Shown in pieces: positions 1 to 64,000 of a stretch of 64,000 nucleotides of DNA. The stretch's first letter is position 1. Every line of letters starts with the position of its first letter. The stretch spans positions 37,401,558 through 37,465,557 of the forward strand of contig CM049310.1 of the NCBI GenBank assembly GCA_026874595.1. Direction: 5' to 3'. The stretch is from Sipunculus nudus. Taxonomy: Eukaryota; Annelida; Sipuncula; Golfingiida; Sipunculidae. A program made the position numbers and the translations under genes. The notes under the pieces were generated by a model, which did no database searches, was not told the DNA's origin, and was given only the letters and a program-made list of their open reading frames with translations.

Positions 1-1999
1 TTTATTTATCATGCAGTGTGTATACATATATATATTTTTTTAAAGAAATATTAATATATATATATATATTTATTGATAATTAAATATTTACTTATATATT
101 TATTCAGTTCATATTATTTATATTTATTCGTATATAAATTCAGCTGAACATGTATTTACATTGACTGTCTATGTGAAAAATTTCAAATATATTACAAATA
201 ATTATTAGGTTTTAAAAAATATGGTATTATTTTTCCAGTATATATTAATTCTATATCCGGTTTAGAAATGTAATAGTTCAAATGCCTAATATAACAGGAT
301 CATAATATTTACATATATGTAATATATATATTTAGTGACTTGTAGTAAAGAATCACAGTAAGATTGCAAGATAAAAAATCATAAGGACCTATTGCATCAT
401 TATGTGTTATTACTTCGGCTTATATCGTGGGAAATATATGTACTCACATACCCATTTTTCACCATTTAATTTCAAACTGTATTTAAAAAGAAATTAAAAG
501 GAAAATACTTAAGAATATTCGATTGCGATCTCGTATAGGCGCGTTTAAAATACAATTAAGCCAAATCACAAATCACCATCTCGGTAAGGCGAATGTAAAA
601 TCCTCCTAGATCTTATTCACTAGTTATCCAGGTTCTGTCTAATTAATACAAATACAAATATTTATTTCTCTAGCACACCTTTTACAGTATGCAATAACTT
701 TCCTAAGGCGCTTTAAAAATGTATGTTGATACTGAAAGTAAGTTAAAGACATACAGTCGAGCCAACTTTGTGTCATATCGGTAAATAGAAAATCCCGTTT
801 ATTGTCATATAAATCTGAAATCCCAAACTATTTCCTATATATAAATGATAAATCTGGCCGTTTAACATCATAAAATATTGTCATTATCCCTTTTGTTGTC
901 ATGCTTGGAACCCTTGGCAGTGACACCAGTTCGCAGTTAATATCACACCAAACGCCAACACGGCGATCAACGAGGCCAAGAGCCTGTAATCGGTCATGCG
1001 TATCAAACGATCACATCTTCCACCTGTGTGCGGCAGGCAAGTGCAGTGATGTATGCGGGTCAATTCCTTCCACTTGGCTAATTAACGTATTAAGATAACA
1101 CTGTAATCCAGATCATTGCATTTCTTCCTACGTTAGCAAGGGCGATTTTTGCGATCACATGTTATACATAATGATATCTGGCCCATTGCAAGGCCGTGGT
1201 TTACACCTCGGTGATGTTGCGTCGAGTTGATATGAAGCACGAGCGGTAAACGTTGCGTAAGGCTGGAAATCAGTCTTTTTGGAGCACCCTCTCCAAAATC
1301 TCAATCGCAGCGAAATGTTGAATGCTAGAATGTTGACAATTGCATAATGATGCCCGCTCTCCGAACAGTCCTATCATAAAGGCGACCATCGAAGTTTGAG
1401 CTATTAAAAGGATATCCGGAAAATAAGGCGCAATAGTCGGGGAAAGTATTATCTAGTCAAATAGTTAGCCTACGCATAATGTTTGATCTGTGCCGCATAT
1501 TTCCAAACATTTGACCTCATGACCCAGACGCTACGTCTCTTTCTGTTGGCGAGTCCGATTTTTGTCAGTTATGTACTAAGAAATGATAAGAATATCACAG
1601 TCACATATCATTTAAAAAGGCACCCATTGTTTTTTTCCAGTAAATTCATATTTTCAAAGTTTTTAAGTCTCTGTGGGAGAGCGTTCGGAAGCATTTGACC
1701 TGCAATACTAATAGAACCCTTTGATGTTATGGCTAATTTGCTTCCAAGAACTGGGAGATTTCCATTCCTTTCTGAGCGAAGAGATATACTGTGGTTAGTC
1801 TCATTGACTTATTTTAATTACTCTTGAGAAGATCCTTTTAAACATTGAACAAGAACAGTTATCATTTTAAATTGAATTATTTCATTAACTCTCAACCAAT
1901 GGAAACGTTTCATAAATCCACGTATTCTGTTATACTTTCTGAGGCAGTATGTCACCCTGCATGCCATAGTTTGAATTTTTATGTAACCTATTCAGCTCC
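1..1999. other. Intergenic, no gene recognised
   Basis: AT-rich sequence with short TA runs. Only very short open frames are present and none resembles a known family. Around 500-720 the motif AAGGCG followed by TTTAAAA or similar recurs three times, which suggests a degraded repeat, but no element boundary is visible. Confidence 0.5.
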
Positions 2000-2755
2000 G
2001 ACCGAGTTATTCCCAGAAGTAGAGACTAACAATTGTCCAGTTTTTACATAACGTGCTTGAACCAAGGAGTAGAGACTTACAATAGTCCGGTTTTGACATA
2101 ACCAATGCTTGAACCCAGAAGTTGAGAGTAACAACAGTCCAGTTTTGACATAACCAGACTGTTACGGAAAAAAATTTTAGGGGAAAAATACCGGGTCGAT
2201 CCGGGATTCGATCCCATGTGGGTGCCGCACAAGTCCGGCGTACCAAACGCTTTGCTAGAAAAGCAAGCTTCACTAGTGAGACAGTTCGGTCCACTTGTAT
2301 GTAACCCCGTAACAAGATCTTGAACCAGGAAGTTGAGATTTGCACTAATCCTAGTTTTAACATAACCAGTGCTTAGACCGAGAAGAAGAGAGCTACAGTA
2401 GTCCAGTTTTAAAATAACCAATGCGTACCCCAGAAGCAGAGAGTTAAAATAGTCCAGTTTAGACATAACCAATGCTTAAACCCTGAAATAGTGAGTTACA
2501 ATTATCCAGTTTAGACATAACCAATGCTTAAACCCTGAAATAGTGTGTTACAATAATCCAGTTTAGACAAAACCAATGGTTGAACCCAGAAGTACAGATA
2601 TACAATGGTCCAATTTTGATATAACCAAAATTCTTGATCCCAGAAGTAGTGAGTTACAATAGTCCACTTTTGACATAACCAGTGCTTTTACCCCGACTTC
2701 GAGAGTTACAATAGTCCAGTTTGGACAACCATTACTTGAACAAGGGTTTTTTGTT
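2000..2755. repeat. Minisatellite, degenerate unit of about 55-65 bp
   Basis: About a dozen imperfect copies of a unit built on AGAAGTAGAGAGTTACAATA, then GTCCAGTTTTGACATAACCA, then ATGCTTGAACCC. Units drift in sequence and length and become most regular around 2430-2720. The array is interrupted at 2160-2314 by an inserted tRNA-like element. The open frames on the minus strand here are by-products of the repeat and are not genes. Confidence 0.9.
2160..2314 (-). mobile_element. Short tRNA-like element with terminal inverted repeats
   Basis: A 155-bp insert breaks the minisatellite. It begins TGTTACGG and ends CCGTAACA, an 8-bp terminal inverted repeat. On the minus strand it contains an A-box-like stretch (TAGCAAAGCG) and, about 40 bp on, a B-box-like stretch (GGATCGAATCCC), as in tRNA-derived SINEs. 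A clear target-site duplication was not found. It could be a SINE whose ends happen to be complementary, or a MITE that captured a tRNA-like core. Confidence 0.65.
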
Positions 2756-3149
2756 GTTGGTAAATCAAAGTTCTTCCTTATTGATGATATTTTTTTAAGT
2801 TCAAAATGAACACTGCTACAGCTCCTGCCTCCGTAAACCTTGTTGTACGAACCTTGTTGATCGAAGTTTTAAGTCTAGATTACGAGCAAATTCACTTGTT
2901 TATCCCCTATGAATATTTACGGAGAGTAAATAACTTAAGTATGAATGTAGACATCCAGAGTACGCATGTTTTTATGGGAATACCAATTTTGGTTTCCTAA
3001 CTAAAAACATTTGAAATTAAAGTCGAGTGTGGATAAGGGTAATCGAACTGTGTTTCAGTATTTTCTTTACGATTAGTTTACCCTTTTTTTGGAGGGAGGT
3101 AACCGCCTCTATTTTTTAATGCTGACTTATCTAATTCTTAACCTAAGTA

Positions 3150-3512
3150 TGTACATCTGCAGGGTTTCCATTTCGGTTTGGGGCTGCTTGACAGGGCGGC
3201 AGCACGCGCATCCTATCATTTTTATTTTGTATCCTGGTGTCACCCAGGCCCGGTTTCTACCGCACCTGCGGGTCTTGGGTGTGTAATCATCCCCATTGCA
3301 GGGCCATAACACCGAGGAACCCCCAAAGACGCACTCGTTTGTGAGTGATACACGGCTGTGGGGCACAACCTTCCCATTAAGCCTACAGAGCGCTCACCCT
3401 GGGTGGGAGCCGACCGTGAAAAACCTCACCGCCTCGGCTGAGTATCGAACACACGATCTCCTGGATTTGAGTCCTGCGCTCTTCCCCGGAGCCACAGAAG
3501 CCGGCTACGATT
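3150..3512 (-). mobile_element. SINE-like repeat, family B, copy 1
   Basis: This block shares colinear, moderately conserved sequence with 53985-54305 in the same orientation. Shared landmarks are a GGGTTTCC/GGGTTCCG start, GGTGTGTAATCAT or GGTGTGTCACC, GTTTGTGAGTGA, GCTCACCCTGG, and a tRNA-like B box read on the minus strand (the plus strand has TATCGAACACACGATCTCC). It lies just left of duplicated block alpha and is not part of a host gene. The open frames across it are incidental. Confidence 0.7.
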
Positions 3513-4099
3513 TGTTTACCCTTGACCTGTTGACATATAATAATAAATGATATTTAAAAATACAAAGTCGAACCGTTCGGAAATGTCGAAAAAAAACGCA
3601 TTTGCCGTCTTGCATATGTTTAACATCATTTTTATTCATGCTATATTGCATGATTAAAATAAGTTTTATGGAAAAATTTGCATGTTTTTATTCTAAATAT
3701 AGGTAAAAAGAAATTTGCCCACATTAGACTTTTTTTTAATCTTAAACTGTGACCTTTTAGATCTAATGCCTCATAGGGAACTTGGTGATTCTTGAACCTT
3801 GAACCATGGTAATACTTTCTAGCTACGTTACCACCCATGAACAAATTCGCCATCTAAACTCTGTAAAAACACATTCTAGGGTTTTGCCCGCTCGACCAAT
3901 GAGTCTCGCGCCAGATAGTCTTGATGGTATATTTGGTGGTTATTTTTGCCCCGAATACGCATTTTTCAATAAACGTCATGCTTAATTAGAAACACGCTTT
4001 GTTTAAACACTGGGTTAAAACAGTGTCTGAAAAAATAAACGCCAAGACGTCAAGGAAATACGGTATTCGTTTTTAATATTTCAAGTTAGCCGATACGAC

Positions 4100-5700
4100 T
4101 AAATCGTCTGATAGTGTCCAAATAGCATGTGAGTTATAATGGCAGAGACAATTACATTTATTCAGACAATAAAATAATTAGATCGGTAACATTTATGTAA
4201 CAATATACTGATTTCAACGACACATTTACGAATAGCACCAAATGTTAGAAAAAGCGTCTCTAATGTCTAAAAAGTGTAATAAGAAATGAAAAAAATGTGA
4301 TACCGACTTTTGTCAGCAACTCTTGAAGTTATTGAATTTAATATTTCAGAGAAAGAAAGATATAAATTAAGATTAATGACTTAAATTGTTCGAAGTATTT
4401 ATTTGATTCTATTACTCTCAGTAAAATAGGTGGTTGTTTTAGTGGATGCTGTGGATTGTAGTTGAGAATTGCATTTATTATATTTGAAAACTTTGATATA
4501 TATACCATAGCTTTTATTCACGGTCATATTCAGATCTTTTTCCTAATAAGATCTGATTAAAGGTTTATATTTCTCTAAGATTCCAACAATTGACGTACTT
4601 TCGTACTTCGACAGGATACGCAAGACAGACTGAATGAGATGAACATTTCCAACACAGTATACCATTCAGAACACCTGGGCCGACCTTTGCCGATCAGGCC
4701 TCCAGTGTATGTTTGGCATCAGTGATACAAAAAAATGTGGAATCGTTCGCCCGAAATACACCGTTGCCTGATAACACCCTTTCTCCATTGGACAAAGAAT
4801 CAGCCAAATGAGAGCTTGCGTCCCGGTGTATTCAAACCAACGAGAGCAGGTGTCGCATGTTCAAAACTTTGGCTGGATGTAAAATGCAATATCAGTGGTC
4901 TGATTACAATCGTGTACTCTGTGCGCAATCACTCCCCCACTCCACCTACCCAAACACAAACCCTAGCATAGAAAACAGCGGATATATACGAAAGGATGTC
5001 TAGGACGACTGCAAGGTATAACCGCTGCGTGTACCCAGGTGATTTAAGTATAGCAGCTTTTTTATTAAAAGCTCTTAATGGCAAGGAGAAACGGTCTTGA
5101 CCCAGATGAGTGTACCATCAACACAACGTCCTTTTGAGCCCTGATTCAATATATACCGATCCAAGGATTACGTCAATGCACTCAGCAAGCAAATATAAGA
5201 TGATTTGTACAAAGTCGAGTTAGCTAGGTAATGTCAACTAAGGATATCCATCGATGATATTTATATATGCTCGCTGGCGTTCGGTATTTTTTAGAAAGAA
5301 AATGGGCCTCAAAGGGTCATCTATATTAAATAGGCAGCACTCAATCACCGCTTAGACCTACAGTGACTGACCTATGCAATTACAGACCAGCACCTGATTA
5401 TACTTTAATGCTGAGCTGAACGAACATGATGAAGTTCTATAAATTTATCAGGAATTCGCGATAATATCGATATACCGAAATATCGGGATGCAGGTTTCTA
5501 ATATCGATATTTTCTTATATTTTGTTAAACATGCCTAAAATGATATATTGGTAGTATAAATAATTTTTTTACAAATTTGCACATAGAGTTTGATAGTGGA
5601 GTATGATTTGTACGATATATTAAAATAAATATTTACATCACTGATACACTTAATTTCTCAGAAATTGTTCTGAATTCACCTACAATTTACCAGGAAAGAC
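4100..5700. other. Non-coding part of block alpha
   Basis: No gene is recognised. The short open frame at 4735-4971 has no family features. Around 5450-5520 there is a run of short palindromic ATCGAT/CGATAT words that is partly echoed in block beta near 33840-33880. Confidence 0.5.
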
Positions 5701-6039
5701 AACACTAAAGAATTCTGTTTACGAAGAAATTGTTCAGGCTAAAGGACAATGCAGAAAATGTTTGACTATATTTACTATAACTATTTTTAATTATTTAGTC
5801 GGGTAGGTTAAATGAATATACTTATGTTGTACAATGATGATGAGACTGTTATGTAAGTGTGAATCTGTTGGGTAGGCAAAACCTAATACATTCAAAAGTC
5901 CGAATAGTCAGTTGGTTTAACGGAATTACTTTTCTAAAAAATTAGGCAAGAAAACGAGGATATCACCACACACAGGCTGCTTGTTTCTTATGCCAATATG
6001 TTTATAACATGTGAGTGCCCGCCAAAATAGTAAAAACAA

Positions 6040-6215
6040 ATTCAACAAGGGCATCTGGCAGCAAGTCAGATAAGTCAGAGCATTTAAACCCTCTTTCTGA
6101 AGCAGAACAAAGTTATTATTGTGACTATCATGTTCAGTATGAAATTGTCTTTACTCAGCTAAGTCTCGGTATCAGTTGCTTATACAAATACCTACATGTA
6201 TTTCCATTGAAAGTT
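6040..6215 (+). pseudogene. 3' remnant of a non-LTR retrotransposon
   Basis: The translation contains NPLSEAEQSYYCDYHVQYEI. This matches, at both protein and DNA level, the 3' end of the minus-strand non-LTR fossil at 19547-19660 (NPASPAKQSCYRDYQRQHEI). Only this terminal piece remains here. Its downstream flank (6230-6540) also matches the flank of the other copy, so the LINE tail was probably present before the blocks were duplicated. Confidence 0.6.
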
Positions 6216-6679
6216 TGATACTCTTTAAATCAATGTAAAGAGGAAGAGGAAAGCGACCTGCTTTCAGCAACTAGTTTATTGCATTGACGTATTTCAGCTA
6301 AATGCTCTTGTAATCTTAAACCAGCCAGTACATAATTCAAATAGAGCAATCGACAAAAACTCATGAAAATGATTTTAAATATTCGTGTAGTTCAATTAAG
6401 CATTTCTTATGCAAACATGTTATTTATTACATTTTCGGTACACATCGTTAAATTGCCAGCTGATTGTTCGTGTTTCACCATTTCTCTGGTCTGTGTTATA
6501 CATACTAATGTGAAACTAAGAAAATTATGATCTCCTTAGCCATGGTTAAGTCGCAAAGTTCGACTCATTAACATTATATTAACGTAATTTTTATTTGGGT
6601 ATGGGGGGAATGTCAATCTGAGTTTACTTGTATATCGTGTCTGTTTAGCAATATTTGTCTATATATGTATATTCGCTGA

Positions 6680-6723
<44 letters not shown>
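6680..6723. repeat. (TA)n microsatellite
   Basis: About 22 TA units. It lies at the point where homology with block beta stops on the left side of the Penelope-like insertion. Confidence 0.95.
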
Positions 6724-6726
<3 letters not shown>

Positions 6727-6950
6727 CACATAGTCATCGGTCTTTGCAAAAACTGATGGCAGAGTGCTCGATGGCTGATCAGAGAGCATTTCTAGGTTAT
6801 GTAGGATGTATTAAACTTAGTTTTTTAAGGCATTCCCTTATTTTTTTTTTCGTACTACATGCACAGGCCGTGTGGCACTCTTCAGATGATGTAGCCTTAT
6901 AGTGTAAGTTGCTGTGAATCTCAGTTGCGGGGTTCTTTGTTTATTGTAAG

Positions 6951-7063
6951 GTCACTATTTTCAGGGTCAGCTGTACAGAATCATTAATCTTTTTTAAGGG
7001 CCGGCTTCTGGTTTTGTCACCGAGAACGAGTGCTGGCGGTTGAGTTTAAGGTAACCCGTGATT
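6951..7063 (+). repeat. Left inverted terminal repeat of the Penelope-like element
   Basis: Pairs with the reverse complement of 9308-9420. Shared blocks include CAGGGTCA followed by CTGTACA, GGGCCGGC, GTTTTGTCAC, TGCTGG and AAGGTAACCCG. By eye, identity is about three quarters over the whole length. Confidence 0.8.
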
Positions 7064-7257
7064 ACCAATGAGCCTCGGTGCTAAGCTGTTTGTTGAAGCT
7101 TGTTTTTTTGTTGTTAAGGGTTCCGCAGTAAAAATTTATTTGTTGGTTTGCATAACGTTTTCAGTTCATTTGTTTAGATTTGCAAGTTGGGTTTGGCAGG
7201 TAAGGAAGTATTTTTCTACACTCTTTTTATGTTGACCACTCTGCAACGACTACTGAT

Positions 7258-8230
7258 GTGGAACCAACAGGTTTTGACTACTCCATCAAAAACATTCCGC
7301 TGCCTCATAAAAAAGATTACAACAGAAAACTCATAGAGGAAAGAGAACACCTCTGGAAACGCTTGAGTTGGAAAGCCTACTTATATGTGAATCCAGAGAC
7401 CAAGCAAGTTTGCAGGATCAAGACGGAAAATTTGGATCTAATTCTAGAAAGACACCACCGACTGTACCAGAAATATAAACTTTTGAAGACATACTGTCAA
7501 AAATTATTAAAACTATTAAATTCCACAAAATTAATTGCCGTTTCCAGAAACTACTATCAGCCGACATCAACAAGAAAATAAAAAATGTTGAAGAACTCCT
7601 CATACCCGAAGATAAAACCAACAACTTCATCGAACTAGGGACCTATTGTAGAAGAACATCACAAAACGTACATAAAGGGGTCAAACAGTCATCCACACTA
7701 TTGAGAAAGAATCTGAGCACATTACAAAACAGTTAAAGCTAGACGACATAATTAACACAACAGCGAAACATGAAACATTCCTAACACTGAAAGACTACAA
7801 GCAAAATTTCGCCAATTATCCAACACGCCGGCTCATAAACCAATCAAAACCCGAAGTCCGGTAGATAAGCAAACAGCTATTAGACAAAATCAACAATACA
7901 GTCTTAAAACGTTCAGGCCTAACCCAGTGGAAAAACACGGCAGCTTTATTATCGTGGTTCAACATCATCAGGCAAAAGGAGAGATATTCCTTCATAACAT
8001 TTGATATTATAGATTTCTTTCCATCAATAACGGCCAACCTACTGGATGTCGCACTTGCCTTCGCGTCGAAATACGTAGGGATCACACCAGAGGAACGGAA
8101 AATCATCACACATGCAAAAAAGGCCTGCCTATACCACTCGGATGAACCATGGGGGAAAAGGACCACATCTGAATTATTCATCTTACAATGGGCAGTGATG
8201 ACGGCGCTGAATCCTATGAACTAGTCGGAC
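7258..8230 (+). pseudogene. Reverse transcriptase N-terminal half, Penelope-like, broken
   Basis: An open frame of about 107 codons (7258-7581) contains a Lys/Arg-rich RT N-terminal region (KRLSWKAYLYVNPETKQV). The frame then shifts, and RT sequence resumes around 7735-8215. There one reads TLKDYKQNFANYPTRRLINQ, an in-frame stop, TQWKNTAALLSWFN and the catalytic-Asp block FITFDIIDFFPSI (motif A-like), then GITPEERKIITHAKKACLYH. This order (motif A preceded by an RLI block and a QWKNT block) matches the RT of these elements. The gene is inactivated by at least one stop and several frameshifts. No host function is implied. Confidence 0.75.
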
Positions 8231-8259
8231 ATTCTTACTCTACGAAATCATTAAAAAAA

Positions 8260-8690
8260 AAAAAAAATGTTAGCCTATATAGGGGCGATTGTTTTGGCGT
8301 AATAGAAGCATCCCCCGCCAAATAGAGAACAAAAAAAAAGACATCAGTGCCATATTCAGGAGCCATGACCTGAAAATAACAATTGAATGCAAATATGATG
8401 AATATACGACGTCACATTAAATCCCTCGACTGGAAATACGCACCTTACAACAAGCCGAACAACACATCATTATGTGTACATAGCAAACCCAACCAACCGC
8501 AGAGAGTTATAAAGAACATTCAAGATTCCATAAATAATAGACTAAGAGAATTATCATGTAATGAAGAAACGTTCAACAAGGCAACACCCCCATACCAAGA
8601 AGCTCTCCTAAAAAGTGGATACAAGTACCAACTAAATTCACAACAAAAAACAGAAGGACAAAGTAGCCAGAAAAGAAAACAACTATGAAA
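8260..8690 (+). pseudogene. Reverse transcriptase C-terminal half, broken
   Basis: At 8268-8310 the translation LYRGDCFGVIEA stands where the YRDD-type catalytic box is expected, so the box appears mutated (D to G). From 8383 an open frame gives YAPYNKPNNTSLCVHSKPNQ and then FNKATPPYQEALLKSGYKYQ. These correspond to the thumb region that follows the catalytic box in these elements. The frame ends at a stop at 8686-8688, after which coding similarity continues in another frame (FNRNTIKISYSCM near 8805). Confidence 0.7.
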
Positions 8691-8751
8691 TATCATATGG
8701 TTCAATCCATAATACAGTAAAAATGTCGCCACCAATATCGGCCGTAATTTC

Positions 8752-9300
8752 TTGAAAAAGCCTGACGAAGAATCCCCCCCCCCAACTGTAATATACAAGC
8801 TGTTTAACCGCAACACAATCAAAATCAGCTACAGCTGCATGACCAACCCAAAGTGGACATGGATGGACGCAACAAAACTATCATCCCGAAGGAGAGCAAC
8901 ACAGCGGCAGCGAAATAATATAACTGTAGAAATCACGCAGGCGGCCCTATACCAGGACAATGCCTAACAGAGTCAGTGATAAATCAGGCGACAGTCAACA
9001 CTGAAGACAACAACGCAAACCAGGCATCAATAGGCTCAACACAGAACCAACCCCTTTAAAACTAGATATAATAACCACAAAACCTCATTCAGAAATGCAG
9101 CCAGCAAACAAAGTACAGAACTCAGTTAATTTTTTTTGGGAACTGAAAAACAGCAACGTGCACCACAACATAGCATGGAAAATCCTTAAACGTGCAAAAC
9201 CCTACTCTCTGGAAACAAACAGATGTAATTTGTGTCTCTAGGAAAAATACATTTTATGCCAACCCCACCTTCCAACTTTAAACAAACGAAAACAAAGGCG
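8752..9300 (+). pseudogene. GIY-YIG-like endonuclease region of the retroelement, broken
   Basis: Across frames the region reads PIPGQCLTESVINQATVNTE, a degenerate ASIGST, then RYNNHKTSFRNAA, STEL and NIAWKILKRAKPYSLETNRC, and ends LCQPHLPTLNKR. The Cys-rich linker, the N-H-K-S-F-R block and the terminal CNLC block are characteristic of the C-terminal endonuclease of these elements. The YIG triplet is degraded to SIG. It is non-functional in its present state. Confidence 0.65.
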
Positions 9301-9307
9301 CATTATT

Positions 9308-9420
9308 GATCTCGGGTTACCTTATACGCAACCCCCAGCAATCGGTCTTAGTGACAAAACTAGATGCCGGCCCATAACAAAGATAAACGAAATTGTACAG
9401 TTGACCCTGACCCCAGTGAC
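9308..9420 (+). repeat. Right inverted terminal repeat of the Penelope-like element
   Basis: Reverse complement of 6951-7063. It is followed directly by a (CA)n/(TA)n run (9419-9440), after which homology with block beta resumes. Confidence 0.8.
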
Positions 9421-9819
9421 ACACACACACACATATATATATGTTATTTTGTTATGCAGGACAGCATTTGCATTAGCCTTCACGTTTATTTTGTTATCCT
9501 TTTGAAATAAATATTTTTTAAATCAACCATACCCGTTACAAGAGAACAAGAATACAGACTTTACCCCCAAACGAAAAGAGTAATTTTAAGTGTGTCTTCT
9601 GCAGTAAAAAAATGAAACATGCAGAGTATGAAAAATTGTTAAGATATTACAAACAGTAAATAAACCTTGTGGACAATAAAATTAAAAATTAAACTGGAAA
9701 TTATAGCGGAGTTATAATATACATCCACTTTGGAAAACAAACAAACATAACCAAATATTCTTGGGACATAAATTGTATATAAACTATTTTAAATTACATA
9801 TGATATTGGCTCTTTTCAG

Positions 9820-10049
9820 GAGGCCCAATAGAAGTGGTTGAGCAGGATTTCAATCTGAAAAACCTACAAGACCAGTTTTCTGACATAAATGGTGGGCGAT
9901 GGCGACCGTCTTACTGTAGGGCGCGCCAACGTGTGGCAATTTTGGTAACTTACCGCGATAGGGAACATAACCTCGGGATCTTCCTAAACCACATGCATCC
10001 CTTTCTACAGCGACAGAAGCTTGACTACACAATATTTCTTATAGAACAG
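9820..10049 (+). CDS. B4GALT copy 1 exon E2 (230 bp)
   Basis: Acceptor TCTTTTCAG at 9811-9819; donor GTTGGT from 10050. Two bases complete a codon begun in the missing exon, then [37 protein letters not shown], and [18 protein letters not shown]. The Cys in SYCRAR corresponds to Cys176 of bovine B4GALT1. The exon ends in phase 0. Confidence 0.9.
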
Positions 10050-13000
10050 GTTGGTTGCGGCTCACATATTGTTTTACTTGAAACAGCGACAGTACAACGT
10101 TATATTATACACTGTTCCTGTATTTTACAAGCTAATCATATCTATATTGTTATTAAAAAGGAGTAAGATATATTTTTTTCTATGTCTCGAAATATACTGG
10201 TATTTTAATTGTGAATGTTTCGACATCAAAAATTAAATAAATTTTGTGGAAAAAACTGACCCCCTCCATAACAAACATGATAAAAGTATTTGTCGAAACT
10301 TTTTGTGTTTAAGACGAAAAGGGAAATGTTCAACAAAGGCCTGCTTTATAATGCTGGGTTTCTAGAGATCACCGCCAGGGGGCGCTACGACTGCTTTATT
10401 TTACACGACATTGATGAGCTGCCAGAGGATGATAGAATCAACTACACGTGCTCCGATAATCCTCGCCATCTATCAGTAGCCTGCAGCAGATGGAATTACA
10501 CGTATGTGTTGTTGTTGTTTGTAGACGGTTTTAAATGAAAGGATAGTGCAGCCACCAGTTCAAGCGTTCCATATGCTCTATAAGCAGATTAATTTCGAGT
10601 TTGATCCGGATAGATTATTGGGCTTATCATATGTTTGTATATTCATTACATTATTGTTTTAATATATTGTACCGAAACGAGAAAAGTACTCTTGTCACAT
10701 TCAGTGCTCGAAGTATTTATAATAAATCACATCAGAGAATGTCATTTAATTGTAAGTTACTTGTATGGAAGGCCTCTGGAATTACTAAACGTATGGCCAT
10801 TTAATTTGTCTGGCCGTATAAGCTTTCGATAGGCTTGTTTACATGATATGAGACGTAAGATATATCTAGAATGCAATGCAAACGTGTCAGCCATTAGAAT
10901 ATCCTTGGAAAGGGTCCTTTAGATGACGGCATATTCAAGCATAAACGTGTTGAATTAACATAGGTCAGAACCGATCGCACTTTTTGCTAATGTAAGCGGT
11001 ATGTAAGCTTGGCTAGAGATTCAACGTGTTAGGGTCCAAGCTGAACGTTTGAGTCTAGACCAGAAACATATGAATTAACTGTTATGAGGCCAGACAGGAC
11101 ACATAACAAATATTGTTGGTGTGTCATGTCCATCTGAGATATAGAGGACTGCGATGTGGTGCGGCGGCTTTAACAGCGGTCGATGTTTATATTATGTACC
11201 AGATTTTTGGGAGGCTTTCTCGAGGAATAAACGTTGTTACGTTACCGCTTGATATCTCACTTCGTTGGATGGGCCAAAAGAACCAAGAAAAAATGTAATT
11301 GAGAGATTTCTTTTTTACCATCACCAATATTATCACCAATAGAAAAGGGGTTCTGGCTCCAATAAACAGTTGAGTTACTGGTCGGTTGCCATGGTTGTTG
11401 CTCAGTTTCATTGAACTTGATGTGAAATTTGATGCTAGATGACATAAACCGTTCTGCTCTGGAGTATTATTGCTTTTAAATTATGTAAGGGTTTGTTTAG
11501 GCCGACTGTAAACCTTGCACTTTGCGGGTAATGGCAGCATATGTCGTGTTTTCCTGTATTTTAAGAAATGCAATACGGAACGCTCCTGGCCATAATAGAG
11601 TTTTAATGGATCCTACGCCTATGAGATTCATACAACATACGTGCTGCGTAGGCATTTTTGGCCTTTGCTGTTAATATGTGGCGGTTGTTCATGTTATTTG
11701 TGACTTACAGTTTATATAGTTAAGACCTACTAACAGGATGAAACATTTTAATTATAGAAAACACACTGGGTTTATCTGTCAATGTTGTAAATATCGCTGA
11801 CAAAATATGACGTGAAAGTGAGATTGTAAAATAATGAGTCTTACAATCTTTTATGTATCTCAGGCTTCTTTATGGCAATTTGATTGGAGGTGTCAGTACC
11901 TTCACGGAAGAACAGTTTCACAGGATCAACGGTTTCTCTAACGCCTACTTTGGATGGGGAGGAGAGGACGATGATCTCTTTAGCACGTGAGACAAACAAA
12001 ACTATACAAGGCCTTTAGATTCTGCTCATTGAGTACAGTTTATGAAATTATGTAAGCTTTTAGCAACAGTAAGGTCAAGTTTATAAAATTATGTTACCGG
12101 TCCACACACACATCCTGGATTTCACGACCCTCATGACATTGATGACTCCATGGCATCTCCTGGGATGGCAACGACAATTTTCCTGATAGCGGTCGAAACC
12201 AGTCCTGGTAACGATCCCTGTAGACAATTGAAGGATCCTAAGATTTGGATACACCCTCACGGCGAGCATCTGAAATCCTAACTGTCTGGCACTAGTACTT
12301 GTACGTTCTATCAATTATATAATGTACGTGTCGTTAACACGATATACGGTATAATTTTACGTATCTACACAGTAATAGAATTTTCTTTCTGACATTCATA
12401 ACGCACTACTGCTCTTTACAATACAAAATTATCGTTACTGAACTGACATATATATGGCTCATGTTCTGGTTTTAATTTTCATCAACATCCAATTATATTT
12501 TGGTAATATTTTTATTCCAGTCAATAAGCAAAATAGTTTAGTTTACTCAAATTATCCTGGGAAGAGATGTGTTCCATGTTAAATCTTAAGAAAATCATAT
12601 ATATTCTGACTCAGAGGTCAGTAATATATTTAACTGATGTCGGCTCACGGTACTGCAAACGTCTGCGTTCTATGTAAGGGGTGGTGGAGTATGTATTCAT
12701 GTATTCTGGGATTTTTTTTTTGGTATGTTTAATAAAGAGTCGGTGTTTTACCAAGGTGGTTTCCAACATCTTGTTTTACGCAGGTTTTATATGTTTTGTT
12801 GGTGTTACGCTCATTTTCATAATAATCCTGCAGCTGTTATTCCCAGCTGTAATTATTACTTTATATAAAATTGTTTTTCTCTGATCTTATATGTACTATT
12901 TTTTATTGTATTTAATGTATGATCATGACCTCGATTCTCTGTTAACTCTCTGCAGCTGTTTTAATGTTGATAATTTTTAGGGTTAGGAACCAGAAGTACC

Positions 13001-13730
13001 GCGTCCTCCGGTATCCGTCACAGATCGCTCGGTATAAATCTATTAACCACACGCAAGCTGAGAAAGGGCAACGAAGGTGACACTTCAGCTTATTTGAAAA
13101 GATGAAATACTTTAATGTTGAAGTACCCCATAATGCTGATGCTTTGTGCTGATTCCCTGCACATTCTATACATGGCTGTAAATGCATGGGTTATGTGCTA
13201 CGTTTATGCTGCATGATCATTAAGTCAAAACCTTCAAAGAAAAACAGTAGAAACGTAAGAGGCTTATCATTTACACCAACACCTGCGTGTTAAAGAAGTT
13301 CAGGCAGAAATAATGCTACAGAGGTTATATTTTAAATACAAAAAAATCATCGATTTCATCAGTGTTTATCCGTTATAACCTAACAATTTACTTATATTTG
13401 CGTTTGTGTAAAGGAAAAGCAGGAAATCATAATTTAATTATAATTTAATCAAAGGATTTTTTTTTAAAAGTGTGCACATGAAAAAAGAATAGATACTCTT
13501 TTGCATGGCATTTAATCACGCACTATACGGCTTATAAATATAATGTAATGTACAATTTCTTTGACAGACATTATTATCTGTATGGCAACAAACCAAGGCT
13601 CCTGAAAGACGGGATCAACAGTGCACAGTATGAGCTTAAGGCATTCCGCCCTGAGAAGCTGTACACGCATATATTAGTGGAGGTCAATAGGTCACTGATC
13701 ATGCGTCATGTGGACTCTCTGATGAACTGA
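9820..13730 (+). CDS. B4GALT-family glycosyltransferase, copy 1 (five C-terminal exons)
   Basis: Beta-1,4-galactosyltransferase family (GT7), a Golgi type II enzyme that transfers Gal or GalNAc from a UDP-sugar to GlcNAc-type acceptors. Joining 9820-10049, 10314-10501, 11864-11986, 12981-13076 and 13568-13730 gives one open frame of 265 residues ending in TGA. It contains GGRWRP, a YRDRE donor-site box, [11 protein letters not shown] (DxD metal site), [14 protein letters not shown] and DGINS. All junctions are GT-AG. Odd points: the usual Pro before the donor box is Thr (ILVTYRDRE), and the C-terminus stops 20 residues earlier than in copy 2. No anchor exon is visible upstream, so the gene probably starts left of the window, or this copy lacks a first exon. 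Specificity cannot be settled from sequence alone. Confidence 0.9.
10314..10501 (+). CDS. B4GALT copy 1 exon E3 (188 bp)
   Basis: Acceptor TGTTTAAG at 10306-10313; donor GTATGT at 10502. Encodes [19 protein letters not shown], then [38 protein letters not shown]. It holds the DxD metal-binding site (DID) and the two Cys equivalent to Cys247 and Cys266 of the bovine enzyme. Starts in phase 0 and ends in phase 2. Confidence 0.92.
11864..11986 (+). CDS. B4GALT copy 1 exon E4 (123 bp)
   Basis: Acceptor TATCTCAG at 11856-11863; donor GTGAGA at 11987. Encodes [39 protein letters not shown]. Contains the Trp314 and Glu317-Asp318 equivalents (bovine B4GALT1 numbering). The residue at the Tyr289 position is Leu. 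Phase 2 at both ends. Confidence 0.92.
12981..13076 (+). CDS. B4GALT copy 1 exon E5 (96 bp)
   Basis: Acceptor TTTTTAG ending at 12980; donor GTGACA at 13077. Encodes [31 protein letters not shown]. The His in INH aligns to metal ligand His347; Ser occupies the Met344 position. Phase 2 at both ends. Confidence 0.88.
13568..13730 (+). CDS. B4GALT copy 1 terminal exon E6
   Basis: Acceptor TTTGACAG at 13560-13567. Encodes [39 protein letters not shown] and ends [14 protein letters not shown] with TGA at 13728-13730. DGINS and LYTHILVEV match the family's C-terminal DGLNS and LYTxITVDI blocks. Confidence 0.9.
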
Positions 13731-14325
13731 TCTACCACAGTAAAAATGTTTGTGAACGTCACTGCCAACGTTCGAACATGCAGCACGCAGTGATACATTC
13801 CCCAATAAAAGAAAACATATGGAAAAAGTGAAGAATAAAATATAATATTAACCATGGAAAGGGATTTTTTGGTCATTTGCTTAAATTATAATTAAAAATC
13901 CTATTTTACTTGGCAAAGATATCAGTAAATGTACATTTTATTTGGTATTAATTTTAGCGTAGGTATAGACTGTCTCAAGTATTCCTAGTACTCCTAAGGG
14001 TAGATAACAGTATCTTACCGACTGAATGAAAAATAAAATTGTGGATATATCGCTGTAGTTGAATTTTAGTCACCTGATGAGGCGATCCGGCGGTACGTGT
14101 GTGTGTGTAGATAAACCGGTCTGTTGGTGCAAAGTTATATGAAGTATTAAGCTTTCGACAATTCATTGCCTTCGGCTACCAATCCCTGATATTTTGAATG
14201 TACAGCTGGCCATTTAAAGTTTGTTTCTTAAAAAAAAATCTATCACATAATCTTGTTGATTTTATTGTTGTTTCCCACTCGCATTCTTCAGAACACTCAG
14301 TACATTGCTGTCTGGGATGAAGTTC

Positions 14326-14381
14326 GACAGGTAAGTAATGAACTGCTACATAAAGATATAGCAATTCATTACTTACCTGTC
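14326..14381. repeat. Perfect-stem hairpin (23-bp inverted repeat)
   Basis: Left arm 14326-14348 (GACAGGTAAGTAATGAACTG and 3 more bases) pairs with right arm 14359-14381 with a single mismatch and a 10-base loop. Each arm holds a consensus-like splice donor CAG/GTAAGT, on opposite strands. It lies in the stretch of block alpha that is absent from beta. Confidence 0.85.
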
Positions 14382-14399
14382 CCCGGTATAAATATATGA

Positions 14400-14402
<3 letters not shown>

Positions 14403-14466
<64 letters not shown>

Positions 14467-14638
14467 TGAAACCTCGTTGTGTCGAAGGGACCCTTAGAAA
14501 ACTTCGACTCATCCGAGGTTCGACACAAGCGGGTTTTATATGGTAATAATTTGACTAGAGTTGTCCGGAATGTCGAGTTTGTAACTTCGACATAAGCGGG
14601 GTATTCGACTTAAGCGAGTTCGACACAACGAGGTTTCA

Positions 14639-14698
<60 letters not shown>
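14403..14698. repeat. (TA)n array split by a MITE
   Basis: About 30 TA units at 14403-14462 and a further run at 14642-14698, separated by the inverted-repeat element at 14464-14641. The two halves look like one array interrupted by insertion. Confidence 0.92.
14464..14641. mobile_element. 178-bp MITE with 23-bp TIRs and TA target duplication
   Basis: Ends CAGTGAAACCTCGTTGTGTC plus GAA (14464-14486) and its exact reverse complement (14619-14641). TA flanks both sides, as expected of Tc1/mariner-type insertion. The interior repeats the word TTCGACATAAGCGGG in variants several times. It is non-coding and non-autonomous. Confidence 0.85.
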
Positions 14699-14700
<2 letters not shown>

Positions 14701-15009
14701 CGTTGTATATACAGTGGACAAGTATATATAGTTGACAAGGCTATGATTTTTTACAAACAGCTTCTATTAAATATATGCATGTATTGGAGATATTCTCTCT
14801 GATTTTCACTTCTTCTTTATTGTTATCATTGTAGCTTTCATTCATTTTGATAAGTTATTTAGCGAAAGGGAAGGAAAGAGCATGCACTGTTGCTTTTTAA
14901 CTGCGACGGCGTCACGTTTGATAGCTCTAAGTTAAGCTTAAATCCTCGCCTACCCACGACTTCATTTTAGCAAACACTTGTTCGCTACTCCGATTCATTT
15001 TTGCTAATT

Positions 15010-15203
15010 ATACAATACAACCTGTAATATGCGACCGCTTTATCAAGGTCGCCTTGGGGGAACGTAATTTCGACGTTTTGCTGTACCCGAATAGCTTTAA
15101 TCAACTGTAAAATACAACCTGTAAAATGCGACCACTTTATCAAGGTCCCGTTGGATGTCTTAATTTCGCCGTATTACTGTAACAGGATAGCTTTAATCAA
15201 CTA
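15010..15203. repeat. Tandem pair of about 97-bp units
   Basis: Two adjacent copies share ACAACCTGTAAAATGCGACC, TTTATCAAGGTC and ATAGCTTTAATCAACT. The sequence resembles MITE subterminal DNA, but no bounding inverted repeats were found. Confidence 0.8.
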
Positions 15204-16750
15204 ACACATACAGGGTGAGGAGATGTTTATGATGATATCACCGTTAGCCTATTGACGGGGACAAGGCTATTTATTAAATGTTCATACAAACTGTGACAAA
15301 TGCTCATTTACCGATAAAGCAAATTTCAGCGTAACACCCAAATTGTTGAAAGTCTAGCATTGTATAAATGTATACATACAAGCTGGATCTATTGAATGAC
15401 GAAAATGTCCTGTTAGTATTCAGAAAACCTGTCATATACAATATGAAGAACGAAATAAAAGGCTTGTTTTAATAATATTTGTTTATTAGTATGAACTTCG
15501 AAGTATTTTACAACATGGTTTTGTTTATCATTTCTTGTGATCCTCTTATTCTGTCACGTTTTTAATTGCAGGTCACCTATATCTGTATATTTTATATGTC
15601 ATCTGTAATATCCGAGAAAAATATTCGAGGTTGTCAATTTCTCTGAACCTATGAGTGGAAGAGCAAACAAGTTTACCCCCACTTTATTCTGCGGAGCAGA
15701 TAATGGATGTCTATCTCCCTAAAGAGGGCAGCATCGTCAGCCGGGTTATACCTGTAAAGTCTGCGTTTCTCTGTTGTTGTGTATACACAAGATATTCTCA
15801 GGTTTGATGTAAAACTAGGGTATTTTTCTCTGATAAGCCTTTTCACTGTCAAATTTGCTCTTCCCATGACATATCTTAACATAATAAAGGCATTCATAAA
15901 TTATGAAATTAAATTTATAATTATTTCTACTGATTTTGATTTCACATTCATTTCTCCGTCTGTTCAATATTATAATTTAGAAGTATCACAGTATTATATT
16001 CTAAATTTTCTCTCTGATCTTTCTAGTGTTCAGACTAATTTGTAAATATTACCTTGTCTTGCGTATGTATTGGTACTAGGAGAGACATGCGAATATAAAG
16101 GAGGATAGATATACGGAAATGACGGAGGGTAAAAATACAGAAATATTCCTTCCATGGGCCCTCATTTCAGCACACGTGAGAATTATCTTACTGTGCTGCG
16201 TATATTCGGAGGTTAGAAAAATTTAATACTGTATTGTGGGCTTTAGAGTAGGATTCTTATTCCCTGTTTAAAGGAATAATGAATTCTGGGGATTTTTTCA
16301 AGAGCCCGTGGGCGAATGTTTTTGGGTCTTTCATTCAAGCATAATAAATATAATAAATGAATAAACTGAACATTCGGTAATAAAATTTTCCAAGAATATT
16401 AATAAAAATAATTAAATATTTCTTAATTACTTTTATGAGGATTCTGTAATACTCTATGATATTGAAGTTCAATTAACTACTACAATCTTAATAACTTCTT
16501 AACAATCTACTTGCAACAAAAATTGACAGGCTATTTCGATCTGAATTTTACAGGCTATTTCGATCTGGAGTCAATAGCATGGCGTGATAGTCATTCGGTG
16601 TCCGTCATTTCTATTTAAATAAATATATAATAAATCGCCAAAAACCGAGCCAGGTATGTGGTCGGGCAGAGGCCAGGTATCGTGCCAGGTTGTTGTTCAA
16701 TTGATTAAAATTTGCGTGGTAGGTGTATCGGCAAACCTCGGATATCATGG
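15204..16750. other. Non-coding stretch unique to block alpha
   Basis: No gene recognised. The overlapping short frames at 15673-16045 on both strands have no family features and are low-complexity. A short direct repeat, ACAGGCTATTTCGATCTG, occurs twice at 16527-16567. Confidence 0.5.
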
Positions 16751-17843
16751 GAATGGCGTGCATTAAATATATATACTACAGATAAACATGCTAGACCGGC
16801 ATTTTACCGGGGTTGGGGAGATATATTATCGGAGATTGGGAATGTTGGCTCATTTTTTATTCTAAAAGTTAAAAGATTATAAAGGATTTACAGTGGAGAT
16901 CTGTCTAAATAAGATATGTATGAATATTTTTTTACATTTATTTTGTGGCGCTGAGCTCGTGGCAAGAAATTCATACCCCGGTATGTTTACCTTGAAGACC
17001 TGGTAAGTGATGATGTTTACATTGCAAACCGGATGGGGGCATTCAGGTTTTTCGATGATATTTGACTGGATTCTTTCGTTGAAGATATAAAGATGAGGTT
17101 AATGTGAGGAACATATGAAAGATTAATTAAATGAACGTTCCAAGAAAACTTCTCCTGAAGAAAGAAACAGAAATATGCATACCTTGTAGAGCAGAAGCAG
17201 ACCCAACGGCACCTCATGCAGAGGGTCCGTATCCAATTTCAGCCGCCGCAACCTTTTTGTTTTCATCGTATTAGACCAACTTTGAGGCCTGAAACCGCCA
17301 CCATCACTCCCCCTCCCCTTAGGACCTTGAATTAAGTTTTGTCATAAAACCTACTCGGGTGAACCCTCTATTTCATAAAGCTAGAAACATGTGTTTTTCA
17401 CCTTTACTGACCACGCACGTAGGTGAGAGCCTGTATCAAATGTAAGGCCAGACATGCTCAAATCCCACACTGATGGCATGCGTTATTCATATGAACAATA
17501 GTCCTACATCTTTTTTTTTTAGTTTGAGTGACCACGATGCACTCATTCCGGTCATTCCCGAAGCCATTTCAGCTTTGCTCGGTCTAACCTCCGTGCAGGT
17601 CAGCAAAAACGGGAAAAAAATCACTCAAAAATTATATGTACATTAAAAATGATTTATTCTCCTATCACCTGTGTCACTGCGGGGATAATAACCTTTAAAA
17701 TGAGGTATGGCACAGTGTCATACGCAATGCGGTTTCGGAGAACATTGAGGACAAAGGTGGAGCGAATTCCTTTAATACGTATCAGATATACATAAATGTG
17801 TGTGTATATAAATATATGTATATATATGTATATATTTATATAT

Positions 17844-17844
<1 letters not shown>

Positions 17845-17891
<47 letters not shown>
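17845..17891. repeat. (TA)n microsatellite
   Basis: Uninterrupted TA run with TATATG-rich flanks. The Tyr/Ile-rich open frame over it is an artefact. Confidence 0.95.
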
Positions 17892-17894
<3 letters not shown>

Positions 17895-17995
17895 CTATAT
17901 GGATGCAAATAAAGAATGATAGCTAAGTGTTTGACCGCATGAAATATCCTCGAATGAGGCCTTGTGAAAGACTTGTTATCATAGGAATTTCAATT

Positions 17996-18126
17996 TTTTA
18001 TATAAACTCATTTATTTTATTTGGATTGAAAAAAAAGTTATTATATAACTAATCGCGGCACTTTCCATGGCTCAGATGGTGGCGTTTCGTCGTCTGTAAT
18101 GGTGGAGAAAACCGGAGCTCCGAGGT
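17996..18126. mobile_element. SINE family A, truncated copy
   Basis: Shares with the copies at 23480, 39385 and 58385 the run TTTATTTTA, TAACTAATCG, GGCAC, GATGGTGGCGTTTCG and GTGGAGAAAACCGGAG. The tRNA-like end is missing. Confidence 0.65.
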
Positions 18127-18129
18127 ATT

Positions 18130-18960
18130 CTATTGTGTTAATTCACCACTGTAGTAGGTTGATATTAAGATAATCGGGTGTTTACAACGATTTCGATGCA
18201 ACAGGGCGTATGGCCGATGCAGTTCAGTTTCCCGGATACTCGTGTCATGACTCAAAGAAGGCCTATCAATCCAGTGGTTTATTAGAAATAGTCTATGAGA
18301 CGTTGACCTTTACCGACATGTCATTCAAGTGACCGCATTTATTTATGAAGTGATAATCAAATTAGAATTATAGATCGATTAAACTGAATTAAAATGTTGT
18401 TGTTCCTTCTAGGGTTTTCACGGATAAGGTGAAAATGGTGACATATGGCTTCCGAAATTTGCATATTAATCGAAACTATTCGCTATATCAAAACCAAACA
18501 TCGCACTGCACTGCTTCGGCTTAAGTGATATATCATCCTGTCTATTTAAGCTTCCTCGCATGAGTGGTGAGAGTCTATGTCGATTAACCTTATAGACCAG
18601 AAATAGCTTAACGCAGACGTGCCAGTGATAATAGAAAAATTTTTATAGCAAAAGAACATTACAATGTTAAAGGAGCAATATTTAAATAATGAAAAAATAT
18701 ATGAATCGTTGGTAATAAAAACAAGACAAAATACGATATAAGAAAGATTATTTCGCAAATCTGCAACGACATATTGCCAGAAAAAAATAACTGCATTCAT
18801 TGCTTATTCTAATCTATCATTATTGGCATAAAGGGTCACGTGTTACACTACTTATTATGCAAATGATTTGGTTTAAACATATTCATTTTAACATAATAAG
18901 ACAGTAGGCGATAAGGCTAATGCAAATGCTCTCCTGTATAAAAGTAAAAAGAAAATGAAA
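18130..18960. other. Intergenic, nothing recognised
   Basis: No repeat boundary or coding similarity is seen. The short minus-strand frame at 18546-18800 is compositionally non-specific. Confidence 0.45.
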
Positions 18961-18969
18961 AAATTAACA

Positions 18970-18971
<2 letters not shown>

Positions 18972-19014
<43 letters not shown>
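18972..19014. repeat. (TA)n microsatellite
   Basis: About 21 TA units immediately left of duplicated fragment delta. Confidence 0.95.
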
Positions 19015-19017
<3 letters not shown>

Positions 19018-19059
19018 AATGATCAGATTGGAAAAGCGCACATATATACTAACACGGTG

Positions 19060-19660
19060 AGATATGTACAGATACATTATACACGTTAATACAGTTTGAC
19101 ATTCATCATACACAGATACATATACATTTATTATGCTGGTAGGCGTAATCTAAGAATAAACGTAAAATGTCGAAGTACATATCGAGTTCATCAAACTTAC
19201 TGAAAACATAGTTAAAGATATGTGTATTTTTTTATTTGCACTGCTAATTAACCAAAATCCAAAGAAGCTTGGGAATAAGTGCAATCAACTGGTAGTTAAG
19301 CGCCGTGTATGGATTATGTAATCAATATCACCTTATTATGCTTAATTAAGCTAAATATGTATTCCCCATGTAAAAACATTTTCATGAGTTTTTCGTTTTT
19401 TATATTGGTGTTATGTGTTGGCTTTGTAATGCATACATATAAAAAGCTGGATCCAGCTGTGTTCGCCTAAATAATCAAGTCAAGTTGGTAAAAAAGATAA
19501 AGATATAAAATATATTAAGTACAGTTTGAAAAATAGGTATTGCTTTTTAACAACGGGCACCTAGTCGTAAACGAATAAGGAAAATTTCATGTTGACGTTG
19601 ATAGTCACGATAACAACTTTGTTTTGCTGGAGAGGCAGGGTTTAAATTGTCACAAACAAT
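19060..19660 (-). repeat. Duplicated fragment delta (B4GALT upstream flank)
   Basis: Matches 32690-33140 of block beta in the same orientation and 6060-6540 of block alpha in inverted orientation. Landmarks include GCGCCGTGTATGGATTATGT, AAAAACATTTT and TTATGTGTTGGCT. The match runs into the 3' end of the non-LTR fossil, as in alpha. No exon is present: it is a stray piece of the duplicated unit. Confidence 0.75.
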
Positions 19661-20790
19661 TTTCTTAAGAGAATCTTTTGAAGTAAACTGAATATTGAAA
19701 TAGGGTGACTGTTCCAAAGTTTGCAGGCTGATTAAAGGAAAGAAAGGCGACAATCTTTCGTGTGAACCACGGTATCCTCAGCAAATACGATTGGCGCAGA
19801 CGATAGGGCTGAGCATGTAACAGACTTTGAGGTAATTATATAAAGCAGATGACCTGGAGCAAAACCATTAACCATTCTGTAACATGTGGATAGTATCGCC
19901 AGCTCTCTTCTTATTTTTAGACTTGACCATAGTAGCTCTTTGAACATAGCTCCAGTGCTGCTAGTCGGCAGCGCCCCAGTTTATTTTAAATTTGCTTTCC
20001 GTTGTATACTCTTCAGTTGATATGACTGTCTGACAGAACTATAGTTTAAATATATTAAATTATATATTAAATTAATAAATAATATATTAAATTACCATAC
20101 TCCAGTGCTGGTCGTATTAATGATTTAAACAAATGATCTTAACATTTTCATAGAGAAATGAAATTTATTATATTTAAAAATTCCCAAACGCTTACTTACT
20201 TTCAAACATATTATATGTATGTGTTCCTGACTCCTAAATATGACAGACTACTTGTATCAGTCAGTTTCTGTCCGATGATACAATGGAGGTAGTAAATGTT
20301 TCTTTTCTTGCTAGAAAAACAAACTGCATGAGTTTTCTCTGAGTTAATGTTCAGGTAACATTTGCCAGCCCAACTACTTATACGTGCCAAGCCCCTATTG
20401 AGTAAATCATCAGCTGTTTTAGGTCATTCTTGCATGAATAAATACAGGTGTCATCGGCGTATATCAATATATTATTTCCCGAGCATATATGAATATCATT
20501 GATTTAAACTAGGAATAGTAGAGGGCAAAGAATTGATCTTTAAGAAAAGCCGGAATTGATGGCGACACTTTCTGATACCTGTCTTTGATGTATAATACGT
20601 TGTCGACTATGACTTTGGCAATTTTGATAAATGTAAAGAAACATTCTTCAGTTCCTAATGATTTTAATAAATAAATCAACCCGTGATGCCAGACCCCGTC
20701 AAAAGCTTAAGATGCGTCGAGACAGACCCTCAGGCCATATCCCCTCTCAAATACTGAATAATATCATGACACATTTAAACCAATAAATGG
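19547..20790 (-). pseudogene. Non-LTR retrotransposon (CR1/Jockey-like) fossil, 5'-truncated
   Basis: Read on the minus strand from 20790: an RT block (LDAS, stop, AFDGVWHHGLIYLLKSLG), then AFLKINSLPS, and near 20330 INSEKTHAVCFSSKK. Next come the RT thumb and tail: ELLWSSLKIRRELAILSTCY, RMVNGFAPGHLLYIITSKSV (19947-19732), then YRDYQRQHEIFLIRLRLGAR near 19560. This order is that of a LINE RT followed by its C-terminal domain. Stops and frameshifts occur throughout. It is inactive. Confidence 0.75.
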
Positions 20791-20799
20791 CCACAGTTA

Positions 20800-23440
20800 T
20801 TGTGTTTCTTGTATGCATAATTATATAGATTCAACAGGTTATTTTCCACCAATTAGCCATATAACCTATCAAAGACAAGTTGTTCTAATAATTAAGAAAT
20901 ATTATTTTACAATGAAATGGGCCGATAGTTTTCTACTTTACTTCCCTCTGTCTTCTTCACATGAGCAGTTTCCAAAAATCAGTGAATGTTTGAGTAATAA
21001 AAATATAATTTGCAATTTTGCATCATCATCAAATTGCGATTGAGAACTGTAACTGTAAAGCAAAATAACTGTTAAAAATTCCAGACTGATCGGCTCTGTC
21101 TACAATCGTGTTCCCATATAAATAACCTTTTACAAGTATAAAAATATCTGCACCACTTTGATAATGGATTAATAGTAAATACGGTAATTGCGTTTATTCG
21201 CCAGTATCACAGTTGGTTATAACCTTCTACAAATATGTAAATGTCTGCACCACTGTACCACTGTGATAGTTAAAAGGTAGCCAACTCTTTACTTACGATT
21301 ATCCCAGAGTATCACAGTAGTTTTTACAAATTAACACTTTACACACATTTTACAAATATGTTAATATCTGCTCACGGCGATGCATGATAAATAAGACAAC
21401 AAGAGCAAAATAGGCCCGTCGCATATCTAGCGACCTTTGGCCTCATTAAATGCATGGATTTTACCGAGAATGTAACTACAATCAGAAACCTGTTGGCGTA
21501 TTGTTATAATGAGTTCCGTATGAATCCATCTGAATTTATTTTTTTAACCGTGGAGACCTCTAACCTCTAATCACGCATGTATTTGGCGGGAATTCAATCT
21601 TAGGTGAGACATCTTATTGGTTAATATTTCTGAACAGTTTCGTCGAAATCGTTTGTACTCCTGGCAAGTCATCTCGATGACACCACCAAGAACCCCGTTG
21701 AGCATGGCATGGATTATGTCTATATAATTGTAATCGTGTTAATTAATTCATTGGTTTATAATTATGATGAGTTTTAAGACAACACAGCAGACGCTTGGCT
21801 ATCAAATCGCACTTAAGGTTAATAATTATGATGTGTTTCCTAGGATGTTGTTTGCCTTGCAACATACACTGCTGCAGACGAAAGGAACGTAACAATAAAA
21901 ATTCTTTAAAGGTGCTGTCTTCCCTAAGAGCAAACACGCTTGCTATATATATTAGCCGGGAGCTAAGTTCTGTAGGTCTCAAATAAACGAAATCGTTCAT
22001 CTACAATACAGCCAAGGTCTGACTTGAAATTATGCTAGCTTGGTACCCCTAGAGCGCGAGTAGTAGTGAAGACACACGGCAATCAGTCGTTTCAAATTGA
22101 TGCAAACGTTTAATATACGGTATCGAATTAAAGCTTTGGTTCTAATCAATAACTTTAGTCCAAGTGGACAACGATCGGTCCTTTTGGTAGCAATTATGGA
22201 CTTGATAAAATTGAAGCCTCAATGATGACTAAAATGTAAAGATTAAACGATTCATGTCGTAAGGATTGATTGACATGTTTGAATATGTTTGGTCATACTT
22301 GCTTACTCATAATAGTCCGGGTAAGCCTACGGCCACTAGGGGGCGCTGGGGCCTTTAATATAAGAGAAAAATGAAAAGAATACGTATAATCGTGAAACTG
22401 ATGGTATACGAGTATCAAACGTTGTATGTATTTTATACTCGTTGTATGTATTTTATCTTTGAGCCTCCTCATCAATAAAAAAAAAACACAACTACCAGTT
22501 TGCTACCGTTTTTGTGTTAAATATGTTTTAGACGATGTTTTCTTTTATTAGAAAGAAAACTGATTATTATCTCAATGATAATGGTGGCAACATGTTCCAT
22601 GTTACATGCAATCAGGTGTGCTTTAACTCATATTTTATTTCGTTGCATGCATTAAGTTTACTAATATTAAAGGGAAATAAATAAGAAAATCAACTTTGAA
22701 AGGATAATTTTTCATTTGTTATTGAACCATACACAAAAAGCCCTCTGCAAAATTTTAATGAGAACACGCTTACATATCCCGCCCATGAGACTATGTTAAA
22801 TGATATAGAGCTCAGTCAAACTAGTATCAGACTCTCGCAAAGATTGCACCTACATTGTACACGATAAAAATAATAAAAGTCATAGGCCTGTTTGTTAAGA
22901 TTAGGTGAGGAGCTCAATCCTTGATGTGCAGACCTATTAAAGCGCACAATATTTCCGAAATAAGGGGCAAGAGGAAAACAATTATCTGGGAAATAATTTA
23001 TGGTCTAAATCTAGTCAATCTACCAGAGACAATTTCGTTTGAAGGCCTTAAGGGTTTTTTTCACTAAAAATCTTAATATAAAATTAAGTTATAAGAAATC
23101 TGATTTTTTAATATAAATACATATCCTTGGGCATGAAGGGTTAATATTGAAAAAAGTACTTTTCTTCATCCGGGGCATCATTGTTACTAATAGAAAATTA
23201 GAGTGCCTCATTGACGTATAAATTTTGTGCATATCAAGCTATTAAGCAAAGGGAATGCGATGCAGAGATGCATGCTGTGTGGGAATTAATGGATGGAGAA
23301 ACCTGAAAAGATTACCACGACAGAAAGCCTATACTTTTTTATATAACTGACTGGTAATGTTTCTCACTTTCTCCTCTGTTTTAAAATATTAAAAAAAAAC
23401 TCTCGAACAGGCAATAATTATCTCTTGTACCCTTTATTCT
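20800..23440. other. Spacer between the inverted gene copies, non-coding
   Basis: Apart from the tandem repeat at 21125-21380, no gene, RNA or element boundary is recognised. Short frames on both strands at 21743-22000 overlap each other and show no family features. Confidence 0.5.
21125..21380. repeat. Degenerate tandem repeat, unit about 90-125 bp
   Basis: Three copies of TTTTACAAATATGTAAATAT followed by CTGCACCACT or a variant, starting near 21130, 21222 and 21349, each followed by an AT-rich stretch ending in a variant of AGTATCACAGT. Confidence 0.65.
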
Positions 23441-23479
23441 CGGCTGCCTTTGTGTCTTGCACCCTGCCAATATGGAATA

Positions 23480-23715
23480 TATATAAACTTTATTTATTTT
23501 ACATGGATAGTTCATCTAGTTAAAATAACTAATACGAGGCACTTGCCATGGCGTGGATGTTGGCGCTCGGTAGTCGGTAAAGGTGGAGGAAGCCGGATGA
23601 CCCAGAGAAAACCACCGGCCTTGGACGGGCCACTAGCACTACGACCCACGCTCATAGTCACACCGGGAATCGCACCCGGGTAGCCAGCGGAGAGGTTGAC
23701 AGTTTCACCCTACAA
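23480..23715. mobile_element. SINE family A copy
   Basis: Contains TTTATTTTACATGGATAGTT, TAACTAATACGAGGCAC, GGTGGAGGAAGCCGGATGAC, AGAAAACCACCGGCCTTGGA and a tRNA-like B box read on the minus strand (plus strand GGGAATCGCACCCGGGT). It is colinear with 39385-39645 and 58385-58622. Confidence 0.8.
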
Positions 23716-23719
23716 TGGT

Positions 23720-26410
23720 TAAAAGTCAAACCTTGCATGTAGTTTGCTCGAACAAAACTATTTTGACACCCCCCCTTTCTTGGATTTTTCCATTTAGAAT
23801 TTCTAAAACAAAATGAAACTGGTGTCAAAAATGTATTAATGTTCATCATATATTTGGAAGTGCTACCTTATGTAAATAAAAATTTAAGTCACCTTTTGTT
23901 CTGTTTTTTTTTATAAATGACGTTGCCATTTAAGTCTGGGATACTGCAATATAATTTAATGTCATGATTAAAATCTTAATATCGTTCAATCAGGATGGTC
24001 AAATATTTCCGATATATATATCTTCGGACGTGCACATGACATTTTATACTACATGGTGCAAAAACTCAAAGTCAACAAAAATCTAATTTCACCAAACCTG
24101 CTGTTTATTTTTTAATTGCCAAAAGTAGTTTTGAACATTTGATTGGCAAAACAAAACAATGAGCCCCCCCCCAAATATGAAAGAAACGTGGAATGAAACT
24201 CCTGTAAGCCGAACACTCAAGGGACTGAAGGATTTTGTCCGTATTAGTGAGTTTCCTGTTTGGAGTTTGGCATATAGCGTCAATTGGTCATTGAATTTTT
24301 TTACATCCTAGGTTTTCTTATTCTTGGGGTTCTGTGGCTAAAAATTATGGGATATTATTTTTTCGGTCATCTATCACAAGCTCCTGTGCTTCTGGGTAAC
24401 CTTATTAGTTATGAAACACAGGTTGAGCACCCCTGCTGTCACTTGTACAGAGTAATTTTCACAACACAACCCCCAACCCCCCTTTACCCCCCCCCCCCCC
24501 ACCCGAACAGCATTATTCACCAAGTGTTATGCAATAATTGTCATTGTTTGAACTGTATTTTCTTAACTGTTATGCTGATTCCATTCCAGTGTACAAAAAT
24601 TACTTAAGATAGTTGTTCAAGGAGTGATTCAGACGAAATATAGCATGTTTAAAGAAAATAAATTTCCTTTTAAGTAATTTTAACAAATTAAAGAGATGTT
24701 GACTACGACCATTGCATCATTAAATGGTTACAGGCGACAGGTTTCATATATTACACAGTGCATAATGCGTATTATTATGCGTCAGCTCATGTCCATTATT
24801 CTATGATTTACAAGGGTTTGAAGGTTCCCAGTTGATATATTTACATGCATATATCAGTCACTCAGTTGAATTACTTGACACATTTATTTTGATTCTTAAA
24901 GAGATGGGTATACACGTCATTTATTTATCAGCAATTTTCAGTGAGAATCTCTGAAATTTTCAATGAACTCTCCGCAGATGAGTAGTAGTTCATTTACCAA
25001 TTGGTCTCGTGGCATTAAATTGAATAATGTATAATTAGTCACGGCGCTGGATTATTCCAAAGCAGGAAAGATGTGTAGAGGGTGACAAAATCCACGGCTT
25101 CCGGTCTTGCCGTGAAGTGAGTTCGAGATCCGCTTTTAAAAATTTGGTATGTGATCGTGAGAGGCATCTGCATCTTTTATGTAATCAAGTGCACAGTCAT
25201 CCTAACCACTAGGATTTTATACAGATATTTTCATAATCAATTTCAGCTGTGCGCTGTGACCCACAGGGTCTATAGATAAAATCAAAGTGACATATATCAG
25301 TTTGTTCATGTATAAGGGTAGACGAAATGTCAAGTTATATTTGTTTGACTGTATCGAAAGTGGATGAATACTTTTGTTACATGTAGTGTACAAGTTGCAT
25401 TTCGAGTGATATGTATGCTTCTATCTGTAGTTGGGATGTTTTACGTTACATTATGTGGATATAGGAGGGATGACTATACAGAGTATTAGTGCGTATGTAC
25501 TATAAATGTTTCGAGTGTTTCCATCTCGATTACCCGTTAACATATATTCTAGGATATTCTTATTAAAATGGATATGTCTCTGATTATAAAAGAGTTTGGG
25601 TCACAGACCGTCTCTGTTTTTAACTTTTTGTTAAATGTGCACACAGTTGTCCTTCATGTGGCAGTGTTTACTACAAAACTTTATTAAATGTATAACAGCT
25701 TTGAAAAAAAAATCTAAAATGATTGAAATTGACGAGTACCTATTTGCCATATATCAATACGCTTGTAAAAACCCAGCAGCTGCGATCCAGAATGATAATG
25801 TCTATGAACCGCATAGAAATCACTCAAACTGACATCATCACATCTGACCTCAGTTAATTGCTTTTCTTGAAGAAGCATTGCCTCATCTTACTGACTCCAT
25901 AGTAATTTTCTTTGATAAACTGGCTCGTACAAAATATGCATGGCATACTCTAGTTAGTTTAATTTGCGATATCTGATTTAAACACTATAAATTATGCGAG
26001 TTGTGTAATTTGCCTGCCGACAACTCGGGGCTATACTCAGAAATCTCATAGTAAGTAATTCTGCAAACATTAGCATGAAGCATAGAATTCGATTCCCCAT
26101 TCTACCAACCAATGCGATTATCGACGTCTAGTTTACATTATAGTTGACATATAGACATGTATATCTATGTGTATATATATTTTATATTTATATTTATTTA
26201 CAGACCTATAATATAAGATTATTTTGTCAGAGGTAAATAACGTTGGGCCGACCATGGATGCCCATGTCGATGACACACAATTCCAGCAATCCCAACACTT
26301 CGCCAATACACTTTATCAACTCGCTTTGCTTATGCAGACATTGTAAATATGTAATCACTGTAGAAAAGAACCATAGTGCTACTCAGTAGCAAAACATATC
26401 AAAACAATAC
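23720..26410. other. Intergenic spacer, non-coding
   Basis: No gene recognised. A C14 run at 24487-24500 and AT-rich low-complexity sequence are the only structures seen. The 107-codon frame at 24284-24607 is hydrophobic then Pro-rich because it crosses the C run, and has no family features. Confidence 0.5.
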
Positions 26411-26924
26411 TTTCATAAAAAAGTGACAGATAGCCTAGTAAAATCGTTAAGGATGACTTCATTCTATTAAAATATATTTATTCGCACGAATAAGCGCTAG
26501 GTTCATATCATAATACGCATGTTCCGGCAAGATGTAAGAAATAGCTTTGGTAATGCTGTACCCTATTTACATTTTTAGGACCATGTTGTAAAATTCCTTC
26601 ATAACAATTAACAAATCCCTTCATAATAATAAACAAATATCAACATATCAAGCCTTTTCTTTCGCTTTCCCCAGATATGTTTGTAACATTGGATTTGTAT
26701 CGACATTAAACCGCCATATTTTCTGAATACCGTTTTATGTGTATACTAGCGTTTTATCCGTGAATAAGCGTTTGCCACAGATTGTATGTGCATCTTATAA
26801 ATAACCCTGTCCCAGTAAATATGCCTGCCATGATATCATCGTGAATATCTTCTCAATCTCTATCGTTTAGTTGATTTACATAGAAATATGAAGCTACACC
26901 GAAAACATTGCGTCTTATGAAAAT

Positions 26925-26930
<6 letters not shown>

Positions 26931-26975
<45 letters not shown>

Positions 26976-27695
26976 TCAACTCAAATGTATGGCTGCTATA
27001 ATCTAAATATGCTATGAAGGAGGCGATCGTAGTTCCTTGTTTTTACATTATTATCAGCTGTTTGTGATAAAATAAAACCAGAAAGGTAACAGAAGAACAG
27101 AATATTCTAAAAATTTTATTTTTTTGTCAAATAAGTTTATTTACTTATGTTGTTAACAAGATGACTTCATATATTTTTTTATAGGAAATATCCTATAAAT
27201 GGCGATCTGTAGGATTCCAAGCAAAAGGAATAAGTTATCGAAAATGTAAAACTTTGTAACTTTGCTCAAACGGACAGGTTCACCTACAAATTTAGGAATA
27301 CTTTAGATAACGCATACCTACGTTAACATTAATTTATAAGCGAAATGTAAAGTTACTAATACAAAGTAAATTGGGAGTATAAATAACACCAACGAATGTC
27401 GCTAGATGGCACTGTGTGTTTGTGAGGGCAACTCCGTCCAGGTAGACAACTGAAGTGTTTCCGGCATATTCTATTTCGACCGGACCACCGAATATTTTAA
27501 CACATTCATTCATGGCCGTGACCCTGCATTTCACAAGCTTTTATTTAAATTTACTATGATTTGTTTTCATTTTGTGTGAAGAAACCGAAACAAAATTTGG
27601 CAGGATGCTTATCGGGATAACTTTTCAAGTTTCCTCGATCCCTCCACAACAAAAATGGCTTTTCAAATGGATAGTGATAGAAAAAAACTTTGAAA

Positions 27696-27731
<36 letters not shown>

Positions 27732-27740
27732 TATATATAC

Positions 27741-27781
<41 letters not shown>

Positions 27782-27790
27782 TATATATAT
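26931..27790. repeat. (TA)n arrays within block beta
   Basis: Runs at 26931-26972 and, interrupted, at 27700-27792. The second is shared in position with the TA run at 59104-59146 of block gamma. The short frames over them are artefacts. The conserved stretch at 27370-27500 (matching 58780-58870) could be a regulatory or untranslated piece of the unit. Confidence 0.8.
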
Positions 27791-28812
27791 ATAATACTTT
27801 TAAAAGGAAGTTGGTCCACTTGTGTCCTGCATGGTCTCTGAAGCCGCGTTGCGTTGCTTTCATCTATACCTCATTTATAAGTTATTGGCCTAGCAGTGAC
27901 CTCTCCCATATGTGAATAAATTTGTGTGAATAAATAAATGTGAATGAGTTTTAATGATCACATAATTTTGAGTGATTTTGCATGTTTTCTGAATTGCGTG
28001 GAGGTCACCACTGAAAATATCCGAACTGCCTCCGGCGAAGAGCTGAATGCCTCCGTCTCCCTTGGTGATTTTATTATTCACACGGTTATTTTCTTCGCAG
28101 AAATAAAGTCTAGTGTCCTTTGTATCTCCTGCCGTCATTGGAGGATTTGAGCATGTCTGGCCATACATTTGACCCAGTCACTGACCCTTTGTATTGTCAG
28201 TTAATATGAACAGATTTGACTCTCGATAAAGGCAGAAGAGTGGTCCAACCCAGGAGGATTAATGACAAGCCTTATGAAAGGTCCCATATGCGGAGGCTGA
28301 AAAGGGCGAGGGTCCTGATCTCCTGGAACCCCCTTGGGTCTTCTTCTGCTACTAAGTAGGTATGCTTATTTCGTTTCTTTCTTTACGAACAGCTCACATC
28401 TATTTCATCTTTCATATCTTCCTTACATCAGACTATACTTCTCACAATAAAAATATATGTAACTAATCAAATTTCTTTGAAAATCGGAATCCCCGCAGCA
28501 TTTCGGATCATAAATGTCATCATTCCAGACCAGGTGTTCAAGGTTAACACAGCGATGTATGAATATTTTGCCACGAACACTGTATCACTAAATAAATATC
28601 AAAATATCTGCATATATCTTATTGAGACATTATTCCACAGAAAATCTATATTTTAATTTTCAGAATGAAAAAAAATTGAGCCAACATTGTTCTTATCATT
28701 AATATATCTCCTAACCCCGAAAGTAAGCCCGGTTAACGAGTTTATCTGCTAGTATATTTTAATTTGAGTATATGGACTCCCTTTCTAAGGTTAGTACCAT
28801 GTTTTTTCTTTT

Positions 28813-29035
28813 TTATTGAATTGTTTTATTAGAAGATTTTTCACTCTGTGCTGCAAGTTTAACTGTTGTTCTTGCAGTCATCAGAGAGTCCACATGGCGC
28901 ATTATCAGTGACCTATTGACCTCCACTAATATATGCGTATACAGCTTTTCAGGGAGGAAAGCCTTAAGTTCGTACTGTGCACTGTTGATTCCGTCTTTCA
29001 GCAGCCGTGGTTTGTTTCCATACAGATAATGATAT
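28813..29035 (-). CDS. B4GALT copy 2 terminal exon E6
   Basis: Acceptor TTTTTTACAG before 29035. Encodes [39 protein letters not shown], then MRHVDSLMT and a further 20 residues, Lys/Ser/Thr-rich, to a TAA. Copy 1 stops 20 residues earlier. AATAAA-like sequence occurs at the stop itself. Confidence 0.9.
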
Positions 29036-32000
29036 CTGTAAAAAATATACAATATCCTATATACATAAGCCATTAGGATTTTCTATTTTAAATATAACAT
29101 CTTCAAGGAAAAAAGTGTCATTCTTTGCTGAAATTATTCAACACGCATATATGTTGGTGTAAATGATAAGCCTATTATGGTTCTACTGTTTTCTTCGAAG
29201 ATTTGACTAAATAATGATGCGGCATAACAATAACGCTAAAACAATGCATGCACAGCCATGTATAGGATGGTAAGGGAATCAACACAAAACATTAGCATAA
29301 AGGTGTTCTTCAACATCAAAGTATTTATATATTTTCTAATAAGCTGCAGCCCCACCTTTGTCGACCTTTCTCAGCTTGCTGGTGGTTTATAGATTTATAC
29401 CGAGAGATCTCTGAAGGATACCGGAGGACGCGGTACTTCTGGTTCCTTACCCTTAAAAATATCGACAAAAAAATCAACTGCAGAGAGCTTACAGAGAATC
29501 AAGGTCTCGAACAGAGAAAACCTATATCAATTAAGAAATTTCGTTTAAAAACGGAGAATAACATTTTAATATGTCAGCAGAGCAAAAAGTAACATGGGAA
29601 TAACAGCTGCAGGAAATAAAGAAAATGAGCATTACACCAACAAAGAAGATAAACCTTGCGTAAAACAAGGAGATTAAAACACCAACAAAGTGTACTCTCT
29701 TTATGACACATAAAATAAATTCCAAGACCGCTAGGACCCCTGACAAAGAACGGAGACATTTGGAGAACCAGCAACCGACATCAGTTAAATATATTACTGG
29801 CCTCTTGGTCAGTATACATAATTTTCATGAGAATTCACATGGAACACGTCTTTCCAATATAATTTGATTGAACTAAACCATTTTGCTTATTGACTGAAAT
29901 CAAAATACATTTGAATCTTATGCCAGACCACGCAAAAATACAGTCATTGTCTATATGCTACTCCTAAAGTTCTACTTTTTTTTCAAGGCAAACATGCAAG
30001 GTTGTATATAAGAAGTGGACTAATACTTCTCTTTACCGTTTTGTTAGCTTATACAGCTTTAATGAATTGTATAGTTTTGTTTGACTTACCTGCTAAAGAG
30101 ATCATCGTCTTCTCCGCCCCATCCAAAATAGGCGTTAGAGAAACCGTTGATTCTGTAAAACTGTTCTTCGGTGAAGGTACAAACACCTCCCATCAACTTT
30201 TCATAAAGAAGTCTGAGATATAAAAGAGATTATCAGACTAATATTACAATCTCATTTTTACGTCATATTTTGTCAGCAATTGTATACAACATTGTCAAAT
30301 AATCTCAGTGTGTTTTCTATAAATACGTTCCATCCTCATAGTAGTTCCTAACTTTGAAATCTGCTTTTTTATTTCGACATGGATACCTCTACACTGTCAG
30401 TCTCAAATAACATGAGCAACCACTACATAATACCAGCAAAGAACACAAATTCCTACACAGCATTTATTCTGTATGAATCTCAGAGGCGTAGGATCCATTA
30501 AGGCTTCATTATGGCCAGGGGCGCCCTGTATTACATTTCTTAATATACAAGAAAACTCGACATATGATGCCATTGTCCGCTAAGTGCAATGTTTTTAGTT
30601 GGCCTCAACAAACCTAACATAATTAAAAAGCAATAATACACCAATGCAGGACGGCTTTATGTTATCAGGTTTCAAATTTCACATCAGATTAAATACAAGT
30701 GAGTGACAACAACGACAACCGGCCAGTTACCCAACAGTTTATCAGAGCCGGAACCCCTTTTCTACTGGTGATAAATGGTGATGGTCACAAAATTCTCACA
30801 ATGACATTTTTCTGGGTTCTTTTAGCTCCATTCAAAAAAAGTGTGATGTCCATGAGTAATGTAACAAAGTTGTATTCGTTGAGAAGGCCTCCCACAAATC
30901 TGGTACAATATATAAACATCAACCGCTGTTAAAACTGCTGCAATACGTCTCAGTCCTATATATCTCAGATGAACATGGCTCGAGCGTAAACAATATTTTT
31001 CTGTGCCCTGTCTGGCCTGATAACAGTATATTTATATGTTCAGGTCTACCCTCAAAGATTCAGCTTGGACCCTAACAGGATGACTCACTAGCCAAGCTTA
31101 CATAGTGCTTACACTTGCAGAAGGTGCGAACGGTTCTAATCTATGATTATTCAGCACCATGATGCTTAAATATGCCATCAACTTAAGAGACCTTTCCAAA
31201 GACATTCTAATAGCTGACAGGTTTGCGCGGTATTCCAGATCCTGTGTCTCACATTATGAAAACAAGCCTATCGAAAGCTTCTAGGCGAGACAAATTAAAT
31301 GGCCATATGCTTAGTTAATAAAGAGGCATCCTTCAAAATGATCAACACATGCAAATGAACTCTGACTTACTCTGAGTTACTCATGATAAAAATGACATTC
31401 TCTGAAGTGATTTATTAAGTAAACTTCGAGCATTGAATGTGACACTGGAACAATATATTACAACACTCACGTGAAGAATATATAAAATGATAAGCCAAAT
31501 AATCTTTCCGAAACAAACAAGATATACCCTGCTTATAGAGTATATGGAATACCTGAACAGGTGGCTGCACTGTCCTTTCATTTATAACCGCCTACAAACA
31601 ATACCACATACGTGTAATTCCATCTGCTGCAGGCTACTGTTAGATGGCGAGGATGATCGGAGCACGTGTAGTTGATTCTATCATCCTCTGGCAGCTCATC
31701 AATGTCATGTAAAATAAAGCAGTCGTAGCGTCCCCTAGCGGTGATCTCTAGAAACCCGGCATTATAAAGCAGGCCTCTGTTGAACATTTCCCTCTTCGTC
31801 TGCAACATTTCGGTTACGAAATACTGAATTCGTGTTCGTTGTCGGGGGATCACATTCATGTCCACACGTTTAATTTTAACATTGATTTCCAAACATTCTC
31901 AATTAAAAAAAATATAGAAATATAGAATTAAAGATATTTGACTCATTTTTCAATAAGGATATAGCTTGTAAAAGACAGGAATAGTGTATAACATAACGTT

Positions 32001-35000
32001 GTGTTGTCACTCATCACACGTATAACTATATGAGAACCAACCTGTTCTATAAGAAATATTGTGTAGTCAAGCTTCTGTCGCTTTAGAAAAGGATGCATGT
32101 GGTTTAGGAATATCCCGAGGTTTCGTTCCCTATCGCGGTAAGGTACCAAAATGGCCACACTGTGGCGTGCCCTGCAGTTGGGCGGTCGCCATCGCCCACC
32201 ATTAATGTCAGGAAACTGGTTTTGTAGGTTTTTCAGATTAAAATCTTGCTGAATCACTTCTATCGGCCCTCCTAAAAAGATTCAAAGTCATATGTAATTT
32301 AAAATATCGTTAATTTACTGTGCATGTTTCTAACCTGTCCTAAGAAAAATAGTGTATGTTTATTTGTTTGTTTCTACAAAGAGGATGTATATTATAACTC
32401 TGTTTATTATTTGCAGTTTAATTTTAAATTTTAGTGTGTATTAGGTTCATTTACTGTTTTCGAATATCTTACCAATAATTTGGTTTATTTGTATGTTACG
32501 ATTTTTGTTATAAAGAAAAGTGTGTATTCTTGGTCTCTTATGATAATATAAAAATATTTATCTCAACAGGATAACAAAGTAATCGTGAAGACTATTACAA
32601 ATGCTTTCCAGGTTAAAAAAGTGGAAAAGTAACGTATATATACATTTAAATATACATAAAAAGATAAATATAGTTTTATATATACGTTATACAGGTAAAC
32701 ACAGATTGACATTCCTCATACCAAAATAAAAATGGAGTTAATACTATGTTAAAAGTCATTTATTTAACGTGATTGTCGAGCTTTGCGATTAAAACATTGT
32801 TCAGAATATCATAGTTTTCTTAGTTTAACATTACTGTGTATACGACAGACTACAGAAACGTAGAAACACGTGCCACAGCTGGTAATATAACGCCGTGTAC
32901 CGATAATGTAATTAATTACATGTTTGAATAAGAGATGCTTTATTGAGCTACATGCATATAAAAACATTTTATTGAGATTTTATTGTTTTTTCTTTGGATA
33001 TTATGTGCTGGCTGGGTGAAGAGTACAATAGCATTAAGCTTGAATTCGTCAAATCAATAATTAAATTGCTGAAAAGAGTTCACCTGTGTGCAATATATTT
33101 TTGACAATATAGATAAAATTGCTGGTAGTTTTTCTCTTCCTTTTTACATTGACAACTTTCAATAGGTATAGGTTTAAGCTTATCTTTTGAAAAAAGAATT
33201 TATGCAATTTCTGCCTTCCTCTGTGTATATATTTATGATATCAGGATAATTCTGGACATGAAAAGTTATAATAATGTCTCCGAAAAGGATGTATGAACTT
33301 GTTTATGAAAAAGGTGTTTGTTGACAAACCAGAAAAAATAAGTACCCTAAGGTGGTAGGTTGGGCTAGAAAGGTCACTATCTGAAATCCGATATTTGCAA
33401 AGCCCTGGCTTATCTGACTTTCTGCAAGATGCGCTTGTTGAATTTACTTTATTTTGCCGGGCCCCACATATTATAAACACGTTGATATAAACCAAAAAAG
33501 CAGCCTGTGTATGGTGATATCCACTTTTACTGGTCTATTTTTTTTTATAAAAGCCGAAAGGGATTATCTTTAGTTTATAAAGGTAAGATGGATGGTTATG
33601 TCCATTTAAAAAAGTCGATTGACGAAAACTTTAAATTCATTTGATAGATATAGTTTTATTTTGTATTCTATTTTAAAAAGGGTACTTGAAGAAACTCATA
33701 ATTGAATCACCCTTTGGTAATTCGGTTGAAAACATGTTTTGTCCTTCCACACATTTATGCAATACTGCATTGGTCATGTTTAAATCTATACTGATTATTA
33801 GGGTTGGTATTCGCCTACAAATTTTGTATTGTAATATATTACGATATGTTGTAGCGTATAGCGATACGTTTTGCGATATTATCACTCTACTAAATTAAAA
33901 GAAATGTATGTGTTTTCTATATCTATATATAAATAGTATTATTATTTTTATTTTTATTATTATTATTATTAACCATTCTCCATCTTGTAACATAAAATGA
34001 GAGAAAAAGTTTATCCAGATCAATTTATTTTAAACATGAAACATGAAAATATTACTGACTAATGTACCCTTCGAAGTACTTACATATTGAAAGAACTCAT
34101 AGTAACCTTTCAAATCAGAGTTAGTTTTCTTTAAGCCTTACATGTGCAAATCATTTATTATTAGAGAATGCTGTACTATAGTTTAGCATAAAGAAGTAAA
34201 TGGTTGGTGTGTACAATCACTGCCGTTTGACACATCTGTCGATTTTAAACAAAAGTACTGTTGACTTGACACTTGATCTTATTGCAGTTAACATAAGATC
34301 TGAGGACAGAATATTACTGATTGATTCATCATTATGACTATGTTATGACTACTTCTCAATACTTATACTAAATAGTATACTTATAAGTCATCGAGCAGAC
34401 ATACAAATGTCATTGGTCGGACCTCAGATCTAGGGTTCATCTGGCCTACTTGGACATATCTAACTAAAGGAGAGCGTTAAGCCTTTCATTAATAGTCGTG
34501 TGGCTTAGCGTCAAATTTGGGCCATATCGTTACAGATCGAATGAAAACACCAAGCTTTGTCGGTGGATAGAGTACATACAGGCGGTTGATTTTAGCGCCC
34601 AAAAAGTATTTAGCCCTTGCTCACCAACGTAACAAAATTTAGCATAACAATATGATAATTCATATATTTAGATTTTTTTTAAATATGTGTATTGTTTAAA
34701 TGAAAATGGATTAATATAGATTCAACCGACTTGACCGCAATCCCTTCACTGTCGTATGAGGTGTTTTTTTTTTGCCGAATATCAGGCTATTTTGAACTCA
34801 TTTGTGCTTAAAGAACCAGAAAATGAGTTCGAATTTGCACCCTGGGGTTTGACCTGAAGACACTTCGTATAATATTTTGTTGTTTTTTTCCGATATGTAA
34901 CGATAATTCCGTTAAGCCAACTGACTATTGGAAAAATTAAAAACATTAGGTTTTGCCTACACTTAAGACACACAAATATAATGGTCTTATCATCACAGTA

Positions 35001-35668
35001 CAACATCAGCTTATTCATTTTACCTATCGGAACAAATAATTAAAAATTATAAACAATTATAGTAAATATTGTCAGACATTGACTGCAGTGTAGAAAACCT
35101 TTAGTATGAACTAGTTTTTATATAAATAGAATTCTCTAATCTTGAGTTTTCCTGACAATTTGTAGTTGAATTCAGAATAATAATTTCATCAGAAATTTAG
35201 AATTAGGTACTTTACTGTGATGTTAATGTATATTTGAATAGATCGTACAATCAATAATCGACTGTCAACCCATAAAAATACAATAACAGATGTTAATTGC
35301 TACTGGAAGTTCCGTCGTATTGAAACTTGATCAAAATTGCTACCATGTATAATTTTTCTGCACTTCATTAATTTCTTGGAAATGTTATTATTCCATACAT
35401 ATATAACTCCCAACGGATGTTCAAGACCCGCCAACTAATTAATACACTGAAAATGTCTATAATTCCGCTTGTAGCTACTTGTTTTTCGCCGTAGAGATAT
35501 TATTTTGGATAGGTGTTAACAAATAATGCTTCATTGCACATTGTTATTACCGCATTTACCATATATCCTAATCTAAATGTATTTGTACCCTGATAATTTA
35601 TGAATAACGGTCTGGACAATTCAGACTTATTCAACATTAGGTTTCAAACAGATGGTATCACTCGAAAA

Positions 35669-35713
<45 letters not shown>

Positions 35714-38700
35714 AGTATATTCCCTATATATTTTACTTGTATGGATATTTAATCTTATCATCTTAACCATTATACAATTTTAAGTTATTTTCAAAATGGT
35801 ATAACAATTCTTAAATTCTCCAATTTTTTTAACATGAGGGCATTTAAACATACACGATACAATTTCACATCAATTAACTTTTAGACCTCAAGCGAGCTAC
35901 AATTATACTTTAACATATTTTCTGCAATATCTGTTTAAAAATGATTTTGACCGGGATCAGCTGCAACCGCCACTTTCATTTCTGGAGAATTTCTCTGAGA
36001 TCACTGGACCGATTTTTCCGAAACTTGACCCAATCGGGTAGCATGTGAACTGGTGCCTCACTATTTTGCGTTAACCTTTCTTCTGTGAGGTGCGTCCATC
36101 TGTGCGTCTTTGTTTACACATTAAACCACATATCATCAGACTGAAATTTTGCGCCACTGTAGCTTTAGGGTAGCTTGAGAGAGAACTGAGAGAAGGGTAC
36201 CAAACAGGGACTTCAAACAATTTTTCAACACGTAAACTAAACTTATATCATTTTCTATCTGAGATATTAAACTATTTGACTTCAGAGTTTCTGGCTAAAA
36301 TTGGTATCACATTTTATGGCATGGATTAATTATATCATCATATTTATCTTTGCGGATCTTAGGTACGCTTTCTCTCATATTTTGTACTATTCGTATGTTT
36401 TTCGTCGAAATCGACTTATTGTTATATAAAGGATTCCGATATTATTAATTCATTGGGCTTAATATATGTTATAGTCTCAGCAATAATTTTTACTCATAGA
36501 ATAGGTGTACACTATCAGACGAGTTAGTCGTATTGACTAACATGAAATATTATAAAGGAATACCGTATTTCCTTGATGTCTTGGCGTTTATTTTTTTTCA
36601 GACTCTGTTTTGATCCGGCGTTTAAACAAAGAGTGCTTCTAATTAGCATGACATTTACTAAAAATGCGTATTAGGCCGTACAGCAAAAATAAAACCTACG
36701 AAATATATCACCAGACCAATGTACCACTAGTCTCATTGATCGGACGGCCAACACCCTAAAATATGCTTATTAAAGAGTTTAGATGGCATGTTCGTTCATG
36801 GGTGGCAACGACGCTAGAAAGTATCACCATGGTTCAAGGATTCAGAATCACCAAGTTGCCAAGAAGGCATTTGATCTTTAAGTTTGCATTTCAATAAAGA
36901 AAAAAACTCAAATGCGCTTATTGGCCGCCCCCTCTCGGTCCTCCTTCATTTCAACCTTCGGTGAGGCGGACATCCGCCCCTGTAGCTCACCAGAGTCTTA
37001 TGTCAGCAGCACCCGACTGGAATCACCATTTGGACCCACCTGCTTCACAGGAGATTCGACTCGCTCCTCCTTTCGATCTACAGCAACGATCTACCTCCCT
37101 TCGAGTATTATAACCTCCCCCCCCCCCACCCCGGCCATACAGGTCTCTCCCAATTACAGCCCCACTCTTCTCAACCATATGCACCCCAATCTCGTCCAGG
37201 TCACCAGCCGGCGGTAGGTCATAGCCCTGTGAATCAATCCGTGTTGGTCCATGAACGTTCTCGTCGACCCAGGCACCATTGCCCACAGAATACAAACAAC
37301 GAAGGTGGAGAGAGATCCTTCCATACAGTGATGACTTGGACACCGAAGTTGATCAACGCCAGTCCAGCAGGGCGCGAGTGCATCATAGGTAATCGCCAGA
37401 TGATAGCGATAGTAGTTCTGATGGACAGCACTGCACACGGTATCGATCCATCACCTTTGACAGTAATCCATCGAGGTCAGCCAGTGTTGGCAGGCATGCC
37501 CGCAAGAATTATTCAGGTCCACCAAAACTGACACTGGGACAATTTAAGGGCGACGACACATGGAAGTCCTTCATGTTCCAGTTCGAACGCTATGCAAAGA
37601 GGTATCTATGGTCAACCCGCACAAAAGCTTGCAGACCGGTTGACTATCTGGCAAAGCCTTGAACTTTGTGCGGAAGCTAGGTATAGGGTGTGATAACAAG
37701 CTCCTGAAAAGAAATTGAGCAGACGGTTGTGGGTAGAGGAAAATTCCATCACAGTTAGAAGGGCTCTGCAATTTGTCTACCAACAGCTGGACGGCGAACC
37801 ACGAGAAGAGTTCGGCCAAAGAGCCCTGTTCCTTGTGAAAGATGGGCTGCCCGGGGCATGGGAGAGTACCATTGAATACATGGCCGTGGAACATTTCTTG
37901 ATGGGCCATATGGACAAGTATGCAGCCGCCTCAGCCATGGACAAAAACACGCATACCGTCCAAAAAGGCAATAAACTCTGTCACCGACTACATAACAACA
38001 ACAGGGTCATTTTCAGGTCAACCCGCTCTTTTAGGCGTATGCAATGCACTTAGGAACATCTGGATCTGTTGGAAGAGGAATAAATGGATATCAGAATGAC
38101 AAGACCTAGGTAATTCCGACCACATCCACAAGGGCCAGGAATATCCAGGCTCAAGACGCCCGGGGCAACAGCGCCATAAAGCAAACCACAAAACTATCCG
38201 CAGCCGATGTCGCAGCCCACGTGCCTTCAGAAAATATCCTGCAGCAGTAACAGCAACAGCTGGCCAAAATCTTGGACAAAATGAGCATGCTAAAAGGAAA
38301 ACTTGAACACTGACGCCCTCTCCTCGCTCTATCCCAACAGGAGTCATCTGCCTCTCCTGCCAGCAAAGGGGTAATTTTGCAAGGATCCCCCACAGTTGTT
38401 CCAGGAGGGATCCCCGGATGGAATTAAACATGATTCACATTTAAGCCAGAAGTGTTCATGCCAGGCGACCAAGATCTAACCACAGGTCACCCCAAATCAC
38501 ACGATATGCGCCTGGCAAATCCAAGTGTCCGAAAAAACAGCAAAAGCCAGTGACTCGAACAAGAAAGATATTGAGAATGCGTCAATCATATGTGAAATTC
38601 GCATCGGACAGTCAAAATACAACTGGGATGTCAATGTGGCAGACATTTGTACTATTGGGTCTCGAGTTTCTGGCAGCTCAGCTGTGCAAGATTGACCTCG

Positions 38701-41700
38701 AAACTAATAATATAATCTTTCCTCATGAAACTGCATTTGCCACTTTAAAACGGATCTGGTCCGACTAAACATGTCGCATTCATGACGTAGCATCCTGTGG
38801 TAATGTAAGGATACCCCTTATGTCACTCTCCTCTATTTCGACCCGGATAGCTTACTCACGAGGGCACTATGAGTATGAGTTGAGCTCCAGAACAGCCTGA
38901 AGGTCGCGATGCCTACCTGTGCTATTACAGGGTGGATTGACGTACCGAACGACAACAAACATTCGGTCTACATAAAGTCACAAACCCACTTAGGAACGGC
39001 TGTTGAGGCTGAAGGGTTTCTGGGCAGTGTAATTATACCACCCAACTCTACAGCTGACTCTTCGGAATAAAAGGGTCCGAACTTCAGAGTCAACGATCCG
39101 GGAGGTTTACACCATCACGAATCCAAAAGAAAACCAGCCATCAAATAAAAATGATATGCATGTGTCCTGTAGTCAGATTGATGGCATGTTACCCAGTCAC
39201 TTGGCTCCAGTGTTTCGCGATTGTAAAAGCATATTCAAACATTGATGAGTGTAGGCAGGGTAGGTTATACTATTATCAGATTCGGAGATTATGGCTCAGC
39301 CGGGATCACTGGAGGGCTAGTGTGTATCCATTGGTGCTGGCAGGCGTATGCAGAACAGCCAACACTCATTGTCAGACCCAGTATTCACGTTTGTTTTTAT
39401 TTAAACTTATCTATTTAACATGGATTGTACAAATAGTTATCATAACTAATCAAGGCACTCTCCTTAGCTCCGATGATGGCGTTCGGTAGTCTGTAGAGGT
39501 GCAGGAAACCGGAGAATCCGGAGAAAACCACCGGCCTTGGACGCGCAACTACTACCCACTCTCATAGCCACACCGGGGATCGAACCCGGGTCGCCAGCGA
39601 TGAGAGCCAAGCGTTTTACCTCTCGACTGTCCAGCCCCACTAGATAACTAATACTCTGATTCCAAAAGAGAGGCACGAGATCAGTGTTATGGTCCCGGGG
39701 GGGGGGGGGGGGGGGGCGCAAGAGATGTGCACAACAATACATCGGACAAGCAACCAGATCAATACCGTTTCCTTAAGCGCTTGCTCGGTAGAGCCGACTT
39801 CAGCAACCAAGTCCTTATCCTACTATGCCATGACCACGGTGACAGAGAAGCCGCGAAACAGGTTCTTAGGTTGCTACGGACCTCCAGGAACAAAAAGGCA
39901 CCGACACTGCTTTGTGGAAGATATTGCCGAAGCAACAACAGGGATGGAGGCGCTGCTCAATTGTTTCTTAGGGGTCCCCAAGCTGTTCCTGACGACCGGT
40001 GTCAAACGGGCATTAGAAGCCATACCAACAGAAAGGCTCCTCCTTGATTCCGATTGTCCCTATCTGTCAAAAAATCCGTGGGACCTAATGTCTATAGCTT
40101 ATTGATCAAGCAAACTAAAGCAGCTCCCCATTCTGACGCTTCTTCATAAGCTCAACCATAATATTGTGAAATGGGAAAGATATAACAAATCAGCGAAAAA
40201 TGATGATAGGACTGAAAATATTTTTTTGAAGAAAGGTACACTTGTACATGTACCTTTTCAAAACAAGAGTATACACAAATTCTGTCAGAGTATGATACTC
40301 CAGTATTATCAGATGTGCAAGCAGCTAGTTGTGATGGACTGATTTCAGAAAAAAAAGAAGTCTTGTCAACGTTGAAACAAATGGAAAATAATAAACTCCC
40401 GGGAATGATTGATTGCCAAAAGAATTCTATATACAGTCAAACCTCTATAATGTTGGCACCCATGGGACTGGACCAACGTGCCCAATTTATAGAGGTGCCA
40501 ACTTTATGGAGGTAATGGCCAGCACAGGATGCTGCCCCTAGTATGATATATTGCTATAATTACTCATGTTTTGAGATAACTAAATTAGCTAATTGCATGT
40601 ATCATCTTTCTTTATTTAATGACAGTTTTTCTTGGTACCAATTTATTTTTAATTATCAAGAAATTTGTAAGAAGATATGTATTTTATTACAAAAAAACTA
40701 TGGACAAAAAAAATGAGAGCAATAAAAGGAAGCTGTGTGCAGATACTCAATATATATATATATATGTCTTAATTCAAAATTTTTATATTTATAAGCGCAA
40801 AATGGCAAAACATTAACATTGGTAGTAATAATTCTTAATAATATATTCAAAGATGACAAAGTCCATGATTAAAGATTGTGTGTAGCAAAGTGCACATAGA
40901 GCAAAGTGCACGTTGCAGCTTTGCATTTGCTATTGAGAGTCCAGGTTGAACAACATTTCAACAATATGATTCTTTATGTAACAACTGTTCAATAAACACT
41001 GCCCTGGTCTAGTAGGTAAGTACCTGACTACCTGTGATGGGCCAAAGGGCCACCTAATCACAGAATATTAATTGGGAGAATGTACAGGGCTTCCTTCCGC
41101 TCTTGGTAACCAAACAAACAAATATTAATTAATTATCACAGGGGCATCTAGTCTGTGGTGATCTCTAACTTGTGCCGACTTATAAATATTATTATTAAAT
41201 AGTTAAGAATTAATATTATCTTAATAACTTGAAAAGTGTTGTAAAGAAAGCTTTCAAAGTTATAATGAGGAGGTAGTCCAACCTTCATATCTGTGAAGTG
41301 CCCATATTAGCTTTGGAAAACTGCCCATTTTACATAATATAGAGGTGCCCACATAAGCTAAACATAATAAAGAGAAGAAAAAATGGGACTGCCAAAAAGT
41401 GCCCACTTTATAGAGGTGCCCACTTTATAGAGGTGCCCACTAAGAAAGGTTCCACTTTAAATATTTTTGTTTTCGTCAGGAAGGATCTCGTTAATTGTTT
41501 AAACATATGTTTTGAAGAGGGTAACTACTAGTCAAAGGCAAGCAGTGGTTAATTTGATTAAAAAAAAAAACAGGTAAAGCTAACCGTTTAATCTCATCAT
41601 TGCTACCAATTATTTTGTTAAATGTCGATTATAAGATATTTAGTAAACTTTTAGCAGGGCGATTAAAAGTTGTCCTTCCTTATCTTATTAATGGGGACCA

Positions 41701-44700
41701 GACGCCTTTGTTCCCTGGAAAAACATTTGTGAAACGAACCGCTTTATCTGTGATATCTTAGATTATTGTTTCAAAGAAAATAAACGTAATATCTTGCTGG
41801 CAAGTGATTTTGCTGCTGCTTTCGACTCCATATCATATTTTTATGGTCATAGTTTTGGAAAAGTATGGTTTCCAGACAGGTTTTATTAAATGGGTACAAC
41901 TTTTCATAACGATATCCAAAGCTGTTCTATAAATAACGGTAACACCACAGGATACGTCAGAGTAGCAAAAGGTACCAGACAAGGAAATCCCCTGGCGCCA
42001 TATTTGTTTTTCATGCCAATTGAGATACTAGTAATGGTAGTAAATCTGTGTCTATCAAAGGGATTAATTTTAACGGCTTTGAAGTTAAACAGTGAAACCA
42101 TATTTTTTTTCTAAAAAACATAGACACAATGGTTGCATTCAATCAGTGTTAAGCTCGGCTTTCGTTTTTTTTTTCAGAAAAAATATGAAAAATGTGAAGC
42201 AGCATGGACAAGGAAGCCACCTGTGTGTAAAAAAATGGAACGCTTTAAATGGATAGCCCTTAATATCGAAGCACTAAAAATTTTAGGGATGTGTCACACA
42301 CGTGATAAACATATTTTCTATGTATTAAATTTTTCTAAAATCTTGGAACATTTAAAGACACTTCTAAATGCATGCACCCAGAATCCTTTGACCATATTTT
42401 GTAGAAATGTTATCTTAAGATCCCAAGGCAATTAAAAAATTACATCCCGCCCAGAAAATTCGTGAAGACTGTAAAAAATGTCATGGTTTATTTTCATATG
42501 GCATGGAAAGAAAGCGAAAACAAAATATAATGTCCTTATTAATAACTATCAGAACGGTGGCTTGAGGTTGCCTGATACTGATACAATAATAGAAATTCAA
42601 AGATTGATGTGGATTAAGAAAATCATCACAGGTGACACGAGAAAGTATGCAATAATACCAAATCTTAATTTAAAACGCGTAGGTGGATTGAAAAGAATCA
42701 GAGATAACTTGGATCCTGAAATTTTAAAAATTTGAATGTCATCTTTTTATTTACGTTGCCCTGATGTTTGGCACTCTGTTACTTCCAGGGAATTATGAAG
42801 TATAGAAATAGTCTTGCAACAACTTCTAAGAATAATAGATACATCAAGGTAGGAGGTAAATCAGTCTATTATTATTTTCTTGATATTCTTAGTATAAAAT
42901 ATGATCGTGTTTGTACAATGACAGATGTAAAAAAAGGAAAATTTTATGAAGTTATAACAAAAAAAAAACAGTTATGCTTACAACAAATTTTATATCCACT
43001 GGATAGCACTGATAAGAGCTATTCCACAAAAATGCATTCAGGATAATGATTTTAACAGATATTTGGAGGTTAATATATTGCTTCTTTATTAAATAATGTA
43101 GTTAACAATACAATGACGTAGTTTTATATTTGGACAAACTCACATTCAGAAGTGTCTACGAAAAAATAATATCATGTAACACTTCCGAACCAATCATCAA
43201 AATAAAGCTACCAAACCTTTGAAACACTTGAAACGAGCAATTAATTACGTTTACAAGACCACTCTGGACATGTATCTAAGGCAAATCCAGTTTGCATGAC
43301 ATATTGGCTGTTAAGGAAAATCTATTTAGATGTAGATAAACAGACACAAAAAAGTTTTTATTATTGTTCCATTGGAAATTAACCATTATAATTTTTTTCT
43401 GTGAATTTCACATTTCCAAATTTTTTTACGTGCAAATTAAGTGTTGGGCTGAAAACTTTGGATTAGAGATGCCAAACCTCGCCCCTCAACATCTATACAC
43501 TAGAGCAGAAAAAATCAGAACATGCTGCCCTTGTAAATATGTTGATGTTGGTCTACAAGATCATTGTCTTTAGTAATAGGAATAATTTGGCACTTCTTTC
43601 ATGGGATCAGTATGTGACAAAACTGACAAGATTTGAATATCTTGAACGCAAAGAGGCGGAAAAAAGGCACAAAGTACTATACATGAAATAAAATGGAAAC
43701 CACTTCCTCAAAATAAACTAAACAAGAAGTGATGTATATAATTCATTGACTCTATCATTTTGCTATCTCAAGTGAGGCGGTGAACCTTTCGGCTTTATGA
43801 GTGTGTATATAATATGTGATATTTGTTTCAATTTTATGTCAATATAGTATGAAATGTAAACATAATATGAAACGTCAGTGTTTGTATTGATTTCATCATT
43901 TGATCGTTGACGTTCTGTGAGACAAACTTATTAATTTTTTAAATTTGGGAAGCAGAAAGTTTTATATAAATATTTATTTTTGTAGTTGTAATAATGTACC
44001 TACGGGATACAAAATTGAAAACTGGAAATTTGAGTTTCATAATATATAATAGTCATAAAAATTGTAAAACTTAATGAACCTTGACACATTTAAATGGTAC
44101 TCGCATGTAAAACATGGAAATTGTACTTGTATTACATAGTTATTTGGTTTGTAGGTTACTGTTGTAAGTTTAATGATAGTCAATGATGTCAATGATGAAA
44201 TCTTTTTTTCCAAATAAAGAAAACGTACGAATCTGAGACATCATAGAGAGAGAGAGAGAGAAAAAGCTCAACCATAATGTTGTTCATTTCTACGGTCCGT
44301 TCTAGCTTTTGATGGAGCCTGTTCCTCTCCCAGGCCCATGTGCGTTACTAATCTCGATTCAGTCGGCATAGCTGGAGAATCGAGTTTAATTCAGGCCTGT
44401 CTTGCTTGCATTACTCATTCTCCGATTCGGTCAGATCAGCTGGAGAATTGGAGATGCTCTTTTTGTCATTTTCTAACATGTAATGTATGTTTCAGGTAAC
44501 GGTTTTTATTTATTTTTTCATGTTCATTACTGGTACTGATCGATTAAGTACCCTCATCGGGGTGTTTTTAGGTATGTCAGTAGCATTTCTGCTTGTTTGA
44601 GTGCTTCAATGTATATTTCTTTAATACGTCCTCTCAGAAAAATTTGTTTTTAAGACGAGGAATGTAGTAGGACTGCCCGACACCGGAGATGGACCTCCAG

Positions 44701-44820
44701 GTTTTGACCTGGTACCAACGAGACTTCCGGCAGACGAAAGGAGATCAGAGATCAAAACGTTTGAACTAGCGCGCTCATAAAGAAATAACTTAGACACGTT
44801 CATCTTCAGCTTAGAGCTCG

Positions 44821-44856
<36 letters not shown>

Positions 44857-47800
44857 TATATACTATATATATATGCCATAATTATTTTCTTATTTGTAAT
44901 ATATCATATTTATATACTTTGTATAATTATACTATGTATTATTTGTGCGTTAACAATATCATATGTATATTTTATGTTTTTTTTTCATTTTATGTATATA
45001 TTATCTTAATGTAAAATGACAGGGCCCTCTGTAAGATAGGTTTTTATAACTTAACTGGTTGACCTGTACAGAAATTTTGAATAAATAAATAAATCCGTTC
45101 AGTTAAAAATATCATTAAAGAAAAACCTCAGGCAACTGTATGGAGCACCCTGATTATAAAATTTATTATGTTGGACAGGGGGTGGAGGTGCGGGTGAGTG
45201 TGCTAATGGATAATAAAATATTTATTCCTGACGGAACTGTATGGAAGCAGAAACGAGTGTTTTGCACAAGGCCCACTCACTAGAACACAAATATACGTAA
45301 ACCTACTGTTGTGAAAATCCAGAACTAACAGCAAAATTATATCTAGCGTAAAGTGGAACTTGACAAGGTAGCAAGCCTTTACACGGGGCCTGCGTTATCG
45401 CTCCGACAAGTGGCTAATTATGTGGGTTTACCTTTATGATCTCGTACCCGCTTGATCACTGATATTCACTTGCACGACCTGAGATGTGACAGGAAGTATG
45501 ATTAACGGTACTTGGTACTAGTAAAAACCCGAGTCTGAAACAGACGCGACGCGTTGGCAGACATGAAAATCACCACGTGAAGCCATTGTTTTGATGGAAG
45601 CGGTAGCGACCCAGAATCTTCTGCGCATGCGCAACTACCACGTCATTGTATTTATGCCAAACTAAATAAATATGCATGAGCATGTAAAAGATTCATTTGC
45701 ATTACGTTACACACATTTATACGTGTTTTAAAAACAGAACTACTCGAAAATATGATAATTCAGTCTCCATTTGACAACATATCAGGCCAACTTATAGCGT
45801 TCAAGGTCATTGAGCACATGTAAAACCGGCTTCAATTGACATCAGTCGATTAGGTAAAATCATGTAAACACTCTAAAAATATAGCCAGGTAAGAAAAGAT
45901 GGCTACTCATGCAGGGACTTCATAACCGCAGATCATGGTATAGAGACATCAATTACGGATCTATTGTAACATTCATAATCGCCATTTATGGTTGTCACTT
46001 CCATATGTAGAGATAGGAAATTATTGAAAAAATATAAATTTAAAAAAAAATTACTAAAAATTAGGTGGACAGCAGGTGGTGAAGCGGAGTATATATCATT
46101 CAAATTTCTCTTGTAATAATATATAATCTATATGAGCGATAAACGTGATAACAAACATTTTATTTGGACATAATGAAAAATCAGAATAAATCTGTCTAAG
46201 AACAAAATAAAATAAAATTTAATGTTTTCATATTGGTAATAAGAAGATTAGGAGTGACAATGACTTAACACCTCTATGTCCGCGTTTAACTTACCGGTTA
46301 AGTAAATACTGTGTTATCACCTGACCTAATTAAAGGCACCTGTCGCAGTTTCTTTGTGCCAGTGATTTTCAAATTTTACCCCTAGAATAACCTTTAAAAA
46401 GGTTTAATATTCATTAACATTAGTTTTTTTACGACAAAATTGACATATGCTTAACTATTTCCTTGGTCTCTTAACTTCTCTAAACACAAAATAGTAAGAA
46501 CCGATTAACTGAACTCCTATTTCGGAGAATCGTTTTGACGAGATCGCCTTTCTGAAAATCGTACAGCTGAACTTGTTCCTGGGAATTTTCCAAATGAACT
46601 CGTCCCGTTGACATGGAGTTGAGCACATGTACACATGTTATGTGATACACAGTCCTGAGCAACATTAATAAATAATATATGTCTATTTTGATGCAGCGTA
46701 GCACACGTACAAATGACCAAGATGTTTGATAACAACCAAGATGTCGGGGTGGTAAATATGCTGAAAACTCTCCATACAAACTAGTTGTTCTTGATATTCT
46801 TAAACACAAAATTACAAAAAAAAAAATGGCATACCATATACCATACAGCTCTCAAAAATTTCTGTAGGACAAGCCACTCTGAGAATCTGTGAACAGGTAT
46901 ACTTTATGGCTATAGCACACCTTTATATTCCAGTCTGGGTTTGACATTTTATAAGTAGCAGTAAAAGTGAATATGACACAGAATGACCAGTGTTTGGTAT
47001 TGATCTTGAGTGCAACTGCAAAGTAAACATTGTACTGAGACTGGGGAACTTATACCCTATTACCTTATCTCAGAGTACCAAGTAACTGGTTAAACGAGCA
47101 AGGCATCCACTCATGGTATTAAATTTAGCAGAAACAGCCAGTCTGAGCTGAAGTCTGACCAGACAGAACAGGCACTTCAAAGTAGTCTAATTAGTATGCA
47201 TGTACCCCATGCCTAGAGTTATGCAATAAGACAGTAATACACTTCTGGCCTTTGTTCGTCTGTTTAATCATTATCATTGATAGTTGAAATATATATATTT
47301 AATAATTAACAGTTATTCTGATTCCTAATAAATAAAAATTCACAATTTAAAAAGGTCCTAAAGTTTAAATAGGAGGGCACATTAACTTAGAATATAGACG
47401 AGGTACCCACATTAGCTTGGGAAAGTGCCCACTTTATATAATATTGAGGTGCCCACATTATAGAGGTGCCCACTTTATAGAGGTGCCCAATAAGAGAGGT
47501 TCGACTGTATACACACACATATATATATATATATAAATATATATATATATTGTATTAACATATATCGCTGCGTATCCGACTTACAGATGTACAATTGTAT
47601 TTTATGACTCAACAAGCATATGTGACATCAGAATATTTGCTTCTCTGTCCAATAGCTTTGGTACCACTTATAAGCCTACAGTGACCACATCATGCCTCCT
47701 CAGATGCTTGATCAATTGATCAGAAATACAAAGCTATCCTGGTTTTGTTCACTAGTGAAACCATCCGATCACGTTTAAATGTCCCCACAGCCCCCATTAC

Positions 47801-50800
47801 ACTTTTACACCTATTCACCTTACAAACTATATATGTTACAGTCAATGTTTAAAATCAGTCAATTTGTAAATTGCCTGAAGTTGACAGTCAATTTTCAAAG
47901 TTCCTGACTCACTCAGGCAATTTATAACAGGACTGAAATGTTCAAGCATCTTACAGTTAGTGAAAAATCAATCAGTTAATTTAACACATTGACTGAATCG
48001 ATATGAAATATTCTTTTGAGTCACATATCTCATTATTGTAAAACAGACAATGTCCAATAGTATAACCAGTTACTTTCGAGTAAATTTTATGCCTTATTTC
48101 TAGGCTCTTTTTAAAGAATGCTGATCTAATAATAGAATACAAAGTTTCATGAGGTGTAACAAGAATCATATGGTTGAAATACGTATCCTATTATCACATA
48201 ATGAAATATGCATATTACTTTATATGCATACTACTGCATATCTCTGCTTATTTCAGGACCAGAAACTAGTCAAATGGAGGCCTTGATTAAATGAAACATT
48301 AAAATTTGTTATAATATGTGAAATTTAAGATGAAGAACGGTAAAGGATAACCACTTATACATAGATGTTAACATCAAATACATTAATCATTAAGATACGC
48401 TAAGTGTGTTGCAACGGCTTTGCTTAATTAAAATTACTTACTCTACTCTGTTTGTTTTCCTTTAATCAGTTTGCCGTCTAAATTTTTTTGAGAGGAGGAT
48501 TTGCCATTCATAATGAACATACCATATTACCTCCACTCACCCCTGTTTTGTCAAACAAAAGAGTGTCATTTTGCCAAAAAAAAATAGACTCTGATTTATA
48601 AAAAGAGATGTTTTCTAAAACATGGGTGAGCTTCCTCAGATAAATGTGATCTTTGAGAAGTAAATAAACCTAAAACGGTGACTTGTGACCTTGCACGATT
48701 TTTTCGTTTCCATGATTTTCTGAAAGCAAGGTATGAAGCACAAATTTAAAAAATCAGATTTAGATAATTCAAAATAACCAGCAGCGGGGTTGAGGGATTT
48801 CTCAGGGGGAATTCGCTAAGTATTTTTAAATACCGCTTAGTATTTTTCAATAAAAACTTATTATATGTTTGTTTCTGAAAGTTCCCTGTTATTTTATGGC
48901 AAAATTGCTGAAATCATGAAAGATATTGTAACAATTTTCCTACTTAGAAAAAGGGGGACACCCTGCCCACTTCCACTCCTAAACTTTCAAAGCAAATTGC
49001 AGCCCTGACCCTGTACAAAATTAACTTCTTATGTATTTATTTCTGCAAAAACCACAATCAAACCAAATTTTTTGAAACATTTAATTATGCAATAATATGA
49101 TGTAAGATATATAAACATTTTGTAAGACTAAGGTGTTTGAAATAAATAAAAATGTTCTTTAAATTTTTGTTTCTGTATAACAATAGTATGTCATATTTTA
49201 AACATAACAGTTTATATGACAAATTTACTGATATTAGTAAATTACAAATTAACTGATTTTACACATTGACTGTAACACATATACAGTATATCCATCCACC
49301 CATTGCACTAGATTTTTTGTATGACGCATTCATACTTTGCATCTGTATACGGCATAATCTATAATGATTAAGACAAGGTCTTTCCTGTTGAACGTCCGAA
49401 AGCCATAGAGTAAAAAAATTCACCAGATGTTTCTAGGCCCAATGATTAAGGTACATGCCCTGTCAAATTACCGGGCTCCCCGTTTCTAGGTGGAATGTTT
49501 TAGATTTATGCCCTGTTAACGGATGGCTGCTTTATCGGGCGAACGACGGACATAGGGTGTTCGCTAGATCTTAAAGTCAGCTGCACTGAAGAGTGAATTC
49601 GCTAAATTCTTCTTTCCATTGCAAATATATGTTTTCTAATGTATGTATATATTTGTGTATTTAAGCAGAGGAGAGCAAAGCAATGAAACTGTTAAAAATG
49701 GTCAATTTAATATGCGATTTAACTGTGCTAAATTGTACGAGTACTAATAATGCAAACACTTCCCATGATCTGGGCAGATATATTCCTTTTTCTATTACTA
49801 ACATAAATAAACACTTTCTTCCATGGTGTGACTGTCCATGTGTTATGTTTTCTTTATATTTTAAGTTTACTGATCATATGCCAAATAAACAACACTTTAT
49901 GTTACCCTTTTTTAGATACAGCACACGGAATATGTAGTATTGAGGTAATATAGGTGAAGTTCCCAAATGCCTGCTTTCAACATGGCTATAAAAAGCTAGC
50001 ATGTATGTGTATATATTTTGGGTTTAGAAGTTTCACTTGGGTGCGTCTTACAGATTACGCTTTTTACTGGTCGAGGCATCAAGGATTTCGTCTGTATTTT
50101 CTAATAAAATTTGATCCATCAAAAATAGTGAAGCAGGTCTCTCGGACACTAACTGTATTTGTGTTGCCTAAACAGACATCAGACAATGGACAACATACGA
50201 CGGATGGATGACGCACCATGGCCTTTTAGGTTACAGGTAATCTAAATATCCTTCAATATAAATATGGTTCTCTTCTGTTTTTTTTTAATTAAATATTTTT
50301 ACTTTATCATTACTATATAGGGTAACCAGTTTAGCAATGTAAAATACTGAAGATGAAATTTCAGTTCACAATGCGTGTTAACATGGACTGAAACCTACAC
50401 GCCACCTACCTTTAGGAGAGTCGCATTGTGGGAGATATCTTGCCATATCACGCGTGCTGTGTAGTTTTTCTTTCGGCAACTCAGGACTATTTACTGATTG
50501 ACTTGTTCTCAATAATATTACAGAAAGTATCATCTCCTGTATTAAGGTGATTGCGAGCATGTTCCTTACAATTAGTTTACTCATCCTGCTTTTAAACAAT
50601 GCGAAAACGGACCACCCGAGTAGTTCCTGTTTGCGATTTACTCCTCTGCCCAAATGTCAGCATGAATCTAATCATTAGCATTGTTAGTAAGTAATCTCAA
50701 TGTAATTGATAAAATGGAGAATTGAACACCGGAAAATCTTCCTAGCCCCGCTGATCCGCCTCTGGTTTGCAGTAATATAGGCGACATATATGTTAATATG

Positions 50801-51503
50801 TAAATATTTAAACGTGGTCAAAACTGTTGACACTCACTTGATATCACCCTCGCTATGGTAACTGAAACCGCTGTATGAGTAACCTCTATATGTTTAACAG
50901 GCATCGCTCTACAATTTTTATAGTGTTGGCTCAAGGGCATACGGCACCTAACTCCCCAACATTTCACAGGGGGAGTGGGGTGGGGTTCCTTACAATTTAG
51001 GGTCTGTACTGGTCGAGGCATCAAGGATCTCGTTTGTATTTTTTAATAAAAATTTGATCCATCAAAAATAGTGAGGCAATTGTTTTTTCTATGGCCTTAA
51101 CATACATCAGACAATGGACAACACACGACGGATGGACGACGCCCCATGGCCAGGTAATCTGAAATATGCTTTAATATAAAATATGATTCTTTCCTGGGCT
51201 ATTTCCATCATATATTTTTACTTTATAATTACAATATAGGGTAACTAGTTTAGCAATGTAAAATACTGAAGATGAAAATCCAGTTGGCAATGCATGTTAA
51301 CATGGACTATAACCTACACGTCACCTACCTTTAGGAGAGTCACATTGTGTGAGATATCTTGCCATATCACGCGTGCTGTGTAGTTTTTCTTTCGGCAACT
51401 CAGGACTATTTACTGAGTCACTTGTTCTCAATAATATTACAGTAAGTATTATCCCCTGTATTATGGTGATTGCGAACATGAAGCTTAGAATGAGTTTCCT
51501 CAT
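28813..51503 (-). CDS. B4GALT-family glycosyltransferase, copy 2, complete gene model with alternative first exons
   Basis: Exons, 5' to 3' on the minus strand: E1b 51503-51329 or E1a 50584-50410, then 32271-32042, 31799-31612, 30212-30090, 29451-29356, 29035-28813. Coding length is 1035 nt, giving 344 residues with either first exon. E1 ends one base into a Gly codon (AAA G) and E2 starts with GA, giving CDSPKGGPIEV, like the family's CP...GP block. The product has a short cytosolic tail, one membrane anchor, a short stem, then the catalytic domain with four conserved Cys, [11 protein letters not shown] and INH. The donor box is intact (ILVPYRDRE). It is the best candidate for an active enzyme. 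The link across the 18-19 kb first intron is inferred from phase and motif fit, not from transcripts. Confidence 0.75.
29356..29451 (-). CDS. B4GALT copy 2 exon E5 (96 bp)
   Basis: Acceptor TTTTTAAG; donor GTGGGG. Encodes [31 protein letters not shown]. The metal-ligand His is present and Ser is at the Met344 position. Phase 2 at both ends, as in copy 1. Confidence 0.9.
30090..30212 (-). CDS. B4GALT copy 2 exon E4 (123 bp)
   Basis: Acceptor ATCTCAG; donor GTAAGT. Encodes [39 protein letters not shown]. Leu is at the Tyr289 position. The Cys in GGVC replaces the usual Ser. Confidence 0.92.
31612..31799 (-). CDS. B4GALT copy 2 exon E3 (188 bp)
   Basis: Acceptor TGTTGCAG; donor GTATGT. Encodes [57 protein letters not shown]. 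DxD site and Cys247/Cys266 equivalents are intact. Confidence 0.92.
32042..32271 (-). CDS. B4GALT copy 2 exon E2 (230 bp)
   Basis: Acceptor CTTTTTAG; donor GTTGGT. Encodes [62 protein letters not shown]. The donor-site Pro and the Cys176 equivalent are present, unlike copies 1 (Pro lost) and 3 (Cys lost). Confidence 0.92.
33240..34750. other. Presumed intron 1 of copy 2, block beta part
   Basis: Matches block alpha at intervals (33370-33480 to 6010-6090) but holds no exon. Short overlapping frames on both strands at 33673-33898 are not supported. Confidence 0.5.
35671..35711. repeat. (TA)n microsatellite
   Basis: About 20 TA units within block beta. Confidence 0.95.
36905..39260 (+). pseudogene. 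Ty3/gypsy-like gag and start of pol, degenerate
   Basis: In several frames, in order: a Ser/Pro-rich N-terminus (from 36912); [20 protein letters not shown] near 37540-37600, the gag entry block; then from 37715 [54 protein letters not shown] and DKNTHTVQK, the capsid C-terminal region. Around 38340 there is a degraded zinc knuckle ([12 protein letters not shown]). Around 38560-38650 a protease-like stretch is possible, and near 39180 [16 protein letters not shown] suggests the entry to RT. There is no complete RT, integrase or LTR. Many stops and shifts; inactive. It starts exactly where block beta homology ends. Confidence 0.75.
39385..39645. mobile_element. SINE family A copy
   Basis: Contains TTTAACATGGATTGTACAAA, TAACTAATCAAGGCAC, GATGATGGCGTTCGGTAGTC, GAAACCGGAGAATCCGGAGA, ACCACCGGCCTTGGACG and the tRNA-like end GGGGATCGAACCCGGGTCGC followed by AGCCAAGCGTTTTACC. 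It sits between the gag fragment and the TatD-like fragment. Confidence 0.85.
39697..39716. repeat. G20 homopolymer
   Basis: Uninterrupted run of about 20 G directly before the TatD-like fragment. Run length is a likely sequencing or assembly uncertainty. Confidence 0.9.
39727..40110 (+). pseudogene. TatD/TATDN2-like metal-dependent hydrolase fragment
   Basis: One frame reads [34 protein letters not shown]. After a shift near 39895 it continues [68 protein letters not shown]. The paired HRHCF and [12 protein letters not shown] motifs correspond to the metal-site His and Asp blocks of TatD-family nucleases; the HRHCF form is typical of TATDN2-like proteins. The N-terminal barrel half is missing and the frame is broken. 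It probably belongs to a repeated or element-borne gene. It continues to the LINE insertion point at 40147. Confidence 0.75.
40147..40166. repeat. Left copy of the LINE target-site duplication
   Basis: AAGCTCAACCATAATATTGT, repeated with one mismatch at 44264-44283. Confidence 0.75.
40180..42120 (+). pseudogene. LINE reverse transcriptase, split by a MITE, degenerate
   Basis: Left of the [35 protein letters not shown] and, after a shift, a GLPKEFY-type block. Right of it (from 41460): [62 protein letters not shown] in place of the motif A region, GFIKWVQLF, then the [20 protein letters not shown] block near 41970. These are RT blocks 0 to 4 of the L1/Tx1 type. The YADD-type motif region is lost. 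Multiple stops. Confidence 0.75.
40434..41457. mobile_element. 1024-bp MITE-like element inserted in the LINE, TA target
   Basis: Starts CAGTCAAACCTCTATAATGT and ends GAAAGGTTCCACTT, with TA on both outer sides (40432-40433 and 41458-41459). Joining the flanks rejoins the LINE frame (EFYKYF), which proves insertion. Near the right end a unit of the form GTGCCCACTTTATAGAG is repeated in tandem, and a variant occurs at the left end. No transposase is visible; the short frame at 40619-40816 is low-complexity. Confidence 0.82.
42133..43740 (+). pseudogene. LINE C-terminal region and tail, several frames
   Basis: Consecutive open stretches read [13 protein letters not shown]-like sequence near 42250, [20 protein letters not shown] and [12 protein letters not shown] near 42490-42590, [38 protein letters not shown], then [26 protein letters not shown], and [14 protein letters not shown]. 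This WHGK, NGGL, D, RLMWIK series is the conserved C-terminal region of Tx1/L1-type ORF2 proteins. Best-preserved part: 42478-43046. Confidence 0.78.
44264..44283. repeat. Right copy of the LINE target-site duplication
   Basis: AAGCTCAACCATAATGTTGT, one mismatch from 40147-40166. Confidence 0.75.
44284..45100. other. Pre-insertion flank, (TA)n array and a LINE-like 3' tail
   Basis: Two related segments occur in tandem at 44330-44460 (TTACTAATCTCGATTC and TTACTCATTCTCCGATTC, each followed by AGCTGGAGAAT). A TA array lies at 44821-44874. At 45028-45093 the sequence ends GAAATTTTGAATAAATAAAT, the style of a CR1-like 3' tail, but no coding trace is attached. No gene. Confidence 0.5.
45100..47240. 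other. Non-coding, nothing recognised
   Basis: No coding similarity, repeat boundary or RNA is seen. Overlapping minus-strand frames at 46480-46809 carry no family features. Confidence 0.45.
47250..47507. mobile_element. Right part of a second MITE of the 40434 family
   Basis: Ends in three tandem variants of GAGGTGCCCACTTTATA and then AGAGGTTCGACTG, followed by TA (47508-47509). It is the same right end as the element at 40434-41457, in a less mutated form. The matching left end was not found, so the element may be truncated. Confidence 0.7.
47834..49277. mobile_element. 1444-bp DNA element with about 38-bp terminal inverted repeats
   Basis: The left end TGTTACAGTCAATGTTTAAA plus about 18 further bases (to 47871) pairs with the right end (49240-49277) with about two mismatches. 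A third related piece, CAGTTAATTTAACACATTGA, lies inside at 47973. No transposase or other coding sequence is recognised, so it looks non-autonomous. A target duplication could not be fixed because TATA-rich sequence flanks both sides. Confidence 0.75.
49278..50050. other. Non-coding, nothing recognised
   Basis: Between the inverted-repeat element and the duplicated first-exon units. The short frame at 49683-49937 has no family features. Confidence 0.45.
50410..50584 (-). CDS. B4GALT copy 2 alternative first exon E1a (175 bp)
   Basis: Starts at ATG of [16 protein letters not shown]; membrane anchor about residues 3-25, then stem [27 protein letters not shown], then donor GTAGGT. The frame stays open for 23 codons upstream of this ATG, but the ATG is chosen because it aligns with the E1b start. 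The Cys near the end corresponds to bovine Cys134, the disulfide partner of the Cys in E2. Arg7, Asn8 and Glu17 make the anchor less hydrophobic than that of E1b. Confidence 0.78.
51329..51503 (-). CDS. B4GALT copy 2 alternative first exon E1b (175 bp)
   Basis: Starts at ATG of [20 protein letters not shown]. An in-frame TAG lies three codons upstream, which supports this start. The anchor (about residues 4-25) is uninterrupted and hydrophobic, and the short basic tail gives type II topology. The stem [27 protein letters not shown] is almost identical to that of E1a. Donor GTAGGT, phase 1, fits E2. The family usually has a longer stem before its catalytic domain. Confidence 0.8.
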
Positions 51504-51809
51504 CCTGCTCTAATCAATGCGAAAACGGACCACGCGAGCAGTTCCTGTCTGCGCCTAACTCCTCAGTCACAAATGTCAGCATGAATCTAATCGCCCTCAA
51601 TACGAATAGTTAATAAGTAATCTTTATGCAATTAATCAAATGGAGAATTGAACACCGGAAAATCTTCCTGGCCCCGCTGATCCGCCTCTACTTTGCAATA
51701 ATATAGGCGACATATATGTAATTATATAAATATTTAAATGTGGTCAAAACTGTAGGCACGAACTTGTTACGGCACCTAACTCCCTATAATTTCACAGGGG
51801 CTTTGGTGC

Positions 51810-52750
51810 TTGAGTATTATCCATCTGGATGGTGTGTCAGAATGTCTCAGGGTTTTCCATCAATGCCGGATAGAGCTGTTTGTACTTGCAGTGAGGTCTT
51901 ATGTGCCCGGATCTGCTCGGTCTACTCGGAATAATATTTTTTTAGCTCTGCTTTTTAGGTTCGGTAGAAAAACGGGTCATAGAGTCAGAACCTGCTGTGC
52001 AGTAACATTTTAATATCAAATCAGAAGGTTCTGTTTTTTTTAAACTCCCTGGTCCCTTTTCTCTAGGGTTAGACAAGTCAGGAATTTTACATAGTATGTT
52101 TAAATGTCAGCCTGCATGAGTGACCATCCATAATTTTATCAGCTGGAGTCTTTTATTTGCACATGGGCATCTTATTTACATGACATCACCCAGTAAGCAG
52201 TCACTAATATGAAATGTATTTGAATGTGGTTTTAATGCCCATAACTGCTAACTGTATAATTGCAATTTTTCCCCCTCCGCCCAGAAGGTATGCTCTCTCC
52301 CCGTCCGTGTGTTCGTGTGTTTAAGTGTGTGTTTACATCAAACTCATCTAATCCTGAATGGATCTTGTGATATTGTCAAAGCATTTCGGGAATGGGAAAG
52401 AAGAAAAACGATTAGATTTTGGTGTAGATCCGACACATTATCTTGATTAAGAAACGTCTTTTCACAAATTTATAGTCATTTATGCACGAATATGAGCCAA
52501 ATAGGTAAATTCGAACTTCGTTAAGGCTTGCATTCCATAAATTACATATTTCTATTTACATTGTAGACTGAGATTTCATAAAGTTGCTTTGAATTGTTTG
52601 ATATTCTGGAAGATATCTATTCCATATCCTTGATCAGAATCAGGTTAATCTGCAATCCCTTAGTACACCTACCATGACCACGGGGAATAGTGAAACGGGA
52701 TACAATTCAAACCCCAATATCAGTTTTGTCCTGATTCAGGCACCTGAAGG
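51810..52750. other. Upstream of the B4GALT copy 2 first exons, non-coding
   Basis: A promoter for the minus-strand gene would be expected near or right of 51600, but no TATA box or other element can be assigned with confidence. Overlapping frames at 51740-52013 are not supported. Confidence 0.4.
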
Positions 52751-52753
52751 TAA

Positions 52754-53164
52754 GGTCACACATTGACGATCTGGACAAGAGTCTGTACCGACTTATCGTA
52801 GCCACGAAAAACGACAATTTCACCTGCTACGATCTGTGACGACTACGACATATTTTTCTACGACCTTGAACCCGTTTACCACGAACAAGGACGATTCTGT
52901 CATGTCAATAGCCGAAACTGTCTGTGATAAGTACGAATAATCACAATTTTCTACTATTATACTTGTCCACGAAGCATGTTGTAACAAATCGCGGCAAACC
53001 ATAATAAATCGGGGCAACGTCGTAACACAGCGTAGGAAAGTCGTTCGAAATATGAGGAAATGGCCTACGACTACCTTTTCTCGCCTGTTATTCATGCGCA
53101 ATACTACCTTAATGATCATTGACTTACGATGGACCTTTATTCCAAAGACCCGTGAAATGTGACC
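52754..53164. mobile_element. Possible 411-bp MITE, GGTCACA ends
   Basis: Starts GGTCACACATTGACGATCTG and ends CGTGAAATGTGACC; the inverted match is good for about 8 bases and weak beyond. The interior is enriched in TACGAC/CGTCGT words on both strands. No target duplication found, so this is tentative. Confidence 0.35.
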
Positions 53165-53169
53165 AGATA

Positions 53170-53980
53170 GCTGTCGAGACAGAGGACACTAAATTACAGG
53201 TAGGTAGCAATATAACATTGTGGTATTTTTGTTTCAATTAATAACTCATACTGTTAGTATTGAAATAAAGTAAAATAATGAAAAAATACAATTATTCTTA
53301 TTGACAATATGTGTGCCTGTGTGTGAGTTGGGGGAGGGATGGTAAATATTATATTTCCATCTATGTTGGATGATCAACCCCCCTTCTCGCAACACCCTGC
53401 GCCTAGTACCACAATCACCCCCCTCCCCCACCCCCACCATCCCCCTACCCCAAACAAATTGTCCCAATGAACTACGTTCAAATAGGCTTATTTTATTTGT
53501 GTGCCAGATTGTACTGGCTGCCCTATCCTGGGATTCATATTCTTGATTTACTTGCATAGTTCAACTTAAAGAATTACTTAGAAACAGGTCCTTCATCCAA
53601 TAACAACAGTAAGACCAAAGAGAGTTTTTAGTTAGTGTGCTGACCAGAACATCCTTGTTTAAATCACTTAATAGCAGAGTCGTACTCTGTGAGTGCGATT
53701 CTGCACAGAGTACCGGCTGCACACGCATCTCATCATTTATAATCACCAGATAAGGCATTCGTGGTCAACATATATAAAGGTATGGGGAGGTAATATACAT
53801 TTGAAACAACGACAAAGATTTTGAAATGTTAACACGATATGTCAATTTTAGAGCGCTACGGGGGCGACACCTAGTGGTGAAGTTTCAATCTATAAGAGTT
53901 TGCTAATCACGTATCCATAAATAGCCACTATTTAACTACTCAACAATCTACAGTTTTTAACGATTGATTAACCAAGTACT
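53170..53980. other. Non-coding, low-complexity C/G-rich patches
   Basis: Contains a C-rich segment at 53416-53450. Minus-strand frames here are incidental. Confidence 0.45.
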
Positions 53981-53984
53981 TTTT

Positions 53985-54305
53985 ACACCTGTAGGGTTCC
54001 GTTTCGGATTGGGACTACGTGTCAGGGGCTTACGCGGATGGTTTCAACCAGTCTTAGTACACTAGTCCTGCTGCTCCTGGGTGTGTCACCAGAATGGCGG
54101 AGTCATAACTCCGAGGAATCCAGGAAGGCGTTTGTGAGTGAAACACGAATGTTGGATAGTCGTTAAGCCTGCAGACCGCTCACCCTGGCAGAAAGCCGAC
54201 CTTGAAAAATCTCACCAATAGGATTCACTAAGATGGGCGAAGATTCGAACACACCATCTCCCGGTATGGAGTCTTGCGCTCTGCCCAAGACCACGGAAGC
54301 TGAAA
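53985..54305 (-). mobile_element. SINE-like repeat, family B, copy 2
   Basis: Colinear with 3150-3512: GGGTTCCGTTTCGGATTGGG, GGGTGTGTCACC, TTTGTGAGTGAAACACG, GCTCACCCTGG, and on the plus strand GATTCGAACACACCATCTCC, the reverse of a tRNA-like B box. Confidence 0.7.
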
Positions 54306-54309
54306 TAAA

Positions 54310-57300
54310 CAATAAGGGATGTCCCATTGCTGGTTTTGGGGCTGAATGTTGCATATTTTATTCATGACTCTTTCAAGGTACTTTCTCCATGTGGTTCACC
54401 TACATGATATTAAGGTTACTTGTGCTAGTATAAAAAAGTAGAATGAAGACTTGATCAAAGATGCCACATACTCACACTAATATGACGTTGTAATGCTTGC
54501 ACGTGATATGGCTAATCAGCAAGGTTTTCTATGTAAATAAGCCGTTCACTTTCAATTTCTTTTCAAACTGTTCGATATTTCCACATATACATTCAAAACA
54601 CTAAAATTATGCTGTATGAAACATAAAATCGAAAAGACAAAAATCACCAGTAATATATTATTGATAAGTGGTATTAAAGTGAGACGACGTAATGCTTGCA
54701 CATGATAGTGCGAATCAGCCGGTTGGTCCGTTGAGAATCATCTAATATTTCATATAACATATTTTAAACACATACATTCGTGATAAAGCGTATGACTGGG
54801 ACAAATCCAACTGTAACCCGTTGGACAAGGGCCTTTCCAGGTGGGATAAAAAAATCTGACCAGTCTATCTGAGACTCTTCCATCGGGTATGACACCAGTC
54901 TCTTTCGGTGCATGTCCATGGCAAGGATATAGCTTCAGTCATACAGACTTTAAAGTCAGAAAATTCATATTAGGTAAGTTTTAATTTAGGTAATCGACCA
55001 GTTTGTAGCGCGAAGATTATATCAGTTCAAGAAAAATGTTAAAAAAAAAATATGTTAACAGTCGAATCAACCAACGTCGACAATTACATTTTAAACCGTG
55101 CTTCGTGGACTGAGTAAATAATGACTTCCCTAGAGCAAACAGTAAGAATGTTGAATTAATAGCAAATGAATAAATTATCTGGACATTTCCAACCGATTTA
55201 TAAATAAAAATAAGACTTAGGTATATAACATATATAATTTTCGAGTATCGTGTACAGATGAACATGATAATATAGCAGAAGTGCCCAACGATGCAAACAT
55301 TTCTTTTTTTTCATTTATTCTCTAATAAATGATCAATCATAAAATAAAGACCAAAATACATATAAACATTCACGTGCATTAAACAACATCGAAAAGGGAC
55401 AGAAACAAATAACTCATTATTTGATATCATTCTCGAACACTCTACCTAGCTTAAATAACTTTTCCATGTCGGCATTTGTTTTATTATTCTATAACTTACT
55501 TTCTAACTTCAAACGCAAGGTCTCTTGTTTGTATATGTCTGCATTATATAATGCATTTTGTTGATTAGCATTTTATGCATCATCATTTACCTATTTATTT
55601 TGCAATTTATACATTTGTAATTGCTCATAAATCTTCCATTAAGACGATGTTATTGGTATAAAAGTTTATTGGTATTGTCAGTTTACTAGTTTCTTGTATC
55701 CTTTTGTACTGTTTTTCTATAAACAAATAGTTTTTAGGATTAGTAATTTCAAAACTGATTCTCCATTGAGAATGCCAGCTGATATACATAGCAAAAATCC
55801 CTATCCACAGTACATGTTTCTAATGACGAGGCAATAAATTTTACTGCCTAACATGAAAAAACAAGGACCATAAATAGAAATTCACACACTATTAATTATT
55901 CCTGATTGAACGATAATATATGAACATTTTGGAAAAGTATAAATGGTTTTTATTTCTAGGATAAACGAGTTGAAAAAGCATCTTTATTTATCTGTGCTTA
56001 ATCAGTCCTGTTCACAGAAGGAACCTGGTACATTGTTTGAGAAATGCTTCAGAAAGTCACGGTTGAGAGATCGTGTAGATCGAAAGTTTTAAGGTCTGTA
56101 ACCATTGTTGGAAAATGCCGAATTATTTGGGTTCTCAGCTTTATTTTTTTCAGTTAAATGGGTGATATTTGTTTGACGGCAATTGAAAATAATGCAAAGA
56201 GAATAATTCTCTGATAAAAATTATGACAATGTTTTCAGCTGGAAGGGGGGGGGGGGGGAGAGGGGGCTTGATCCCCTCTGGATCCGTCACTTAACCAGAT
56301 GGAATAAAAGAATTTGTCTTTAATTGATTCAGGTAAAAGCGTAACAGGGGAAACTTATAATGCGAACTAAAGGGTCAAACTGTATATATGATAGCTTTAT
56401 AATTAAGATGATCTTTAAGAAGGTCTGGCATATATTTAATCACATCTAAGGCATCATTTTTACTATACTTATTATTATGGTTAACCAGTTTCCCCATAAC
56501 CATTTTCAGCGATGCAATTTATTTAAAGCGTAGTAATTCTTACCCTTAACTCAATGAAACCTTATGAACGGCGGGAACAATCTCATAAATCCAATATAAC
56601 CAGGGACAGGTCCAGGATTTAGGAATGGAGGGGTCCGACCCAAAGGGACTAATGACGAAACCTATTAAAAGGCTCCAAGGTCTGAAAAAAGGATTGTCTA
56701 GGCCGCAAAGTTGGTCTAAAACCCTTTAAATTAAGGTTGCAGTGAATGAAATACGGAGGGTCCGTAACCCCCCCCCCCCCCCCCCCTTCCCCAAGCAATC
56801 CGCTTTTTACTTCTTTTTTGAGTGAAACCGGGTGACGGTTTCGTTACATCTACTTCCAGTAAGTGTCAGCGTATTCTCTTTATTTGTTTAACAAGCTAGT
56901 GATGATTCTACAACCGATTGAACCCCCCCCCTCCCCCCCCCCCCCCCAATAAGAAACCATAGACAATACAACTCAGGAAATGCTCTAAGGAGGTATGCAT
57001 CTGATGGAAGTATGTCGGAAGGTAAACCGACACAGACAAAGACCGATGATAACAGACTTATACTAGCCGACAGAACCGTGCTCAAAAGCATATGCGGGTA
57101 TGCGAAGTGGACAAAAAAAGGTTTTAAGTGAACGTGAATTTCCTCTCCCAATAGGGACAGTTTATGAATATATAACGAATCACTGACAGCTCGAATATTA
57201 CCGTCATAACATTTTATGTGAAGATTAAAGTTTATGTGAAGGGAGTTTGAGAATACAGTAAGCGGTTTCGGAAGATTAACATGGAAGTTACCCACGAACA

Positions 57301-58080
57301 TATGTTAACCTGATGAACATCTGCGGTTATCATTATTTTGGGAAACATTCAAAAGGGGGAGTCAACGGATATAATAATTTTTAATATTGGATTAAAAGTA
57401 AACTAAGTTTTTAGTAAACTAGGAATAACTAAGAGGCAGCAACTACCAATGCCTCAGTAATTTAAAAATGTTATTTATAGCCCGACTAATCCAAGCCACA
57501 AATAACTGTAGTTAAATCCCACTACTGTCAGTGACGATGGGTATCAGTTGGAGAAGCGTAAATCACGCATGGTGCCACCATTTCTCAATTTTAATTTTCC
57601 ACGAGGAAATCCAGCAGTTCTGACACTGACATGGCCCGCAATAAGATCCTCGCTTAAGTTGAGTCGGACCCACACAAATATCTTTAAGATATTTTTAGAA
57701 ATATTGAGTACACAGAAAAAGACATAGCGATTGTTACATAACCATCCCCAACTTTACTGGTGGGTATATTTCATTATAATGTGAAAACATGAACCAAAAC
57801 TACCATTGCACTACAGTTTCATATTTGATCTTGACATTTTCTTCTTTTCAGTCTTTCTTTTTGCCTTAAACACACTGTCGCACAAGGTCAAACTGCTCAA
57901 CATTTCTAACCTTCACCTTGGCTCATTACCACAAAGACGTATATAGATTTGTAATGTATCGACCACATCACGTCGATACCTTACTGGTCTTGGGAGTTCG
58001 CTACCTTTCGGGGTCTGGCCACACAATACGCAGCAGTATACCCTTCCCCTGCAAGGGGCTTCAACAGGGCCCCATTTTCT
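54310..58080. other. Intergenic, no gene recognised
   Basis: Holds homopolymer runs G14 at 56245-56258, C19 at 56768-56786 and C9-T-C15 at 56923-56947. The 137-codon minus-strand frame at 56888-57301 starts in unremarkable sequence and ends in the C run; it has no family features. A segment near 56590-56770 resembles 28230-28330 in short words only (AATGACAAGCC/AATGACGAAACC), so a degraded shared repeat is possible. Confidence 0.5.
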
Positions 58081-58384
58081 AGTAATAACATTTAAATTTA
58101 TTAGACAGCCTAGTAAAATCGTTCAGGATAACTACATTATATTGATATAAAGATATTTGCTAATATAAGCTAAAATCATATAAGAATAAGCATTTTCCTG
58201 CAAAGTGTAAGAAAGCGCTTTGGTCGTACCGTATCCTAGTTACATTTACAGGACCATGTTGTAAAATACCTTAAAAATAATAATCAAAAACCTTCCTACT
58301 AATAATCAAATATCAACATATAAAGTGTTTTCTTTAGCTATAGCCACACATGTTTGCAACATTGGATTTGTATCGACCGCCATT

Positions 58385-58622
58385 AATATATAATATAAAC
58401 ATTTATTTTACATGGATTGTACAAATAGTTATTATAACTAATCGAGGCACATGTGATGGCGTTCGGTAGTGTGCAGGGGTGGAGGAAACCGGAGTACCCG
58501 GAGAAAACCACCGGCGTTGGACGGGCAACAACAACCCACTCTCATAGCCTCGCCGGGAATCGAACCCGGGTCGCCAGCGGAGAGAGCCAAGCGTTTTACC
58601 ACTCAGCTGTCCAGGCCCCTGG
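58385..58622. mobile_element. SINE family A copy inserted in block gamma
   Basis: Same order of landmarks as 39385-39645: TTTATTTTACATGGATTGTA, TAACTAATCGAGGCAC, GGAGGAAACCGGAGTACCCG, ACCACCGGCGTTGGACGG, GGGAATCGAACCCGGGTCGC, AGCCAAGCGTTTTACC. It interrupts the beta-like sequence between CCGCCATTA and TTTCTGAATAC; block beta has CCGCCATATTTTCTGAATAC unbroken near 26711. Confidence 0.88.
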
Positions 58623-59100
58623 ATTTCTGAATACCCACAAGAATGGGCGTCATACACTGCCTACCTTCCAACAATGTGGGTGTCACGCTGAAATTTGTTT
58701 TATTGGTAAATTGCCGATTGTCACAGATTGTATGTGCATCTAAAAATAACCTTGTCCCCTACAATAGGCCAATTAAAATCAATGAATGTCGCTAGATGGC
58801 ACTGTGTGTTTGTGCTAGCAGCTCCGTCCAGGGTGACAATTGAAGTGTAATCCTGCTTATTTTATTTCGACCGGTCCTCTAAATATTCTTTATATTAAGA
58901 ATAATCTGTATAAGCTTTCATTGAAATAATTTAACTGAGTTTTTTTTCCGTATTGTGTAAAATAAGTGACAACCTTTGAATGGATGCTCATCGAGATAAA
59001 TTTTTAAGTTTTGTCGATCCCTCCTCAACAAAAATGGCCTATATTATTAATTATTGTTGTTGATTGGATAGCAAACAAAGTTTTTACAACGTCAATGTCG

Positions 59101-59103
<3 letters not shown>

Positions 59104-59146
<43 letters not shown>
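59104..59146. repeat. (TA)n microsatellite
   Basis: About 21 TA units at the position equivalent to the TA array at 27700-27792 of block beta. Confidence 0.95.
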
Positions 59147-59149
<3 letters not shown>

Positions 59150-59304
59150 AGCACATGACCGAAAACCCCCTTTCCATGGCACGTACGATATTTTGTTATA
59201 CATTTTTTTCAATGTTTCATTTTATGAAAAGATGTATCACTGTACTCTGCAAGTTTAATTGTCGTTCGACAGTGACGTTTACTCCAATATTTTTGTTGGT
59301 AGAT

Positions 59305-59463
59305 CTAGTCATCAGAGTCCACATGGCGCATGATCAGTGACATATTGACCTCCACTAATATATGCGTGTACAGCATCTCAGGGTGGAACGCCTTAAGTTC
59401 GTACTGTGCACTGTTGATCCCGTCTTTCTGGGAGGTGGTTCCTTTCCATACAGATAGAGAAAT
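59305..59463 (-). pseudogene. B4GALT copy 3 exon E6 remnant
   Basis: Acceptor ATCTATAG style is kept. [40 protein letters not shown], then a 2-bp deletion changes the end to DSDD and stop. Confidence 0.85.
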
Positions 59464-59839
59464 CTATAAAAAAAATGCAATTTAGTTTATGCATAAGCCA
59501 TACAATGCATGGTAAAACTTTCTATTCTTATGTCTTTATGTTTTTCTATTTTAAATATAACCTCTGTATGGAAGAAACAGAAGGATTCCTGGCTGAATTT
59601 ATTTAACAGAAAAAGAATATTGTGTAAATGTTAAGCCTATTATGGTTTTACAATTTTTTTATCGAAAGTTTTGACTTATCAATTATCCGGCATAACTAAA
59701 ACTCCAAAAAAAGCATACACAGCCAAATATACAATTTATAGTTATATAAAGATATAATGCGAATCAGCATTTAGCAATAGAATTACAGTTTAGATTAACA
59801 TTAAAGTAATTTTGGCTTTGCAATAAGCTGCGGTCTCAC

Positions 59840-59935
59840 CTGCGTTGCCCTCTCTCCGTATGCGGTTGGTTTACAGATTTATACCGAGCGATCTCTGACG
59901 GATACCGGAGGACTTGGTACTTCTGGTTCATCAGC
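59840..59935 (-). pseudogene. B4GALT copy 3 exon E5 remnant (96 bp)
   Basis: Length and splice sites are intact: [31 protein letters not shown]. The His of the INH motif is Gln. Confidence 0.85.
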
Positions 59936-60860
59936 CTCAAACATATTAACATTAACATATAATGATTCAATTGCTCCATATAAGGGTAAATTGCAAGTTT
60001 GTAGTTTTTAAGATGAAATTAGAATATTACCATATATCAATATATCTTTTTAATTATAAGGCTACGATATTTTTAGTTTCTATTTTTATAATTCCTGGTC
60101 TTCTGTAAATTAGCTATTGATATCTGATAAGCGCTGCCCGTGTTATGTGAGGCATTCAAGGAGAATTTCTCTCTCTCCCCCCCCCCCTCCTCACCGAATA
60201 AGCATCAATGCATCCGCCAGGAGGAAATGCCTTTATCCCCGTTCGTTTGCTTGCTCACATAACTCAAGGAATAATAAATTTATGCTCATAACATTTTCAG
60301 AGCATTTCCAAAGATTTTGGCGTGGATAAGGCCCATGATCCGGATTCAACATTGCCGTCAAGCAATATTTGCCTAATAACAGTGACTCATGCACGACTTG
60401 GCCTGGTATATTTACCAGCGCCCTGAATATAGGCATTCCTTCGATAGGCATTCCTTAGAATGCACATTTCTTAACTTTTTGATATGTTTTTATATTCCCG
60501 TTACCCTCACACATGATCATTTCTTTATTATAAAAAAAGTTTCGGGTTAATGCGTGGCACATGGGTCCCAATAAAATATGGCAATTGTCAGTCTGCATCA
60601 GCATATAATTGTTGAGTCAAAGTACATGTGAGGGGCGAGACGATTTTCTCTCTAAGGCTAAAACGCCTGGAAATTTTATGTGTGGTCAAATAAGAAAACT
60701 AGCTGTATCACATAATTATATCTTGGGAACCAAGTGCCTTTTCTGAATGGATGCAAAGTGCCACCAATTAAAATACACGAAGCTGGCACGCCGTTCGTTG
60801 AAAATTAAATTAAGCATGTTTTCATAGTTCTTATGGTTTGTATAATTTTGTCAGTGTCAC

Positions 60861-60963
60861 CTGCTAAAGAGATTATCGTCTTCCCCACCCCATCCACAGT
60901 AAGCATTAGTGAAACCATTGATTCTGTGAAACTGCCCCTCCAATCAAATTGTCGTACAGACGC
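60861..60963 (-). pseudogene. B4GALT copy 3 exon E4 remnant
   Basis: Splice sites intact (TTTCAG, GTGACA) but 20 bp are missing after the IGG codons. The remaining block gives RINGFTNAYCGWGGEDDNLF once the frame is shifted. Confidence 0.88.
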
Positions 60964-62128
60964 CTGAAATACATAACGGATTATCAGGCAGAGTGTATAA
61001 TGTTACTTTTATGTCTTATTTTGTCAACGATTTTATACATTACGCCTGATATTCCCAGTGTGTTTCTCATTTAGAGAGCGTCTCACTCTCATAGCTGGTC
61101 CTTACTTTGTCAATTTAACCCGCTGTTTTAAATCTGCCTGTATACCTGTAGTCTGCAAGTCACAAGAACAGCAGCTATATTTAACAGCGAAGAATAAATA
61201 TTTTAACGAGGCACTTAGTCTGTATGTATCTCACAGACGTAGGATAAAAAAAGCTTTATTATGGTTCGGAGCGCCCTGTATTGCAGTTCTCTATATACAA
61301 GAAAAACACGATATATTCATCCATTGCCCTAACAAACATAACATAATTAAAAAGCAATGATACACTAGAGCAGAACGGCTTATGTAATGTAGCATCAAAT
61401 TCCACATCAAATTCCACATCAAATGCAATAAAACTGAGTGATAACCACGACGAACGGTTTTATCAGAGCCTGCATGAAACCCTTTCTATTGGTTTTGGAT
61501 CCACGTTTTTTTTTAATTCATACAATGAGACTTTTTTTTCCGGTTCTTTCCACACCATCTAAACCACATAAGAAATACAGGGGTAAGGTTTTAACTTTAT
61601 ATTCCTCGAGAAAGCCTCTCATTCATCTGGTATAACCTAAACTCTAACGACAAAGCCGCATCTGCGGGGCGTTATACCTTTTTTTTGAATATATAAACCG
61701 GTGTCAAAACCACTGCACAGCATTTCAATCCTCGATGGACATGACAAAAAATATTTTATTGTGCCCTGTCTGGCCTCACAACATTATTCATTATATTCAC
61801 ATTCTGGCCCGCCAACGGTATTTATATGTGCCCTTGCTATTTATCGGTCTTGGTGTACGGTATCAGCACTTTAATGATAAAATATGCCTTTCCAACAGTG
61901 TTCTATTGGCTGACACGTTTGTATGACACTCTAGGTGCATACAATGCATGTAAACAAGCCTAGCGAAGCTTTGAGGAAAGATAAATTAAATGGCCATATG
62001 TTTGTACAGCATTAAATGAGACATCGAGTACAGCCCTCCTTTCCTTACACGAAATGCTTGTAGAGTATATGGAATACCTGGACATGTGGCTACACTGTCC
62101 TTTCATTTGGACAAACAATAAGACATAC

Positions 62129-62298
62129 GTGTAATTTTATCAGCTGCTCGCTGCTGATAGAACACGTGTAGTTGATTCTATTATCCTCCGGCAGCTCATC
62201 AATAGCGTGTAAAATAAAGCAGTCGTAGCGGCCCCTGGCGGTAATCTCTATAACCCGGCATTGTAAAGCAGGCCTTTGTTGAACATTTCCCTCTTCAT
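62129..62298 (-). pseudogene. B4GALT copy 3 exon E3 remnant
   Basis: Acceptor mutated (TTTACG where copy 1 has TTTAAG). A 1-bp and a 17-bp deletion. The DxD block reads HAIDELPEDN instead of [10 protein letters not shown]. Confidence 0.88.
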
Positions 62299-62538
62299 CG
62301 TAAACACAGAAAGTTACGACAAATACTTTTATTATGATCGTTATCGGGTAATCACTTTTCTCCTAAAAGTTTCAATTCATTGTTTATTTAAAATACAAGT
62401 ATATTTGGAGATATAAAATGAAAGATAATTAACTCAGTTTGTCGTACAGCTTGTTTATAGCTTGTTAAGAGTGTACGTATAACATACTGTTGTACCGTCG
62501 TTCTCTACGAGTAAAACTATTTATGAGCCACAACCAAC

Positions 62539-62768
62539 CTGTTCTATAAGAAATATTGTGTAGTCAAACTTCCGTCGCTGTAGAAAAGGATGCATATGGT
62601 TTAAGAAGATCCCGAGGTTTCGTTCCCGATCGCGGTCAGTTACCAAAATAACCACACGTTGGTGGGCCTTGAAGTTAGGCGATCGCCATCGCCCACCATT
62701 AATGTCAGGCAACTTGTCCTGTAGGTTTTTCAGGTTAAAATCCTGCTCAATCACTTTTATCAAACCAC
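62539..62768 (-). pseudogene. B4GALT copy 3 exon E2 remnant (230 bp)
   Basis: Open throughout and of normal length: [60 protein letters not shown]. Acceptor TTTCCAG and donor GTTGGT are intact. The conserved Cys is Phe, and the donor-site Pro-Tyr is Thr-Asp. Confidence 0.88.
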
Positions 62769-62799
62769 CTGGAAAGAGTCAACATAATATGTATTTAAA

Positions 62800-64000
62800 A
62801 TATTATTCATATAAAACATATGTCTCTAACCTGTCCCAAAATGATTGTGAATGCTTGGGTGTTCTTTTCTCCAAAGAGGGTTCATATTTATATTTAATCG
62901 TAAACTAGGTTCATTTGCTGTTTGTTAAGCCTTACCATTTATGTTTATTTTGTTTCAGCAAAAATTGTCTCCATATGTTAATTCATTCGTATGTTTATTT
63001 TTTTTTCAAAAGACGCTGACAATAATCATTATCGCTTCAATGAAAAGTGAATATTATTGTTCTCTTGTATGGGATATAGTTTAACATTATTGTTGTGTCT
63101 AACAAATAATGGTGCAAATCGTTGTAGAAAATAATTTCTAAACATAACATTATTTTAAGTAAAGATGTAAATGATACGGTAAATATTCGAAAGGTTACAA
63201 CAGTATGATATATGAAATAAATGAAATGCTATTCTTATCTTTGCTTCATCTTTACAGTAATGTTTCATTCGCTTTACAATTTAGTTAATCTGTAAAATGA
63301 ATTTGTTAAGAGCATGAATTTTTCGTAATATTATACACGCACAAAAACACGTACCAGTACCTTTAAATATTATTTTCAGATAACAAGTAAAAATAATTTA
63401 GATATATAATCATTTCATAGTTTTACCTGTTTTAACACGTTTTTACAATGGTCATGCGTAAATATATAATGACCACAACAGTTTTTATAAATCATCATGT
63501 TCCGTTTAGTTCAATATTCAAACATAATCATGCAGTTACCTCATTGTCCTTGTACACATTTTGGTCTTTAATTTCATAGATAAGACACTGTAGGTCTATC
63601 TATTGCTATTATTATTACTATTATTATTACTATTATCATTGCCGTATTTCCTTGAACAGACACCGGGCCTTGAATAGACAACTGCATTATCAATAGCCGG
63701 GGCAAAACAATTTCTCCTACAAATAAACGCAGGCGTTAAAAAGATACTAGTCTTGTTAAAAGGCAAGGTGTCAGAGTAGTTTCCATGTTGACGCCAGATG
63801 TCTTTTTCCGTCACCATAATATGTGCATTTACCGGTCAAATTGACAGGAGATTGTGGTTTAAATTTCTGTTTGTGTGCGTCTTGATTCTGATATTATCTT
63901 AAAATCAGTCTTTTTTACAAGCATGCCTATTTTTTCAATAAGGGACCCAAAATATTCCCGTTTCATCCGTTTTGACTAAAGCAGGACTCCGATCCTAGTA
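62800..64000. other. Right end of window, nothing recognised
   Basis: AT-rich. A short ATT/AAT-rich trinucleotide run lies at 63605-63641. No first exon for copy 3 is visible. Confidence 0.45.

Follow-up and report, generated by a model that had tools for sequence, protein, structure and literature searches.

Gene structure

The window analysed here is a 64,000-nt stretch of the Sipunculus nudus genome (C5:37401558-37465557), and positions refer to it unless given as contig coordinates; searches covered 1.43 Gb of genome sequence. On the minus strand lies a gene of six exons, a first exon plus E2-E6, whose first exon is present in two copies. E1a (51329..51503) and E1b (50410..50584) each encode a short tail, a signal anchor and a stem, and lie 18-19 kb upstream of E2 (32042..32271). 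The coding part of each comprises 58 codons and one base (51503-51329 for E1a; 50584-50410 for E1b), and both end in the same phase-1 donor (AAAG/GTAGGT). The start of E2 at 32271, proposed in a preliminary description of this DNA, is borne out by the acceptor TTTTTAG/GAGGGCCG in phase 1, as the E1a and E1b donors require, and either exon joined to E2 reads ...CDSPKG GPIEV... in frame. The locus thus shows the layout of a gene with multiple variable first exons: two similar first exons, both compatible in phase, ahead of a single constant set. The N-terminus, a short tail and then one hydrophobic segment, is that of a predicted type II Golgi enzyme, with an anchor hydrophobicity (KD19) of 2.45 in E1a and 1.74 in E1b.

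Searches with E2 and E3 gave no match between E1a/E1b and 32271, and we therefore rejected the assignment of E1a to another gene. Assignment to the neighbouring pseudogene was likewise rejected, because the exons of that pseudogene lie upstream of E1a.

The catalytic domain begins in E2 (Glyco_transf_7N) and continues through E3 (31612..31799), E4 (30090..30212), E5 (29356..29451) and E6 (28852..29035), all on the minus strand; E6 is the last coding exon found, and its stop codon is not delimited. DxD and WGGEDDD are motifs of the beta-1,4-galactosyltransferase family, and they occur here as DID in E3 and GWGGEDDD in E4. The E1a-E2-E6 model matches two Pfam domains, Glyco_transf_7N (152.6 bits; cut-off 27) and Glyco_transf_7C (93.5 bits; cut-off 23), and its residues 49 to 311, which span the E1/E2 junction, align with bovine B4GALT1 (E=3.7e-57); both comparisons were run on the E1a model, from which the E1b model differs only within exon 1. 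By these sequence matches, the gene is a member of the beta-1,4-galactosyltransferase family (GT7). In the bovine enzyme, Met344 is a metal ligand and Tyr289 selects the donor. Here Leu aligns to Tyr289 and Ser to Met344, which are not the residues of the galactose-specific, B4GALT1-like subtype; we therefore do not place the gene in that subtype, and the replacements suggest altered metal or donor use. By eye, the same Leu and Ser are seen in all five units compared (E4-E5, 30212-29356 in this gene, minus strand). Exons E2-E6 are open, and the catalytic unit is under purifying selection, with dN/dS values of 0.21, 0.19, 0.25 and 0.20 in comparisons with four other units nearby, two of which carry stops (37510059 in its E2 match and E6; the plus-strand unit near the end of E6).

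The surrounding array

The gene is one of a series at C5 37.39-38.11 Mb, which holds all 16 of the exon-1 protein matches (at least 16), 11 of at least 51 E2 matches genome-wide, and 11 of at least 54 E3 matches. B4GALT-like genes seemingly form a large family in this genome, judging from the E2 matches, and more clusters of B4GALT-like E2/E3 exons are seen at C13:29.8-30.8 Mb and C1:18.0-18.2 Mb. In-frame stops occur in 3 of the 16 exon-1 matches, and further broken or partial copies are found within the 252.7 kb that were read as sequence (37361301-37614000, to which several loci of 3-4 kb were added). Counting broken copies, a single exon 1 was found for six of the 11 units and more than one for the other five; outside the sequence read, this count comes from exons mapped by search, which could miss copies of the kind termed E1-III below. 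More than one open copy is present in only two of the 11: this gene, with two, and the unit at 38048881, with three (38065160, 38080164 and 38104992) and a broken fourth (38066639). Extra copies before a single unit recur at the plus-strand unit at 37411376, where one exon 1 is open and two are broken.

This plus-strand unit is a second B4GALT-like catalytic unit in the window (9819-13748), with its open exon 1 at window-relative -5850, a broken copy of exon 1 farther upstream of that and a broken E1-III closer to the unit; its E6 match has an in-frame stop near the end. Another kind of exon 1, E1-III, is placed 2-4 kb downstream of the E1-I kind at this unit and at units 37464096 and 37496208, and is again the closest to E2 at unit 38048881. 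It is open in two of these four cases (37497744 and 38065160). No E1-III was found in the intron of our gene by tblastn with four E1-III queries, and at the neighbour, where it holds a broken E1-III, the corresponding stretch of intron is ∼2.9 kb longer. A weak match at 41012-41050 (plus strand) was rejected, having no open exon or initiator in frame. Downstream of the gene, part of a first exon of the E1-II type, PELSAGKLHNSHNL, occupies 25988-26032 (minus strand), and no catalytic unit was found after it on that strand within the window. The long intron also contains a TatD DNase-like fragment (39644-40102, plus strand; Pfam E=2.5e-8), perhaps carried by a mobile element.

Upstream of E1a, the neighbouring pseudogene retains a catalytic unit (59248..62769, minus strand) in which E3 has a frameshift and has lost its end and E4 has a deletion. 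Its exon 1 (copy 37477106) falls beyond the edge of the window (window-relative 75549-75725) and has stayed open. The exon 1 at 38013019 is also open, and no E2 or E3 was found between it and the next gene's own exon 1. An open frame is thus weak evidence of use, because these two exons have kept theirs.

Origin of the two copies

The duplicated unit is ∼0.8 kb long, and the E1a unit (50989..51877, minus strand) and E1b unit (50047..50843, minus strand) are 83.7% identical over 808 columns. Between 38404 and 53136 this gene and the pseudogene align colinearly as a set of pieces, whose identity outside E1a is 74-84% (81-82% for the longest); the ∼6 kb of intron adjoining E2 gave no aligned piece at the cut-off used. 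Against the pseudogene's exon-1 unit (window-relative 75212-76098), the E1b unit is 82.3% identical (aligned from 49932) and so resembles its surroundings, whereas the E1a unit forms a 0.89-kb island of 93.5%. Within the island, divergence is 2.6% on the intron side, 9.1% on the 5' side, 11.5% in the anchor and 3.4% in the stem. The longest run of identity between E1a and copy 37477106 is 212 bp, a length reached in 0 of 20000 permutations, and a quick tree built from 12 exon-1 copies groups E1a with that copy rather than with E1b, at modest support (0.816). Because E1a lies in an island common to the pseudogene's exon 1, with flanks of only 74-84%, copying between the loci is likely; for the E1a unit and the neighbouring locus it is strongly indicated by the sequence comparison. 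E1a probably shares a recent history with the neighbouring exon 1, through gene conversion or other copying.

The proximal ∼260 bp are common to E1a and E1b, and the sequence beyond about -260 differs. The stretch upstream of E1b (50844..50988, minus strand) contains partial matches to sequence upstream of other exon-1 copies: 43-46 bp (81-83%) match upstream of copies 38013019 and 37564, and 32-33 bp (91%) match E1a and 37477106. The part resembling 37564 and 38013019 was not matched upstream of E1a, 37477106 or the other copies searched. On this comparison, the promoters of E1a and E1b may differ.

Divergence of anchor and stem

The preliminary description counted 10 differences in the first 29 residues (the anchor half) and one in the last 29 (the stem half), with anchor codon changes almost all non-synonymous and a stem nearly identical in DNA. 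Our counts agree: 10 of the 11 differing anchor codons are non-synonymous, and the stem has two differing codons, one of each kind. In nucleotides, the copies differ at 13/87 positions in the anchor, 2/87 in the stem and 79/596 in the flanks of the same units. The anchor half is no hot spot, because its difference from the flanks is not significant (p=0.62); since it differs as much as the flanks do, and the stem at only 2/87 positions, the stem is the odd half. For a region picked after being noticed, the stem deficit is improbable as a chance result (Fisher p=0.0012 against the flanks and p=0.005 against the anchor), and the longest identical run, 66 bp, has a permutation p=0.012.

The 12 non-synonymous changes to one synonymous change in the anchor do not depart significantly from the neutral expectation (p=0.20). 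Over the whole exon the ratio is 13:2, and with an exon-to-flank comparison of p=0.11 purifying selection has left no visible mark on the first-exon protein since E1a and E1b split. Nine open copies (eight E1-I and one E1-III) make 36 pairs, in which pN averages 0.209 for the anchor against 0.217 for the stem, and pS 0.359 against 0.305. Column conservation in eight copies is similarly even (0.881 in the stem; 0.865-0.880 in the anchor); ten flanking bins range over 0.55-0.83, and the ten bases at the donor reach 0.975. The functional meaning that the preliminary description implied for the uneven divergence is thus not supported by these comparisons: its anchor excess is within neutral expectation, the two halves evolve at equal rates across the nine copies with conservation in the stem no higher than in the anchor, and there are indications nearby of copying between exon-1 units. 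The substitution counts, the flank yardstick and the family comparison lend no support to diversifying selection on the anchor, and the last of these also speaks against constraint as the cause of the stem's identity.

On sequence grounds, the near-identical stem is most simply accounted for if the 3' part of the exon has been homogenised. An almost identical stem (3/87 differences) is also seen in exon 1 of the dead neighbour; between E1a and E1b themselves only the 66-bp run (p=0.012) points to homogenisation, which does not extend into their adjacent intron (46/338 differences). It is conceivable that the stem is under a constraint specific to E1a, E1b and the dead neighbour's exon 1.

Use of the two first exons

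We give about even chances to the reading that E1a and E1b are two first-exon cassettes with their own promoters, each spliced to E2 to yield two enzymes with a shared catalytic domain. A cassette would consist of a proximal upstream region, ATG, signal anchor, stem and donor, with two in tandem before E2-E6, and would arise by local duplication, by copying between loci, or by both, in a birth-and-death array. Most likely, each would have its own promoter and be spliced to E2 separately, and the products would be two enzymes with an identical catalytic domain and slightly different anchors. The stem would reflect homogenisation and the anchor near-neutral drift under a loose constraint on hydrophobicity, adaptive divergence being unproven. 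We infer the separate promoters, the use of both exons and any difference in localisation from this arrangement. What stands of the duplicated alternative anchor exons first described is thus the pair of open, phase-compatible first exons before one intact catalytic unit; the duplication is real and its mechanism ordinary, and the functional reading is plausible but unproven from the sequence.

It is possible, if somewhat doubtful, that only one copy is used and the other is a still-open relic of first-exon birth and death. The array contains at least 16 exon-1 matches to 11 E2s, with stops in three of the 16 and broken or partial copies besides; open copies adjoin dead or missing catalytic units; and purifying selection on the exon-1 protein is not apparent since the split. 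Moreover, the E1b anchor is the least hydrophobic of the ten copies compared (KD19 1.74, against 1.85-2.71), and has Glu17 in place of the Gly found in E1a and in most of the other E1-I copies; among the copies read, Glu occurs there only in the broken 38066639. Nonetheless, both copies have kept their ATG, frame and donor, and both anchors exceed the usual Kyte-Doolittle level of 1.6. In a neutral simulation, both copies stay open and spliceable in only 1.8% of cases with indels at the counted flank rate (5.3% with a lower indel rate and 25% ignoring indels), figures that are biased because the pair was found by being open. The two copies might instead be mutually exclusive coding exons, spliced from a common upstream non-coding exon and without promoters of their own. 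We consider this quite unlikely: AGCAG, a possible acceptor, immediately precedes the ATG in eight of eight aligned copies, but inspection by eye shows no clear pyrimidine tract before it, and in E1a a second AG lies immediately upstream.

A different kind of alternative holds that purifying selection maintains the stem while diversifying selection has split the anchors between two Golgi positions. The 12:1 ratio in the anchor and the 2/87 differences in the stem fit such a history, which is compatible with two cassettes in use; however, the anchor's match to the flanks, its neutral ratio, the equal mean rates in the 36 pairs and the near-identical stem of a dead neighbour make it very unlikely. 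The likelihoods given here are not mutually exclusive, as this last one concerns divergence and the others exon use. Heterozygous genomes can yield tandem near-repeats from unmerged haplotypes, but an assembly artefact of this sort is extremely improbable for units with 16% divergence and distinct indels, each continuous with its own colinear flank. We also regard as unlikely, on present evidence, a broader scheme in which the whole array works as a B4GALT variable-first-exon system: anchor cassettes would multiply, move and homogenise semi-independently of the catalytic units, some of the open first exons of dead units would be used by the next live unit, and anchors and catalytic domains would be mixed combinatorially.

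Relation to known systems

In the same enzyme family, the long and short forms of B4GALT1 are also N-terminal variants, but they come from alternative starts inside one exon, not from duplicated exons. GCNT2 belongs to another enzyme family, and its variable exons also encode much of the luminal domain, whereas here the exon is anchor and stem only. The variable exon of UGT1 holds a signal peptide and acceptor-binding domain, and its membrane anchor is in the constant part. As the cited passages describe them, GCNT2 (IGnT) has tandem similar first coding exons spliced to common exons, with a separate promoter and an N-terminal membrane segment for each of the Gcnt2 variable exons (PMC1885805; PMC5147899). 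UGT1 likewise has tandem variable first exons before common constant exons (PMC1885805). Both organisations are there called vertebrate-specific and ascribed to birth-and-death evolution without prevalent gene conversion (PMC1885805); at our locus, in contrast, copying is indicated. B4GALNT2 has two alternative first exons, 1S and 1L, each with a start codon, and its isoforms differ in cytoplasmic tail and localisation (PMC8122605); there it is the tail length that varies and not the anchor sequence, and the cited passages describe no tandem duplicate. Our literature search for such an arrangement in B4GALT genes found no description in titles or abstract openings among the matches listed.

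By analogy, then, the arrangement has glycosyltransferase precedent in GCNT2, UGT1 and B4GALNT2, and alternative first exons of their kind are our best functional guess for E1a and E1b. If both are used, the locus would work as those do, in another family and with only anchor and stem varying. It would then present a natural swap confined to anchor and stem, in a Golgi-type enzyme that is otherwise unchanged, and the role of the anchor in positioning would become testable within one gene. Even without use of both, the first exons of this family turn over, and are apparently copied, separately from the catalytic exons.
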